Assembly (NCBI GenBank): GCA_919902665.1
Contig: CAKKRK010000149.1
Span: 1-58,829, forward strand
From: Nitrospiraceae bacterium
Lineage (GTDB): Bacteria > Nitrospirota > Nitrospiria > Nitrospirales > Nitrospiraceae
Reading direction: 5' to 3'
Length of the DNA: 58,829 bases
A program made the translations under genes and the position numbers. How positions within the stretch are numbered: position 1 is the first letter of the stretch; every line of letters begins with the position of its first letter. The notes beneath the pieces were generated by a model. That model was given only the letters and a program-made list of their open reading frames with translations. It did not search any database and was not told where the DNA came from. Shown here in pieces: positions 1 to 58,829 of the stretch.

Positions 1-51
1 CGCAGCCAATGCGGCTCGGCGGCCCGTAGTAACGGTTACTCGGACAGGCTC

Positions 52-450
52 CTAGACGATCTTCACTCCGGCCGGCCGTTCAATGAGCTCAATTTCATAG
101 CCGTCGGGAGCATCAATGAAGATGAACCGGCTTCCGGAAGAGGTTGTCGTGGGGCCATCGGTGATCGTGACACCCTGTGCATGAAGCGATGCAATCGTTT
201 CGTCGAGGCTTTCGACTTGAAAGGCTAGATGAACGAGATCTTCCTGGACTTTCACCGGGCCACTTGGAGGGAAACTGGTCAGCTCTATCAATTCGTCGCT
301 ATTGGGTACTTTGAGAAAAGCGAGGTGTGAGCCGCGCGGAGACGTTTTTCGCTCAAGAACCTCAAGGCCCAAGACGGTCGTGTAAAACCGGATGGTCTCA
401 TCCAAATCGCTGACCCGCATACGGGTGTGGAGCAGTTTCTTGACGTTCAT
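52..450 (-). CDS. VOC-family metalloprotein, glyoxalase I-like
   Basis: This 132-residue single-domain protein belongs to the vicinal oxygen chelate family. The pattern LLHTRMRVSDLDETIRFY near the N-terminus, ELIELTSF in the middle and DGYEIELIER near the end match glyoxalase I. His8, Glu56, His74 and Glu121 fall where the four metal ligands of GloA-type enzymes lie. A lactoylglutathione lyase activity (methylglyoxal detoxification, cytoplasmic) is therefore plausible. Other VOC enzymes such as dioxygenases or epimerases share the fold, so the substrate is not proven. It lies downstream of an acetyltransferase on the same strand, separated by 65 bases. Confidence 0.85.
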   Translation of the reverse strand: MNVKKLLHTRMRVSDLDETIRFYTTVLGLEVLERKTSPRGSHLAFLKVPNSDELIELTSFPPSGPVKVQEDLVHLAFQVESLDETIASLHAQGVTITDGPTTTSSGSRFIFIDAPDGYEIELIERPAGVKIV

Positions 451-515
451 ACAGAGTATATATCAGAGGGCCTATAGCATCTGGCAAGCATGTACATAGA
501 TCCCGTAATCCAATC

Positions 516-992
516 CTATCCTTTCTGACGTGCCGGTCCGACGGTCTTGCGGAGGAGCAATTCGGCGCTGCCGGGAATCAGGAAGTTCGGCATGGGGCCA
601 ATTTCCTGATAGCCGTGCTTCTTGTAAAAGGATCGCGCCAGCTCGTTGAAGTCCGACACACAGGCAAAGAGGTTCGTGGTCCGCTCAAAGACGAGCTCCT
701 CGATGTGCCGTAACAGCTGCCCACCGACTCCCTTCTGACGAGCCCATTCAGCCACGCCTAACAGCTCTAAATAGTCGCCCAGGAGAAACTTCTGCTTCAC
801 GATGGCGACGCCTGCCACTTGCCCATCGAGGAGGGCCACGTAGCAGTCTCGTCCCTGGGGAGTCGGACAAAAGATGCGGTTCCAATTATCCTTTGTATAA
901 CCGAGTGTCTTCCAGGGATCGGATTCACCCAGGAGGTGAACCACGGCTTCCTGATCATCTGCTTGCATCGTTCGGATGACTGGCTGGCTCAT
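516..992 (-). CDS. GNAT-family N-acetyltransferase
   Basis: A 158-residue cytoplasmic acetyl-CoA-dependent N-acyltransferase. The motif ARQKGVGGQLL is the pyrophosphate-binding loop of the GNAT fold, and the C-terminal part (ELARSFYKKHGYQEIG) is the usual strand-helix-strand ending. I place the start at ATG 992 rather than TTG 1010, because that ATG overlaps the stop of the deacetylase gene upstream in an ATGA junction, which indicates translational coupling. The acceptor substrate cannot be read from the sequence. Confidence 0.85.
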   Translation of the reverse strand: MSQPVIRTMQADDQEAVVHLLGESDPWKTLGYTKDNWNRIFCPTPQGRDCYVALLDGQVAGVAIVKQKFLLGDYLELLGVAEWARQKGVGGQLLRHIEELVFERTTNLFACVSDFNELARSFYKKHGYQEIGPMPNFLIPGSAELLLRKTVGPARQKG

Positions 993-1705
993 GGAGTCGA
1001 AGACTGACAATTCAACAGTTCGCTGACGGTCATGGGTTTGAGCCCCTTCTGAGGGAGCACCTTTGTTGCGAGTTGCTCAATCACCTGTCGAGTCTGCTTG
1101 CCCTTGCCGTTCGCATGGAAGACGATGATGCTGCCGGGCTTGGCCCGCTTGGTGACACTGGCCAAGATGTGTTCTGCTGAGAGTGTCGGATCTGGATCGC
1201 CCGATTCGATATTCCATTGGATGAACTGCAGGCCGAGCAGTTGCACCACGGCGACGGTCACGTCGTTGTATTCGCCATACGGTGGCCGAAACAACGTCGC
1301 GGTATAGGTGTAGTGGTCTTGCAGGATTTTGACGGGGCCAAGGATCTCCGTGCGTTGTTCGTCGGCATCGTGCATGGGAAGGTGGGCGTGGACGTCACCA
1401 TGCGTCCCGACTTCGAAAAATTCTATGCCCAGCAGATGGTTCACCTCCGGTTCATGTTTGGCCATCCACTTGCCGGACATGAAGAATGTGGCGGGGATCC
1501 GGTGTGCGATGAGATAGTCCATCAACGGTCGATCGTACCCGGACCCCTTGCGCACAGGGCAGAGATCGAACGTCAACGCCACGCCTGGGCAGGTTGGTGG
1601 ACCGGACTTGATCACTTGAGCCACACCGTCTGCTGGAAGGAAGGGCCCTGGAGTTGCGGCTAACAGCACGCCGATCAGCAGGCGTCGCAGAATGTGTCGT
1701 CGCAT
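989..1705 (-). CDS. secreted polysaccharide deacetylase (NodB domain)
   Basis: A 238-residue protein with a cleavable signal peptide (MRRHILRRLLIGVLLAATPG, then about ten residues to a likely cut before QVIKSG). The NodB carbohydrate esterase 4 domain follows: motif 1 VALTFDLCP, motif 2 GTHGDVHAHLP supplying the two metal histidines, motif 3 LFRPPYGEYN, and a late IIVFHANG. It should remove N-acetyl groups from peptidoglycan or an exopolysaccharide in the periplasm. Motif 1 has FDLCP where the classical FDDGP has a second, metal-binding Asp. A GYD a few residues later may supply it, as in a known variant subgroup. A TATACT box lies only seven bases before the ATG, so the mRNA may be leaderless. 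Confidence 0.85.
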   Translation of the reverse strand: MRRHILRRLLIGVLLAATPGPFLPADGVAQVIKSGPPTCPGVALTFDLCPVRKGSGYDRPLMDYLIAHRIPATFFMSGKWMAKHEPEVNHLLGIEFFEVGTHGDVHAHLPMHDADEQRTEILGPVKILQDHYTYTATLFRPPYGEYNDVTVAVVQLLGLQFIQWNIESGDPDPTLSAEHILASVTKRAKPGSIIVFHANGKGKQTRQVIEQLATKVLPQKGLKPMTVSELLNCQSSTP

Positions 1706-1737
1706 AGGGGCTAGTATACCTGAACCGGTGGAGAAGA

Positions 1738-1767
1738 TTGACCCTTTGCGTACTCCGCTGGTACGGT
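1738..1767 (+). promoter_or_regulatory. sigma70-type promoter for the M50 protease gene
   Basis: TTGACC at 1738-1743 and TACGGT at 1762-1767 are separated by 18 bases. The predicted start of transcription falls at about 1774-1775, which is the ATG of the protease gene. That gene has no visible Shine-Dalgarno sequence, so a leaderless transcript is likely. The same spacing and TAC-type -10 box recur at two other promoters in the window. Confidence 0.45.
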
Positions 1768-1774
1768 GTTGTCA

Positions 1775-2935
1775 ATGCAGGTACCTTCCTGGGAAATCGG
1801 CCGCGCGTTGGGAATTCCGATCCGCGTCCATGCTTCATGGTTCGTGGTGTTTCTCCTGGTCACCTGGTCACTCTCGACTGGGTATCTGCCGGACAATTTG
1901 CCCGGGCTCACTCCAGAACGGTATTGGGCTATGGGGGGCCTCGCAGCAGTCCTCTTATTCGTCTCCGTGCTCTTGCATGAGCTCGGCCATTCTTACGTCG
2001 CGTTGTACTACCGCATTCCGATTGAAAAGATTACGCTGTTTATTTTTGGCGGCGTGGCTCACATGCGGAAGGAAGCCCCCACACCTCGCGCTGAATTCCT
2101 CATTGCGTTGGCCGGGCCGGCGGTCAGCTTTGTGATCGGCGGTCTTTGTTTTGTGTTTGTGGAGCTGGTGGAGACGATTCAACGGCATCATGGTCTCCAG
2201 GGATGGATCATGCTTGGGGCCTTGCTGGGCTTCGTGAATATCCAAATCGGGCTCTTCAACATGATTCCAGGTTTTCCACTGGATGGCGGACGGATGTTAC
2301 GTGCAGGACTGTGGGCATGGGGAGATAATTTTTATCGAGCGACCAAACAAGCCGCAGGGGTCGGCCTTGGGTTTGGAGTGATGCTTGGGTTGGCGGGCCT
2401 TGTCGTGCTGTATGGGTCTGCGAGCGGTGGATTACCGACGTCAATGGCATCGAACGGTGGTTGGGTTGTGGTCATCGGCATGTTTCTCTTCGCCGCAGCC
2501 CTGGCGAGTCGTCGGCAAGCGGTCATGCGTCAGACCCTGGCGACGGTCCTTATTCGGGATGTCATGGTGACGACGGTCACCTCGATTCCGTCGCATTGTA
2601 CGTTGGATGTCGCGGTGAATCAGCACTTCCAATCCTATGGCTACGGCGGGTTCCCAGTGTTAGAGGGTGGGCGACTGGTAGGACTCATCACCACGGTTGA
2701 GATTCAGAGCGTTCCGCCGTCACTGTGGCCTTGGCGCAGGGTCGAGCAGGTGATGCGCCCCCGTTCGGAATCGTTAGTGATCGAGCCGGATATTCCTGTC
2801 ATGCATGCGCTGGAGCGTATGGCCCGTGAAGGGTGGGGTCGCTTAGTGGTCATGCAGGACGGAGAAATGGTCGGACTTGTCATCCATTCAGCCATCGTGC
2901 GTTATCTTCAGCTCCGGGGCTTTCTCAGCCGCTAA
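1775..2935 (+). CDS. site-2 protease-like M50 metallopeptidase with CBS pair
   Basis: A 386-residue multi-pass inner-membrane protease. The zinc motif HELGH lies at about residue 71 in the sequence LLHELGHSYVAL, and the second conserved site NMIPGFPLDGGRMLRA supplies the third zinc ligand. Both are hallmarks of the S2P/SpoIVFB group that cuts transmembrane segments. Two CBS repeats fill the last 130 residues (VMVTTVTSIPS and VMRPRSESLVI begin them), so activity is probably gated by an adenine nucleotide. The start was taken at ATG 1775 (MQVPSWEIGRALGIPI); upstream GTG and TTG codons are less likely. The substrate is unknown. Confidence 0.88.
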   Translation: MQVPSWEIGRALGIPIRVHASWFVVFLLVTWSLSTGYLPDNLPGLTPERYWAMGGLAAVLLFVSVLLHELGHSYVALYYRIPIEKITLFIFGGVAHMRKEAPTPRAEFLIALAGPAVSFVIGGLCFVFVELVETIQRHHGLQGWIMLGALLGFVNIQIGLFNMIPGFPLDGGRMLRAGLWAWGDNFYRATKQAAGVGLGFGVMLGLAGLVVLYGSASGGLPTSMASNGGWVVVIGMFLFAAALASRRQAVMRQTLATVLIRDVMVTTVTSIPSHCTLDVAVNQHFQSYGYGGFPVLEGGRLVGLITTVEIQSVPPSLWPWRRVEQVMRPRSESLVIEPDIPVMHALERMAREGWGRLVVMQDGEMVGLVIHSAIVRYLQLRGFLSR

Positions 2936-2977
2936 GTCGCGGGATGTACCATCGGTCAGCACACTCCATCGTCTCGG

Positions 2978-3823
2978 CTAACCACTATCAGCAGGCACCT
3001 GTGACGAGTAGGCGAGCTGTTGTAGCTTGCGGGCGATAATCCCACCAAACAGCAAGAGCCCGGCGGAATAATAGACCCAGAGCAATAAGAGCACGACCTC
3101 GAGTAACGATCCATAGAGCCTGGCGTACACCGTGGCATAGTCGCTGTAGTTGACGAACAGCAACTTCGCCGAAACCCAGAGCAGGCCGAACGTCAACGCG
3201 CCTGCCATAGCGTGGCTCCACTGTGGGCGGCGGCGTGGTACCAGGCGGTACAATAGGCTTACCGTCAGGAATGCCAGGGAAAAGGGGAGGGTGTATGTGA
3301 GATGAAAATCATGGGCGGCGAGGGCGACGAGATCGAGCCCCCACAGCTTCGGGGCATAGGCCGTCAAAAAGGCGATGGTCTGCGTGGCAACATAGGAGAG
3401 AAATAATAAAAGTCCTGTCGATCCCAGCAGGGCGATGGAGATCGCAGTAGAAATCAACGGATGACGCTTTTGGGTGCTTTCAAATACCACGTTGAGTGCG
3501 TAGTCGAGCTCGTAAAAGACGAGCCCTCCAAACCAGAAGAACGACAGCAATACCAGCCAGCGCACACCTTCTAATACGCTGATCCGATGGAGTTCTTCAG
3601 CCAATCGCTCACCCAATGACGGCAGAAAGCCCTTCAGGAAGCTCAGGATGAATTGCTCGCCGATGATGTTTTGGCTGACCAGGAAGCTGATCCCATACAG
3701 GAGAAGAAAGACGAGAGGGAAAAGCGAGAGTAAGGAGAAAAAGGCCAAGGCTGCCGCGAGGCTCGGGCAGCCTTGGCGCAAGAAGGTGATCAATGTCTCG
3801 ATCAGAAAGCGGAGGACGGTCAT
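2978..3823 (-). CDS. YihY/BrkB-family inner-membrane protein
   Basis: A 281-residue integral membrane protein of the YihY (formerly 'RNase BN', BrkB) family, with about six hydrophobic segments. Typical family features are the early QGCPSLAAALAFFSLLSLFP segment and the late WVYYSAGLLLFGG followed by a basic tail. Its molecular function is not established. The start was moved from TTG 3847 to ATG 3823, which has GGAG five bases upstream. It follows nuoN closely on the same strand, so it may be the last gene of the nuo transcript, although it is not a known complex I subunit. Confidence 0.82.
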   Translation of the reverse strand: MTVLRFLIETLITFLRQGCPSLAAALAFFSLLSLFPLVFLLLYGISFLVSQNIIGEQFILSFLKGFLPSLGERLAEELHRISVLEGVRWLVLLSFFWFGGLVFYELDYALNVVFESTQKRHPLISTAISIALLGSTGLLLFLSYVATQTIAFLTAYAPKLWGLDLVALAAHDFHLTYTLPFSLAFLTVSLLYRLVPRRRPQWSHAMAGALTFGLLWVSAKLLFVNYSDYATVYARLYGSLLEVVLLLLWVYYSAGLLLFGGIIARKLQQLAYSSQVPADSG

Positions 3824-3859
3824 GATGCTCCGCATGCAAATCGGCAAGCCACAATGGTC

Positions 3860-5329
3860 TTACTTGAGTGCCGATACCGCTTGTATGGCGAAGTTCACGA
3901 GTGGGTTGGGATAGATCCCGAAGATGACCACCCCGGCCACCGCGCAGGCCAGCACGATGGAGAGACTTGGTGACATGACCATCCGAGGACTGGTGCTCGA
4001 CAGGTCACTCGGCTCGCGCATGTACATGACCATCACCAGCCTGAGGTAGTAATAGGCTGAGATGACGGCAAAGATGAGCGCCACGGCAGCCAGCCATGGC
4101 AGGCCGGCTTCCACCGCCGACATAAAGACATACAGTTTTCCAATAAATCCTGCGGTCGGAGGAATGCCTGCCAGCGAGACCATAAAGATCAACATGAGCA
4201 GTGCAGCCACAGGATGCCGTTTGGCAAGGCCGGTGAAATCTTCGATGTTGTCTCCTTCGATCCCGCCCTTGCGAAGCATGGCGACGATGGCGAACGCGCC
4301 GAATGTCATGAATGCGTAGAGCGAGAGATAGAGCAGCACGCTGGCGATACCGGACGAGTTTCCCATGTGTCCCGTTGCCACCACGCCGATCAATGCGTAG
4401 CCGGCATGGGCAATGCTTGAGTAGGCCAGCATGCGTTTCACATTCGTCTGCACCAATGCGAGGACATTTCCCAAGATCAGGGTGGCGAGGCACAGGATGA
4501 GGAACATCGCAGACCAGTTGGCTTTCAAGCCACCGAGCCCTTCAATGAACACTCTGAGGAATGCGCCGAAGCTTGCAGCTTTGGCGGCCACCGCCATGAA
4601 GGCGGTGACGGAGGTCGGTGCGCCTTGGTAAACATCCGGCGTCCACATGTGAAACGGCACGACGGCAAGTTTGAACCCGAATCCGACCGTGAGCAGGATC
4701 GTGGCAAACAATAAGAGCGGATCGTCCAAGTTACGACCGGAGATCGCTGCGGCGATCTCCGGAAGTCTGGTGCTTCCGGTCGCTCCATAGAGGAGCGAGA
4801 TGCCGTAGAGGAGGATGCCCGATGAAAATGCTCCCAACACGAAGTACTTGGCCGAGGCTTCCAAGGAGCGAGGCTCCGATCGCTTCAGGCCCGCCATGAC
4901 GTATAGCGAGAGGGACATCAGTTCAGTGCCCAGATAGAGTGTCAATAAATCGGATGATGAGACCATGACCATCATCCCCACGAGCGAGAGTAAGACGAAG
5001 CCGTAATATTCGCCGAAGTACAGCCGCTCTTCCTTCAAGTAGGAATGAGAGAGGAGAATGGTCAGGCCGGTGACGAAGTAGAGGAGCAGTTTCCAGAAGG
5101 CTCCGTACGCATCGATTACGACGAGTCCACTGAAGATTGTGGCGGGAGCCTGTATCTGGGACGCCGTCAATCCCATGCAGACGGCCAGTGTTCCCAGGCT
5201 CAGCCAGACCAAGCCGTCTTTGTTGGATGTCCGCAGCACCGGATCGAGCACGAACACGATGCAGGCTGCCGTGACGATCAGCAACTCCGGTAGGATGAGG
5301 AAGAGGTCTGCCGACGAGAAGGGCATCAT
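3860..5329 (-). CDS. nuoN: NADH-quinone oxidoreductase subunit N
   Basis: A 489-residue antiporter-like membrane subunit of complex I, one of three (L, M, N) that translocate protons. It has about 14 hydrophobic helices. The central region around KLAVVPFHMWTPDVYQGAP is the conserved proton-channel segment with its lysine and histidine, and YLGTELMSLSLYVMAGLKR carries the key glutamate of helix 5. The start ATG overlaps the nuoM stop codon, so the two are translationally coupled. The length is normal for the family. Confidence 0.97.
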   Translation of the reverse strand: MMPFSSADLFLILPELLIVTAACIVFVLDPVLRTSNKDGLVWLSLGTLAVCMGLTASQIQAPATIFSGLVVIDAYGAFWKLLLYFVTGLTILLSHSYLKEERLYFGEYYGFVLLSLVGMMVMVSSSDLLTLYLGTELMSLSLYVMAGLKRSEPRSLEASAKYFVLGAFSSGILLYGISLLYGATGSTRLPEIAAAISGRNLDDPLLLFATILLTVGFGFKLAVVPFHMWTPDVYQGAPTSVTAFMAVAAKAASFGAFLRVFIEGLGGLKANWSAMFLILCLATLILGNVLALVQTNVKRMLAYSSIAHAGYALIGVVATGHMGNSSGIASVLLYLSLYAFMTFGAFAIVAMLRKGGIEGDNIEDFTGLAKRHPVAALLMLIFMVSLAGIPPTAGFIGKLYVFMSAVEAGLPWLAAVALIFAVISAYYYLRLVMVMYMREPSDLSSTSPRMVMSPSLSIVLACAVAGVVIFGIYPNPLVNFAIQAVSALK

Positions 5330-6912
5330 GGTCGGCCCTCAGATGCGGTCTGCGTTTCTTGACTGAACGTCGGTCCAGTCTGTGAGGTGATCCGTTCCAC
5401 AGATGGAGTGAATGGGGTCATCCTAGGCATGACCGACGCGTGTTCAGCAGCTGGAGGGAAGACGCGTGCGATGACCTTCTCTACGCTGGGATGCATGCGA
5501 GTCAGGATGGGGTTCGGGAAGATCCCGATCACGAAGATCAAGACGACAAGCGGCACCACGGTGATCATCTCACGCAGGTTCACATCGCGAAGCTTCGGGA
5601 GCATATGCGGATCGGGGACGCCGAAGGCGACACGTTGGACCATCCAGAGCAAGTAGGCTGCCGCCAGGATAATTCCCAACAATGCAAAGGCCGTGGCGAT
5701 CTTGCTCCAGAGGAAGGCACCTACAAGAATCATAAACTCCCCGACGAAACTGTTTGTGCCGGGCAGCCCCAATGAAGACAATGAAAAAATGACGAGGAAG
5801 GTCGCATACCGTGGCATCGGCTTCGTGAGGCCGATATTGTCGGCGATCTGTCGGCTATGGGTGCGTTCGTAAATCATTCCAACGCAGAGAAAGAGTCCAC
5901 CAGTAGTGATGCCGTGGTTCACCATCTGCATGACGGCGCCTTCGATTCCTTGAATATTAAACATAAAGAGGCCGAGCGTGACAAATCCCATGTGGCTCAC
6001 ACTCGAATAGGCGATGAGTTTTTTTAAGTCGGACTGAGCGAGTGCCATGTAGGCCCCATAGATGATGGCGACAATGGAGAGCGCCACCATCACTGGCGTA
6101 AATGCTTGAGAGGCGTCAGGCAACATCGGCAGGCTGAAACGTAGAAACCCATAGGTGCCCATCTTGAGCAGTACGCTGGCGAGTATGACACTGCCGGCTG
6201 TGGGTGCTTCCACGTGCGCGTCGGGCAGCCATGTATGGAAGGGGAACATGGGAACTTTGACGGCGAATGCGGCGAAGAACGCGAGGAAGAGCCAGAATTG
6301 CAACGAATGGGAATAGGTGCCTTGACTCAATTGAAGAATGTCGAACGTCTGGCCGCCCTGGAAATACAGCACCAAGATCGCGACCAGTAGCAAGACACTG
6401 CCGGCGAGCGTATAGAGCAAGAATTTGATCGCGGCGTAGAGACGATTCGGCCCACCCCAGATCCCGATCAACAGGTACATCGGAATCAGCATCGCTTCCC
6501 AAAAGACATAGAACAGCACGAAATCCAGCGCGGTGAACACGCCGATCATGGCGCTTTCCATAATGAGCAACATGGCCATGAAACTCTGCATCCTGATCTC
6601 GATGGAATGCCATGAGATCAGGATGCAGAGCGGCATCAGGACCGTCGTCATGAGAACGAGCGGGAGGCTGATTCCATCAAGTCCAAGCCGATAATTGATG
6701 GACAGCGACGGGATCCACCGCGCTGATTCCACGAACTGCATCTCACCAGATGATGCATCGAACAACCACCAGAGCGGGAGTGAGATCAGAAGGTCGGCTA
6801 CGGCTACAGCGAGAGCCGTCACCTTGATGGAGCGCTCGTTCACCGCGAAGACCGCAAGGGCCCCGGCCAGTGGGAGGACGACCAGTAATGTGAGCCACGG
6901 AAAGCCGGTCAT
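5326..6912 (-). CDS. nuoM: NADH-quinone oxidoreductase subunit M
   Basis: A 528-residue antiporter-like membrane subunit of complex I. The stretch VKVPMFPFHTWLPDAHVEAP is the conserved lysine-containing channel segment, and FVLFYVFWEAMLIPMYLLIG carries the essential glutamate. I use ATG 6912 (MTGFPWLTLL), which is preceded by AGGAG, rather than the TTG at 6951. Only one nuoM is present, so this is the canonical 13/14-subunit complex rather than the form with two NuoM subunits described in some Nitrospira and other bacteria. Confidence 0.97.
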   Translation of the reverse strand: MTGFPWLTLLVVLPLAGALAVFAVNERSIKVTALAVAVADLLISLPLWWLFDASSGEMQFVESARWIPSLSINYRLGLDGISLPLVLMTTVLMPLCILISWHSIEIRMQSFMAMLLIMESAMIGVFTALDFVLFYVFWEAMLIPMYLLIGIWGGPNRLYAAIKFLLYTLAGSVLLLVAILVLYFQGGQTFDILQLSQGTYSHSLQFWLFLAFFAAFAVKVPMFPFHTWLPDAHVEAPTAGSVILASVLLKMGTYGFLRFSLPMLPDASQAFTPVMVALSIVAIIYGAYMALAQSDLKKLIAYSSVSHMGFVTLGLFMFNIQGIEGAVMQMVNHGITTGGLFLCVGMIYERTHSRQIADNIGLTKPMPRYATFLVIFSLSSLGLPGTNSFVGEFMILVGAFLWSKIATAFALLGIILAAAYLLWMVQRVAFGVPDPHMLPKLRDVNLREMITVVPLVVLIFVIGIFPNPILTRMHPSVEKVIARVFPPAAEHASVMPRMTPFTPSVERITSQTGPTFSQETQTASEGRP

Positions 6913-7002
6913 CTGGACTCCTGCATCAGTAATGCCAAACGCAAACGACAATGTGTGAAATCGGTCATTGCAACGTCAATCTCGCTACATATCCGTAGTG
7001 TC

Positions 7003-8898
7003 TCAAAGAAGGAGATACGCCGTTAACACGACGATCCCCACCGCCATCGCTAAGGCATAGTGCTGGGTCTGCCCACTCTGGACCAGTCGTAACAGCCATC
7101 CCCCCCAGGTGATGGCGCGTGCGATACCGTTGACGGTTCCATCGATCACGTGGACGTCAACATGCTTCCAGAGTTTGGACGCTGCTGCGAGAGTTGGTCG
7201 TACGAATAGGCAATCGTAGGCCTCATCGACATACCATTTGTTCAACGAGCCCCGATAGAGACTGCCCCACTGTCGCGCCAAGCGTTCCGGAAGATCCGGG
7301 TTGAGTACATACACATAATAGGCTGCGGCCATGCCGATCAGACCCATCGCTGTCGCCGCTGCCATAATCATGAGCCCATCCGAGCCATGAGGGACGGCGG
7401 GTTCACCCCCGGTTGAAAAAATGGGTTCTAGGAACGATGGGATGCCGAGATACCCAGTCAGAACACTTAAAACTGCAAGAATGATGAGCGGTGTTGTGAT
7501 TGTTCGTGAGGGCTCGTGGAGGTGCTCCGCATGGTGCGGATCAACATGGGACGTTCCCCAGAAGGTCACGAATACGAGCCGGAAGCTATAGAAGGCGGTC
7601 AGGAGCGCCGTCAGCAGACCTAGGAGCGTTAGTGTCCGACCAAGGTCGCCGGACGACCAGGCAGACACGAGAATGTCATCCTTACTGAAGAATCCAGCGG
7701 TCAGAGGAAAACCGGCAAGCGCCAGCGAACCCACCACAAACGTCCAGTAGGTAATCGGTAACTTGTCTTTGAGACCGCCCATGTGCCTCATATCTTGCTC
7801 ATGGTGCAGCGCAATAATCACAGAGCCGCAGCCTAAAAACAGCAAGGCCTTGAACGCGCCGTGCGTCAATAAGTGATACATGCCGGACGCATAGGCGCCG
7901 AGTCCGCACGCCATGATCATGTACCCGAGCTGACTGACCGTCGAATATGCGACGACCCGTTTGATGTCGGTCTGAGTCAACGCGATCGTGGCGCCGAGGA
8001 CCATCGTCGCCGCGCCTGTAATCGCGACCACGCTCATCGCGGTTGGTGAAAGGTTATAGATCGGGGCGAGACGCGCCACCATGAAGACGCCGGCAGTGAC
8101 CATCGTGGCGGCGTGAATGAGGGCCGAAATCGGCGTCGGTCCTTCCATCGCATCAGGCAGCCAGACGTGGAGCGGAACTTGGGCAGATTTACCGACCGCA
8201 CCAGTGAAGAGCAAGAGTGCGATGAGAGTGAAAACCGAAACCTCCCATGTTCCACCGAACGGGCCGAGGAGGTTCATTGTCACATCAGTCGCCTCATGGA
8301 GGGCAGGAAAGATGTCAAGGTAGTTCAGCGATCCAAAGCTGTACCAGACGAGCAGCAGACCCAGCATGAATCCGAAGTCTCCTACACGATTGACCAGAAA
8401 GGCCTTGGTGGCGGCGGCACAAGCAGAAGCACGCTCGTACCAGTGCCCGATCAACAGATAAGAGCAGAGTCCGACGGCTTCCCAGAACACGAAGAGCTGC
8501 AGCAGGTTATCGGCCAGCACCAACATCAACATGGAGAAGGTGAACAAGGCGATGTAGCCGAAGAAACGGGCATAGCCTGGATCTCCATGCATGTAACCGA
8601 TGGTATAGACGTGTACAAGCGAACTCACACCGGTGACCAGTAGAAGCATCACGGCGGTGAGTCGGTCGATATGAAGACCGATGTGAATGTCCAGAGTTCC
8701 GGATGTCAACCAGGTATAGAGCGGAAGTGAAATGACAGAGCCAGAAGCCACTTCTACAAAGGCCCCCACCGACAAGGCGAGCGACAACAGGACCGCCGGG
8801 ACCGCAACAAGGTGGGCGCGGGCGTTGATGTGCCGGCCAGCCAAGCCAAGGATCAAAAAGGCGGTCAGCGGAAGGAGTGGGATAAGAGCGTAGATCAT
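7003..8898 (-). CDS. nuoL: NADH-quinone oxidoreductase subunit L
   Basis: A 631-residue membrane subunit of complex I, the distal proton pump that also carries the long lateral helix along the membrane arm. The segment KSAQVPLHVWLPDAMEGPTP is the conserved channel lysine region, and LLQLFVFWEAVGLCSYLLIG holds the conserved glutamate. The C-terminal part (GTVNGIARAITWGG to the end) fits the lateral helix and its anchor. There is no clear ribosome-binding site before ATG 8898. The 93 bases between it and nuoK hold an inverted repeat. Confidence 0.97.
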   Translation of the reverse strand: MIYALIPLLPLTAFLILGLAGRHINARAHLVAVPAVLLSLALSVGAFVEVASGSVISLPLYTWLTSGTLDIHIGLHIDRLTAVMLLLVTGVSSLVHVYTIGYMHGDPGYARFFGYIALFTFSMLMLVLADNLLQLFVFWEAVGLCSYLLIGHWYERASACAAATKAFLVNRVGDFGFMLGLLLVWYSFGSLNYLDIFPALHEATDVTMNLLGPFGGTWEVSVFTLIALLLFTGAVGKSAQVPLHVWLPDAMEGPTPISALIHAATMVTAGVFMVARLAPIYNLSPTAMSVVAITGAATMVLGATIALTQTDIKRVVAYSTVSQLGYMIMACGLGAYASGMYHLLTHGAFKALLFLGCGSVIIALHHEQDMRHMGGLKDKLPITYWTFVVGSLALAGFPLTAGFFSKDDILVSAWSSGDLGRTLTLLGLLTALLTAFYSFRLVFVTFWGTSHVDPHHAEHLHEPSRTITTPLIILAVLSVLTGYLGIPSFLEPIFSTGGEPAVPHGSDGLMIMAAATAMGLIGMAAAYYVYVLNPDLPERLARQWGSLYRGSLNKWYVDEAYDCLFVRPTLAAASKLWKHVDVHVIDGTVNGIARAITWGGWLLRLVQSGQTQHYALAMAVGIVVLTAYLLL

Positions 8899-8910
8899 AA
8901 ATGGTCAATC

Positions 8911-8972
8911 GTCATTGGTCAGTCGGTCACTTGGAACAATCAGGGTGAGAGGCATGGTTTTTCACCAATGAC
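8911..8972. repeat. inverted repeat in the nuoK-nuoL gap
   Basis: GTCATTGGT at 8911-8919 is complementary to ACCAATGAC at 8964-8972. Related GGTCAGTC/GGTCAC and GGCTGACT/CGTGAC words lie beside each arm. The structure fills the only sizeable gap in this half of the nuo operon. It could be an mRNA-stability or processing element, or a small dispersed repeat. Its function is unknown. Confidence 0.45.
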
Positions 8973-8991
8973 GGCTGACTCGTGACTTCTT

Positions 8992-9297
8992 TTACCATTT
9001 GAGCAGGTTGAACTCTTCAACATTGATCGTGGATCTTGATCGGTGCAGGGCGATGATAATCGCGAGTCCGACGGCAACCTCCGCTGCGGCCACCGTTAAG
9101 GCAAAAAAGACGAACACTTGACCGCCAAGATCCTGCAGATGGTGGGAGAACGCGACGAAGTTAATGTTGGTGGCGTTCAGCATCAGTTCCACCGACAGCA
9201 GGATGGCAATAATATTGCGCCGGATGAGCACACCCATCACGCCTGTGAAGAAGACGATGGCACTCAAGATGAGGTAGTACGAGATGGGAATGGTCAT
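8992..9297 (-). CDS. nuoK: NADH-quinone oxidoreductase subunit K
   Basis: A 101-residue complex I membrane subunit with three transmembrane helices. The conserved glutamate in [16 protein letters not shown] (helix 2) and the one in [13 protein letters not shown] (helix 3) belong to the proton-transfer chain in the centre of the membrane arm. The length is exactly that of the family. It lies between nuoJ and nuoL in the standard gene order. Confidence 0.97.
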
Positions 9298-9323
9298 TCG
9301 TCACCGCCCGTTTGTGTCATGTG

Positions 9324-9848
9324 TTATGCGTCGTGTTCGCCGATGTCGCGTTTGGCGATGACGATGGCGCCGATCATTGCCACAAGGAGTACTAAGGAGG
9401 CCACCTCGAACGGGAATAAATAGGTTGAAAAAAGTGTCTTGCCGATGGCCAACGTATTGTTGGCGGTGATGGCCTCATGCGGTTCAGACTGGAGCGATGG
9501 ACTCCCCGTGTTGAGTGCGCCGGCCCCTCCGGAGAGAAGCAATATGGACTCAATGAACAATGGAATGCAGACCACTCCTGCAATCAGCCATTGGCTGTGG
9601 TAACGGTCGTCTTGCGTGACATTGAGTATCATAACGACGAACAGATACAGCACGAGAATGGCCCCGGCATAGACGATGATCTGCACGGCCGCGAGAAATT
9701 CGGCATGGAGTGTGATGAAGAGTCCCGCGACATGGAAAAACATGACCAAGAGCGAAAGCGCACTGTAGACAGGATTTCTCAACGCCACCACTAGAATGGA
9801 GGTGATGGCGATCATTCCGGCGAAGTATCCAAAAAACAGCTGCGACAT
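9324..9848 (-). CDS. nuoJ: NADH-quinone oxidoreductase subunit J
   Basis: A 174-residue complex I membrane subunit with five transmembrane helices. The helix-3 segment VQIIVYAGAILVLYLFVVMIL is the conserved part that rearranges during turnover. The start MSQLFFGYF is preceded by AGGAACC. Spacing to nuoK is 26 bases. Confidence 0.96.
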   Translation of the reverse strand: MSQLFFGYFAGMIAITSILVVALRNPVYSALSLLVMFFHVAGLFITLHAEFLAAVQIIVYAGAILVLYLFVVMILNVTQDDRYHSQWLIAGVVCIPLFIESILLLSGGAGALNTGSPSLQSEPHEAITANNTLAIGKTLFSTYLFPFEVASLVLLVAMIGAIVIAKRDIGEHDA

Positions 9849-9936
9849 GGATGGTTCCTGGGTTAGCGGCCGACCTGGGCTAGCCTAGCGCTATGGTGAT
9901 GCAGTCATTACTCGTCTAATGAGTATTCTTTGAGAG

Positions 9937-10503
9937 TCAGTCCGGTTTTGGTGGCACGTGTTTGAATGCCACGTTGAAGAACGCGACGTTTGGGTGTTGC
10001 AGCTCCAGACGCTTCTCTTGGACCGGAAACGAACGGTCGCCGATCGCGAGCAATTGTTGTTTATTCAGGTGCAGCTGCCGCTTGTCGTAGACCGCCCATT
10101 CAAATTCTCTCGTCATGCCCAGCGCATCGACGGGACAGGCATCCACGCACATCCCGCAGAACAGGCAGCGAGTCATGTCCATGTAATATTCTTTTGAATA
10201 TCGCTTCGTCGGTTCGCCAGGCACTTCGGCGCTGACGACTCGGATGACGCGCGACGGACAGGCGGCCTCACAGAGGTCGCATCCCACGCACTTCTCGGTC
10301 CCATCATCGTATCGGAGCAGCGCGAGCATGCCTCGATAGTTGTCCGGCAGCGTGCGCTTCTCATGAGGATATTGCAGCGTGACCGGACGGTAATTTAATA
10401 GGTGAGATAGCGTTGCTTTCATGCCGACGAGGATCTCATAGAAGGTAATGGTTTTGAGCCATGCAGATAGGCTCAGACGTTTGGTGCTTGTTGTCGATAC
10501 CAT
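9937..10503 (-). CDS. nuoI: NADH-quinone oxidoreductase subunit I (two 4Fe-4S clusters)
   Basis: A 188-residue iron-sulfur subunit of the peripheral arm. Two ferredoxin motifs, CVGCDLCEAACPS and CLFCGMCVDACPV, bind clusters N6a and N6b on the electron path to quinone. The open frame extends upstream into nuoH, but the subunit proper begins at ATG 10503 (MVSTTSTKRLSLS), 14 bases after the nuoH stop. The earlier frame is only a shadow of nuoH. Confidence 0.96.
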   Translation of the reverse strand: MVSTTSTKRLSLSAWLKTITFYEILVGMKATLSHLLNYRPVTLQYPHEKRTLPDNYRGMLALLRYDDGTEKCVGCDLCEAACPSRVIRVVSAEVPGEPTKRYSKEYYMDMTRCLFCGMCVDACPVDALGMTREFEWAVYDKRQLHLNKQQLLAIGDRSFPVQEKRLELQHPNVAFFNVAFKHVPPKPD

Positions 10504-10517
10504 ATCGGTCTCGTGCA

Positions 10518-11594
10518 CTACTTCATCTGTTGGTAGATAAATACCGCAATGGCCGTCACGACGATGTTCCCTAACGCAATGGGCAACAGCACCTTCCAGC
10601 CGAACCTCATCAGCTGATCGTATCGCAATCTCGGCAACGTGGCTCTCAGCCAAAAGAAGAGAAATAAAAGCGAGTAGGTCTTGACCGCAAACCACATCGT
10701 GTTTTCGATCCACGCCAGAGATGGCGCGCCGATGAACGCCATAATCGTTCCGGGATATGGCGCATTCCAGCCACCGAGAAATAGTGCGGCAGCGACACAC
10801 GAGACCAGGACCATATTGGCGTATTCGGCAAGGAAGAAAAAGGCGAATCGCAAGCCGCTGTACTCGGTAAAGAAACCGGCGACGAGCTCGCTCTCCGCTT
10901 CCGGCAGATCGAACGGGACCCGGTTGGTTTCCGCTACCGCTGAGATCACATAGATGACAAACGCGAAAATTTGGGGGGCCGGTAATGCGAAGAGATACCA
11001 ATGCCAAAATCCTCCGGCCTGGGCATCGGTGATTGTCACCAGGCTGAGTGAACCGCCCAGAATCAACACGCCGACAATGGACAGTCCCACATTGAGCTCG
11101 TAACTGATGATCTGTGCCGCCGACCGTAGCCCACCGAGCAAGGAGTATTTACTATTGGACGACCATCCTCCCAGGATGATGCCGTAGGCCCCGAGCGACG
11201 CGAAGGCCAAGATGTATAGAATGCCGATATTGATGTCGCTGATGACAAACGGTCTTACGGTGATGCCGCCGACCTCAAACGTCTGATTGGGACCCCACGG
11301 AATGACCGCAAATCCGATGAATGAAGGAATTAAACAGAGGATTGGGGCCGTGGTGAACAGAAACTTGTTGGCCCCGGCAGGGATAATGTCTTCCTTGAAG
11401 AAGAGCTTGATGGCATCCGCAACGGGTTGGAGAATGCCGTAGGGCCCCACTTCCATCGGACCCATGCGGTCCTGCATCCAGCCGAGGACTTTTCGTTCTG
11501 CAAGGGTGAGGATGAGGACCGTGATGACCACGATGCCCATGACTGCGGCGATCTGGGTCAGGGAGATAGCGAGACGCAATCCGAATTCAGTCAC
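10518..11594 (-). CDS. nuoH: NADH-quinone oxidoreductase subunit H
   Basis: A 358-residue membrane subunit that, with NuoB and NuoD, forms the quinone-binding chamber. The conserved LAERKVLGWMQDRMGP and VPFDLPEAESELVAGFFTEYSG are present; the acidic loop of the latter lies at the quinone site and the start of the proton path. The start is GTG 11594 with GAGGAG upstream. Confidence 0.97.
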   Translation of the reverse strand: MTEFGLRLAISLTQIAAVMGIVVITVLILTLAERKVLGWMQDRMGPMEVGPYGILQPVADAIKLFFKEDIIPAGANKFLFTTAPILCLIPSFIGFAVIPWGPNQTFEVGGITVRPFVISDINIGILYILAFASLGAYGIILGGWSSNSKYSLLGGLRSAAQIISYELNVGLSIVGVLILGGSLSLVTITDAQAGGFWHWYLFALPAPQIFAFVIYVISAVAETNRVPFDLPEAESELVAGFFTEYSGLRFAFFFLAEYANMVLVSCVAAALFLGGWNAPYPGTIMAFIGAPSLAWIENTMWFAVKTYSLLFLFFWLRATLPRLRYDQLMRFGWKVLLPIALGNIVVTAIAVFIYQQMK

Positions 11595-11641
11595 GATAGG
11601 ACTCCTCGATTAGCACAGTGATCCGCGTTGAACGAGCCTCA

Positions 11642-14308
11642 TCACGCCACCTTCATCATGGACACCGTCGCCGTCCGGAACGACGGCACATGGGTGATCG
11701 GATCGATAGCACATTCAAATAGTTGGACGGCCGCTTGCCCAAAGTGAGACGGGAACCAGGCCGTTCCTTGTGGGACCCGTTCCATAATTTTGACCTCGGT
11801 TGTCATTTCCCCGGAGGTGCTGGAGAGGCGGACACGATCGCCATCTGACAAGGCAAAGCGTGCGGCGTCAGATGGACTGATACGGAGCCGACCACTTCCT
11901 TCGACTTGTAACAATCCCTTTGATCGTGTGGATAATTTTCCAGAATGGAAGAGACTCTGTGCCAATTCTAGTCGTACGGTTCCATCCGGCCTGGACGCGC
12001 GTGAGATCGGGTGGTACCTCGATGCGAGGTCACGCTGATAGCCATCGGTGAGATAGCGGTCCACGGCCGAGTGATCCACTTTGGGCGGCAACGGTGTGGG
12101 CCCCAGCGAGCTATAGCCAGGAATGAGGCTTCGAATTTCCTTCAGGATTTCCTTGCTCTCGGCATATTCCATGGGTGAGTTCAATAAGATAGACAGCGCG
12201 GAGAAGATCTCCCAGTCGGGGCGACTGTCTCCGACGGGCTCGATCGCTGGACGAACAGCCTGCACATGACCCTCGGTATTGGTAAACGTTCCATGTTTTT
12301 CCAGGGAACTCGCGGCCGGTAATACGACGTGAGCCAAGGCGGCCGTCTCCGTTAAAAATAGCTCCTGGCATACCAAGAGATCAAGATTGCGCAGCGAGGC
12401 CTCGGCATGGATCGCCGCAGGGAGGCTTCCGACTGGATTCTCTCCAACGATGAACATGGCCTTGAGAGATCCCGCGCGGGCTCGCTCCAACATCTCGATG
12501 AGGGACGCTCCTTTGTCAGTTGGAAGTTCGCCTTTCCATTGTTTCGCGATCCGTTCACGCTCTGTGTCGTTGGTGATGGGCTGTGCTCCGGGAAGCAGCT
12601 CGGTGACGGTTCCCATTTCGATCGCGCCCTGGTCGTTATTTTCTTCGGCGAGCGGGGCAAATCCACAGCCAGGCGCATCCAACTTCCCTGTCAGAAGAAG
12701 GAGATCGAGGAGGGTCAAACACCCACTGTAGCCCTGTTCGCTTCGCAACAAGAGCTGCCCGGCCACGATCACGACCCGGCGCGCTCCTGCCGCCGCTTTG
12801 GCTGCCCTCTCAAACGCATCCGGCTCGATCCCGGTGGCTGCCTGGAGGTTTTGCCACGAGATCTGTTGTAGTGCGCTCGTCATGGCGTTGACATACGTCG
12901 GATGTCGTTGCGCGAGGTCTGGTTGTGTCAAATTCTGTTCGAGGACGGCCTTCACCAGACCGACGATCGCATGGTGCGTGTCGCTGGTCGGAATACGGAA
13001 ATGATGGTGCGAAAGATTGGCGATATTGCTCATCGTGTCGACGACGGGTTCCAGTGATTCGATCGTGATCAGCGTCGCCTGGCGCTTCTTGACCGCCTCT
13101 TTCACTTTGAGGCCGGTGATGGGATTGGTCTCGGTGATGTTCGTGCCGACGAGGATGAGGACATCCGCGTCCAGAATGTCGTCGAAGGTGACGGTCCATC
13201 GATGCGTCCCTTGCACGAGTTGCATGGCCTGTAGGCCATTGACGTGGCCATAACGCGCGCTGCTGTCGATGTGGTTGGTCCCGATCGCCATACGGAGAAA
13301 TTTCTGAAACAGATACAGTTCCTCGTTGGTGCACCGCCCAGAAATCAGCCCACCGAAGCTCGGTCCACCATGGGCAGCTTTAATCTCGTTCACACGATCC
13401 GCAACATATTCCAGGGCTTCTTCCCATGTGACTTGCACGAGTGCGCCGTGACGCCGAATGAGCGGATGAGTGAGCCGCTGGGGATGACTGGCCGCATGGA
13501 ATCCAAAAAATCCACGAGCACACAGGTCGCCGTTGTTGCGTCCCGCTCCATGTGCCGAGTTCACCTCAATGAGTTCCTGTTCCTTCGTCTGGACGGTCAT
13601 TTGACACCCATCTCCGCAGTAGCCGCAGATGGTTTCGGCTCGTTTCAACATCCAGGGTCGATATTCGTACATGGACAGCCGGCTGGTAATCGCGCCAACC
13701 GGGCAGATCTGGACGCAGCCTCCGCAGAACTCGCAATCGAGCGGGTGAAAGCCGAAGTGCTTGATTTCCGTCATGGTGCCGCGACCGACCGGGGCCAGTG
13801 CTTTGACGTCCATGACCTCATCGCAGTATCGGACGCAGCGGAGGCACTGCACGCAGCGATTCATCTGTGTTTCGATGAGCGGGCTAAAATACTCCTTTTG
13901 GAAGACGCGCTTAGTTTCAGTGAACCGACTGGTTGCTGTGTACTGGTGAGAAAAGTCTTGGAGGTCGCATTTTCCACCCTGATCGCAGACCGGGCAATCG
14001 AGTGGATGGTTGGCGAGGATGAACTCGAGCACGGATTTGTGCGCGTCGTTGACCACCGTGGTGGCCGTCCGTACGTTCATGCCTTCATCAACCGGCGTGC
14101 TGCACGCCGTTTGCAACTTGGGCACCTTTTCAATTTCAACCAGGCACATGCGGCAATTGGCATCTGGTTTGAGTTTCGGGTGATAGCAAAAATGCGGAAT
14201 CATGACGCCGACGCGACGCGCCGCTTCGATCACCAATGTCCCTTTGGGGACATGGACCGTCATGCCGTCGATCATTATGCGAACCGTCTGTGCCGTGGGG
14301 GTCGTCAT
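11642..14308 (-). CDS. nuoG: NADH-quinone oxidoreductase subunit G
   Basis: An 888-residue iron-sulfur subunit of the NADH-dehydrogenase arm. The N-terminal 2Fe-2S domain (CRMCLVEIEKVPKLQTAC) is followed by the His-Cys 4Fe-4S site (HPLDCPVCDQGGKCDL) and two further motifs, CVQCLRCVRYCDE and CEFCGGCVQICPVGA. CGYCGDGCQM with a later LCARG supplies four cysteines for the distal N7 cluster, which only some bacteria have. The remaining 600 residues are a molybdopterin-oxidoreductase-type domain without an obvious cofactor, plus a C-terminal dinucleotide-binding barrel. The start overlaps the nuoF stop (ATGA). Confidence 0.96.
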   Translation of the reverse strand: MTTPTAQTVRIMIDGMTVHVPKGTLVIEAARRVGVMIPHFCYHPKLKPDANCRMCLVEIEKVPKLQTACSTPVDEGMNVRTATTVVNDAHKSVLEFILANHPLDCPVCDQGGKCDLQDFSHQYTATSRFTETKRVFQKEYFSPLIETQMNRCVQCLRCVRYCDEVMDVKALAPVGRGTMTEIKHFGFHPLDCEFCGGCVQICPVGAITSRLSMYEYRPWMLKRAETICGYCGDGCQMTVQTKEQELIEVNSAHGAGRNNGDLCARGFFGFHAASHPQRLTHPLIRRHGALVQVTWEEALEYVADRVNEIKAAHGGPSFGGLISGRCTNEELYLFQKFLRMAIGTNHIDSSARYGHVNGLQAMQLVQGTHRWTVTFDDILDADVLILVGTNITETNPITGLKVKEAVKKRQATLITIESLEPVVDTMSNIANLSHHHFRIPTSDTHHAIVGLVKAVLEQNLTQPDLAQRHPTYVNAMTSALQQISWQNLQAATGIEPDAFERAAKAAAGARRVVIVAGQLLLRSEQGYSGCLTLLDLLLLTGKLDAPGCGFAPLAEENNDQGAIEMGTVTELLPGAQPITNDTERERIAKQWKGELPTDKGASLIEMLERARAGSLKAMFIVGENPVGSLPAAIHAEASLRNLDLLVCQELFLTETAALAHVVLPAASSLEKHGTFTNTEGHVQAVRPAIEPVGDSRPDWEIFSALSILLNSPMEYAESKEILKEIRSLIPGYSSLGPTPLPPKVDHSAVDRYLTDGYQRDLASRYHPISRASRPDGTVRLELAQSLFHSGKLSTRSKGLLQVEGSGRLRISPSDAARFALSDGDRVRLSSTSGEMTTEVKIMERVPQGTAWFPSHFGQAAVQLFECAIDPITHVPSFRTATVSMMKVA

Positions 14309-15609
14309 CGTCTTGCCACCGGTTCAGGTCTGATTAAATTCGCGGCTTCTGCTTCATTGATGAGATCGACATATTCCTGTCGCCAATGCTTCATCGTGCT
14401 TTGGATTGGAGCGACTTCCGCGTCGCCGAAGGCACAGACCGTACGGCCTGCGATGTTTTTGCATAGATCCAATAAGGTTTCAAGATCCTCCATCCGGCCA
14501 CGTTTCGCAAAGATTCTGCGCATGGTCTGGACGAGCCAGGAACTGCCTTCTCGGCACGGGCTACATTTCCCACAGGACTCATGGTAGAAAAATTCCATCA
14601 GCCGAAGCGCCGCCCAGACCATGCTGGTGCCTTCTTCCATCACCGTCACGCCGCCGGAACCCAGCATCGATCCCGCCGCCGCGACATGTTCGAAATCTAG
14701 TTTCACGTCGAGATGAGCCGGAGTCAGAAACGGCGCTGACGCGCCACCGGGAATAAAGGCTTTCAGGGGCTTATCCGACCGCATGCCGCCAGCATACTCG
14801 TACACTAATTCTCGGACGGTCATGCCCATCGGAACTTCGTAATTGCCTGGTCGTTTCACATGTCCACTCACACAGAAGACTCGAGTGCCGGTGCTCTTCG
14901 GCGGCGACCCAATCGCCGCAAACCATTCGGGGCCTCGGGTGATGATGTGGGGGAGGTTCGCCAGCGTCTCGACGTTGTTGACGACGGTCGGCTTGTTGTA
15001 GAGCCCATGCGTGGCGGGAAACGGCGGCTTAATGCGAGGAAGCCCACGTTTACCCTCAAGCGATTCCAATAGGGCGGTTTCCTCACCGCAGATGTAGGCG
15101 CCTGCTCCGCGATGCACCCACACGTCGACATTGATGCCGGAACCTAAAATATTCTTGCCGATATACCCGGCGACTCTCGCTTCGCCGATAGCCTGTTCCA
15201 AGATTTTTGAGCCCAGGACCATTTCTCCACGGATATAGATGTAGGCGGTTTCCGAACCGATGGCATAGCAGGCCAACACAATGCCTTCTAAGACTTGATG
15301 GGGGTCCCGCTCCATGAGCTGCCGGTCCTTGAATGTGCCCGGCTCGCTCTCGTCGGCATTGCAGCACAGGTAGCGGGGTCCTTGATAATCTTTCGGGAGG
15401 AATCCCCACTTCACACCAGTCGGGAACCCCGCGCCACCTCGACCGCGAAGGCCTGATTTTCGGACGATGGCCGTGACGTCTGCTGGGGCGATCTTCCCGA
15501 GTGTATTGCGCAAGGCTTGATAGCCGCCCGTCTTTTCATAGTCGGTCAGAGACCCGGTATAGCCGGGTTGCATCATATTTTTCAGAAGAATGAGTTCGTG
15601 TTTCGGCAT
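14305..15609 (-). CDS. nuoF: NADH-quinone oxidoreductase subunit F (FMN, NADH site)
   Basis: A 434-residue flavoprotein that oxidises NADH. The NADH-binding glycine-rich GLRGRGGAGFPTGVKW and the FMN-binding region around CNADESEPGTFKDR are present. Near the C-terminus CGKCSPCREGSSW plus a distant CAFGD bind the 4Fe-4S cluster N3. It forms the electron-input module with NuoE and NuoG. Confidence 0.97.
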   Translation of the reverse strand: MPKHELILLKNMMQPGYTGSLTDYEKTGGYQALRNTLGKIAPADVTAIVRKSGLRGRGGAGFPTGVKWGFLPKDYQGPRYLCCNADESEPGTFKDRQLMERDPHQVLEGIVLACYAIGSETAYIYIRGEMVLGSKILEQAIGEARVAGYIGKNILGSGINVDVWVHRGAGAYICGEETALLESLEGKRGLPRIKPPFPATHGLYNKPTVVNNVETLANLPHIITRGPEWFAAIGSPPKSTGTRVFCVSGHVKRPGNYEVPMGMTVRELVYEYAGGMRSDKPLKAFIPGGASAPFLTPAHLDVKLDFEHVAAAGSMLGSGGVTVMEEGTSMVWAALRLMEFFYHESCGKCSPCREGSSWLVQTMRRIFAKRGRMEDLETLLDLCKNIAGRTVCAFGDAEVAPIQSTMKHWRQEYVDLINEAEAANLIRPEPVARR

Positions 15610-15614
15610 AGGAT

Positions 15615-15635
15615 CGTTAAACGTTACACGTTATA
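15615..15635. repeat. three tandem heptamers between nuoF and nuoE
   Basis: CGTTAAA, CGTTACA and CGTTATA follow one another without a gap (consensus CGTTANA). Short tandem heptamers of this kind occur as dispersed intergenic repeats in several bacterial groups. They lie just upstream of the nuoF start on the minus strand, between it and the nuoE stop. No function can be assigned. Confidence 0.4.
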
Positions 15636-15681
15636 CGCACAATGAATAGGGGCGTACCCGGTTCCTCCAAGGTCTCACTGC

Positions 15682-16209
15682 TCACGTCTTCACCGGTTCC
15701 GGCCACATGAATGGCCCACTTTTCAGCGGGCTGGTTCCAGTGGATCGGAGATCGGTCAAAATCCGGTCCAGTTTGCTTTCGGTCAATTGCTCGTAATAGT
15801 CCTCGTTGATTTGCATCATAGGGCCGGTCCCGCAAGCCGCCAAACACTCCACCACACTGAGACTAAACAGGCCATCCGTTGTCAATTCCCCCGGCCCAAT
15901 GCCCAACTTCGTCTTGATCCATTCGATCACGGTATCTGAGCCGACAAGGGCGCACATAAGGGATTTGCACACTTGGATATGGAACTTGCCCACGGGTTTC
16001 AGATTAAACATCGTGTAAAAGGTGATCGTCTCATAGACTTGGGGAGGTGTCAGTCTGAGAAGATGAGCGATCTCCTGCATCGCCGACTCGGTCACATAGC
16101 CCTGATCACGCTGGGCGACGTAGAGGAGTGGGATTAACGCGGAGCGCATAACCGGATAGCGTGACAGGATGTCCGAGATTTCGTCTTTGTATTTCTCTAA
16201 GAACGTCAT
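15682..16209 (-). CDS. nuoE: NADH-quinone oxidoreductase subunit E
   Basis: A 175-residue thioredoxin-fold subunit carrying the 2Fe-2S cluster N1a. The four ligands are in VCKSLMC and ECLAACG. It pairs with NuoF in the NADH-oxidising module. The N-terminal helical region (IPLLYVAQRDQGYVT) is typical of the family. Confidence 0.96.
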   Translation of the reverse strand: MTFLEKYKDEISDILSRYPVMRSALIPLLYVAQRDQGYVTESAMQEIAHLLRLTPPQVYETITFYTMFNLKPVGKFHIQVCKSLMCALVGSDTVIEWIKTKLGIGPGELTTDGLFSLSVVECLAACGTGPMMQINEDYYEQLTESKLDRILTDLRSTGTSPLKSGPFMWPEPVKT

Positions 16210-16282
16210 GCTTCCACAGTCCTAGTGCTAATACGTTCGCAAGGGGCAAGTTGACAAGCTCCGGATATCACCTGTTCACGTC

Positions 16283-18034
16283 TCACCGATCACATTCCCC
16301 CATGACCACATCATAGGTCCCAAAAATCGTGATGATATCGGAAATCAAATAGCCACGCGCCATATGGTCGAATGCCCCCAGGTGAATGAAAGAAGGAGAC
16401 CGTATTTTCAGCCGGTAGGGGCGGGGGCTCCCGTCGCTGATGATGAAAAACCCCAATTCTCCCTTCGGTGCTTCGGTCGCGCAATACGTTTCCCCTTTCG
16501 GGGGTTTAAACCCTTGCGTGAAGATGACGAAATGGTGAATCAAGCTTTCCATGTCACGCATCACTTGCAGTTTGGGTGGAGGAATGTATTGCGGTATGTC
16601 GGCGATGATGGGTCCAGGCGGCATCTGGTCGAGACATTGCGAGATGATCCGCGCGCTCTGGCGCATCTCTTCGACACGAATCCAATAGCGATCGTAGGTG
16701 TCGCCATTTTTTCCGACCGGCACGTCCCAGTCCACCTTATGGTAGACCCCGTAGGGCTCGAGTTTACGTACATCGTAGGACACGCCTGATCCCCGCAAGG
16801 TTGGGCCGGTCATGCCGAAATTGATGGCGTCCTCTCCGGAGATGACGGCGATATGCTTGGTTCGTCCCAGCCAAATCCGATTGCTCGCGAGCAGCGAATC
16901 GTACTCATCCACCTTCTGGGGGAAGGTCTCCAAGAACTCCTTCAGACGGGTCACTAATTCCGGAGTGAAGTCGCTATCTACGCCGCCGATCCGATAATAA
17001 TTCAAAGTCAGCCTGGCACCACACAGACGTTCGAACATGTCGAGCAAGGTTTCCCGCTCGCGAAACGTCCAGAAGAAGACCGTCATGGCTCCGATATCCA
17101 AGGCCTGGGCGCCCAACCAGAACAGATGTCCCAAAATGCGCTGCATCTCTGCGACCAGGGTGCGGATATACTCCGCTCGCTCAGGCACGGTGATATCGAG
17201 GAGTTTCTCAACGGCCCGGACATAGGCGTAGTTATTCGCCATCGCGCAGACATAGTCGAGCCGGTCGGTATGAGGGATGATCTGCATGTAGGCCAGACCT
17301 TCGGCCAGTTTTTCCACTCCTCGATGGAGATAGCCGAGATCCGGTGTCGCCTTGACGATTCGTTCTCCATCCAGCTCTAGGACAACCCGCACCACTCCAT
17401 GCGTGCTGGGATGTTGCGGGCCCATGTTCAACAACAGTTCTTCCCGCCGGGTTGATGAAGAGCTGTTCGGCTCCAACAGGAATACCTTCCTTTCGGCTTC
17501 GGACACTTCACTTTCGATCTGCGCCACCGGTGGTTCATCCAGGCGAGGGATAAAGTCGAACTGACTGCGCCAGCCGCGGCCTTCTGTCGGGAAATCCTTC
17601 CGTAACGGATAGCCTTCCGCATAGTCTTCCGGCAGAAGGATGCGGCGTAGGTCCGGGTGGCCTGTAAACCGAATTCCCATCATGTCGTACACTTCCCGCT
17701 CTAAGAATTCCGCGCCGCGCCAGACGCTTGTCACGGAATCCAGTGACGGGTTGCCTTCGGTGATCCGTGCTTTCAGGCGGATTCGTTTGCCGTGTGGGAG
17801 CGATAATAAGAGATAGATGACTTCAAACCGCTGTTGATCGGATGGATAGTCAGCGGAGCAGATATCGGTGATGTGGTCAAAGCACGCCTCGGGGTCGTCG
17901 TGCAAAAACCGGGCGATCTCCAAGATTCTTGATGCAGCGACATGGACGGTCACTTCCGATCGGGCCGTGTCGACATCGACGGAAAGGACCGCTTCCGGGA
18001 ACTTCTTGAGTAAGGTTTCAATGAGGGATTGCAT
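16283..18034 (-). CDS. nuoCD: NADH-quinone oxidoreductase fused subunits C and D
   Basis: A 583-residue fusion of the 30-kDa (NuoC, about residues 1-185) and 49-kDa (NuoD, about 205-583) subunits. NuoC motifs are seen in EREVYDMMGIRFTGHPDLRR. NuoD begins with LLNMGPQHPSTHGVVR, whose HPSTHG loop contacts quinone, and ends with the family-typical GECDR. The segment LGYLHRGVEKLAEG contains the conserved arginine near cluster N2 that is a candidate target of MidA-type methylation. The fusion is known from enterobacteria and others, so it is not novel in itself. Confidence 0.96.
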   Translation of the reverse strand: MQSLIETLLKKFPEAVLSVDVDTARSEVTVHVAASRILEIARFLHDDPEACFDHITDICSADYPSDQQRFEVIYLLLSLPHGKRIRLKARITEGNPSLDSVTSVWRGAEFLEREVYDMMGIRFTGHPDLRRILLPEDYAEGYPLRKDFPTEGRGWRSQFDFIPRLDEPPVAQIESEVSEAERKVFLLEPNSSSSTRREELLLNMGPQHPSTHGVVRVVLELDGERIVKATPDLGYLHRGVEKLAEGLAYMQIIPHTDRLDYVCAMANNYAYVRAVEKLLDITVPERAEYIRTLVAEMQRILGHLFWLGAQALDIGAMTVFFWTFRERETLLDMFERLCGARLTLNYYRIGGVDSDFTPELVTRLKEFLETFPQKVDEYDSLLASNRIWLGRTKHIAVISGEDAINFGMTGPTLRGSGVSYDVRKLEPYGVYHKVDWDVPVGKNGDTYDRYWIRVEEMRQSARIISQCLDQMPPGPIIADIPQYIPPPKLQVMRDMESLIHHFVIFTQGFKPPKGETYCATEAPKGELGFFIISDGSPRPYRLKIRSPSFIHLGAFDHMARGYLISDIITIFGTYDVVMGECDR

Positions 18035-18071
18035 AAGTTCTTGCTGCCGCTAACAAGCTGACACATCGGAG

Positions 18072-18128
18072 AGCTGACAGGCGCGAGTATGGTACCTGCC
18101 AGCTTGTCAGCATGCGTACCTGTCAGCT
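18072..18128. repeat. palindromic element overlapping the nuoB stop codon
   Basis: AGCTGACAGG at 18072-18081 pairs perfectly with CCTGTCAGCT at 18119-18128. Further copies of the same word occur around it (CAAGCTGACA at 18054-18063, CTTGTCAGC at 18103-18111). The distal arm covers the end of nuoB, including part of its stop codon, and the element fills the nuoB-nuoCD gap. A stem-loop in the polycistronic mRNA is likely. Confidence 0.5.
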
Positions 18129-18606
18129 ACTTCACGAAGACTTTCTCGCGCTGAATCTTCTCCTGTAACTTCAATAGTCCGTCCAGCAAGGCCTCTGGTC
18201 TCGGTGGACACCCGGGTACATAGACGTCAACCGGTATGATTTGATCCACACCCTGAACGACCGCGTAGCTGTTGTAATGATTGCCCGAGGTCGCGCACGA
18301 GCCCATGCAGATCACGTACCGAGGTTCTGGCATCTGGTCGTAAATCCGTCGAATGACCGGGGCCATTTTGCGCGAGACCGTTCCCGCGACGATCATGAGA
18401 TCCGATTGCCTGGGGGAGGCGCGAAAGACCCCGGCGCCGAAGCGGTCCAGGTCGTATCGGGAAGAGACGCTCGCGATCATCTCGATGGCGCAGCAAGCAA
18501 GTCCGAACGTCATGGGCCATAGCGCCGACTTCCGGGCCCAGTTGACGACCGCGTCCAGATTCGTTGTTATGATGTTCGCGTCAAACTGGCGCTCTAACAG
18601 ACTCAC
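18127..18606 (-). CDS. nuoB: NADH-quinone oxidoreductase subunit B
   Basis: A 159-residue peripheral-arm subunit carrying N2, the last iron-sulfur cluster before quinone. The ligands are the adjacent cysteines in GLACCAIEM, the one in [11 protein letters not shown] and the one in [13 protein letters not shown]. The start is GTG 18606. It follows nuoA by 28 bases. Confidence 0.97.
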
Positions 18607-18634
18607 GTGTTTCTATGGCCTTTCTCAGAGCTCT

Positions 18635-19006
18635 TCAATCCCACTCCAACGCTCCTTTTTTCCATGCGTACCAGAACCCCACCACCAGTATGGCGATGAA
18701 CAGGATCATCTCCACTAATCCAACCAGTCCGAGACTGGTGAAGGCAATGGCCCAGGGAAACATAAAGACAATTTCAATATCGAAGATCACAAACAGCATC
18801 GCGATGACGTAATACCGCATTGGAAACTGGACACGGGCGTCCTGAAACAGCGGGCTCCCGCTCTCGTAGGGGGCCAACTTTGCCCGATAGGGCTGATTTG
18901 GACGGACGAACCAGCCGAGCAAGAGCGTCAGTGTCCCCAAGGCGATGCCCACGCCGATGAACATGAGGATCGGGACATAGTTATCCGGAACGGCTGTGTC
19001 GCCCAT
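18635..19006 (-). CDS. nuoA: NADH-quinone oxidoreductase subunit A
   Basis: A 123-residue complex I membrane subunit with three transmembrane helices. The conserved YESGSPLFQDARVQFPMRYY loop and the acidic IFDIEIVFMFPWA helix are diagnostic. It is the first nuo gene in the order and follows midA by 53 bases. Confidence 0.96.
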   Translation of the reverse strand: MGDTAVPDNYVPILMFIGVGIALGTLTLLLGWFVRPNQPYRAKLAPYESGSPLFQDARVQFPMRYYVIAMLFVIFDIEIVFMFPWAIAFTSLGLVGLVEMILFIAILVVGFWYAWKKGALEWD

Positions 19007-19059
19007 TCAGACCTCAGAACACGTTGCGGAGCGTTGGTGATGCCGTCATGCGTAGTTCC

Positions 19060-20235
19060 TCAGGCAGCAGATTGCGTTGCCAGTGCTGAACCAAAGAATG
19101 GCTTATACTGCAAACCGTCAAGCTCAGGGCGCACGAGGCCCTTGTGCTGGATGAGTACCTTGAAGGTCGTGCCCATCCCGTTCGGCCTAAGCAGATGAAT
19201 CGCTGCGTTGAACTCCGGGCTGTCCTGTTCCAACTTCGCAATCATCTGTTCGACATCGAGTCCCATGAGAAAACTCATCTGGTTCGTGAAGCCGGTCGTC
19301 TGGAGTCCCTGTTTTTCACCGGTCGTCGCTAAGCACGAAAAATCCACATGGGCGGTCATATCTTGATCTCCCACCCGGAGGAACGGATCTTCATTGACGG
19401 ATTGCTGCGAGTAGCAGAGGAATGTCCCACCTTTTCGGTCGGACCGATAGAGGTCCTGTGCCGTGTGGCCATAATCGATGGTGAGTGCAAATCCACGATC
19501 CAGATGTTGAGCGACTTGCTTCATCCAATCTAGGGCTCGGAGATTGATCTCGGTTCGATAGCCTTCTGGCCACTCAGGACTCAACCGGTCTAGGTGCACG
19601 GCGAGGGCATCGGAGGACAGCGGTTTGAGACATTCAAGGAACTGTCCATCTCGATAGTCCACCCAGAGTTCCTTGATTCCTTCTGCTGTGACCTGGACGC
19701 GGTGGACGGGAAACGAATCGACGAGCTCATTGCTCAAGAGCAAACCAGTCAGACCATGAGGAGCCACAGTCGGAAGATCCTCTGCCCATGTCAGGAGGGC
19801 TGCTCGATCCAGCCAAGGAGCTAGGTTTCTGCGCTGCATCTCGCGCATGGCCGGGCTTCGGTCGATCAGGACATACCGAAGATGCTGGAAAAACGAACGG
19901 TAGCGATGCGCGCACGTTTCTAGAATATGCTTGGCCAGTAGGCCTTTGCCAGGCCCCATTTCAACGATGGTAAAGGAAGAGGGTTGGCCGAGTAATCGGT
20001 ACATTTGTTCGGCTTGTGCGGCCAGAGCTTGCCCAAGGATGGGATGGACATCTGAGCTCGTGTAAAAATCACCTCGCCAGCCGATCCGTTCGTGGGCTGG
20101 TGGAGTACTACGCATGTAATAGCCGAATTGTGGGTGGTACAGCGCCAACTCCATGAAGCGTGCGAACGGAATCGGGCCTGACGTAGCGATCTCAGAGGCA
20201 ATAGTAGCAACAAGTTCCGGGTGCCCTGTGCTCAC
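19060..20235 (-). CDS. midA: SAM-dependent methyltransferase, MidA/NDUFAF7 family
   Basis: A 391-residue class I methyltransferase of the family once called DUF185 (COG1565). The N-terminal GPIPFARFMELALYHPQFGYY is the family signature. FTIVEMGPGKGLLAKHIL is the glycine-rich SAM loop, and LLLSNELVDSFPVHRV is the later conserved block. The eukaryotic member NDUFAF7 dimethylates an arginine of NDUFS2, the NuoD homologue, and is needed for complex I assembly. Here the gene lies directly upstream of nuoA on the same strand, which suggests the same job in this bacterium. The start is GTG 20235 with GGAG upstream; the frame stays open to 20277. Confidence 0.85.
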   Translation of the reverse strand: MSTGHPELVATIASEIATSGPIPFARFMELALYHPQFGYYMRSTPPAHERIGWRGDFYTSSDVHPILGQALAAQAEQMYRLLGQPSSFTIVEMGPGKGLLAKHILETCAHRYRSFFQHLRYVLIDRSPAMREMQRRNLAPWLDRAALLTWAEDLPTVAPHGLTGLLLSNELVDSFPVHRVQVTAEGIKELWVDYRDGQFLECLKPLSSDALAVHLDRLSPEWPEGYRTEINLRALDWMKQVAQHLDRGFALTIDYGHTAQDLYRSDRKGGTFLCYSQQSVNEDPFLRVGDQDMTAHVDFSCLATTGEKQGLQTTGFTNQMSFLMGLDVEQMIAKLEQDSPEFNAAIHLLRPNGMGTTFKVLIQHKGLVRPELDGLQYKPFFGSALATQSAA

Positions 20236-20327
20236 GGAAAGCTCCAAATTCACCAGCCTAGATGAAAAAATCGACACCCCTAGCCTATGGGCAACGTTAG
20301 CCCATTGCGTAGTGTCAAAGGGGCCGT

Positions 20328-20357
20328 AGAGTAGCCTTCGGAAGTGCGTTAAGTCAA
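20328..20357 (-). promoter_or_regulatory. sigma70-type promoter for the midA-nuo operon
   Basis: Read on the minus strand, TTGACT (20357-20352) and TACTCT (20333-20328) are separated by 18 bases. Transcription would start near 20321, giving an untranslated leader of about 85 bases before the midA GTG at 20235. No other convincing promoter was seen ahead of nuoA, so this one probably drives the whole complex I cluster. Confidence 0.5.
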
Positions 20358-20568
20358 GGCAGAGTCAGGGGAAAGAGGCGATATCGTTATGTATGAATGT
20401 ATACAAGATGACGTGCGATTGCGAGTTCTGTGATGGCTTGCCAGGGGAAAGGAAACCGTGTCTGCCGAAGCTCTACAAGGGCTGGCCGACGGTCTATATG
20501 GGCGTGTGCGAGAAAGTGGAGATGGGTCAGTAGTGGCAGGGATCTATCGCATCATGACATGGTCGAGG

Positions 20569-20586
20569 TCTGGCCTCACGGCCAGA
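20569..20586 (-). terminator. hairpin downstream of secA
   Basis: A perfect 7-bp stem (TCTGGCC/GGCCAGA) with a GTGA tetraloop lies about ten bases past the secA stop. It lacks a T-run in the direction of secA, so it may protect the 3' end or work with Rho rather than act as a classical intrinsic terminator. Confidence 0.4.
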
Positions 20587-20596
20587 GCGGCACTCT

Positions 20597-23320
<2,724 letters not shown>

Positions 23321-23462
23321 AGGGATAATAATAGAGAATGATGTAGTGAGATGAAAGTCGTTCTAGATGTATACGTGTCTGTGCCTTAAATAGCCGAGGC
23401 AGTATACAGCATCTTTTCAGTGAATCCTACCTGATCCTCTGGCAGCATCTCTCTTCGGTGGC

Positions 23463-23492
23463 TTGACAGGTGTTGTTCTGGTCGCCTACTAT
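23463..23492 (+). promoter_or_regulatory. sigma70-type promoter for the envelope module
   Basis: A perfect TTGACA at 23463-23468 is followed after 18 bases by TACTAT at 23487-23492. Transcription would start near 23499 and read into the first small His/Cys-rich gene at 23570. The 249-base gap up to secA therefore serves divergent transcription. Confidence 0.55.
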
Positions 23493-23569
23493 TTACGAAC
23501 TATTCCATCTATAGCACCAGTAGGTATGTCTAGGTCAACATAGTCCTACTCAGGAAGTGCCGTAATAGC

Positions 23570-23875
23570 ATGGGTCACACATTCCGCAAATTCCTGTCGA
23601 TGTCTCTTGTGCTATGTGTCCTCGCGATAGGTGGATTGGCGCAAGCGCAATCGGCGGAACATGCCGGGCACCATGCGCAGCATCAAGCGGCGACACATGG
23701 GACGTTGCTCTGTTCCTGGATGTGTGCTGCTGGTACGGTCCTCGACACTGAAGTTGTCTTGATTCATGCCGAGCGTAACCCCATCGCGCTTGTTTCGATC
23801 GTTCACTCCAGCGACTCTTTTTCTGAACCCCTGCGTATCTGCTCCAGCCGCGCTCCTCCATCCTTCTCCTTTTAA
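23570..23875 (+). CDS. small secreted His/Cys-rich protein, copy 1
   Basis: A 101-residue protein of unrecognised family. A signal peptide (FLSMSLVLCVLAIGGLAQAQ) is followed by the histidine cluster HAGHHAQHQAATH and then CSWMC. The tail ends in CSSRAPPSFSF. Histidines plus a C-x3-C pair suggest metal binding in the periplasm, copper being the obvious candidate. A paralogue with nearly the same cluster lies at 25707, and looser relatives lie at 27220 and 50577; all four end in a variant of R-G/A-P-P. It is followed by an outer-membrane barrel gene, an arrangement repeated at the second copy. Confidence 0.6.
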   Translation: MGHTFRKFLSMSLVLCVLAIGGLAQAQSAEHAGHHAQHQAATHGTLLCSWMCAAGTVLDTEVVLIHAERNPIALVSIVHSSDSFSEPLRICSSRAPPSFSF

Positions 23876-23975
23876 TCTTTCGTCGATTTAGTCAGAGCCG
23901 TTTTGTCGTACGCGACTACGCGACGGTTCCAAACTATGGCGGTTCAAAGGTGTTCCTGGGAGAAGGAGCTTGGTC

Positions 23976-25109
23976 ATGAGGGTTGTCAAGCGGTCCATAT
24001 TCTCGTTGCTACTGGTGCTGAGCCTATTCCCGTTAGCGTGGTCTATCAATCAGCCGGCTGAAGCGGCCTGTGGATCGGTCACCTGTTTTGTGGTGATCGG
24101 TTCCCAGCAGCAGGTGCCGCAGGCCGGGATCCTGACATTCAACACCATGTACAACTATACGCCGATGCGCTTACTTGATGGAACGAACGGGGTGATTCCC
24201 GCGATCGATCAAGCCGGGCGGCGCCTCATTCTGGACCACCATCAAGAAGTGCGAACCATTACGCAAACCGTCAACTTTGACTTGAACTACGGCATTACGG
24301 ATCGGCTGGGTGTGCAGGTCTCGATCCCCTATCTGTGGCGGACGCATAAACACATCGATGGATTGGGAGAAGAAGGAGTCAACGGTGTGGGCGAACTAGT
24401 TCCGTTTCGGGACAACGGGATCGGAGACATGATCATTACAGCGAAGTACAACGTGCTTCCAACGCTGCGAAGCATGATCGTCGCTGGGTTTGGTGTGCAA
24501 GTGCCGACCGGCAGTACCAGTGCCAGGGATGCCGCCGGTGAGGTGATGGAGTCACCAACCCAATTGGGAAGAGGCAATGTCGGGCTCATTGGCTCGGTCT
24601 ATCAAACCTATGAGCTGATTCCGCACCGACTCAATCAGTTCTTCTATGGCAGCTATCGCCATACGTTTCGTAACAATGATGGCTATCAGTTTGGTGACGA
24701 GTACAACCTTAACCTGGGTGCGAGCGGTATTCCTTTAGAGCGCGCTCCTTGGCTGGTGCTGACGGGACAATTCCATTGGCGATATCTGGTCCACGACAAT
24801 ATCAGTGCGTCGCTGGAACGATCGGCTACGCCGGCCGATGCTCCGGATTTCCCCGGTGAGACGATTGTCCTTGATCCTGCGATCACCAACCGCCTGGTAC
24901 CGACCACCGGCTCCACATATTTTGCATTTTCGCCTGGATTTCAGGTCAGTCTGGATGGGCTGATCGATTCGCCGTTGACCAAGTGGACGTCCGTGTATTT
25001 CCATTCGCAGATTCCTATAATGAGGGATTCCAACAACAATTTGGCTCAGGGAATCAGTTACATCTTTGGGGTAACCAGATCGTTCCAGTTGACGAAGAGT
25101 GCCTTGTAG
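23976..25109 (+). CDS. outer-membrane beta-barrel protein, copy 1
   Basis: A 377-residue exported protein that looks like a beta-barrel of the phenol-degradation MetA-like 'transporter' type: alternating amphipathic strands, many aromatic residues and a final strand ending in GVTRSFQLTKSAL. After the signal peptide comes CGSVTCFVVIGSQQQVP, which is almost identical in the second copy at 26116. The two cysteines could form a disulfide or bind metal. The start is ATG 23976, with AGAAGGAG seven bases upstream. Function is unknown; transport or surface binding of a metal or small molecule would fit the neighbours. Confidence 0.65.
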   Translation: MRVVKRSIFSLLLVLSLFPLAWSINQPAEAACGSVTCFVVIGSQQQVPQAGILTFNTMYNYTPMRLLDGTNGVIPAIDQAGRRLILDHHQEVRTITQTVNFDLNYGITDRLGVQVSIPYLWRTHKHIDGLGEEGVNGVGELVPFRDNGIGDMIITAKYNVLPTLRSMIVAGFGVQVPTGSTSARDAAGEVMESPTQLGRGNVGLIGSVYQTYELIPHRLNQFFYGSYRHTFRNNDGYQFGDEYNLNLGASGIPLERAPWLVLTGQFHWRYLVHDNISASLERSATPADAPDFPGETIVLDPAITNRLVPTTGSTYFAFSPGFQVSLDGLIDSPLTKWTSVYFHSQIPIMRDSNNNLAQGISYIFGVTRSFQLTKSAL

Positions 25110-25138
25110 GACAGCGCGAGCCACGAGGAGGAGAGGTG

Positions 25139-25696
25139 ATGGGTACGAAGAAAACAGATTCCGTGAAGATGGTCGGAATGGTGTCTCTGTGTGTGATGCT
25201 CCTCATCAGCAGTGGCGTGGTGTGGGGAATGGGCTCACGCGTGCCGGCGGTGGGCACGGCTGCTGAGGATTTTCGTTTGGTCGATTTGGAGGGTAAGTCG
25301 CAGAGCTTGAGTCAATACCGAGGCAAGGTCGTGCTCGTGAATTTCTGGGCGACCTGGTGCAAGCCCTGCACGACGGAAATGCCTGCAATGCAGACTACCT
25401 ACGACAAGCTCCGTGAGAAGGGGTTTGTGGTGTTGGCCATTAACGAATTAGAAGATGAGCCAAGGGTGCGTGAGCACATCAAGCAACACGGCCATACATT
25501 CCCGGTGCTCATGGATCGTGACAACAAAGTCGCGAACCAGTTTGGGGTTTTTGGCCTACCGGTGAGTGTATTTATCGATGAAAAGGGCGTCGTTCGCGAG
25601 TACATCAAAGGCGGCCTGTTGACCGAGCAGCTGATCTTAGACGCAGTGGCCAGGATTCAGAGACCGGAACCGATGAAGGCTGCGTCTCTGCGCTAG
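25139..25696 (+). CDS. TlpA-like membrane-anchored thioredoxin
   Basis: A 185-residue periplasmic thiol-disulfide protein. An N-terminal hydrophobic anchor or signal (VGMVSLCVMLLISSGVVWG) precedes an AhpC/TSA-type thioredoxin domain with active site WATWCKPC and cis-proline region VFGLPVSVFID. TlpA, ResA and related proteins reduce cysteines of cytochrome or copper-site apoproteins. Here it lies between two His/Cys-rich protein and barrel pairs, so keeping their CxxxC or CGSVxC cysteines reduced is a reasonable role. The start is ATG 25139 after a strong GAGGAGGAGAGG; the frame is open further upstream but overlaps the barrel gene. Confidence 0.85.
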   Translation: MGTKKTDSVKMVGMVSLCVMLLISSGVVWGMGSRVPAVGTAAEDFRLVDLEGKSQSLSQYRGKVVLVNFWATWCKPCTTEMPAMQTTYDKLREKGFVVLAINELEDEPRVREHIKQHGHTFPVLMDRDNKVANQFGVFGLPVSVFIDEKGVVREYIKGGLLTEQLILDAVARIQRPEPMKAASLR

Positions 25697-25706
25697 AAGA
25701 GCAACT

Positions 25707-26024
25707 ATGAGGGTTACCGTAAGACGGCCCACGCTGGTGTGGGGATTGCTTCTCTGTCTCGTACTGGTGAACGGGTTCATGGCTGCGCCCAGTGTTGGCC
25801 ATGCGGGACACCACGCAGACCATCAGGCTGGGACTCACTCGACCGGTATCTGTGCATGGATGTGCGCGGCCGGGGAAGACATCGAGCTCTCAGTCGTTCC
25901 ATTTACTTCGAGTTTTCAGCTCATTGAACCTGCGAGTATTCTTTCCTTTAAACCAGTCCTCAGCGCGGCTGCGTTGTTCCATTTTTTCCGCGGGCCTCCT
26001 GGCTTTCTTCTATCGCTCTCATAA
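25707..26024 (+). CDS. small secreted His/Cys-rich protein, copy 2
   Basis: A 105-residue paralogue of the protein at 23570. A signal peptide or anchor (LVWGLLLCLVLVNGFMAAP) is followed by HAGHHADHQAGTH, then CAWMCAAG. The C-terminal third is hydrophobic and ends FFRGPPGFLLSLS. The identical spacing of the His cluster, CxWMCAAG and RGPP tail to copy 1 shows a true gene duplication. It begins ten bases after the thioredoxin stop and precedes the second barrel gene. A periplasmic metal-binding role is inferred only from composition. Confidence 0.6.
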   Translation: MRVTVRRPTLVWGLLLCLVLVNGFMAAPSVGHAGHHADHQAGTHSTGICAWMCAAGEDIELSVVPFTSSFQLIEPASILSFKPVLSAAALFHFFRGPPGFLLSLS

Positions 26025-26115
26025 TCCGTAATCATTTTCCTTAAACAGTCGTGTCTCGCAATGGGCGTCGAGCTTCGTCTCCCGTCTGCGTGACCAACAG
26101 AAAGATCATGGAATC

Positions 26116-27186
26116 ATGATGCGCAAGCTCTTGTGCTATGTCCTCGCTATCGGTGGTGTCGTTGGAATGGTGGCCTCGCTGCTCAGCCCATCTCAGGTTG
26201 AGGCGTCATGCGGCTCGGTCAGTTGCTTTGTGGTGATCGGGTCTCAACAACAAGTGCCGATGAAAGGGCTATTGACCATCAATGCCATCTACAACGTCAC
26301 TCCGATGGAAGCGCCCTCGGGCGAGGGTGGGCGCATCCCCTTTGCCGATCAGGGTGGGAGAACTCTCACGCTGGCCAACTTGGATGTGAACCGTATCGAA
26401 ACCATGACGCGTACCGCAACTCTGGATATGAACTATGGCCTGACCGACCGTCTGGGCATTCAAGTGGCGATTCCGTACAAGCATGTGGAGTCAGATGCAC
26501 AGATCGGGGGCCTGACCCCTGTGCCGTACAGTGAGAGGGGACTTGGCGATATCCGTGCGACATTGAAGTACAACGTGCTGCCGACTCTGCGAAGCATGAT
26601 CGTGGTGGGGGTGGGCGTCGATTTTCCAACGGGCAGCTATGGGCGGTTTGCGCAGGGAAACACGTTGGCCGAATCGACCCTCCAAATCGGCCGTGGGAAC
26701 TTCGGTGTGGTCCCCATGATCTATCAGACTTATGAGTTGATTCCCCATCGGGTGAATCAGTTCGCCTCGGTAAGTTATCGACACACGTTTAAGAACAGCG
26801 ATGGATACAAGTTCGGCGATGAAGTGAGCGGGGCGTTGGGCCTCAATGTGATCCCGTTGGAACAGGCTCCTTGGTTGGTGCTGACGCAGCAGTTCAATTT
26901 CCGATGGATGCAGAATGACGCTATGGATGCATCACTGTTTCAGTTCAACCCAGGAGGCGCGCCCATCCTACTCGATCCTACGGTCAAGTTTCGAGCGATT
27001 CCGACCACAGGCTCAACCTATGTCGCCTATTCGCCGGGCATCATGGTGAATGTGTTCAACTTCGCGTCGGCCTATTTCATCGCGCAAATTCCGATTCATC
27101 GCAATTTCAACGGCAATCTCGAACAACAGATCAGCTACATCTTCGGGGTGACGAAGTCATTTCAATTGTTCGGCGGATCTTCCTAG
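26116..27186 (+). CDS. outer-membrane beta-barrel protein, copy 2
   Basis: A 356-residue paralogue of the barrel at 23976. Shared blocks include CGSVSCFVVIGSQQQVP, KYNVLPTLRSMIV, YQTYELIPHR, SYRHTF, APWLVLT, TTGSTY and SYIFGVTKSFQL. The signal peptide ends near SQVEAS. The two proteins differ most in the loops, as expected if they bind different ligands. ATG 26116 and 26119 are both possible starts, and neither has a strong ribosome-binding site. Confidence 0.65.
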   Translation: MMRKLLCYVLAIGGVVGMVASLLSPSQVEASCGSVSCFVVIGSQQQVPMKGLLTINAIYNVTPMEAPSGEGGRIPFADQGGRTLTLANLDVNRIETMTRTATLDMNYGLTDRLGIQVAIPYKHVESDAQIGGLTPVPYSERGLGDIRATLKYNVLPTLRSMIVVGVGVDFPTGSYGRFAQGNTLAESTLQIGRGNFGVVPMIYQTYELIPHRVNQFASVSYRHTFKNSDGYKFGDEVSGALGLNVIPLEQAPWLVLTQQFNFRWMQNDAMDASLFQFNPGGAPILLDPTVKFRAIPTTGSTYVAYSPGIMVNVFNFASAYFIAQIPIHRNFNGNLEQQISYIFGVTKSFQLFGGSS

Positions 27187-27219
27187 AACGGCGGCGGGAA
27201 CAGTGGTGTCGAATCGGCC

Positions 27220-27603
27220 ATGGTGACAATGACGCGACAACAAGTTTCTCGAATGCTAAGCGGCGGCTGCGCCGTGCTGTGGCTGATCGGATCGCTGTCG
27301 ATCGCACAGGGGAATCTAGCGCCGCAATGGACGGCACCACACTGTCCGAGCGGGCAGACGCAGAGCGGTCAGCAGAGTCACAATCATTGCGCGTGGCATT
27401 GTGAGGGGCTCGATATCCAAAGCGGCGGTGGACAGGGGGAAGTCGCCACCGATCTTCACGTGAACCGCATCTGGAGCCTCGGTGACATTCCCCGACAGGA
27501 TGCTGCTCTTGATAGTGAATTTCCGCCTCGCGGCCCACCAGTTTCTCGCAGTTCGTATAGAGCCTCAGTCACTCAGGGAGCCGGCTGCGCTCCACTTTAT
27601 TAA
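27220..27603 (+). CDS. small secreted His/Cys-rich protein, copy 3 (divergent)
   Basis: A 127-residue exported protein of unrecognised family. After a hydrophobic N-terminus (GGCAVLWLIGSLSIAQG) it has SHNHCAWHCEG, which keeps the C-A-W-x-C core of the two paralogues upstream, and later FPPRGPP. The His cluster is shorter and a PHCPSG segment precedes it. It lies immediately before the propeller lipoprotein gene, so each of these small proteins sits next to a large exported partner. ATG 27220 is used; ATG 27229 is an alternative. Confidence 0.5.
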   Translation: MVTMTRQQVSRMLSGGCAVLWLIGSLSIAQGNLAPQWTAPHCPSGQTQSGQQSHNHCAWHCEGLDIQSGGGQGEVATDLHVNRIWSLGDIPRQDAALDSEFPPRGPPVSRSSYRASVTQGAGCAPLY

Positions 27604-27638
27604 TTTAGAAGATGATAATTCTCGAGGAAGGAACGGTT

Positions 27639-29114
27639 ATGGAAGCGATGAAGAGACGAAACTATGTATATTCTATCACAACCGGTGCGTTAGGACTTGC
27701 GCTGGTCAGTCTTGCGGCATGCAGTTCAGGGGAATCCACCACGGGAACGCCGGCACCTGGTGGCAGTGCCGGCATCAGCGGGCCGATGGTATTCGTGAAT
27801 AATACGGGCGACAAGACGTTGACGAGCGTGGCGATAAAAGGCGATTCGGGCAACGCTGTCATCGGCACGATCGACGCGGCGGAATTCGAAAATGTGGCCC
27901 TCGGGGACATGCAGTATTCAAAGGAAGATTGGATCTTCTTGAATCTTACGGCAGCGAACAAGGTGGCCACGATCGATCCGCTGACGGCGGCGACGCCAGT
28001 CCATGAGGCGAATTTGCAAACCGGCACCCGGCCTGTCCATATGTACCGTGATCGGAACGATGGGGAGGTGATCTGGATCATGAATGATGGCGACAATGCT
28101 GCGGGAACTACGACGCCCGGTGATGATCTGGTGAACTGTACGGCTCAAGGGGGCGGCGGGTCAGTGACTGTGGTTCACAACGGCCATCTTGGGGCTGGTG
28201 GATCTCCCCCTACTTTGTTAGGTACGACTTGTCTATTGGCTGATGGGCACAAGGTCGCGGCCTTTGCAGAGAATGGGCGGGTCTTCGTGTCAAGCACAAC
28301 CGCAGGAGAAATCGCCGTGCTTGATGGTGTTGAGACGTCGGCGACCTTTCGCCAGATGATCTCCCGAATCGATCTCTGCAATCCAAGTAAGGAAACCTGC
28401 AATCCTGAAAACCCCACCGGCACGACTGCGTTTACGCCTAACAGTTCAGGGCCCCATGCGATTCGTTGGTCTAAACTGACCAAAAAGATCTATAGCTATC
28501 AGGAAGGGTATGGACAAATTGTAGAAATCGATCCTGTGTCACTGGTAATTACGAAGACGTTTGATTTTGCAGGAACTCCCTATTCTAACTATGGCATCTC
28601 ACCGGACGGTAAGTATCTTCTGCTGCGTGGCGAAACGACTCCACCGCAGCAAGCGACCAAACTCGGTGTCATTGATCTCAGTGCCACGACGCCGGTTATC
28701 GCTAACTTAACCACTCCAGAGCTAGACACGGCTCTAAATGGGACTTCTCCCGGGGCGTTCAAGTTTTCTCCCGATTCGAAGCGGTTCTACATTTTAGCCG
28801 GGAATGGAGCAACAGCCACAAAGAAAGATCGGTTATTTGCGTTTGATTGGACGACCGTGGCGCCTCCTGCACTCACGCTGCTGAGAGAGATTCCCCTGTT
28901 GTCGACTGGAGGGCACGGCTTTGATGTCTTGGCGCGAGGGGCTGGCGAAGCGAAGTACCTGGCGGTTTCCAACGCAGCTCCAGCGAATTCACTGACGATC
29001 ATCAATGCGACCGATAACCAGGAAAAGCAGACGGTACCTGTCGGGCCAAATCCGGGAGGAGTGATGGTGTTCGAATCTGGTGCGGCATCGGCGGGGAATC
29101 AGGCGACCAATTAA
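27639..29114 (+). CDS. beta-propeller lipoprotein
   Basis: A 491-residue lipoprotein: the signal sequence ends in the lipobox LAAC (ALVSLAACSSG), followed by a low-complexity G/T/S/P linker. The rest looks like a seven-bladed YVTN/NHL-type beta-propeller with blade-like repeats such as GISPDGKYLLL and FSPDSKRFYIL, and a final TVPVGPNPGGVMVF. Cysteines in LCNPSKETCNPENPTG may form a disulfide-bonded loop. The start is ATG 27639, which follows GAGGAAGG; an earlier ATG at 27612 lacks one. Ligand and enzyme activity are unknown; its neighbours suggest an envelope binding protein. Confidence 0.7.
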   Translation: MEAMKRRNYVYSITTGALGLALVSLAACSSGESTTGTPAPGGSAGISGPMVFVNNTGDKTLTSVAIKGDSGNAVIGTIDAAEFENVALGDMQYSKEDWIFLNLTAANKVATIDPLTAATPVHEANLQTGTRPVHMYRDRNDGEVIWIMNDGDNAAGTTTPGDDLVNCTAQGGGGSVTVVHNGHLGAGGSPPTLLGTTCLLADGHKVAAFAENGRVFVSSTTAGEIAVLDGVETSATFRQMISRIDLCNPSKETCNPENPTGTTAFTPNSSGPHAIRWSKLTKKIYSYQEGYGQIVEIDPVSLVITKTFDFAGTPYSNYGISPDGKYLLLRGETTPPQQATKLGVIDLSATTPVIANLTTPELDTALNGTSPGAFKFSPDSKRFYILAGNGATATKKDRLFAFDWTTVAPPALTLLREIPLLSTGGHGFDVLARGAGEAKYLAVSNAAPANSLTIINATDNQEKQTVPVGPNPGGVMVFESGAASAGNQATN

Positions 29115-29138
29115 GGTTGCGCTGTATTGCACGGGTGA

Positions 29139-29176
29139 GGCAGTCCATCGGATCTCTCAATATCCGATGGACTGCC
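29139..29176. terminator. perfect 15-bp hairpin after the propeller gene
   Basis: GGCAGTCCATCGGAT (29139-29153) pairs exactly with ATCCGATGGACTGCC (29162-29176) around an 8-base loop. It begins 25 bases past the lipoprotein stop. There is no T-run after it, so it may be an mRNA 3'-end stabiliser or a repeat rather than an intrinsic terminator. A more classical terminator follows at 29251. Confidence 0.5.
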
Positions 29177-29250
29177 CATTGATGGGTAGAGGATTGATTG
29201 CGAGAAGAGTGTTTTGTCCGAGCAGGCTGCCCTCCGGCTCGGACCAGCGT

Positions 29251-29295
29251 GGGACGGAGGCGCACCTCCCTTGGCCTCCGCCCCGCACGTTTTTT
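29251..29295 (+). terminator. intrinsic terminator upstream of tonB-like gene
   Basis: CGGAGGC (29255-29261) pairs with GCCTCCG (29274-29280), extended on the outside by three G-C pairs after one mismatch. Six T residues follow at 29290-29295. It probably ends the envelope-module transcript, which would leave the TonB-like gene with its own promoter. Confidence 0.55.
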
Positions 29296-29350
29296 CGCTA
29301 GCAGAGGTGCTGAGGGTTGCCTAACTGCACGTGAACGGCGATAAGGAAGC

Positions 29351-30214
29351 ATGACGTCGTCGAGTGACAATCGATTTTTTCTCCCCGCTTGGGGCATTTC
29401 ACTAGCCCTGCATAGCGTGGCGGTTGGGTTAGCGCTTGCGTTTGTCTCCCAGGTCAAACCGGTTTTGCAGGAAGACATGTTCCAGTGGGATGTCGCCTTG
29501 GTGAAGGAGGCGAGGCTCGATTCTAAGTCGGAGCCGGTCAAGTCTGCCATGGCATCGGAGCAACCGTCGGCCAAGAAGGCGCTTCCACCACAGATCAAGC
29601 CTGTATCGGAGGTATCCCAGATCGTCACACCGATTGAACGAAAGGTGGAGATCCCGCAGTTACGCGACGAGCCAGTCGAGCAGCGGATGGTTGAGGTGGC
29701 TGAGCCAAAAGCAGAACCGGTCGTAGAAGCGAAAGAGCCTGAACCTGTCGCGGTAGCGGCCACGACTGAACCGGTTGAGGCTCCACCTATGCAACATGAG
29801 CCGGTTTCAGCTGCTTCCAAGCCATTACACGAGCCTTCTGCAGAGTTGTCATCACGTGCAGCCGCTGAGGATGTCGCACCAGTACTGGTGGCCAAGGCTT
29901 CGGCCTCCGTTCCGGAAGCGAAACTGGATCATCGGTGGCTGGCTGAGTCGCTCTGGCGGCGAGTGGCAGAACTGAAGCGCTATCCGAACTTCGCCCGCAT
30001 GAACGGCCAAGAGGGGAAAGTCATCCTAAAGGCTGTCATTCGATCGGATGGATACTTGGCTGACGTATCGGTCCAGAAGAGCTCTGGATATAACGTGCTT
30101 GATGAAGCAGCGATAGAAGCGGTGAAACTCGCCTGTCCACTCCATATGAAATATGCCATCGGCAAGCCGCAAATCGTTGTGAGCCTTCCGATTGTCTATA
30201 GCCTGGCCAACTAG
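29351..30214 (+). CDS. TonB-family energy transducer
   Basis: A 287-residue protein with an N-terminal membrane anchor (ISLALHSVAVGLALAF, with the Ser-x3-His spacing of TonB), a long Pro/Glu/Lys/Val-rich spacer of about 130 residues, and a C-terminal TonB domain (GKVILKAVIRSDGYLADV, then YNVLDEAAIEAVKLA). TonB couples the inner-membrane proton gradient to outer-membrane receptors. No ExbB/ExbD or TonB-dependent receptor gene lies in the window; the two nearby barrels do not look like 22-strand receptors. It ends where the convergent ureide operon ends. Confidence 0.8.
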   Translation: MTSSSDNRFFLPAWGISLALHSVAVGLALAFVSQVKPVLQEDMFQWDVALVKEARLDSKSEPVKSAMASEQPSAKKALPPQIKPVSEVSQIVTPIERKVEIPQLRDEPVEQRMVEVAEPKAEPVVEAKEPEPVAVAATTEPVEAPPMQHEPVSAASKPLHEPSAELSSRAAAEDVAPVLVAKASASVPEAKLDHRWLAESLWRRVAELKRYPNFARMNGQEGKVILKAVIRSDGYLADVSVQKSSGYNVLDEAAIEAVKLACPLHMKYAIGKPQIVVSLPIVYSLAN

Positions 30215-30609
30215 CGTCTTAAATCTCTTGCCAGATAGCCACGCCAGCCACCGTAGGCGGTGATCTCCCGATGACCTTCGACGAGTGCCGGTTCGCCCAA
30301 CACACCCAAGACAATGCTTCCGTCCTCCAGCCGCACCTTTCCGATGCACAGACCCGGGGGTTCATTCAGCAAGATCCCCGCCAGTCCGGCGGTGGGCACT
30401 GACCAGACTTCGACCACGACGTTGGTGCCGGTCCCATCGGTGACGCGCAGCATCGCGGGATGCTCGTCGTTGATCGTCCAGAGACGATACGCCGGCTCGG
30501 TCTGCGTCTCCCGGACGAACGTTGCCTTGGCCGCCACCATGTTGTGGTTAAGTTTGAGTCCTCGCATCAGCGTGCCGTTGACCGCGAGCAGCACGCCGTT
30601 CTGATTCAC
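30211..30609 (-). CDS. stand-alone AtzF C-terminal domain protein
   Basis: A 132-residue protein resembling the C-terminal domain of allophanate hydrolase AtzF, often annotated as 'allophanate hydrolase-related' or gamma-glutamylcyclotransferase-like. Recognisable parts are [15 protein letters not shown] at the start and the late [13 protein letters not shown]. The amidase domain that cleaves allophanate in AtzF is absent, and nothing in the window replaces it. In AtzF this domain acts after the amidase on the carboxycarbamate intermediate; alone it may process a small carboxylated product of the neighbouring hydrolases. Its start overlaps the stop of the hydrolase upstream (ATGA), so it is the last gene of the operon. 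Confidence 0.7.
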
Positions 30610-31304
30610 GAGGTGCTCCCTGCATAGGTCTGCTGAAGAGATTTGATGAGAGGATCAGCCGATGTGACCCAGCCGACAATGCCCCCTTGCGATTGGATCA
30701 TGCGGACTGTGGCCTGTTTAAACTCGGGGAAATAGCTTTCCGTCCCATCCTCGACCAGGAGACATTCAAAACCACGGTCGTTGGCTTCTCTCATGCTGGT
30801 TTGCACACAGACTTCAGTCGTCACGCCGGTAAACACCAGGTGAGTGATGCCGAGCGTCTTTAGACGTTCCTGTAAATTGGTGGCGTAGAATGCCCCCTTG
30901 CCCGGCTTGTCGATGACGAGTTCGCCGGTCGCGGGATGCAGCTCCGGGACGATATCGTTTCCCGGTTCTCCTAAGACCAGAATGCGCCCCATCGGACCGG
31001 GATCGCCGATGCGGAGCGTGGACTCTCCACGCCGTTTCTTGGCCGGCGGACAATCCGAGAGATCGGGACGATGGCCCTCCCTCGTGTGAATCACGGGCAA
31101 TCCCAACTCACGAAAGGTCTTGAGGAGTTTCGCGACGGTCGGCACAATTTTCTGCAGATGTTCGACCTTATTCCCAAGCGCCGCGCCGAATCCGCCCTGC
31201 TCGACAAAATCGCGCTGCATGTCGATGATCACCAATGCCACTCGACTACCCGAATCTTTCGCTGGTAAAGGATAAGGATAAGGAGATGCGATGACGGTAT
31301 TCAT
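30606..31304 (-). CDS. isochorismatase-family cysteine hydrolase A
   Basis: A 232-residue cytoplasmic amidohydrolase of the isochorismatase-like family. The catalytic triad is visible: Asp in VIIDMQRDF, Lys in [15 protein letters not shown] and Cys in [17 protein letters not shown]. It is a paralogue of the biuret hydrolase-like protein at 32821 (shared [16 protein letters not shown] and KPGKG blocks) but has lost the CGKGGYVD segment and the [10 protein letters not shown] loop, so a different ureide or amide is expected. It is overlapped at both ends by operon neighbours. The substrate is not known. Confidence 0.8.
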
Positions 31305-32824
31305 GTCGTATGTCCTGTCATGTGTCGCCCAATGATCGCCAGGTCGGCGCCGGACGACGTGGTTTCATAGACGAGTTGCCCGTTGAACATCACCACCGTG
31401 CGGTCGGACAGCTCCATGATCTCGTCGAGATCTTCGCTGACCAGCAGCACGGCCGTCCCGCGATTGCGCGCGGCGACAATCTGCAGGCGAATTTCCTCCA
31501 TGGCCAGAAAGTCCAGCCCGAAACAGGGGTTGGCGATGATCAGAATCTCCACCTCCGCCGACAGCTCACGCGCCAGGACCGCCCGCTGTATGTTGCCTCC
31601 CGAGAGCGACTGAATGGGCGTGTCGGGATAGGGTGGTTTGATGTTGTAGCGCTCGATCAGCTCGAATGCGCTGCGGCGCAGTGCCGGGTGGCTGATGAGC
31701 CAGCCGCCCACCGCGTGAGGTTCACGATCGAAATTGCGAAAGGCCAGGTTCTCCGCCACCGTCATGCGTCCCACGCACGTGTTCTGGAGCGGTTCTTCCG
31801 GCAGACAGAATATCTTGTGCCGCATGATCTGCTCGCGGGTCGGCTGAAAAGGCTGATCTTGCACGTGGATCGTGCCGGACGTGGTTTGGCGTTGCCCAGA
31901 CAGGATCTCGACCAGTTCTCGCTGGCCATTGCCCGATACCCCGGCCACTCCGACGATCTCGCCTTCATGGATGGTGAGATGCAGCCCTCGCACGACTTCC
32001 ACCCCGATATCATCCTTGACACGGATATCTTGCAGGACCAGCTTTGGAACTTTCTTTGACAGGACGGTCCGTTGCTTCGGCCTCGCCGTCACTTCCGAAC
32101 CTACCATCATCTCCGCCATCTGAGAGACGTTCAATTCCGAGACGTTTCCTGAACCCACGAATTGTCCCTTGCGAAGGACGGTTACTTCGTCAGCAAATGC
32201 CGCCACTTCGCGAAGCTTGTGGGTAATGATGAGGACACTCACCTGTTGCGCCAGGGTCATGGCCCGGAGATGGCCCAGGACTTCATCCGCTTCTTGTGGG
32301 GTCAGGACCGAGGTTGGTTCGTCCAAAATAAGGATGCGGTTCCGCAGCGCGAGTTGTTTGAGGATTTCGACTTTTTGTTTTTCGCCTGCGGCAAGCGAAC
32401 TGACGCGAGCGGAGAGCGACACCTTGAACGGCATTGTGTCCATGAACTGCGTCAGCTGATGCTCTTCCTGCTGCCAATTGATGACGGGGTCCAACTTGGC
32501 CTTGGAGATCACCAGGTTCTCGAGGACCGTCATGTTGGGGATCAGAGTAAATTGCTGATACACCATGCCGATCCCGAAAGTCTGTGCGTCGCGTGGGCTA
32601 TGGATCGTGACCGCTTGCTGATCCAATACAATTTTCCCCTCATCAGGGTGGTAATACCCCATGATGCATTTGACCAGGGTGCTTTTGCCCGCGCCGTTTT
32701 CACCGAGCAGGGCATGGAATTGACCTGATCGGAGGTGGAAGTTCACGTCCTTCAAGGCCACGAGTGGTCCGAAGCGTTTGGTAATCCCCAACGCCTGCAA
32801 ATCTGGAGGAGCTCCATCCGTCAT
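31301..32824 (-). CDS. ABC transporter ATP-binding protein (BMP/nucleoside-type, two domains)
   Basis: A 507-residue ATPase with two fused ABC domains, as in RbsA/YufO systems. Domain 1 has an intact Walker A (GENGAGKST), a variant signature [13 protein letters not shown] and Walker [10 protein letters not shown]. Domain 2 has a degenerate Walker A ([10 protein letters not shown], no lysine), signature [11 protein letters not shown] and a weak Walker B ([13 protein letters not shown]), so it probably hydrolyses ATP poorly, as is common in this family. It energises the permeases at 33552 and 34469. It overlaps both flanking hydrolase genes by ATGA. Confidence 0.9.
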
Positions 32825-33504
32825 GAAAGCGCCTCTAACAGAGCGTCCGATTTTGCCACGGCGCCGAACACTCCGCCCTGCATGGTGACCATCTTGATCG
32901 CAGCCTGGTGATTCCCCAAATCAGTTGCGCCGCAACAGTCTTCCAGTAAGAGACATTCGAACCCCCGATCATTCGCTTCGCGCATGGTGGTATGGACACA
33001 GACATCGGTGGTGATCCCCGCCAAAATCACATTTTGGATGCTGCGAAGCCGCAACAACATCTCCAAATCGGTAGCCCAGAATGACCCTTTGCCCGGCTTG
33101 TCGATGATGGGTTCGCCGGATTTGGGCGTGAGTTCTGGGATGATGTCCCATCCAGGCTCCCCTCGAACCAGGATTTTCCCGCAAGGACCGGGATCTCCGA
33201 TGCCGGCTCCGATTCTCCGGCTGCGCCACCGCTTATTGTCCGGTAGATCTGCCAAGTCAGGACGATGGCCTTCTCTCGTGTGGAAGACATGCATTCCAAT
33301 GGTTCTGGCTTTCGACAGCACTTTGAGGATATGCGCGATCGGGGCTCGGGTGAGAGAAATGTCGTAGCCCATCTTGTCGACATAGCCACCCTTGCCGCAA
33401 AAATCAGTCTGCATGTCGATGATGAGAAAGACCGTATTGTCCGGCCGTAAATCCCCATTGTATGGATAGGGGTAGGGATCGGATGCGACATACTTCTTAT
33501 CCAT
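32821..33504 (-). CDS. biuH: biuret amidohydrolase-like cysteine hydrolase
   Basis: A 227-residue isochorismatase-family hydrolase with triad residues in [28 protein letters not shown] and [17 protein letters not shown]. The whole protein closely follows my memory of rhizobial biuret hydrolase Biu[16 protein letters not shown], the [14 protein letters not shown] block, [22 protein letters not shown] and [14 protein letters not shown]. BiuH converts biuret to allophanate plus ammonia. That comparison is from memory, and a related ureide amidase activity is possible. The start follows AGAGGTGAACA. Its place inside an operon with a carbamoyltransferase and an AtzF-C-like gene supports ureide breakdown. 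Confidence 0.7.
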
Positions 33505-33551
33505 TGTTCACCTCTTCACTGTGTAGAGCGGGGTCTGTCATGCGATATGTC

Positions 33552-34469
33552 CTAACGAGTCATGGTCAGCTCACGCGGGACTCCCACGAGAGTCCGTTTG
33601 GGAGAGCAGGTGATGATCATCATAGCCAGCGTCATGATGTAGGGGATCGCGTTGAAGATATAATATCCGCCCGTGACTCCCACGGATTGCAAGGATGGCC
33701 CTAACGCAGCCGCCCCTCCCCACAAGAGCGATACCCAGAGGCAGCCGATCGGCTGCCAGCGGGCAAAGATCACCAGCGCCACCGCCATCAGCCCCTGCCC
33801 GCTCGAAAGGCCTTCGCTCCAGTTGAATGGGTAGTAGAGGGAGAGATAGGACCCACCGATTCCGGCCAGAAATTCTCCCATAGCGGTGCTCATGATTCTG
33901 ATTCGATCAACCGGCAATCCTAGGGCACGTGCCGCATCGGCGCTTTCGCCGACGACCCGGACCTTTAATCCCCATGCCGTGTTCTTCAACATCCATCCGA
34001 GTACGACCGCAACAACGATCCCGACCAGAAACAAAGCATTGATCTGCAGAGCCGCCTGGAGCTGCGGAATATCACTCCACCCACCGAGATCGATCGAGGG
34101 TAATCGAGGCGCAGATGGCTGGATATAGGGCTTCCCCAGAAAAAAGGCTAACCCCGTGCCGAACAGCATCATCGCGATCCCGACTGCGATGTCGTTGACT
34201 CGTTGGAAACTACAGATCCAGCTGTGTAAGACCCCAAGCACCATGCCGGCTAGTCCCGCACACAAGACTCCCAGCCACGGAGACCCGCTATGCAGTGAGA
34301 TGGCGTAGCCGGTCATGGCACCCATGACCAGTGTGCCTTCTAGGCCCAAATTGATGCGGCCGCTTTTCTCGGTCAAACATTCGCCTAACGACACAAAAAG
34401 AAACGGTGTGCCGATTCGAATCGCTCCGCCTAGCACAGCGATGAGCACTCCCCACCACCCGACTTCCAT
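33552..34469 (-). CDS. ABC transporter permease 2 (BMP type)
   Basis: A 305-residue inner-membrane permease with eight to ten hydrophobic helices, of the branched-chain/ribose permease superfamily. The segment LTEKSGRINLGLEGTLVMGA is the family signature near the N-terminus, and GESADAARALGLPVDRIRI is the conserved cytoplasmic coupling loop. It forms a heterodimer with the permease at 34469, and its start overlaps that gene's stop by one base. Confidence 0.9.
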   Translation of the reverse strand: MEVGWWGVLIAVLGGAIRIGTPFLFVSLGECLTEKSGRINLGLEGTLVMGAMTGYAISLHSGSPWLGVLCAGLAGMVLGVLHSWICSFQRVNDIAVGIAMMLFGTGLAFFLGKPYIQPSAPRLPSIDLGGWSDIPQLQAALQINALFLVGIVVAVVLGWMLKNTAWGLKVRVVGESADAARALGLPVDRIRIMSTAMGEFLAGIGGSYLSLYYPFNWSEGLSSGQGLMAVALVIFARWQPIGCLWVSLLWGGAAALGPSLQSVGVTGGYYIFNAIPYIMTLAMMIITCSPKRTLVGVPRELTMTR

Positions 34470-35533
34470 CAGGATGCTCCTTGTTTCTGTAACTTCGCAA
34501 AACGACCGTACAGGGTTTCGCTAAAGAGGATGACGAGGAAAATGATCCCCTGCATCACGAGCACGGTCGCATCGGGTAACTCATGCGCACGCTGCAACAA
34601 CCCGCTGCTGGCACGGATGCCTCCCAACAAGACGGCGACAGGAATGATGGCCAATGGATTATTGCGTGCTACAAAGGCCACGAGAATACCGGCATAGCCA
34701 TAGTTGGCATTGAGGGTGTCATTCGCTCTGCCATGGATGGCCGCCACTTCCAACATCCCTGCTAGCCCGCCTGCCGCCCCCGCCACGCAACAGATGGTCA
34801 AGATCAGCCGTCCGACCGGCAGGCCTGCGACCTGGGCCGCGCGAACATTGCCCCCGGCAATCCGAGACGCGAAGCCGAAGACGGTGTGATGCATGAGAAA
34901 CCATGCAATGACACAGGCTACGATACCGAACACCAATCCCCAGTGAAGATCTGTTCCAGGAATCACACCGATCATATTGGCCTCTCCGATATGATGGGTC
35001 GAAGGATGGTTGAGGCTTTCCGGATCGCGAAAGGTGCTGGTGACAAGGTGGTTCAGCAGGGCGATGGCGATGTAGTTCAGTAACAGGCTGCTGATGGTTT
35101 CATTGACGGCGCGATAGTGCCGCAATGCTCCTCCGATCATAAGCCACACGCCGCCGGCTACCATGCCGGCGAGTGCCATGGTGGTCAGAACGACTATGGG
35201 AGGAGCTGTGGGCATGGTGAGAGCCACAATGGCCGCGAAGAGGCCTCCCATGACGACGGCGCCTTCGCCTCCGATAATAATCAAGCCGAGATACCCAGGC
35301 AGTGCGGTGCAGAGGGCTGTCAGCATCAACGGTGCGGCTCGCACCAACGTGTTCTGCCATGAGAATGAGGTGCCGAAGGCGGCACGATACATGGTCTGAT
35401 AGACCTCGAACGGATCGGCTCCGGCCGAAGCGACAAAGATCCCGAATAACACCATCGAGACCGTCAGGGATCCAACGATGATAAGAAACGGTTCCAGCGC
35501 CTTGTTCAAGATCTGTGGCACGGCTACGCTCAT
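34469..35533 (-). CDS. ABC transporter permease 1 (BMP type)
   Basis: A 354-residue inner-membrane permease with about nine helices. The loop GGNVRAAQVAGLPVGRLIL is the conserved ATPase-coupling segment. The start is set at ATG 35533 (MSVAVPQILNKALEP), which overlaps the binding-protein stop by ATGA; the frame extends to a TTG at 35569 inside that gene. It partners the permease at 33552 in uptake of a purine-, nucleoside- or ureide-like solute. Confidence 0.88.
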   Translation of the reverse strand: MSVAVPQILNKALEPFLIIVGSLTVSMVLFGIFVASAGADPFEVYQTMYRAAFGTSFSWQNTLVRAAPLMLTALCTALPGYLGLIIIGGEGAVVMGGLFAAIVALTMPTAPPIVVLTTMALAGMVAGGVWLMIGGALRHYRAVNETISSLLLNYIAIALLNHLVTSTFRDPESLNHPSTHHIGEANMIGVIPGTDLHWGLVFGIVACVIAWFLMHHTVFGFASRIAGGNVRAAQVAGLPVGRLILTICCVAGAAGGLAGMLEVAAIHGRANDTLNANYGYAGILVAFVARNNPLAIIPVAVLLGGIRASSGLLQRAHELPDATVLVMQGIIFLVILFSETLYGRFAKLQKQGAS

Positions 35534-36666
35534 GACTTGGTTGAACCGATGACTCCCTCGACCAGCCAATCCATGCTTTCCAGCCAGATGTCAGTCTGGA
35601 CATGTTCCTTGCCTGCAGCAATGACGACGCGACCGGTATTGTCTTTGATCGGGCCCTTGTACACGACCATCCCTCCACCCATGAATTTGTCTTTGGCTGC
35701 GTCGGCTTGTTTGCGAACAGCGTCGGTGACGACCTGGTTATAGTCCGATACCTTGACGATTCCTTCCTTTAAACCACCACGCACGAGATGGGGTGCGGTC
35801 TGCCCTTTTCGAATCATCTCGGCATAATCCATATAGACCTTGGCCCAATTCCATTCCGCTCCCGTGAGATACCCTTTCGGGGCAAGCTTAGATTGGTTGC
35901 AGTGGTAGCCGGTGCAATAGATGCCTCGTTTTTCGGCAGTTGTGATGACGACCTTGGGGCTGTCGACGTGACAGGTGATGACATCGATGCCTTGGTCGAC
36001 CAAACTGTTCGTAGCTTCCGCTTCTCGGACCGGCAACGACCAGTCGCCCGTAAAAATCACATTGGTCGTACAGTTGGGTCTGATGCTACGGGCACCGAGG
36101 GTATAGTTGTTGATATTGCGCAACACTTGCGGAATGGGTTTCGCAGCGACAAACCCCAGCTTCCCGCTCTTGCTCATTCCGCCTGCGACGATGCCGGCGA
36201 TATATTGCGACTCATCAATGAAGCCAAAGTAACTCCCGACGTTCTTGGGGTGTTTGCCCTCTTGGTAAAGCCCACCGCAATGCAGAAACTGGATGTTGGG
36301 AAATTGTGGCGCGACCTTGATTATATGGGGATCGAAATAACCGAAGGAGGTGGGAAACAACACTTGTGCTCCGTCCAGCTTGACCATGCTTTCCATGGTT
36401 TTTTGGACCTCGATGGTTTCGGGCACCTTTTCTTCATCAAAGGCCTTCACCCAATCAAGTTTGGCGACCGCCGCTTTCCCTTCAAAATGTGCCTGGTTGT
36501 ACCCATAGTCGTCTCGCGGACCCACAAAGATGAAGCCCATCTTCACCTTATCCGCTGCGCCCCAGGCTTGGCCGATCCACTCCAAGTTGCCCAACATGCC
36601 CAGCGCCCCGGCAGCTGCGGTCCCCTGTAAAACTTGGCGTCTCGTCAGTTTGCGTGATTCGGACAT
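35530..36666 (-). CDS. BMP-family periplasmic substrate-binding protein
   Basis: A 378-residue solute-binding protein of the basic membrane protein (PnrA/Med-like) family. The N-terminus has a twin-arginine signal (LTRRQVLQGTAAAGALGMLG), so it is exported folded through Tat. The mature part begins near ADKVKMGFIFVGPRDDYGYN, the family's N-terminal motif. Known relatives bind nucleosides or purines; with ureide-hydrolase genes in the same operon, a ureide ligand is likely here. A strong GGAGGGG lies upstream of ATG 36666. Confidence 0.9.
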   Translation of the reverse strand: MSESRKLTRRQVLQGTAAAGALGMLGNLEWIGQAWGAADKVKMGFIFVGPRDDYGYNQAHFEGKAAVAKLDWVKAFDEEKVPETIEVQKTMESMVKLDGAQVLFPTSFGYFDPHIIKVAPQFPNIQFLHCGGLYQEGKHPKNVGSYFGFIDESQYIAGIVAGGMSKSGKLGFVAAKPIPQVLRNINNYTLGARSIRPNCTTNVIFTGDWSLPVREAEATNSLVDQGIDVITCHVDSPKVVITTAEKRGIYCTGYHCNQSKLAPKGYLTGAEWNWAKVYMDYAEMIRKGQTAPHLVRGGLKEGIVKVSDYNQVVTDAVRKQADAAKDKFMGGGMVVYKGPIKDNTGRVVIAAGKEHVQTDIWLESMDWLVEGVIGSTKS

Positions 36667-36706
36667 ATGCCCCTCCCTCAGGGTGAGATGTGTATGGCTG
36701 GCTGCA

Positions 36707-37657
36707 TTACTTCACAATAAATGTTCCCGTTTCGCCGGCCAGGGCGCGACCGATATTCTCAGGATTGGTGATCAACCCGGTCTCTCCACCCCCTTCTATG
36801 AATTCGATCACCGCCTGAATCTTCGGTCCCATGCTGCCTCTATCGAATTGATTGTCCGCATAGTGTTTCCTTGCTTCAGCCACGGTCATACGGTCCAGCC
36901 ATCGCCGGTCAGGCTTATTGAAGTTGAACGCCACCTTCTCGACTCCTGTGGAAACCAGCAACAAATCAGCCCCAATGCCACGGGCCAGCAGGCTTGAGGC
37001 CAAGTCCTTGTCAATAACAGCTTCGACGCCGATCAGATTCCCTTCCTCGTCTTGAACCACGGGAATCCCGCCGCCACCGCAAGCAATGACGACAAATCCC
37101 GCTCGAGCCAAGAGGTTGATGGCCGCCAATTCGACGATGGTCTTTGGCTGGGGCGACGGCACAACCCGCCGCCACCCGCGTCCCGCATCTTCCTTGACCA
37201 CCCATCCTTGGCGAGAAGCGAGCCGTTGCGCGGTCTGTTCGTCCATCTGAGATCCGATCGGTTTAGAGGGATCGGCAAATGCCGGGTCGTTTCGGTCCAC
37301 CAAGGTCTGCGTGATGATGGCCACCGCCTTTCGATCGATCTTCTGCTTGCGGAATTCGTTGTAGAGGGCTTTGAGGAACATGTACCCGATGCCGCCTTGC
37401 AGATCGGCATCGGCATAGTCCATCGGCACGGGAGGAACTTCCTCTAAGGCTAATTCGGAGCGGCGCAGAATGAAGCCAACCTGAGGACCGGTCCCATGGG
37501 TGATGACGACATTCCACCCGGCTGCGATCATCTCCGCGATGTGATGTGTCGTGATAACCGCCTCGCGACTTTGATCCGGAATCGATTCGTGAGCCTTGTC
37601 GCGGATCAGCGCGTTGCCTCCGACAGCGACGACGGCAAGTTTGTTCGTGGGGCTCAT
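36707..37657 (-). CDS. arcC: carbamate kinase
   Basis: A 316-residue amino-acid-kinase-fold enzyme that reversibly makes ATP and carbamate from carbamoyl phosphate and ADP. Motifs include VVAVGGNALI, THGTGPQVGFIL, ACGGGGIPVV, VEAVIDKDLASSLLA and the end RGSMGPKIQAVIEFIE. It follows allG by 17 bases with a good ribosome-binding site. It has no arginine-deiminase partners here; instead it sits with the FdrA/AllG carbamoyltransferase, as AllK does in the E. coli allantoin region. It therefore probably harvests ATP from a ureide. Confidence 0.93.
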   Translation of the reverse strand: MSPTNKLAVVAVGGNALIRDKAHESIPDQSREAVITTHHIAEMIAAGWNVVITHGTGPQVGFILRRSELALEEVPPVPMDYADADLQGGIGYMFLKALYNEFRKQKIDRKAVAIITQTLVDRNDPAFADPSKPIGSQMDEQTAQRLASRQGWVVKEDAGRGWRRVVPSPQPKTIVELAAINLLARAGFVVIACGGGGIPVVQDEEGNLIGVEAVIDKDLASSLLARGIGADLLLVSTGVEKVAFNFNKPDRRWLDRMTVAEARKHYADNQFDRGSMGPKIQAVIEFIEGGGETGLITNPENIGRALAGETGTFIVK

Positions 37658-37674
37658 CAGCTACATCCTCCCGT

Positions 37675-39090
37675 TCACTGACTGCTGCCTATTGAGTGCG
37701 CGAGTGCGGACACAGCTTGCGTAAAACAGGCCAGGGGAGCGCGCGTAATTCCGGCGCCGATCTGGCCGATTCCGGCTTCCCGATGGGCAATGCCTGTATT
37801 GATGATCGGTTGAATGCCGGTATCGACGACCTTCCGGACGTCGATGCCCGCCGGTGAGCCTGCAAAGTTCAGTGCCGGCAGCGTGAAGGCATTATTGCGG
37901 CCAACGGTGATATGCGTCATGGCCATGGTGTTGTCGATCGCATCCTGCGGTGTCCCGCCGACGAACTTGACGATGGCCGGAGACGCGGCCATGGCGAATC
38001 CGCCGACACCGGCGGTTTCAGTGATGGCACTATCTCCCAAGTCAGGCGCTGCGTCGGCCGCGCTGTATCCGGGAAAGAAGAGTCCATCGACGACCGGGGC
38101 TGGTGCCGTAAACCATCGGCTTCCGGTGCCGCTGACTCTGATGCCGAACTCGACACCGTTACGGGCCATGGCTGTGACCATACTGCTGCCCGGAACACCA
38201 TGGGCTGCGTCGGTCATCGCTTTGCAGGCTGCCATGGACAGATTTAAGAAGAAGTGGTCATTGCCTGCGATGAACTCGACGACCGCCGCGATGTCGGCGG
38301 CGGGGATGTGGGTCTTCAACAATGCTGAAATGAGGCGCTTCAGGAACAGTGAGGAGGCAGCGGCGTTGCGATTATGCACTTCGTCGCCCATGTGGAGGGC
38401 CTGCGCCATCATGGGTTTGAGGTCTACCCCGCCTAGGAGTTCAAGAGCGTCTCCAAGGGCTGGTGCGAGTACCTGCCCCATCCATTTGAGACGGGTGATC
38501 ACGTCCGGACCATTGGCGCCGAACCGGAGCGCTTTGCCGAGGCCCTCGTTAAAGTTGCTGAACGCCTGATTTCCATTTGTCGTGTTGGTCACCATCCAGA
38601 CCGGCATGGATGGGCTGATGATCCCGGCCATCGGTCCGACGGCATTGTGGTGGTGGCACGGCTCGAACACGATGTCACCGCTGAAGGCCATAGCCTCCGC
38701 CCTGGCTAGATTTTCTGCCCAGCCTTCATAGAGAATAGCTCCGACGATGGCTCCCTTCATGGGCCCGCACATATCCTTCCACGCAATGGGAGGACCACTG
38801 TGCAGGATCATCCGCTCTGCGATGTTGGGCAGCACCTGGCTGGCGGTGCCCACGCCGTTCAACACCGGCTGGGCCGATTGGTAGGCATCGAACGCTGTCT
38901 GGTTGGCAGTTTCAACGGAGAGCAGGTTGACCAACCGGGCCAACGCACGACCGACCTCCTGCTGCCCCTGAGCAGGCGGGGCCCATTCAATCTGGAGCAC
39001 AGAACCCCCCGCCCTCGTGATTGAATCGGCGAAGGACGACAGGCCGATATTTAGGACATGGAGCTTCTCCTGAAACAGGGCCTGTATCAC
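37675..39090 (-). CDS. allG: carbamoyltransferase subunit AllG/YlbE (DUF1116)
   Basis: A 471-residue DUF1116 protein. The sequence WAPPAQGQQEVGRALARL near the start, SGDIVFEPCHHHNAVGPMAG and the ending IGQIGAGITRAPLACF fit the YlbE family. In E. coli FdrA, YlbE and YlbF (AllF, AllG, AllH) have been reported as the subunits of oxamate carbamoyltransferase, which phosphorolyses oxalurate to oxamate and carbamoyl phosphate. The GTG start overlaps the fdrA stop (GTGA), so the two subunits are translationally coupled. Confidence 0.85.
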   Translation of the reverse strand: MIQALFQEKLHVLNIGLSSFADSITRAGGSVLQIEWAPPAQGQQEVGRALARLVNLLSVETANQTAFDAYQSAQPVLNGVGTASQVLPNIAERMILHSGPPIAWKDMCGPMKGAIVGAILYEGWAENLARAEAMAFSGDIVFEPCHHHNAVGPMAGIISPSMPVWMVTNTTNGNQAFSNFNEGLGKALRFGANGPDVITRLKWMGQVLAPALGDALELLGGVDLKPMMAQALHMGDEVHNRNAAASSLFLKRLISALLKTHIPAADIAAVVEFIAGNDHFFLNLSMAACKAMTDAAHGVPGSSMVTAMARNGVEFGIRVSGTGSRWFTAPAPVVDGLFFPGYSAADAAPDLGDSAITETAGVGGFAMAASPAIVKFVGGTPQDAIDNTMAMTHITVGRNNAFTLPALNFAGSPAGIDVRKVVDTGIQPIINTGIAHREAGIGQIGAGITRAPLACFTQAVSALAHSIGSSQ

Positions 39091-40643
39091 AATCGTCCTC
39101 CGACGGCGTCAGGTTTCTGGACGGCAGAGGCGGCCATGCGCACAGCCTGAGCATTGCTCTCCGCAAGGGTCATCCCGACCTCTCGAAAAGCCGTTTCCTG
39201 CTTGGACAGATTCTGAGGGTCCGCTGCTGTGCCGCAGACGAATCCCATGATGGCCAGGTGTCTGCCTGCTTTGGAGGCGAGATCGCGCGCTTTCTGAATC
39301 ACTGGGGCCATCTCAGCGGCAGGATCTGGGTGAGATCCGTAGCCCAGGACCACGTCCAATAGAATTACTGCGACCTCGGGATCGCTGGCTTCCTTGATCA
39401 GCCGCTCATTTCGGAGCCGATGGTCAATCATGGGATGGGGGCGTCCACGAGTGAAGAGATCGTCGCCCAGATCAATGACCGTGTGCTTTCGACTGGTCCA
39501 GACATCACTCAAACGATCCTCTGGCTCTACTGGAGTGTTGGAATTGATCTGCCCCAGTTCTTTCTTCAGGAGGAGCGAAGCCTCGTAGCAAAAGGTGCCG
39601 CCGCTATAGAGGCCCCGGATGTATCGCTGCTGCGGAGCAAGAGGTGTGATGGAAGGAGAGGTCACACTCGCTCTCCCGGCTTCGGGAATCCTGCCGTTGG
39701 CGAGCGCCACCGCCGCCGCTGCTGCATCCTCAAGCGTCGCGGCGGGGTAAATATTCTCGCGTCGCACCTGATCGGGATCGGCACCAAGAAAATTGACGAC
39801 CACCGGCTTGCCTGCGCCGCTGGCTGCCCTCAGTACCGTGCTGGCTACCTCCGGCGACGGAGGTTTAGAAATGAGCACAATCACGGAGGTGGAGGAATCG
39901 GCTGCCAGCGCCTTAAGGCCCTGAAGCATGGAAATACCGCCGACATCGCGGTGCAAATCGTGTCCGCCCGTTCCGATCGCCTGCGAGATGCCACTGCCCC
40001 ATCGGTCGACCAGGCAGGTTACCTGTTGGAGGCCAGTGCCAGATGCGGCGACGACACCGATGACTCCGCGACGCACCACATTCGCGAACGCAAGCGGGAT
40101 GCCATTGATAATGGCGGTTCCGCAGTCCGGGCCCATGACAATGAGATCACGCTCCTGGGCGAACCGTTTGAGCGCGATCTCGTCCTTGAGCGCGATGTTG
40201 TCACTAAAGAGCATGACATTGAGGCCGAGACCCAACGCCTTGAAGGCCTCCGCCGCGGCGTACTCGCCTGGCGTGGAGATCAAAACGAGGTTTGCGCCGA
40301 CGAGGTTCCCGAGCCCCATCTCGATGCTGCGGGGAGACATGCCGCGTGATTGTTCATTGCCGGTCGACGAAGGGGAAGGTTGCTTCAGCGCGGATTCTGC
40401 CGCAGTAAGCGCCGATTCAAGTGCCTCGGCATTTCCTTGAAGAGCGATCAACAAGTCGTTTGCGCCAGCTTCAACGGGTTCCGCCAACAGGCCCGCTTCC
40501 ACGAGAAGTGTCACATTGTTGGGAGAGGCCATGATGGCCGACGCTTGTTCCACGCCGGGCAGTTTGGTAATCGTGGAAGACAGCTGCATCAACGAGACGG
40601 AGTCGCGGTAGAAGTTCCGGATTATTTTTGTCGCCCTGGCCAT
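39087..40643 (-). CDS. fdrA: FdrA/AllF, acyl-CoA-synthetase-like carbamoyltransferase subunit
   Basis: A 518-residue FdrA-family protein related to the alpha and beta chains of succinyl-CoA synthetase. The start (FYRDSVSLMQLSSTITKLPGV) is the FdrA N-terminal domain, with a GPDCGTAIINGIPLAFAN block in the middle and a flavodoxin-like C-terminal third (VILLDVVLGYGSHPDP). It would form the oxamate-carbamoyltransferase-type complex with AllG and AllH. It is the first gene of the ten-gene minus-strand operon, and a perfect TTGTATACAA palindrome lies 200 bases upstream. Confidence 0.87.
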   Translation of the reverse strand: MARATKIIRNFYRDSVSLMQLSSTITKLPGVEQASAIMASPNNVTLLVEAGLLAEPVEAGANDLLIALQGNAEALESALTAAESALKQPSPSSTGNEQSRGMSPRSIEMGLGNLVGANLVLISTPGEYAAAEAFKALGLGLNVMLFSDNIALKDEIALKRFAQERDLIVMGPDCGTAIINGIPLAFANVVRRGVIGVVAASGTGLQQVTCLVDRWGSGISQAIGTGGHDLHRDVGGISMLQGLKALAADSSTSVIVLISKPPSPEVASTVLRAASGAGKPVVVNFLGADPDQVRRENIYPAATLEDAAAAAVALANGRIPEAGRASVTSPSITPLAPQQRYIRGLYSGGTFCYEASLLLKKELGQINSNTPVEPEDRLSDVWTSRKHTVIDLGDDLFTRGRPHPMIDHRLRNERLIKEASDPEVAVILLDVVLGYGSHPDPAAEMAPVIQKARDLASKAGRHLAIMGFVCGTAADPQNLSKQETAFREVGMTLAESNAQAVRMAASAVQKPDAVGGRL

Positions 40644-40947
40644 GTAGATGGTCCCCCATCGACGCCTCGCCTTGGCAGGCTCACAGCGTCAACGTCAGGC
40701 GGGTGAGTTGACCTCCCGCCGATGGCTTATGCGGCGAACGTCAAATCTAGCAGCGTGATGCCTCGTCTAAGAATAAGGAACGAACGACCGAAGGGTACTG
40801 CCGACTTAATATCTGATAGTTAGACGGCTAACTTGAACACAAGGTTGTATACAAAGTCAAGGGCAAAGCCAGGGTTCGAGTCATAGGCCGAATCAGCTCG
40901 AGGAACGACCATCGTCTCATCACCTCTTACATCTTTCGATTCGGGTT
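40644..40947. other. regulatory gap between allH and fdrA
   Basis: No gene is seen in these 304 bases. They contain the GntR-type palindrome at 40845-40854, directly abutted on the minus strand by TTGACT (40860-40855), a good -35 box. No convincing -10 was found at the right spacing, so the fdrA promoter position is uncertain. Confidence 0.6.
40845..40854. promoter_or_regulatory. TTGTATACAA operator upstream of fdrA
   Basis: A perfect 10-base palindrome, TTGTATACAA, matching the T-N-G-T-A-T-A-C-N-A type of site bound by GntR regulators of the FCD class. The same 10-mer occurs once more, at 42784-42793 ahead of gntR1. About 0.06 copies of a given 10-mer are expected in a random sequence of this length. 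The two tandem GntR proteins encoded at 41967 and 42935 are the obvious binders. Confidence 0.65.
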
Positions 40948-41928
40948 TCATGGTTGGGCCCTTGAATCGCAGAGAACAGACAAACGAAGAAGGTCACTGA
41001 AAATCAGATGAGGAGGCAGGCCCTGCCACGCAAGACAGCCTAACAGCAGGCCTAACACCCCGTCGGATCCAGAAGTATGGCCGACTTGCAACGCGGCTTG
41101 CGTGGCTGCCCTGATGCTGCTCATATTGTTTGCCTGGTTCAGTCGCTGCGCTAATTTCGCGATGGGTTCAGAGACATGGCCGTTGGCTGCGGACCGGAGA
41201 TAGGCGCGGCTGATCTCATTGGTGTTCCGTGACGCGTCCGACAGTTCAGATCCTAAAGCCGTCAGGAATCTCATCCGAGATGAGGTGCCCCCTGCCGTGC
41301 ACCATAATCCGGCCATGTAGCCCACGAGGAAATCATCGCCCGATGGCGTCAAGCCGTACCCAAGGCCGATGAGTGCTCTCACGGAGAGCATGGCCTCTCT
41401 TAATCGGAGGCGGCACGTCGTCTCTAGAAGCGACGGGATAGTGTGAGCGCTCTGTTGGAGTAGAATCTCCGAGACCGCCGGCGTGGCAGGCCGTTTTCTT
41501 GATCGGAAAGAAACCCCCAGATGGTCCGATAGGCTATCTTTGTGGTAATGCCTGTTCAATTCAGACCAAGCAACTGCCCAGGATTGAGCCTGAGTGGGTC
41601 GGCAAAGATCGATGTGCAACCCTTTGAGATCGATGTGCCAGGGGCGTGCAGGTCGCAGATCGACGGAACAATCAGCTCCGTCGATGCGGAGTATTCCTCC
41701 CCGACATGCGGCTGATTGTCCAACTCGAAGGGTATGTAGGAAGTCAAAATGAGATGAGGTGTCTAAGCGAATGCCGTGAGGGGCATTACCTTTCTGGTAT
41801 GGAAGGAGGGTCAGCAGTTTGCCGGGCTCTAGCCATAAATTGCAGGCCTGGCGGAACACACTGTGTACGGTTCCGCTGAAAGAATGACGTGGTACCTGAA
41901 TGCCGACCGAAAGGGCCTGAACACGCAC
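40948..41928 (-). CDS. allH: carbamoyltransferase subunit AllH/YlbF (DUF2877)
   Basis: A 326-residue DUF2877 protein. The family signature GLGYGLTPSGDDFLVGYMAG is clear at about residues 190-210, and a second block, HTSGSDGVLGLLLG, lies near the end. In E. coli the homologue YlbF/AllH completes the FdrA-YlbE oxamate carbamoyltransferase. Here it is separated from fdrA by 304 bases and instead sits 38 bases downstream of gntR1, so it is probably co-transcribed with that repressor. The start is GTG 41928. Confidence 0.82.
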   Translation of the reverse strand: MRVQALSVGIQVPRHSFSGTVHSVFRQACNLWLEPGKLLTLLPYQKGNAPHGIRLDTSSHFDFLHTLRVGQSAACRGGILRIDGADCSVDLRPARPWHIDLKGLHIDLCRPTQAQSWAVAWSELNRHYHKDSLSDHLGVSFRSRKRPATPAVSEILLQQSAHTIPSLLETTCRLRLREAMLSVRALIGLGYGLTPSGDDFLVGYMAGLWCTAGGTSSRMRFLTALGSELSDASRNTNEISRAYLRSAANGHVSEPIAKLAQRLNQANNMSSIRAATQAALQVGHTSGSDGVLGLLLGCLAWQGLPPHLIFSDLLRLSVLCDSRAQP

Positions 41929-41966
41929 GATGGGTACCCCATCGTCCCAAAATTACGGGGCGTTCA

Positions 41967-42677
41967 TTAGGTTTTTATCGAGTAGGCTCTGGCTAATGCA
42001 TCCTTGATCGCCGTATGGACGTTGTTGCGTCCTTCTTCGATGTTTTGTTGTATTGCCGCCCGTGCTCCAGGCGTATCCTGGGCTGTTATGCACTTCAGGA
42101 TTTTAAGATGTTGATGGCATGTGCTCTTGGCTCGATCCGTCTTGTCGAAATCGATCATGCGAAAAAGCATCAAGCGTTCGTTGATGGTCCGAAGGTGCCG
42201 CAAGAGCATCTTGTTTCCTGCAGCCTGGGCGAGCGTCTCGTGAAACAGAGTGTCTAGTCTGGCGAGTTCCTCGGCTTTCTTGGAAGATCCGTTCAGCAGG
42301 TCAGTCCAGGTCCGCTTCAACTTAACCAAGTCCTCCTTATCATTTTTGTTGAGCGGCCCCCTCTTTGCTAAGTATTCGACAGTATAGAGTTCCAGGGCTA
42401 GTCGCACTTCATATAGCTCCTCGATCTCAACGATGTTATGCTGCCTGACCACGTAGCCACGATTCGGCAATTTTTTCACGAATCCATCGGTTGCCAGTAC
42501 ACGAAGCGCTTCCCGGACAGGGCTCCGACTCACGTTGAATGTCTTACAGAGTTCAACTTCGGTCAATCGATGTTCGGGCGGGTAGTGCCAGTGAATGATG
42601 TGTTCTTTCAGTGTGGCGACAATCGACGAACTAAGGTTGGATGGTTCTCCTTCTACGATTCGGTCATTGCGAATCAT
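41967..42677 (-). CDS. GntR-family regulator, FCD domain, copy 1
   Basis: A 236-residue transcription factor. The N-terminal winged helix-turn-helix (TEVELCKTFNVSRSPVREAL) is followed by an all-helical FCD effector domain with the usual acidic and histidine ligands (RLALELYTVEYL, LDTLFHETLAQAAGN, CHQHLKIL). It is a close paralogue of copy 2 at 42935, with nearly the same DNA-reading helix, so both should bind the same site. TTGTATACAA overlaps the -10 box of its own promoter, implying autoregulation. The effector is probably a small carboxylate or ureide of the pathway. Confidence 0.92.
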   Translation of the reverse strand: MIRNDRIVEGEPSNLSSSIVATLKEHIIHWHYPPEHRLTEVELCKTFNVSRSPVREALRVLATDGFVKKLPNRGYVVRQHNIVEIEELYEVRLALELYTVEYLAKRGPLNKNDKEDLVKLKRTWTDLLNGSSKKAEELARLDTLFHETLAQAAGNKMLLRHLRTINERLMLFRMIDFDKTDRAKSTCHQHLKILKCITAQDTPGARAAIQQNIEEGRNNVHTAIKDALARAYSIKT

Positions 42678-42782
42678 GATATTCTTTCGCGAGTCCGAGC
42701 CTCAGGAATAACCCAAGGGGGATGTCACATGATGTGCGGGCAGACAAACCGCTTTTATTTCCGGCGAGGCTAACTCTCCGAC

Positions 42783-42812
42783 ATTGTATACAATCAGGTC
42801 TACTAAGTTCAA
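42783..42812 (-). promoter_or_regulatory. gntR1-allH promoter with overlapping operator
   Basis: On the minus strand TTGAAC (42812-42807) and TATACA (42790-42785) form a promoter with a 16-base spacer. The 12-base palindrome ATTGTATACAAT (42783-42794) covers the whole -10 box. Binding of a GntR dimer here would block RNA polymerase. The leader to ATG 42677 is about 100 bases. Confidence 0.6.
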
Positions 42813-42934
42813 TCTGCCTGGGCGTCCTGCTCGTGCTCGCTCTCACGGTATGAAAAATGTTGAGCGTTGGGAGGGGGATGGGACGAGGCGAACCCAAGAT
42901 GCCGAACATCGTTCCATCGATTACGCAGTGCAAT

Positions 42935-43654
42935 TTAGGTATTCTTTAAGTAAGCCCTGGCCAGCGCATCCTTGATCGTCGTAGGGATGAGGCGGCGTCC
43001 TTCCTCGATATTCATCTGCATGGCGGCACGCGCGCCTGGGGCATCCTTGGCCACAATCCGATCCAAAATCTCCAGATGTTGGTGGCAGGTGTGTTTAGCG
43101 CGGTCTCGTCTCTCAAAATCGAGCAATCGAAACAGCCTGAGGCGTTCATTGATGGTCCGAAGGTGCTGCAGAAGGGATTTATTTCCCAGGGCTCGGGCTA
43201 GTGTATCGTGAAAGAGTGTGTCTAGGATGGCGAATTCCTCTGGTTTCTTGGACGATTCCTTCAAGAGTTCGGTCCAGGTTTGTTTGAGGTCGGCAAGTTC
43301 GGCCGCAAGCTGTGTCGTCTGCTTCTTGGTCGCGAGGCGTTCAACGGTATAGAGCTCCAGGGCTAGGCGCACATCATACAGCTCCTCGAGTTCTTCGATG
43401 CTATACTGCTTGACCGCGTAACTCCGATTCGGCAGTTTTTTGACGAAGCCATCGGCTGCCAACACTCGGAGCGCCTCCCGAACTGGGCTGCGGCTCACGC
43501 CGAAGGTCTTGCACAATTCGTCTTCGGTCACTCGGTGTTCCGGCGGGTAGTGCCAGTGAACGATGTGTTCCTTCAGTGTGTTCACGACCGACGAGCTTAG
43601 GTTCGAGGAGCCGTGTTTTTTCATTCGATCCTCTCGACGGGCTATCTTTCTCAT
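42935..43654 (-). CDS. GntR-family regulator, FCD domain, copy 2
   Basis: A 239-residue regulator with the same architecture as copy 1: winged helix (TEDELCKTFGVSRSPVREAL), then an FCD domain (RLALELYTVERL, ILDTLFHDTLARALGN, CHQHLEILDRI). Most positions are shared with copy 1, which indicates a tandem duplication, yet the effector-domain helices differ enough for a changed ligand. GGAGGAG lies nine bases before ATG 43654. No TTGTATACAA site was found ahead of this copy, so it may be expressed constitutively. Confidence 0.92.
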   Translation of the reverse strand: MRKIARREDRMKKHGSSNLSSSVVNTLKEHIVHWHYPPEHRVTEDELCKTFGVSRSPVREALRVLAADGFVKKLPNRSYAVKQYSIEELEELYDVRLALELYTVERLATKKQTTQLAAELADLKQTWTELLKESSKKPEEFAILDTLFHDTLARALGNKSLLQHLRTINERLRLFRLLDFERRDRAKHTCHQHLEILDRIVAKDAPGARAAMQMNIEEGRRLIPTTIKDALARAYLKNT

Positions 43655-43671
43655 CTATTATGCTCCTCCAT

Positions 43672-43690
43672 GGGGCAGGCATCTTGCCCC
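43672..43690 (-). terminator. GC-rich hairpin between slp-like gene and gntR2
   Basis: GGGGCA (43672-43677) pairs with TGCCCC (43685-43690) around a 7-base loop. It lies 80 bases past the stop of the Slp-like gene and just ahead of the gntR2 ribosome-binding site. It could end the lipoprotein transcript or shape the gntR2 leader; there is no T-run. Confidence 0.3.
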
Positions 43691-43769
43691 TGAGATGTTG
43701 GGTGCCAATTGGAAATGTTTGGTCTGAGGGGTGGGCATATGATGGTCGCCTGACCGACGAGGCTCACCA

Positions 43770-44309
43770 CTAGTAGGGCCAGGCGTGCCAGTGTGGAGAC
43801 CAGTAGGGTCCCCAATAGGGGCCAGGGCCGATGGGACGGCGAATGCGAGGGGGCTCCTCGTCGGTCTCGGTCCACACGCGCAGATTGGTGACGTTGAGAA
43901 GCGGGTAGGTGTACTCCGTCTCATCGAGTGGGAGGGTGACAGACCCAGCTATCTCTCCGGTAACGGTTACAAATGTACCGGGGGGGATCGTTGCAGGATC
44001 AAGGAATTGCTTCTGCATCGCGATGAATCGGCCCTGGGATTTGCTGAGGTCCATGGTTGGCTGGAGAAAGGAGTCCAGCGCCAATTGAAGAATTTCGATC
44101 CTTGTCCCCTCCTTCAAGCGCCGTGCGCCCAACACCTTCCCTCCGAACGTCACCGGCTGTCCGTTGTATGATCCTGGTGTTTCCTGCACCTGCGCATAAC
44201 TGATCTGAGAAGGGGCCGCAGGCACGGCGCCGGTCAGGTTTCCGTTTGAGGCACAGCCGGATACAATCAACAGCACCGACGCGATCCAAACAGACCAAGA
44301 CATTCGCAT
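43770..44309 (-). CDS. Slp-family outer-membrane lipoprotein
   Basis: A lipoprotein of about 179 residues with signal sequence SWSVWIASVLLIVSGC, lipobox VSGC. The domain resembles Slp/YeaY: SYAQVQETPGSYNGQPVTFGGKVLG, then an OB-like FVTVTGEIAG. The tail is rich in Pro, Trp and His (GPYWGPYWSPHWHAWPY) and could contact metal or the cell surface. ATG 44309 is preferred: a TATACT box ends six bases before it, suggesting a leaderless mRNA. An ATG at 44345 is open but lacks a ribosome-binding site. The role of Slp proteins is poorly known. Confidence 0.75.
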   Translation of the reverse strand: MRMSWSVWIASVLLIVSGCASNGNLTGAVPAAPSQISYAQVQETPGSYNGQPVTFGGKVLGARRLKEGTRIEILQLALDSFLQPTMDLSKSQGRFIAMQKQFLDPATIPPGTFVTVTGEIAGSVTLPLDETEYTYPLLNVTNLRVWTETDEEPPRIRRPIGPGPYWGPYWSPHWHAWPY

Positions 44310-44390
44310 GACAAGAGTATAACAGAGCACAAAGAGACGCTTCATCCGCTATAATGGGGCACGACTATTTACTCGTGAAAGGAGTTTTAG

Positions 44391-45047
44391 ATGAACGGTC
44401 GGACGATGTCGATCTGGACGTGTGTGCTTGTAGTTGTGGGTGCGATTGGGTTTGTGCATGCACCGGTGAGTGCCGCTGTGGACAAGCCGGAACTGAAGGG
44501 CAAGTTCGAGATTCTCAAGGATGAGCCGTCAACTCATCAAGCAGGCAAGGTGAAGGTGATCGAATTTGCGGATTTCTATTGCCCGCATTGTCATCACTTC
44601 GAGGAGACAGGGGTTCCTCTGCTACTGAAGGAATTTGGGAGTAAGCTCGAGGTCACCATGGTCGGATTTCCCGTGATTCCTGGGAAGCTGCCGACCCCGT
44701 TCGACATGTATGAGCAGGCGAAGCTGATGGGCAAAGGCGATCAGATGAAGGCTGTCCTGTTTCGCATCATTCACAAGGAAAAACTTGATGGGGTGCTGGA
44801 TCGTTCCATTCGCGCCATGTTGATCCGGGAGGTCGGGTTGGACGTCAACACGTTCGAAATGGGAATGGAAAGTGGAAAGCCGGCCAAACTGTTCGAAGAG
44901 GGGCGTCGATGGGGCGAACGGATCAAGGTGTCATCCACGCCGTCGCTCTTGCTGGACGGGAATATCAAGGTCGATGGTGCGAACATGACACCTGAGAACG
45001 TCATCATCATTATCCGGAGCATTCTTGAAGCGGATGCGAAGAAGTAG
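44391..45047 (+). CDS. DsbA-like periplasmic thiol-disulfide oxidoreductase
   Basis: A 218-residue exported thioredoxin-fold protein. The signal peptide (TCVLVVVGAIGFVHAPVSAA) precedes a DsbA-type domain with active site FADFYCPHCHHFEE and the cis-proline loop VSSTPSLLLDG. CPHC is the redox site of DsbA, so it should introduce disulfides in the periplasm. It stands 51 bases ahead of the copper ATPase gene and may be co-transcribed, which fits oxidative folding of copper-resistance proteins. AAAGGAG precedes ATG 44391, and a TATAAT box is at 44350-44355. Confidence 0.87.
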   Translation: MNGRTMSIWTCVLVVVGAIGFVHAPVSAAVDKPELKGKFEILKDEPSTHQAGKVKVIEFADFYCPHCHHFEETGVPLLLKEFGSKLEVTMVGFPVIPGKLPTPFDMYEQAKLMGKGDQMKAVLFRIIHKEKLDGVLDRSIRAMLIREVGLDVNTFEMGMESGKPAKLFEEGRRWGERIKVSSTPSLLLDGNIKVDGANMTPENVIIIIRSILEADAKK

Positions 45048-45098
45048 TGAGGAGTGAAAGGGGAATAGTAGAAGGGGACGAGAAGAGGCCCGTTGATA

Positions 45099-47726
45099 AT
45101 GGCCATTGATCCTATCTGCGGCATGACGGTTGATCCGGCCAAGGCGGCCGGTCGGTATGACCATAACGGCACGACCTATTATTTTTGCGCCGTGTCATGT
45201 CTGGAACGGTTTCGTGCCGACCCCGACCGTGCGCTGAGCAAGAGGCCACTGAATCTGATCACGATGCCTGCTCCACGGAAGCCGTTGCCGATGATGGTGC
45301 AAGCGGCGACCGGCGAAATCGATCCCGTGTGCGGCATGACGGTGCAACCGGCCACTGCAGCCGGTTCCTACGAATATCGAGGAAAGAAGTATTACTTCTG
45401 TGCCACTCGATGTCTCGAAAAGTTCAGAGCCGATTCCGACTATTATCTGATCCCACCTGACCAGCGCATTCCGAAGCCGACGCCTGCCCCAGCCGGCGGC
45501 AGCGTCCAATATGTCTGCCCGATGGATCCAGAGGTGTCGGAAACCAAACCGGGCGCCTGCCCTGTCTGCGGGATGGCGCTGGAGCCAGCGGACGTGACTG
45601 TTGCGAGCACGCGGACTGAATATAGCTGTCCTATGCATCCGGAAATTGTGCAGGCTGATCCTGGGAGTTGCTCGATCTGTGGGATGGCCTTGGAGCCGCG
45701 TACGGTGACGATGGAAGAGGCCAATCCTGAGTTGATCGATATGACTCGCCGATTTTGGCAGAGCGTTGTGCTTGGCTTGCCCATCCTGGCGTTGATGGTT
45801 TCCGAGATGATGCCGAGTCAGCCGTTGCAGCACTTCTTTTCAGGACAAGCACTGGTCTGGTTTCAGTTCGTGCTCGCGACGCCGGTGGTGTTCTGGGTCG
45901 GGTGGCCGTTGTTTGAACGAGCGTGGGCCTCGCTCGTCAATCGCCACCTGAATATGTTTACCCTCATCGGTCTTGGTACTGGTGCGGCCTATCTCTACAG
46001 TGTCATGGCGACTCTCGCGCCAGGCCTATTCCCTGATTCGTTCCGTGGTCACGGCGGAGCGCTCGCCGTCTACTTTGAACCAGCGGTAGCCATCATCGCG
46101 CTGGTTTTGCTGGGGCAGGTGCTGGAATTACGGGCGCGGAGTCGAACCAGTAGTGCTCTCAAGGCGCTCTTGGGGCTGGCACCGAAAACAGCGCGGATTG
46201 TTCGGGCTGATGGTCGCGAAGACGATATTCCATTGGACCAGGTCCAGGTGGGGGACCAATTACGCGTCCGACCAGGTGAGAAGATACCCGTCGATGGTGT
46301 GGTAGTGGATGGGATGAGTACCGTCGACGAATCGATGGTCACTGGTGAATCGATTCCCGTAGAAAAGCGAGCAGGGCAGAAAGTGGTGGGGGCGACCGTC
46401 AATGGAACGGGCAGTTTCGTCATGCGGGCCGAGCGAGTCGGTCGCGAGACGTTGCTCTCGCAAATTGTCCGTATGGTCAGCGAAGCGCAGCGCACGCGCG
46501 CGCCGATTCAACGGTTGGCCGATGTTGTGGCTGGGTATTTTGTACCGATCGTCATCCTTGTTGCCCTCGCCACCTTCGCGATGTGGGCGTTCCTTGGTCC
46601 CGAACCGCGTATGGCCTATGCGTTATTGAATGCAGTTGCGGTGTTGATCATCGCCTGTCCCTGTGCATTGGGACTTGCGACGCCCATGTCGATCATGGTC
46701 GGCACCGGGCGTGGCGCGACGGCAGGGGTGTTGATCCGAAACGCGGAAGCGCTGGAGACCTTGGCAAAGGTGGATATTCTTGTCGTAGACAAAACTGGCA
46801 CGCTGACGGAGGGCAAGCCTCGTCTCATGACGGTCGCTCCATTACCGGACTTTCGCGAGACGGAGCTTCTGAAGTTAGTAGCCGGGTTGGAGCAAGGCAG
46901 CGAGCATCCCTTGGCGGCGGCGATCGTGTCTGGTGCACGAGACAGGGGAATCGTTCCCGCAAAGGCACAGGATTTTCGTTCGCTCACGGGGAAAGGAGTG
47001 ACGGGGACAGTTGAGGGCCGTGTAGTGACCGTGGGGACTGCGCTGTTTCTCAACGAGTCGAACATCGAAACGACGGCCTTGTTGGCGCAGGCTGAACCTT
47101 TGAGACTTGAGGGCCAGACCGTGATGTTCGCGGCGATCGGCGGTAAGCCTGCAGGGTTGCTGGGTGTGGCTGATCCGGTCAAGTCCACCACGCCGGAGGC
47201 CATCGATTTATTGCATCGTGAAGGACTGCGGATCGTGATGCTGACCGGTGACAACCGGACGACCGCTGAGGCGGTGGCGCGCAGGCTCCAGATCGACGAA
47301 GTGCAGGCCGATGTCTTGCCCGAGCAAAAGGCAGCGGTCATCAAGCGGTTTCAAGCAGACGGACATGTCGTGGCCATGGCGGGAGATGGGATCAACGATG
47401 CGCCGGCTTTGGCGCAGGCGCACGTGGGGATTGCCATGGGAACTGGGACTGATGTGGCGATGGAAAGCGCGGGTGTGACGCTGGTGAAGGGCGATCTCCG
47501 GGCCATCGCCAGAGCGCGCCGATTGAGTCGAGGGACGATGAAGAACATCAGGCAGAATCTGTTCTTTGCATTCGTCTACAACACGCTGGGAGTCCCCATT
47601 GCCGCTGGAATCCTCTACCCGTTCGTTGGGGTGCTTTTGAGCCCAATGATCGCTAGTGCCGCCATGACGTTTAGTTCCGTATCAGTGATCGCCAACGCGT
47701 TGCGGCTACGAAAACTGGCTCTCTAA
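45099..47726 (+). CDS. Cu+-exporting P1B-type ATPase with YHS and HMBD repeats
   Basis: An 875-residue heavy-metal pump. Four small metal-binding modules come first: two YHS domains ([10 protein letters not shown] and [10 protein letters not shown], each followed by YYFC) and two heavy-metal-binding modules (YVCPMDPEV...CPVCGMAL and YSCPMHPEI...CSICGMAL). The usual HMA domain is absent. The core has TGES (about residue 414), the transport motif CPC (about 520), DKTGT (about 565), SEHPL and [10 protein letters not shown] in helix 7 and MxxSS in helix 8 mark the Cu+/Ag+ subgroup. It moves Cu+ from cytoplasm to periplasm. ATG 45099 is chosen over TTG 45093. Confidence 0.95.
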
Positions 47727-47754
47727 TAGCTCGTGGAGCTTCCACTCATCGAAG

Positions 47755-49572
47755 ATGAATGACGAGGTGATAACCAGACGCCTCTTGCTGAAGCGCGCGG
47801 GCGCGTTAGGGCTGCTGGCTGGGCTCCAACCATTCATTTCCTCCTGTGTGAGCCATCGGTTGCTATCCCCCACTCATCCCCGACCGGACATTTCGACGCT
47901 CAGTGGCGAGTTGATCGACCTGGTGATCAGTGAACGGTCCTTTGCTCTGAACGGAAAAACTGGAATGGCCAGCGCGATCAACGAGACGATCCCGGGACCG
48001 CTCATTCGTTTGAAGGAAGGTCAAGAAGTAACCCTCAACGTCACGAACCATCTCAAAGAGGTCTCCTCGATTCACTGGCATGGAATCCTCTTACCTTCGC
48101 ACATGGATGGTGTGCCAGGGGTCAGTTTCAGCGGCATTGAGCCGGGAACTACGTTCACCTATCGATTTCCCGTCAAACAGAGCGGGACCTATTGGTATCA
48201 CAGCCATTCTGGTGGTCAAGAATTGCAAGGCATGTATGGGGCGATGATTCTCGACCCCATCGAGCCGGAGCCCTTTCAGTATGACCGCGACTATGTCGTG
48301 ATGCTCTCTGAGTGGAGCGGAGAGTCCTCTGAGGTCATGCTGGACAACCTTAAGAAATTCTCGGGCTACTACAACTTCCAAAAGCGCGATGCTCAGGAGT
48401 TTCTTGCAGACGCAGTAAGATGGGGACTCTGGCCTGCGCTGCGGAATTACGTGATGTGGGACGAGATGCGGATGGACCCCACGGACTTCGCCGACGTCAC
48501 CGCCTCGACCTTCACGTACCTGATGAATGGATTGCCATCTGCTCATAACTGGACCGGTCTCTTTCGTCCGGGCGAACGGGTGCGGCTGCGTTTCATCAAT
48601 GCCGCTGCGATGACGTTTTATGATGTTCGCATTCCTGGTTTGACAATGATGGTGGTGCAGGCTGACGGCCAGAACATCCAGCCGGTTACCGTTGAAGAGT
48701 TTCGCTTCGGCCCCGCCGAAACTTACGATGTCATCGTCCAGCCGAGTGAAGATCGTGCCTACACGATCTTTGCCGAGACCATGGATCGGAGTGGCTATGC
48801 TCGAGGAACGCTTGCCCCTCGGCCTGGGATGGAAGGGGAGATCCCTGAGCGCCGTGCCCGTCCGCTTCGAACCATGGAAGATATGGGAATGGCGGATCAC
48901 GGCAACGGCCATACTGGCCATGCCATGGAAAAGTCCAGCATGAATCTTCCTGGTGATCCGAACGATCATGGCCCGATGCACGGTGAAGATATGAACTATG
49001 CTCCGGAGGGCCATGGTCGAGATCGTTCACCGATCCTAGGTGCGATACCAGTTAGGCATGGCCCTGATCACCACGGAACCGGCAACCAAACGGTGGCTGA
49101 GCACTCACAAAACCGGATGCATGAACCAGGAAGAGGATTTGAACAGAGCTCCAGGCGTGTCCTTGTTTATACCGACTTAAAGAGCCTTGTTCCGTATCAA
49201 GACCAACGAGCGCCGGAACGGGAGATCGAATTTCATCTCACCGGCCACATGCAACGCTATATGTGGTCATTCGATGGCAAGAAGTATTCGGATGCACCGG
49301 AGCCCATTCGTGTTCGCTACGGCGAGCGCCTGCGGCTTACGTTCGTCAACGATACGATGATGGAACATCCTCTCCACCTGCATGGGATGTGGATGTATCT
49401 CGAAAACGGTTCAGGGGCGTACCTTCCACGCAAACATACCGTCGTGGTCAAACCAGCCGAACGGCTGTCCGTTGCGGTCACCGCCGACGCCTCTGGGCCT
49501 TGGGCATTTCACTGCCATCTTCTTCTGCATATGGAAGCAGGAATGTTTCGCATCGTTGAAGTCTCTGTCTAA
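47755..49572 (+). CDS. copA: multicopper oxidase CopA (copper resistance)
   Basis: A 605-residue periplasmic cuproxidase. The N-terminus has a twin-arginine motif (TRRLLLKRAGALGLLAG), and FISSC could be a lipobox, so it may be a Tat-exported lipoprotein. Copper ligands are seen in SIHWHG, WYHSHSGG, HPLHLHG and the C-terminal HCHLLLHMEAGM. Between the second and third cupredoxin domains is a Met/His-rich stretch of about 90 residues (MGMADHGNGHTGHAM and similar), typical of PcoA/CopA, which binds several Cu(I). It oxidises Cu(I) to less toxic Cu(II). It follows the ATPase gene by 28 bases. Confidence 0.93.
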   Translation: MNDEVITRRLLLKRAGALGLLAGLQPFISSCVSHRLLSPTHPRPDISTLSGELIDLVISERSFALNGKTGMASAINETIPGPLIRLKEGQEVTLNVTNHLKEVSSIHWHGILLPSHMDGVPGVSFSGIEPGTTFTYRFPVKQSGTYWYHSHSGGQELQGMYGAMILDPIEPEPFQYDRDYVVMLSEWSGESSEVMLDNLKKFSGYYNFQKRDAQEFLADAVRWGLWPALRNYVMWDEMRMDPTDFADVTASTFTYLMNGLPSAHNWTGLFRPGERVRLRFINAAAMTFYDVRIPGLTMMVVQADGQNIQPVTVEEFRFGPAETYDVIVQPSEDRAYTIFAETMDRSGYARGTLAPRPGMEGEIPERRARPLRTMEDMGMADHGNGHTGHAMEKSSMNLPGDPNDHGPMHGEDMNYAPEGHGRDRSPILGAIPVRHGPDHHGTGNQTVAEHSQNRMHEPGRGFEQSSRRVLVYTDLKSLVPYQDQRAPEREIEFHLTGHMQRYMWSFDGKKYSDAPEPIRVRYGERLRLTFVNDTMMEHPLHLHGMWMYLENGSGAYLPRKHTVVVKPAERLSVAVTADASGPWAFHCHLLLHMEAGMFRIVEVSV

Positions 49573-49591
49573 CGAACGGGAGATTGGGCTG

Positions 49592-50461
49592 GTGTGTTCG
49601 ACTCTCAGGAACTGCTGCGTGACGTTCGCAGTCTTCGTGCTGATCGTAGGTCTCGGTGCGGCGAGGGCTGAGGCGGAATCCATGCAAGGGCATGCAGCCG
49701 GCATACCAGACAGCTCCTCGATAGTTGGTCCCATTTCAGAGCGAGCCCAGACGGAAGTGCCTGTAGTCTCACAACAGCGCTGGCCTAGTCCTGTCATGGA
49801 TCGAGAACGCCGACTGTTCACCCTTGTCGACGTTCTCGAGTATCGACCCCGTACAGGTGGAGATGGAAGTAACAGTGACTATCGTTGGGATGTCGAAGGT
49901 TGGTACGGCGGGGACTACAACCGGCTTTGGTTTAAGAGTGAAGGGCAACAGGACACTGCCTTCAAGGCGGACTACGATGTGGATTTCCAACTGCTTTATG
50001 GCCGGTTTCTGTGGAAACATTACGACATTCAAGTGGGTGGTCGAATGGAAACGCAATCGTTTCGTGGCGGGAATGTGGCGCGTGGTATGGGGGTGATCGG
50101 GCTACAGGGAATTGTACCGTACTACTACGAGTTTGAATCGTCGCTATTCATTGATCAGGGTGGCGCTGTATCGGCTCGTCTGTCGTATACGAAAGACTTT
50201 CTGCTCACTCAACGTCTCATCCTCCAGGGCCGCTTTCAAACAAATGTGGCTATCCAACGGGTGGAAGAGTTTACAACCGGCTCTGGGTTGAACAATCTGG
50301 AATTTGGGGCTCGCCTGCGCTACGAGATTCATCGGAAGTTTGCCCCTTACATGGGTCTGTCATTCGACCGTAGTTTCGGTGAGACTGCCAGGCTCGTGCG
50401 CCAACAGGGGGGAGACTCGAGTCAGATCCGATTTGTGGTCGGTGTGAGAATGTGGTTCTGA
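49592..50461 (+). CDS. copB: copper resistance outer-membrane protein CopB
   Basis: A 289-residue outer-membrane protein of the CopB/PcoB family. After the signal peptide (CCVTFAVFVLIVGLGAARAEAE) the barrel domain shows the family blocks LEYRPRTGGDGSNSDYRW, GWYGGDYNRLWFKSEG, LLYGRFLWKHYDIQVG and a final strand ending in VVGVRMWF. The long Met-rich N-terminal segment of the Pseudomonas protein is missing. The start is set at GTG 49592, with GGGAG nine bases upstream; the frame runs back into copA. CopB binds copper and works with CopA in outer-membrane copper handling. Confidence 0.88.
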   Translation: MCSTLRNCCVTFAVFVLIVGLGAARAEAESMQGHAAGIPDSSSIVGPISERAQTEVPVVSQQRWPSPVMDRERRLFTLVDVLEYRPRTGGDGSNSDYRWDVEGWYGGDYNRLWFKSEGQQDTAFKADYDVDFQLLYGRFLWKHYDIQVGGRMETQSFRGGNVARGMGVIGLQGIVPYYYEFESSLFIDQGGAVSARLSYTKDFLLTQRLILQGRFQTNVAIQRVEEFTTGSGLNNLEFGARLRYEIHRKFAPYMGLSFDRSFGETARLVRQQGGDSSQIRFVVGVRMWF

Positions 50462-50576
50462 CGGTTTCTGCCAGTCGGGGTATCCTCAGCATCAACCTTG
50501 TTGCAGGACGAGGTATGGGCGACAGGCACAGGGCATCTTGTTTGATGCATTTAAGCAACTGTGCTAGCCTACTACT

Positions 50577-51032
50577 ATGAAGGTACCACGGCGTCATATC
50601 CTCTCCTGGTCTCGTCTGATGGTCTTGGCCTGGATATCCTTGTGGATGCTGGCGGTTCCTCTGTTCCATGTGCATCCCGAGGCCGATCATCGCCATGGAG
50701 AAGTTGGGCATGTTCATGGCGGGACGGTTCACACCGTATGGTCTCTTGACCTCGACTGTGAGTTCGACAAACCAGCGAAGACAGTTCGCGGTCACGCACA
50801 ATTCGCACATTCGGGTGACAGCCATGCAGAGTTCGGTTTGTCGCTACTGACCGATTCAACCGATCGCAAATCCCTCAAGCCGCTGCTCATTCAAGTGCTC
50901 GGGCTTTCGCCGAATGCTGATGTCGGTGTGGAGCACAATCCCTGGATACGGTGGAGCGTCGCCACTCTTCCATCTTCCTTCTTATTTATTCACGCCATTC
51001 CATCGCGCGGTCCTCCGAATCGTCTCGCATAG
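50577..51032 (+). CDS. small exported His-rich protein before the RND genes
   Basis: A 151-residue protein of unknown function. A hydrophobic N-terminal segment (LMVLAWISLWMLAVPLF) is followed by the histidine-rich HVHPEADHRHGEVGHVHGG. The end, IPSRGPPNRLA, carries the same R-G-P-P tail as the three small proteins of the envelope module. There is a single cysteine, so it lacks the CxWxC core. It lies directly ahead of an RND efflux pair, so periplasmic metal buffering or sensing is the natural guess. Confidence 0.6.
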   Translation: MKVPRRHILSWSRLMVLAWISLWMLAVPLFHVHPEADHRHGEVGHVHGGTVHTVWSLDLDCEFDKPAKTVRGHAQFAHSGDSHAEFGLSLLTDSTDRKSLKPLLIQVLGLSPNADVGVEHNPWIRWSVATLPSSFLFIHAIPSRGPPNRLA

Positions 51033-51113
51033 ACGTCCTGCACGTTCACTCTATCTAGCTGGGTTATAGACACGCCTTGGACGAAGGGCCATGGTGGGAG
51101 GAGAGGTGCCAAG

Positions 51114-52331
51114 ATGGTTTCCTGGAAGGCTATCTCGTCGAAATGTATTGTGCGGCTTGCTGTAGCCGTAGCGATTACTGCCGTATCTGCATCGTGCCAG
51201 CCGACACAGGACGAGACGCAGAAAAGGCCTCCGCAAGCGATACCGCCTGCGACTCAAGCAGGTGTGATTGAGCTGCCGGATGGGAGTTCAATGCTCTCAC
51301 AGATTCATACTGAACGGGTGGCGCACCGTTCCATGCGAATGTCGCTGAAGGCGCAGGGAGGAAAGATTTTGCCCAATGAGAACCGGCTGGCCCATCTCGG
51401 CCCACGAGTGCCGGGACGTATCGTAGCCGTCTATGCCAATCTTGGCGATCGGGTGCAATCTGGAGAGCGGCTTCTGTTGCTTGATAGTCCGGCGTTTGGT
51501 GAGGCTCAGCTGGAATATCGCAAGCGGCGCACGGCGATGAGAGTGGTGGAAAAGGCCTTTGAACGGGCCAAGGCGCTCTCGGCCGAAGGTGCGATCGGGA
51601 TTAGCGAATATCAACGGCGGGAAGCCGAGCATGAAAATGCCAAGGCCGAGCTCTACGCAGCAGAAGAGAAACTTCACTTGTTAGGTATGTCGGAACGCGA
51701 AATTGAGCGGCTATCTGCTGAACGGTTGCCCCATGCCGAAGTGGCTCAGGTATTTCTGCGGGCTCCCTTCTCCAGTGAAATCATTGAGCGAAATGCGACA
51801 GTCGGCGAAGTGGTCGACTCGAGTAAGACGCTCTTCACCGTGGCGGATCTCTCCACGGTGTGGGTCAGGGCGGACTTTCCAGAGCAGCAGATCGGGACAC
51901 TGACAACCGGACTTGCGGTGGAGGTTCGAGTCGCCGCCTATCCGGAGACAGTATTTCACGGCGCCATTACCTATATCGGTGCCATGATCGATCCGGCCAC
52001 GAGAACAGTGACGGCACGTTTGCAGATTCCCAACGCGGATCGGCGTTTACGTCCGGAAATGTTCGCCGAGGTGACGGTACGCACGCAGGAACAATCGGTT
52101 TTGGCCATACCGCGTACCGCGTTGCAGCAGGTCGGCAACCGCACCATGGTATTTGTCACACGAGGCTCGCGTCGGTTTGAATGGCTCGAAGTCACAATCG
52201 GAGAGTCGTCGAACGAATACGTCGGGGTCAAGGCCGGAGTGAAGGAAGGCGATGAGGTTGTGACGGAAGGCAGTTACGCGCTCAAGTCTGAAGCGCTTCG
52301 CGGTCAGATGTCGATGGGAGGTCCGCTGTGA
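51114..52331 (+). CDS. RND efflux periplasmic adaptor (CusB/CzcB type)
   Basis: A 405-residue membrane-fusion protein. The N-terminal signal ends near AVSASCQPT, a possible but weak lipobox. Order of domains: barrel-sandwich half (GRIVAVYANLGDRVQSGERLLLL), a helical hairpin (RTAMRVVEKAFERAKAL...YAAEEKLHLLGM), the second half (VFLRAPFSSEIIERNATVGEVV) and a C-terminal membrane-proximal domain. No CusF-like or Met-rich N-terminal extension is seen. A strong GGAGGAGAGG precedes the ATG. The stop overlaps the pump gene. Confidence 0.92.
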   Translation: MVSWKAISSKCIVRLAVAVAITAVSASCQPTQDETQKRPPQAIPPATQAGVIELPDGSSMLSQIHTERVAHRSMRMSLKAQGGKILPNENRLAHLGPRVPGRIVAVYANLGDRVQSGERLLLLDSPAFGEAQLEYRKRRTAMRVVEKAFERAKALSAEGAIGISEYQRREAEHENAKAELYAAEEKLHLLGMSEREIERLSAERLPHAEVAQVFLRAPFSSEIIERNATVGEVVDSSKTLFTVADLSTVWVRADFPEQQIGTLTTGLAVEVRVAAYPETVFHGAITYIGAMIDPATRTVTARLQIPNADRRLRPEMFAEVTVRTQEQSVLAIPRTALQQVGNRTMVFVTRGSRRFEWLEVTIGESSNEYVGVKAGVKEGDEVVTEGSYALKSEALRGQMSMGGPL

Positions 52332-55300
52332 TCGAACGGCTGATCCGCGCATCACTTGAGCAGCGGGTCATTGTGCTGCTGGCGGCGTTCGGCGTGAGTA
52401 TCGGCGGAGTGGTCGCGTTCCTCCATGTGCCGATTGATGCCTTCCCTGATGTGACGCCGGTCCAAGTCCAGGTCATTACCCGTGTTCCTGCTCTAGCGCC
52501 TCCGGAAATCGAGCGCCTCGTGACATTTCCGCTTGAGATTGAATTGATTAACTTGCCTGGGAAAACTGAACTTCGATCAGTCTCGCGGTTCGGGATCTCA
52601 GTGATTACGGTGGTGTTTGAAGAGACGGTGGATAACTATTTTGCCCGGCAGCTGGTTTTCGAACGGCTGGCTCAGGTCCGTTCACAGTTGCCGCCGGGGG
52701 CCGAACCAGTCCTCGGGCCTGTGAGTACGGGGCTCAGCGAAGTCTTCATGTATCTTGTGGAGGGGCCATCACAGAGCCTTATGGAATTACGGACACTCCA
52801 TGATTGGGTGATTCGTCCGATGCTGCGGGCCGTACCAGGACTGGCGGACGTTGATACTCTGGGTGGATTGTCGAAGCAGTACCACGTGCTCGTGGATCCC
52901 AATCGCTTGACCAGCCTGGGCCTTACCTTGCGGCAGGTTCAGACAGCGGTGACGGAGAATAACCAAAATGCCAGCGGCAGTTACATCGAGCGAGGCGGCG
53001 ATAAGTTGGTGGTCTATGGCCAGGGGCTGGCACGGTCGGCTGAGGATTTGGAACGCATTGTCGTGACGGCCCGTCAGGGGACGCCGATCTACCTGAGGGA
53101 TGTGGCGGAGGTTCGTCAGGGACATGCTGTTCGCTTGGGCGGCGTCACACGAGACGGAACCGGCGAAGTGATGCAAGGTATCGCCGTCATGCTGCGCGGA
53201 GGAAACAGCCGACAGGTTGTTTCCGCGGTGAAGGAGAAGGTGGGATTGATCAATCGTCTATTGCCGGATGGCGTCACCATTACGCCGTTCTACGATCGGA
53301 TGGAACTCGTGACCCGGGCGCTTGAAACGGTCGAGCGGGCCTTGTTGGAGGGGGCCGTTGTTATAGTCCTCGTGCTCTATCTGTTCCTCAGAAGTCTGCG
53401 TGGTGCGCTGGTCGTCGCCCTGACATTACCGCTCGCCACGCTGACCACGTTCTTGATCATGCAACGAGTTGGCATCACTGCCAATCTGATGTCGCTGGGA
53501 GGATTGGCCATTTCACTCGGGATGATCGTCGATGCCGCAATCGTGCAGGTAGAAAATGTCGAGCGGCATTTGAGCGAACGTTCCAAAGAGCACACCTCGT
53601 TCGCTACCGTATCGGAGCGGTTTCCTGTGGTCCTTCGTGCTGTGCTGGAGGTGCGCCGGCCAAGCCTGTTCGGAGAATTGATTATCGCGCTCACATTCAT
53701 CCCCTTGCTCACGCTCCAAGGGATCGAAGGCAAGATGTTTATCCCACTGGCGCTGACGGTGGTGATGGTCCTCTTGAGTTCGCTGGTGCTCTCGATGACG
53801 GTGATACCGGTGCTGGCGGTCTTACTGATGCGGCCTCGATCCCGGGGGGAGGGTGGATCAGCTTTGGTCGCAGGGCGGAGGCTGTATCGGCAACTCCTGG
53901 AGATGGCCATTCGTCGTACCACGGTGGTTGTGATGGCGACCGTGATCGTTCTGGTCTGCGGCATCGCCATCATTCCCTTTATCGGGAGGGAGTTTGTGCC
54001 GATCATGGATGAAGGGTCGATCGTGGTGAATTTGGTGAGGCTGCCGAGCATCAGTCTCAGTGAATCACTCAAGATTTCTGGACAGGTCGAGCGGCTGTTA
54101 TTGGAACTTCCAGATGTACGTTCGGTGGTGACCCGCACGGGCGCAAATGAGTTAGGGACGGATCCGATGGGAATGGAGCTCAGCGACATGTATGTCTTGC
54201 TCAAGCCTGAATCAGATTGGAAGGCACGCAGCAAACATGAGATTGAAGACCTGGTTCGTCAGCGATTGGGGCAAGTGCCTGGCATTGCGTTCGGGTTGTC
54301 TCAGCCGATCGCGATGCGTGTGGATGAGCTGGTGTCTGGTGTTCGCTCTCAAGTGGCGGTCAAGCTCTTCGGAGACGACCTCGATGTCTTACGGGTGAAG
54401 GCAGAAGAGATCGCTCGTGTGCTGCGACAAGTGAAGGGCATCTCCGATCTCCGTGTCGAACAAGTCTCAGGACTGTATTACTTGAAACTTGACGTCAATC
54501 GATCCAAGGTGGCGCGGCATGGCATCAATGTGGCCAACATCACGGAAGTGATCGAAGCCGTCGGTGCCGGTATCCGTGCCGGAGACGTCTTTGAAGGGCA
54601 ACGGCGATTTCCGATCGTGGTGCGGTTTCCAGATGACCGACGGGGCGATATTGAATCGATCAAGGCCCTCTGGGTGACGGCACAGGATGGTGCTCGGATT
54701 CCTTTGCGGGAGTTGGTCGACATCCAAGTAGTAGAAGGCCCGGCGCAGATCAGCCGTGAACAGGCCAGCCGACGAGTAGTCATTGAGGCGAACGTGGTTG
54801 GGAGAGACCTGGTCGGGGCCGTAGAGGAGGCTCAGGGAGCCGTGGCCGGTCTCGTGCAATTGCCGACTGGCTACTATGTCACCTGGGGAGGACAATTCGA
54901 GAATCAGCAACGGGCGATGGCTCGCCTGGCCATCGTGGTTCCGGTTGTCATCGGTCTGATTTATCTGCTTTTGTTCCTGACATTTGGGAATTTCAGACAG
55001 GCGGCGCTGATTCTCCTCGCGATTCCCTTTGCGATGGTCGGTGGTCTTGTCGCACTTCTCATCGGGGGGCTTTATCTGTCGGTTCCAGCCTCCGTCGGTT
55101 TCATTGCGCTGTTCGGTGTCGCGGTACTCAACGGAGTGGTGAAGATCGCCTATATCAACCAATTGCGACAGCAGGGCACGCCCCTCGATGAGGCGGTGGT
55201 GACCGGCATGGTCCTGCGGCTTCGTCCGATCTTGATGACGGCAATGGTGGCAGCCCTGGGGCTGATGCCGCTGTTGTTGGCACGCGGGCCTGGTTCGGAA

Positions 55301-55438
55301 ATTCAACGGCCGTTGGCGACGGTGGTGATCGGCGGATTGATTTCATCGACCCTGTTGACGTTGATCGTCCTGCCGGTGTTGTATCGGTGGATCGAGGACC
55401 GTGCGGAGAAGAAGAGTCGGGGCGTTGCCCTTTCATGA
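52328..55438 (+). CDS. heavy-metal efflux RND pump (CusA/CzcA family)
   Basis: A 1036-residue inner-membrane proton antiporter with 12 helices and two large periplasmic loops. The start (EQRVIVLLAAFGVSIGG, then FPDVTPVQVQVITRVP) and helix 4 (LGMIVDAAIVQVENVERHL) are heavy-metal RND signatures. Helix 4 is closer to CusA (VDAAIV) than to CzcA (DGAVV), which favours Cu+/Ag+. It is translationally coupled to the adaptor (GTGA). No outer-membrane factor of the CusC/TolC type is encoded nearby, so the complex must borrow one. Confidence 0.93.
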   Translation: MIERLIRASLEQRVIVLLAAFGVSIGGVVAFLHVPIDAFPDVTPVQVQVITRVPALAPPEIERLVTFPLEIELINLPGKTELRSVSRFGISVITVVFEETVDNYFARQLVFERLAQVRSQLPPGAEPVLGPVSTGLSEVFMYLVEGPSQSLMELRTLHDWVIRPMLRAVPGLADVDTLGGLSKQYHVLVDPNRLTSLGLTLRQVQTAVTENNQNASGSYIERGGDKLVVYGQGLARSAEDLERIVVTARQGTPIYLRDVAEVRQGHAVRLGGVTRDGTGEVMQGIAVMLRGGNSRQVVSAVKEKVGLINRLLPDGVTITPFYDRMELVTRALETVERALLEGAVVIVLVLYLFLRSLRGALVVALTLPLATLTTFLIMQRVGITANLMSLGGLAISLGMIVDAAIVQVENVERHLSERSKEHTSFATVSERFPVVLRAVLEVRRPSLFGELIIALTFIPLLTLQGIEGKMFIPLALTVVMVLLSSLVLSMTVIPVLAVLLMRPRSRGEGGSALVAGRRLYRQLLEMAIRRTTVVVMATVIVLVCGIAIIPFIGREFVPIMDEGSIVVNLVRLPSISLSESLKISGQVERLLLELPDVRSVVTRTGANELGTDPMGMELSDMYVLLKPESDWKARSKHEIEDLVRQRLGQVPGIAFGLSQPIAMRVDELVSGVRSQVAVKLFGDDLDVLRVKAEEIARVLRQVKGISDLRVEQVSGLYYLKLDVNRSKVARHGINVANITEVIEAVGAGIRAGDVFEGQRRFPIVVRFPDDRRGDIESIKALWVTAQDGARIPLRELVDIQVVEGPAQISREQASRRVVIEANVVGRDLVGAVEEAQGAVAGLVQLPTGYYVTWGGQFENQQRAMARLAIVVPVVIGLIYLLLFLTFGNFRQAALILLAIPFAMVGGLVALLIGGLYLSVPASVGFIALFGVAVLNGVVKIAYINQLRQQGTPLDEAVVTGMVLRLRPILMTAMVAALGLMPLLLARGPGSEIQRPLATVVIGGLISSTLLTLIVLPVLYRWIEDRAEKKSRGVALS

Positions 55439-55491
55439 GGCCTGATAGGCTTGTTTGAGGGGTACGAACACTGATGGTACGGGAGATAGCC

Positions 55492-55821
55492 ATGTCGCTT
55501 CCTATTTCACTCGGGCTTTTTGTCCTCGCCGGCTTATGTGAAATCGGCGGCGGGTACTTAATCTGGCTGGCGATTCGAGATGGCAGGCATTGGGGTTATG
55601 GTGCGGCTGGCGCTGTCATCCTGGTTTGTTATGGCATGATTCCCACGCTGCAACCAGCTCACTTTGGGCGTGTCTACGCCGCCTACGGTGGAATGTTCAT
55701 CGTCTTGTCCTTACTATGGGGGTGGGGTATCGACGGAGTTCGGCCGGATCGCTATGACGCGATGGGTGCCGTGCTCTGTCTAGCTGGTACGATGGTCATC
55801 ATGTATGCTCCCAGGACATAG
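55492..55821 (+). CDS. ynfA: YnfA-family small membrane protein
   Basis: A 109-residue inner-membrane protein with four helices, UPF0060/YnfA family, distantly related to small multidrug transporters. Signature sequence: [18 protein letters not shown] and later [20 protein letters not shown]. The start is ATG 55492, seven bases after GGGAG; an upstream ATG at 55474 is less likely. It follows the RND pump by 53 bases. Its substrate is unknown; some homologues are linked to drug or metal efflux. Confidence 0.9.
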
Positions 55822-56045
55822 AAAGAAAAAGTATAGAGGAAGACACATCGACACATGCACCCAATCCCTCGGCTTGGTTCAATCTCCGTTTCAAGGCTAT
55901 CCCGTACGGCGTACGATCACGAACTTAGAGAACTATTTTGGATTGCGTCATATCGAATTATGAATGCGGGTGTTTGTTCTGCATGATAGGCTGGCCACGG
56001 CAATTTGAAAGGTTTAGAACCCGCTCGCGTACAAGAGGCGTACCC

Positions 56046-57455
56046 GTGAACGGTAGCAGGTGCATGACGCAGATGGCTGTGTGGGGAATTCTGAGCAGCC
56101 TGTTAGTCCCCGTTTGGGGTCTAGCCGGAAGCCAACAGGCTCCAGCGGTAAACGGTCACGATTTGCAGAGCCAAGTTAAGGGGACGGCCACTAAAGTCAT
56201 TCCAGCGGTGGTCAGCATTGCGTCGACTGTCATGGTGCGTGACCAAGCGTTCAGCGACGAAGCCTTGCCGTTTGGGTTGTTCAAGGAGCCTCCGTCGCGT
56301 CGCCAATATGGGCAGGGGTCTGGGGTGATTGTCTCGCCAGACGGCTACATCATCACGAATAACCATGTGGTTGCCGATGCCGTCGATGTGGAGGTGATCC
56401 TGGCGGATCGCCGTCAATACAAAGGGAAGGTTGTCGCGACGGATCCCAAGACCGACGTGGCGGTAGTGAAGATTCACGGGTCGAATCTGCCCACTGCGAC
56501 CTGGGGGGATTCGAGCCATCTGGCCGTCGGCGACTTCGTACTTGCCATCGGGAACCCACTGGGCTTGAGCCGCACCGTCACATTCGGCATCGTAAGCGCG
56601 GTTGGCCGCGCGGATGTCGGCGTAGCGGACTTCGAAGACTTCATCCAGACAGACGCGCCGATCAACCCTGGAAATTCAGGCGGAGCGCTCGTGAATATCC
56701 AGGGCGAGCTGATCGGGATCAACACGGCCATTGCGAGTCCCACCGGCGGAAGCGTGGGGGTCGGGTTTGCGATTCCCAGCAACATGGCTCGTGCGGCCAT
56801 GCAGAGTCTCATTAAGACGGGCCGCGTGGTGCGGGGATTTCTGGGGGCTTCGACGCAAGATGTCAGCCCGCCGCTGGGGAAAATTTTGCGCCTGCCGGAT
56901 GTCAAAGGCGCGATCGTGACGGATGTGCAATCCAAGGGGTCGGCCGAACGAGCTGGCTTGAAGCGAGGCGATGTTGTGGTGCGCTTCGACGGGCGAGACA
57001 TTATGGATAGCGGCCAGCTGAGGAATCTGGTGGCGCAAGCGTCGATCAGCAGCAAACATCGCCTGGATCTCATCCGAGATGGGAAGCTGTATCAGGCTGA
57101 GCTAGTGATTCAGGAAGCCCCGCGTGAGCGAACCAAGAAGGCTCAGCCAGCCTCAACTGCATCCACCGTTCATCCACTCGCCGGTGTGGTTTTTGATGAT
57201 GTGACGCCACCGTTGGCGCGTCAGATGGATTTACCGGTGAACAATGGCGTGGTGGTCACGGATATTGAAGAAGGCAGCTTGGCCGAAGCCTCAGGCCTCC
57301 AGCCGGGCGACGTCGTGTTGGAACTCAATCGGCAATATGTAACCAGCTTTGCAAACTTTCAGCGCCTGGCCGATCCACTGAAACCTACCGACCTCGCCCT
57401 CCTGCTTGTGAACCGTCAGGGCAACATCCTGTACATCCCAATTCAGGGGGAGTAG
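56046..57455 (+). CDS. HtrA/DegP-like periplasmic serine protease with two PDZ domains
   Basis: A 469-residue S1C protease. A signal peptide (MAVWGILSSLLVPVWGLAG) is followed by the trypsin-like domain with catalytic His in TNNHVVAD (about residue 107), Asp in KTDVAVVK (about 136) and Ser in NPGNSGGAL (about 211). Two PDZ domains follow (RGFLGASTQDVSPPLG and GVVFDDVTPPLARQM begin them), separated by a Lys/Ser/Thr-rich linker. It degrades or refolds damaged periplasmic proteins. GTG 56046, with AAGAGG upstream, is the chosen start; ATG 56064 is possible. The position next to a copper island suits envelope-stress defence. Confidence 0.9.
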   Translation: MNGSRCMTQMAVWGILSSLLVPVWGLAGSQQAPAVNGHDLQSQVKGTATKVIPAVVSIASTVMVRDQAFSDEALPFGLFKEPPSRRQYGQGSGVIVSPDGYIITNNHVVADAVDVEVILADRRQYKGKVVATDPKTDVAVVKIHGSNLPTATWGDSSHLAVGDFVLAIGNPLGLSRTVTFGIVSAVGRADVGVADFEDFIQTDAPINPGNSGGALVNIQGELIGINTAIASPTGGSVGVGFAIPSNMARAAMQSLIKTGRVVRGFLGASTQDVSPPLGKILRLPDVKGAIVTDVQSKGSAERAGLKRGDVVVRFDGRDIMDSGQLRNLVAQASISSKHRLDLIRDGKLYQAELVIQEAPRERTKKAQPASTASTVHPLAGVVFDDVTPPLARQMDLPVNNGVVVTDIEEGSLAEASGLQPGDVVLELNRQYVTSFANFQRLADPLKPTDLALLLVNRQGNILYIPIQGE

Positions 57456-57687
57456 TGAAAGAGAAGGCGGCTCGCCAGGACGACAGAGGCTGCGAGATTT
57501 GAAGCCCCTACAGGGTCAGAGACTATAGGTACCGATAGTTCCTCATTATTTCGTTCTCAATCACTTACAAAGAATCAAGAGGTAGACGAGGAACCGATGG
57601 AAACAGATCGGACACGATAGTTCTGCCACAGTTTAGCCGCAAGGAGAGGAAGTGCTATAGTCTATTCCCCTCGTATTGAGGAAGCTT

Positions 57688-58623
57688 ATGCCTGAAGGGC
57701 GATGCCAACTTTGTGGAGTTGATTCAATACTAAAACTGAGCCACATTTTGCCCGCTTTCGCGTACCGTTGGCTGCGAGAAACCTCTAGCAATGGTCACAT
57801 GCGGAGCGCTTCTTCACCAAATCAACGCGTGCAGGACGGATTGAAGCGATACTGGCTCTGTGCTTCATGCGAAGGTGTGTTAAGTGAGTCCGAAACTCGC
57901 TTCGCGAGTGACATGTTCTATCCCTACACTGAGGGTGCATCGAGTCGGATAGTCTACGGTGAGTGGATGCTCAGGTTTTGCGTCTCAGTATCGTGGCGAG
58001 TGCTGAAATTCCACAGGGAGGAGGGCGCTCTAAGAGACTATGATTCAGAGGCTGTTGAGCGGATAGATAAGGCTCTGGATGTATGGAAGGATTTTCTTTT
58101 ACACCGTCAGCCTACCCCAAGATCCTACCAACAGCATATGCTTCCACTCGGTCCCATTGAGTCCGCGAGTAAACCGGGCAATCTTCCTACGAACATCAAC
58201 CGCTATGTGATGCGTACAATCGACATGGATCTCGTCAAGAGTCCTACAACTAACTTTGTGTATTCCAAGCTGGGTCGCTTCCTGATTCTAGGTTTTATCC
58301 GCGAAGATCACCCGAACCGATGGCAGGGAACCAAAATAAATGTCAAAACCGGTGTGGTTGAGCCGCGCAACTATTCATTGCCCAATCAATTCCTGCAGTA
58401 CATAAACTCACGTGCCCATCACATCGCTAAACAGCAAACTCAACTTAGTGAGCGCCAGCGCCAGAAGATCGATAAAGCTTTCCGATCCAACAAGGGTAGA
58501 TTGGCTAATAGCGATCAATTCCTCGCAATGCAGAGTGATATGAGGATGTTTGGAGAGGCGGCCTTTAAGGACAGCCGCTCATCGGAGCCAACACCCGAAG
58601 AGCATAATGACAAAGACCAGTAG
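57688..58623 (+). CDS. unrecognised protein with N-terminal zinc-ribbon/HNH-like motif
   Basis: A 311-residue cytoplasmic protein I cannot place in a named family. The N-terminus reads CQLCG, then LSHILPAF and later LCASCEGVLSESE, that is C-x2-C, His and C-x2-C, the metal-site arrangement of treble-clef HNH nucleases. The remainder is mixed alpha/beta, with Trp- and Arg-rich helices and no signal or membrane segment. The last 50 residues are polar and probably disordered. ATG 57688 has GAGG six bases upstream. Restriction, defence or RNA binding are possible but unsupported. Confidence 0.65.
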   Translation: MPEGRCQLCGVDSILKLSHILPAFAYRWLRETSSNGHMRSASSPNQRVQDGLKRYWLCASCEGVLSESETRFASDMFYPYTEGASSRIVYGEWMLRFCVSVSWRVLKFHREEGALRDYDSEAVERIDKALDVWKDFLLHRQPTPRSYQQHMLPLGPIESASKPGNLPTNINRYVMRTIDMDLVKSPTTNFVYSKLGRFLILGFIREDHPNRWQGTKINVKTGVVEPRNYSLPNQFLQYINSRAHHIAKQQTQLSERQRQKIDKAFRSNKGRLANSDQFLAMQSDMRMFGEAAFKDSRSSEPTPEEHNDKDQ

Positions 58624-58699
58624 AGGGTTGCATATTCGCAATCTCTGCCATTTGTCACTCTCATAGTGGCATCCATCACCCACCCACTGAGCATTTCGT

Positions 58700-58829
58700 A
58701 TGAGTATTCCGTTATATAGGAAACAGCTGAAGATCAAATGCTCGTTCGGTGAACCAGACGAGTGCGATGGCAATCATATCCTGCTCCCCTTGAAATTGAG
58801 ACCACCTCTACGACATGGTCCTGAGTGGA
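58700..58829 (+). CDS. possible partial open reading frame at window end
   Basis: From ATG 58700 the frame stays open for 43 codons to the edge (MSIPLYRKQLKIKCSFGEPD, then ECDGNH). Codon content is not obviously random, but there is no clear ribosome-binding site and no recognised family. It may be the start of a gene that continues outside the window. Confidence 0.2.
   Translation, partial: MSIPLYRKQLKIKCSFGEPDECDGNHILLPLKLRPPLRHGPEW

Follow-up and report, generated by a model that had tools for sequence, protein, structure and literature searches.

The window, by which we mean the whole 58,829-nt contig that was analysed, is part of a Nitrospira genome, and the MidA protein encoded on it is 91-99% identical to those of its nearest named relatives, all of which are Nitrospira genomes. 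The genes and features that concern us here are the following.

3860-11594, minus strand: nuoH, I, J, K, L, M and N, in that order (ORFs named from the sequence by eye)
11642-14308, minus strand: nuoG (TIGR01973)
14305-15609, minus strand: nuoF (TIGR01959)
15682-16209, minus strand: nuoE (PF01257)
16283-18034, minus strand: nuoCD, encoding fused C and D subunits of 583 aa, the presumed substrate (PF00346, PF00329, TIGR01962 NuoD)
17321-17323, minus strand: codon of NuoCD Arg238 in the motif LHRG, the proposed methylation target (by alignment)
18127-18606, minus strand: nuoB (PF01058)
18635-19006, minus strand: nuoA (PF00507)
19060-20235, minus strand: midA, NDUFAF7/MidA family, PF02636 protein arginine methyltransferase (Pfam, PDB relatives, AF2 model, motifs)
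19060-20277, minus strand: longer midA ORF, 405 aa, from an alternative upstream GTG start at 20277
20236-20596, minus strand: secA-midA intergenic region, the expected place of a promoter (no promoter recognised)
20597-23320, minus strand: secA, the upstream neighbour of midA (Pfam SecA domains)

NuoB is the subunit that binds cluster N2. The complex I genes form a canonical nuo operon, complete from nuoA to nuoN, in order and on a single strand (H-N by eye), and the nuoH-N ORFs, used as queries, recover the identical order in other nuo clusters. The original prediction placed midA at 19060-20235 without giving a strand, and these boundaries held, as the GTG at 20235 on the minus strand is preceded by GGAG (by eye) and is the better-supported start. 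The midA stop lies 53 bases from the nuoA start at 19006, both genes being on the minus strand, and secA lies 319 bases from the longer midA ORF on the same strand. The proposal that midA shares its strand and a probable promoter with nuoA-N was borne out for the strand; a common promoter was not demonstrated, and a scan of the minus strand in 18950-20700 found neither a sigma-70-like site, a pattern that Nitrospira promoters may not fit, nor a terminator. A shared midA-nuo promoter is suggested only by the short midA-nuoA gap. A hairpin 3' of secA was considered as a terminator and rejected, as it folds no better than shuffled sequences (z -0.57). secA is probably a separate transcription unit, because its spacing from midA varies among loci.

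The assignment of the gene to the MidA/NDUFAF7 family is secure. PF02636 matches residues 85-331 with an E value of 4.1e-67 and 226.7 bits against a cut-off of 23.3, covering profile positions 2-249 of 249, and an NCBIfam profile search of the midA product matched no model. A sequence comparison with proteins of known structure pointed to 4f3n from Burkholderia, 1zkd from Rhodopseudomonas and 5ztz, the MidA of Dictyostelium. A Foldseek search with the AlphaFold2 model (pLDDT 87.5) returned COG1565/MidA structures as the best matches, well above every other methyltransferase. Among the closest were the COG1565 proteins of Burkholderia thailandensis (4f3n and 4g67, TMq 0.83-0.84), with that of Rhodopseudomonas palustris (1zkd, TMq 0.73-0.75) in the same group, although all three are titled uncharacterised or putative and their titles give no substrate. 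Dictyostelium MidA shares the fold of the model (5ztz, TMq 0.78-0.80; 5ztz_A, E 1.5e-26, TMq 0.80) but is only 24% identical in the structural alignment, and has Trp where His296 is invariant in 24 bacterial relatives. The window protein carries E92-x-G-x-G-x-G98, N169-E170-x-x-D173 and D254-Y255-G256, whose residues are invariant in 24 homologues and invariant or nearly so in 74; ExGxGxG is the S-adenosylmethionine motif, and NExxD and DYG are further motifs of the family. Human NDUFAF7 and Dictyostelium discoideum MidA thus share with the Nitrospira protein the Pfam family, the main motifs and a conserved target arginine in the NuoD homologue, whereas the Nitrospira gene differs in sitting in a complex I operon and in having a fused NuoCD as its presumed substrate. 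Elsewhere in the genome PF02636 matches just one protein, a distant, methyltransferase-like paralogue of 479 aa on another contig (C212; L002:1249-2688, E 3.3e-7), and most of the Nitrospirales genomes surveyed likewise have a second PF02636 match.

The arginine of LHRG in NuoCD, named in the original prediction as the target, was upheld by alignment. Arg238, in the context KATPDLGYLHRGVEKLAE, aligns gap-free with ovine 49-kDa LHRGTEK and is equivalent to Arg85 of the mammalian 49-kDa subunit, the residue that NDUFAF7 dimethylates. According to the available part of PMC3750175, Arg85 is symmetrically dimethylated in the bovine peptide KCDPHIGLLHRGTEK, the same arginine is modified in human, Pichia and Paracoccus denitrificans, and the modification is absent in E. 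coli. Available portions of further papers describe NDUFAF7 as the enzyme in human cells and as a complex I assembly factor (PMC3829151), and Arg85 as its target (PMC3750175, PMC3829151, PMC9006661). The closest known bacterial case is the symmetrically dimethylated Arg65 of P. denitrificans, the same modification on an equivalent residue, but in an alphaproteobacterium and with the enzyme not named in the available part of PMC3750175. Because this residue was already published from mass spectrometry, dimethylation of the NuoD arginine in bacteria is known and not new; the suggestion that it occurs in bacteria therefore stands in print for P. denitrificans and fails for E. coli, whose residue is unmodified (PMC3750175, in part). 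For alphaproteobacteria, a review also refers to structural and bioinformatic evidence in a 2018 paper (PMC9006661, in part).

The genome to which the window belongs encodes three NuoD copies. The second is part of a 2M-type complex I (contig C93) and has LHRG like the copy in the window; a third nuo cluster (contig C15, L410) encodes a fused NuoCD with the odd site FHHRSQEK. The sites are thus LHRG, LHRG and HHRS, and the arginine expected as target of a PF02636 enzyme is present in all three. This set agrees with the published description of Nitrospirales in the available part of PMC12342949, in which we found no mention of midA.

The linkage of midA to nuo, from which the original prediction argued, proved to be regular among the relatives of the window. 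nuoA follows midA in 49 of 50 Nitrospirota loci from a collection scan (L003-L052), the exception (L038) having nuoH instead. In 48 of the 49 loci with nuoA the gap is 7-185 nt, and the 49th (L050) contains a fragmented midA. secA is present in 43 of the 50 loci, at 183 to 5494 nt from midA, and since this distance varies so widely while the midA-nuoA gap stays short, the midA-nuoA arrangement is not a matter of chance. Judged by eye from genome coordinates, midA is linked to nuo in 46/46 genomes of the window's family (45 by nuoD coordinates, G115 by nuoH), in 9/10 of the order's second family, where the one exception lies near a contig end, and in 4/9 from the remaining families of the class (G130, G168, G194, G142), with 5 kb between the genes in G174. 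Other Nitrospirota classes include 100 midA genomes, and midA is near nuoD in none of the 46 for which both coordinates were listed. In G115, a 2.0-Mb Nitrospira genome (L407, contig C49), midA is followed directly by nuoH-I-J, nuoA-G being missing there; its only NuoD is of the 2M type with LHRG, so that midA was kept despite the loss of nuoA-G at the locus. L038 lacks nuoA-G beside midA in a matching layout, and both may be misassemblies. An apparent loss of nuoA-F at L008 was dismissed, as the sequence contains a run of N.

Further arrangements occur in Chloroflexota and Pseudomonadota. Among 121 Chloroflexota genomes, 47 have PF02636 (two of them weakly, G280 and G330), and midA is followed by nuoA-B-C-D-H in four loci, of which one has a gap of 2 kb, preceded by nuoB-D-I-F-G in two, and divergent from nuoA in two more. 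From Pseudomonadota, 28 midA loci were picked because of a nuoD-midA spacing of 13-14 kb or because they scored highly. In 17 of them nuoN lies upstream of midA on a common strand, no more than 350 bases from the midA match in 14 and at 503, 533 and 1134 bases in the rest. This order is consequently present in at least 17 of the 96 Pseudomonadota midA genomes. In 16 genomes of this phylum nuoD lies upstream of midA on a common strand, at a distance of about 13-14 kb; in 79 of the 95 with both genes midA is not near nuoD, although contig breaks may hide some cases. The collection scan also gave 13 loci from outside Nitrospirota (L053-L065), none of which shows a nuo gene beside midA. In one of these, from the alphaproteobacterium Bradyrhizobium (L059:4905-5930), midA follows lgt. 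On a MidA tree of 74 rows, from which four duplicates were dropped and which contains neither nuoN-midA Pseudomonadota loci nor eukaryotic sequences, nuo linkage requires 7 changes; the three Chloroflexota arrangements form three clades away from Nitrospiria, within which the linkage could be one event. In the paper listings and passages that were searched we found no report of midA-nuo linkage, though a 2018 Cell Reports paper on MidA may cover some of this.

The two genes also tend to occur together. Across 439 genomes of three phyla, nuoD is present in 305/308 with midA versus 113/131 without it (pooled Fisher p 8e-8, in tests that ignore relatedness). Counting genomes with both proteins, MidA alone, NuoD alone and neither, we obtained 95, 1, 15 and 9 in Pseudomonadota (120 genomes, PF02636 in 96 and PF00346 in 110; Fisher p 1e-6, NuoD threshold 1e-60) and 47, 0, 67 and 7 in Chloroflexota (p 0.04, threshold 1e-40). 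The corresponding counts of 163, 2, 31 and 2 in Nitrospirota (198 genomes, PF02636 in 165 and PF00346 in 194; threshold 1e-3) are not significant as presence and absence alone (p 0.13). The genomes with midA and no nuoD match are G127 (98% complete), G119 and G430. Of the 15 Pseudomonadota that encode NuoD but lack midA, 12 show a long NuoD frame (593-612 aa), probably a fused NuoCD of the E. coli type, which is in line with the unmodified residue of E. coli. Long NuoD frames are also seen in some Pseudomonadota midA genomes, e.g., G346 (621) and G361 (773).

The residue at the NuoD site follows the presence of midA in the raw counts. In Nitrospirota with midA it is Arg in 66 of the 66 NuoD read and Thr in none, a sample that favours the canonical type because for most genomes the reading was confined to the best NuoD, and in those without midA it is Arg in 35 and Thr in 7 of 42. 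The site was read in 109 of the 114 Chloroflexota genomes with nuoD. An HR[GS] NuoD is found in 44/45 genomes with midA (G212 has Thr only) and in 16/62 without; the latter comprise 19 with Thr only, 27 with Thr and Arg, and 16 with Arg only, and most of their Arg sites that lack a following Gly or Ser have Asn. Thus, of the 20 genomes in which Thr is the residue of the only NuoD read, 19 lack midA, a count that includes G255, whose second NuoD was left unread. The two genomes with a weak PF02636 match, listed apart in these counts and scored as lacking midA in the tree contrast, have Thr together with Arg-Asn. Many Chloroflexota carry two NuoD types (L227-L376), a Thr type with LHTG and an Arg type; where midA is absent, the site of the latter is often LHRNHEK, LHRNHEQ or LHRNHDK. 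In Pseudomonadota, all 30 NuoD read, the 30 best matches, have Arg, and one of these genomes lacks midA; L185 had no readable site. HRG persists in many genomes that have no midA, which shows that the arginine can be present in the absence of the enzyme. We also considered whether Thr/Arg and midA covary as independent events and rejected this: the raw counts are strong, but a contrast on a NuoD tree, made without five NuoD-like rows lacking a clean motif and the duplicate L377, yielded 2-3 independent pairs, of which almost all were tied or pointed the same way, and this is not significant. Both the midA/nuoD and the midA/residue association rest on few independent evolutionary changes.

Taken as a whole, the enzyme family, the linkage and the LHRG target that had been proposed are supported, and judging from sequence the most likely reading is that Nitrospira MidA is a genuine complex I arginine methyltransferase. 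That linkage and co-occurrence recur in two other phyla strengthens the functional inference. It is unlikely that MidA instead methylates another protein or a nucleic acid and lies near nuo through shared regulation of respiratory genes: nuo linkage recurs in different arrangements in three phyla, it is accompanied by co-occurrence with nuoD and by the residue association, and direct evidence exists in human cells (PMC3829151, available part). This reading can nevertheless draw on Wolbachia MidA, for which DNA methylation upon expression in E. coli is reported in the available part of PMC12455994, on the three genomes with midA and no nuoD match, and on the Alphaproteobacteria, in which the modified arginine is known and the single midA neighbour looked at is lgt. 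An assembly chaperone of NuoCD for which methylation is incidental or absent would suit any linkage to complex I biogenesis as well as the role of NDUFAF7 as an assembly factor (PMC3829151, in part), but we consider it improbable, since the methyltransferase motif residues are so well conserved in the 74 homologues and a methyltransferase-deficient mutant fails to rescue Dictyostelium (PMC9006661, in part). A frozen ancestral accident without functional meaning could account for Nitrospiria by one event, and secA is a frequent neighbour too; since midA remains no more than 185 nt from nuoA, whereas secA may lie as much as 5.5 kb away, and since midA-nuo pairing is seen at other positions in other phyla, we regard this as very improbable.

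We therefore return to MidA as the S-adenosylmethionine-dependent arginine methyltransferase of NuoCD Arg238, aiding complex I assembly, which the sequence comparisons make quite probable. midA and the complex I genes would be carried on a common transcript, and MidA would bind newly made NuoCD and symmetrically dimethylate Arg238, which adjoins the future cluster N2 site in NuoB; the dimethylated residue may then help NuoCD and NuoB to join. MidA probably also serves the 2M-type complex I and perhaps the third copy. What appears to be new is a broad genomic case for MidA as a complex I gene in several phyla. MidA-dependent methylation of the NuoD arginine may further be an ancient and general step in the maturation of bacterial complex I, extending far beyond Proteobacteria, with a methylated HR[GS] class and an unmethylated class of His-Thr-Gly or His-Arg-Asn, and with multi-copy bacteria methylating some copies only, a generalisation that we take seriously and stop short of favouring.

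If this is true, the assembly step performed by NDUFAF7 on NDUFS2 in human cells has bacterial counterparts encoded beside their substrate. The present example is from Nitrospira, which is believed also to operate complex I in the reverse direction. The surroundings of cluster N2, perhaps also its redox potential, would then differ between methylated and unmethylated classes of complex I. The presence of midA would then predict which bacterial complex I is a good model of the mitochondrial one, which in this respect E. coli would not be, and the comparison would add a testable split of complex I into an Arg-Gly/Ser class and a class with Thr or Arg-Asn.

Follow-up and report, generated by a model that had tools for sequence, protein, structure and literature searches.

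Gene context points to 1-carboxybiuret as a possible substrate of an AllFGH–carbamate kinase module in comammox-type Nitrospira

An import and hydrolase locus surrounding allFGHK

The window, by which we mean the whole 58,829-nucleotide stretch that was analyzed (a Nitrospiraceae bacterium, assembly GCA_919902665.1, contig CAKKRK010000149.1), carries a minus-strand run of genes spanning 43654..30211, from two GntR regulators through a free-standing AH_C gene (Table 1). Within this run allH, fdrA/allF, allG, and a carbamate kinase gene are all intact and co-directional (41928–36707). Profile matches (PRK06091, PF06545, PF11392, and TIGR00746) placed homologues of AllF, AllG, and AllH and a catabolic carbamate kinase exactly where the initial annotation had read them. 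Its BMP-type importer (binding protein, permeases, and ATPase) and its two isochorismatase-family hydrolases (a BiuH equivalog and a TrtA-like protein) were likewise recovered, while the protein it had described as AtzF-C-like proved to be an AH_C domain with no amidase partner anywhere in the genome.

Table 1. Genes of the minus-strand run, with the evidence for each assignment
Product	Coordinates	Strand	Basis and remarks
GntR/FCD-type regulator 1	42935..43654	-	ORF; homologues in order in sister loci; missing from some sister genomes
GntR/FCD-type regulator 2	41967..42677	-	PF07729 and PF00392; directly upstream of allH
AllH (DUF2877), carbamoyltransferase subunit	40948..41928	-	PF11392, 7.5e-27
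AllF/FdrA subunit	39087..40643	-	PRK06091, 509 bits; PF00549; C-terminus shorter than in E. coli FdrA
AllG (DUF1116) subunit	37675..39090	-	PF06545, 5.5e-100
AllK, catabolic carbamate kinase	36707..37657	-	TIGR00746 ArcC equivalog, 362.9 bits (cut-off 358)
BMP/PnrA-type substrate-binding protein of ABC importer	35530..36666	-	PF02608; TAT signal
ABC importer permease 1	34469..35569	-	ORF, conserved order; true start may be internal to ORF
ABC importer permease 2	33552..34469	-	ORF, conserved order
BiuH, biuret hydrolase	32821..33504	-	NF050097, 407 bits (cut-off 370); BiuH clade and signature residues
ABC importer ATPase, two ATPase domains	31301..32824	-	PF00005, two stretches
TrtA-type triuret hydrolase	30606..31304	-	PDB match, clade support, 12 diagnostic residues
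Free-standing AH_C (AtzF C-terminal domain without amidase domain)	30211..30609	-	PF21986, 6.8e-40; PDB 5c5z, 148 bits

Intergenic gaps from AllF to AH_C are all 47 nt or less, and genes overlap by 4 nt at AllF/AllG, BiuH/ATPase, ATPase/TrtA, and TrtA/AH_C. Where the contigs of AllG-bearing Nitrospira genomes cover the entire locus, the genes follow one another as in the window; because synteny is kept in these other genomes, the arrangement is not due to chance. No RNA families were found by Rfam in 29000-45500. The window genome is 99.86% complete and carries urease, as did all 18 Nitrospira genomes tested, together with an incomplete gene for ammonia monooxygenase at the edge of a contig, and it therefore belongs to a comammox-type Nitrospira. 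This gene set is already on record for comammox Nitrospira, where trtA, biuH, the importer, and allFGHK were reported together, with a collocated atzF and with TrtB absent, and allFGHK was read as a pathway of oxalurate degradation (mSystems 2025; PMC12625717). Our reading, in which carboxybiuret is the substrate, differs from that one.

Assignment of the carbamoyltransferase, hydrolases, and AH_C protein

The AllFGH complex of E. coli is a demonstrated oxamic transcarbamylase (PMC11326118). The window encodes the same three subunits plus the kinase, of which the same phosphorolysis to carbamoyl phosphate would be expected; identity to the E. coli counterparts is 51% for AllG and 40% for AllF. 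Residues 6-53 of AllG match PRK06091 507-554, which is the C-terminus of E. coli FdrA; relative to E. coli, about 50 residues are thus shifted from the C-terminus of AllF to the N-terminus of AllG. We know of no ligand-bound structure of AllG. The two systems differ in AllG clade, in gene partners, in the lack here of an allantoinase over cut-off and of AllD, and in the substrate that we favor. The initial annotation had remarked on the missing allantoinase and ureidoglycolate dehydrogenase, and this absence extends genome-wide: neither an allantoinase over cut-off nor an AllD-family (PF02615) protein was found in the window genome or its 14 sister genomes, the best allantoinase match (about 241 bits against 358) probably being a dihydroorotase.

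Both isochorismatase-family hydrolases could be assigned. BiuH exceeds the curated equivalog cut-off and has the BiuH residue pattern. The best PDB match of the second protein is Herbaspirillum TrtA (6xix, 299 bits, versus 218 for BiuH, 6xjm), with which it groups at a clade support of 0.998, and it is identical at 12 of 12 active-site residues from the published list (D24, F35, N41, E72, K129, K132, A134, E160, C162, Y187, Q202, and I205; PMC7948467). The locus thus resembles the Herbaspirillum TrtA-TrtB-BiuH-AtzF pathway (PMC7948467) in having orthologues of TrtA and BiuH with the same active-site residues; unlike that pathway, it lacks the AtzF amidase and has a free-standing AH_C and AllFGHK.

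The AH_C protein consists of 132 aa, and the only amidase-signature protein in the window genome is GatA, encoded beside gatC and gatB. Full AtzF exceeded the cut-off in one of 157 Nitrospiraceae genomes (G084), where it occupies the AH_C position; the other AllG-bearing Nitrospira genomes have no AtzF amidase. Among the loci examined, AtzF and free-standing AH_C never occur together in one cluster. Where the published comammox clusters were described as a separate oxalurate pathway with atzF (PMC12625717), the Nitrospira genomes examined here have an isolated AH_C, G084 again excepted, and the “atzF” of that report is presumably the AH_C-only gene. What AH_C catalyzes can only be guessed, its homologues being the AtzF C-terminal domain and PDB 5c5z, an uncharacterised entry.

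Gene partners of AllG outside Nitrospira

A scan of GTDB genomes yielded 432 AllG relatives, of which the best 80 were kept and supplemented with Enterobacterales and plasmid loci. Outside Nitrospira, 67 AllG loci have a TrtA-type hydrolase (60) or AtzD (7) nearby. These comprise TrtA-type with AH_C (31, one of which, L179, is doubtful), TrtA-type alone (24), AtzD (6), TrtA-type with AtzF (4), TrtA-type with BiuH and AtzF (1), and AtzD with AtzF (1); queries with E. coli AllA-E found allantoin genes in none of the 67. Against the cyanuric-acid-hydrolase equivalog, whose cut-off is 360, the AtzD proteins reach 391-581 bits. For instance, a Shewanella plasmid (L182) carries AtzD, a permease, AllH, FdrA, AllG, AllK, and LysR; the other examples are L127, L140, L125, L177, L178, and L152.

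In an AllG tree built with FastTree only, in which deep nodes are weak, allantoin-linked AllG (E. coli and other Enterobacterales) forms its own clade, while AllG of the window and of other Nitrospira lies inside the TrtA/AtzD-linked clade. The nearest relatives of the Nitrospira proteins come from clusters with AtzF divergently adjacent to AllF, and AtzD as a partner accounts for at least three separate changes on the tree. The suggestion in the initial annotation that something other than oxalurate probably donates the carbamoyl group gains support from these comparisons, as AllG of this clade is partnered by a TrtA-type hydrolase or by AtzD, and none of the E. coli-type allantoin genes looked for was ever among its partners.

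The isochorismatases linked to AllFGHK have the TrtA signature, and not that of BiuH, at the 12 published positions (position 134, which is neutral, is A or S); those of the relatives nevertheless lie outside the TrtA clade in the tree. We had considered these proteins as a new enzyme, an idea dropped once the residue comparison returned the TrtA signature. Among 30 carrier genomes outside Nitrospira (completeness unstated), BiuH is present in 8, AtzF in 11, and neither in 18. Five of the 30 have a second, canonical TrtA adjoining BiuH, which counts against our main reading, since the AllFGHK-linked hydrolase might then act on another ureide.

Candidate substrates and a proposed pathway

TrtA and AtzD have unrelated folds and a common product, 1-carboxybiuret (PMC7948467; PMC6219798), so that this compound is what the two kinds of AllG neighborhood share. 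From gene context, residue signatures, and trees we infer what AllFGH acts on, what AH_C does, and how much ATP is gained, and we put at roughly 55% the probability that AllFGH phosphorolyses carboxybiuret within an operon that imports and dismantles small polyureas. The BMP-type ABC importer would bring these in, and TrtA would convert triuret to 1-carboxybiuret and ammonia. AllFGH would then convert 1-carboxybiuret and phosphate to carbamoyl phosphate and allophanate, in parallel with the conversion of oxalurate and phosphate to carbamoyl phosphate and oxamate, and AllK would transfer the phosphate of carbamoyl phosphate to ADP, yielding ATP, ammonia, and CO2. By structural reasoning, carboxybiuret resembles oxalurate in being an N-carbamoyl amide with a terminal carboxylate. 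Biuret, imported or derived from spontaneous decarboxylation of carboxybiuret, would be hydrolyzed to allophanate by BiuH. Where clusters include AtzF, the allophanate from AllFGH would be taken by that enzyme; in carriers of AH_C, decarboxylation to urea is a natural candidate outlet, and in the window genome, where the AtzF amidase is missing, this step probably takes place either spontaneously or through AH_C, with urease finishing the breakdown. The route resembles atzDGEHF of Pseudomonas sp. ADP (PMC6219798) in passing through 1-carboxybiuret and allophanate, and some other genomes combine AtzD with AllFGHK; however, AtzEG and AtzH reach allophanate hydrolytically, while a one-step phosphorolysis would conserve ATP.

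Of the candidates that we ranked from these sequence comparisons, carboxybiuret appears to fit best and biuret second. The initial annotation had put forward allophanate, biuret, and ureidoglycine as donors; of these, biuret stands only as that second fit. Allophanate was our first candidate, given the missing AtzF: as the product of BiuH it would be split to carbamoyl phosphate and carbamate in place of AtzF, whose amidase is absent from the window genome and all AllG-bearing Nitrospira except G084, and AOA clusters join BiuH with AllFGHK and have no collocated atzF (PMC12625717). That TrtA goes unmentioned in those AOA clusters counts against carboxybiuret. We downgraded allophanate to the least probable of the readings considered because BiuH is absent from 22 of the 30 other carriers, so that its products cannot be the usual AllFGH substrate, and because several clusters include AtzF, an enzyme that would then be redundant. 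In clusters with TrtA, AtzF, and AllFGHK, BiuH is absent genome-wide from two of the three genomes checked (those behind L118 and L169); with AtzF beside AllF and no BiuH, allophanate would have to be supplied by the AllFGH step. Carboxybiuret leaves no gap in such clusters, as the allophanate released would feed AtzF.

The same clusters would leave AtzF without a substrate if AllFGH acted on biuret, which we regard as unlikely, though less so than the remaining alternatives. Carboxybiuret would in that case be decarboxylated first, by AH_C or spontaneously, and biuret and phosphate would give carbamoyl phosphate and urea. Carboxybiuret does decarboxylate to biuret unaided (PMC6219798), AH_C and trtA overlap in the window, and the ubiquity of urease among the Nitrospira tested would suit the urea formed; but AllFGH would rival BiuH for biuret in comammox, and biuret is without the carboxylate of oxalurate. 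In clusters that lack AtzF, biuret is a possible direct substrate. Slightly less probable again is that AllFGH acts as in E. coli, on oxalurate scavenged from other organisms, as proposed in mSystems 2025 (PMC12625717). The demonstrated activity of the E. coli complex and the identity of the window proteins to it favor oxalurate, which nonetheless leaves unexplained both why TrtA and AtzD recur as partners and why allantoin-linked AllG forms a clade apart, and which sits poorly with a genome that has no allantoinase over cut-off and no AllD.

Whether AllFGHK with a TrtA-type hydrolase or AtzD further constitutes a widespread, unrecognised, ATP-conserving 1-carboxybiuret route, carried by comammox Nitrospira and linking the breakdown of triuret and cyanuric acid to substrate-level phosphorylation, we consider evenly balanced. 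Triuret is an impurity of urea fertiliser, and cyanuric acid comes from triazine herbicides and pool chemicals. In the open-access literature we found no report linking FdrA/AllFGH to carboxybiuret phosphorolysis or to cyanuric acid. Were the route confirmed, bacteria would gain ATP from triuret and cyanuric acid, whose known breakdown routes are hydrolytic; a nitrifying bacterium would recover both energy and nitrogen from carboxybiuret; a large set of as yet unassigned FdrA/DUF1116/DUF2877 modules would acquire a substrate; and the comammox gene sets would no longer be read as oxalurate pathways with atzF.

Three Nitrospira genomes (G099, which carries ammonia monooxygenase, G111, and G151) have kept the importer, BiuH, TrtA, and AH_C, while AllF, AllG, and most of AllK are gone. 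In every one of them AllH persists no further than residue 84, a common break that suggests one loss event. The module is thus dispensable, as expected for an energy-conserving shunt; this natural loss indicates that the pathway can run without AllFGK and is neutral among the substrates. The Serratia-type carriers G164, G174, and G180 also have no urease, and AllFGHK would therefore be their only recognised gain past the first ammonia. The atrazine plasmids pADP-1 and pAD51 also speak for the carboxybiuret route: they retain AllG remnants and a carbamate kinase gene adjoining atzC, a placement of the kinase gene that the route, if correct, would explain.

AllG paralogues and transporters

Four AllG paralogues are encoded in the genome of Serratia oryzae (loci L183, L223, L226 and L227 of genome G165). 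The clusters of three of the four lack both allantoin genes and TrtA/AtzD, and it is therefore probable that the AllG enzyme family has additional substrates. Among the modules that pair AllFGHK with a TrtA-type hydrolase, the type of transporter varies between groups of loci (L129, L133 and similar; L115, L142 and similar): one group carries an NCS1 cytosine-type permease, and another carries a membrane protein of approximately 546 amino acids that had no matches in Pfam or NCBIfam.

AH_C and its relatives

In the comammox genome G084 (L030/L068), a full-length AtzF occupies the position where the other comammox genomes carry AH_C, and trtA is broken by a frameshift into two open reading frames. 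A close relative of the window AH_C (148 bits), likewise free-standing, has a solved structure (PDB 5c5z); its database label is 'Glutamyl-tRNA amidotransferase'.

AllG boundaries and fragments

Relative to E. coli, the AllF/AllG boundary is displaced in the window, such that the AllG N-terminus carries approximately 50 residues corresponding to the C-terminus of E. coli FdrA. On two atrazine-catabolic plasmids, an AllG fragment and carbamate kinase adjoin atzC, and are apparently leftovers of an AllFGHK module.

Coordinates of AllF, AllG and the plasmid-borne fragments
Feature	Location	Positions
AllG	window	37675-39090
AllF	window	39087-40643
AllG fragment/carbamate kinase	pADP-1 (L037)	21489-22704
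AllG fragment/carbamate kinase	pAD51 (L181)	8983-10400
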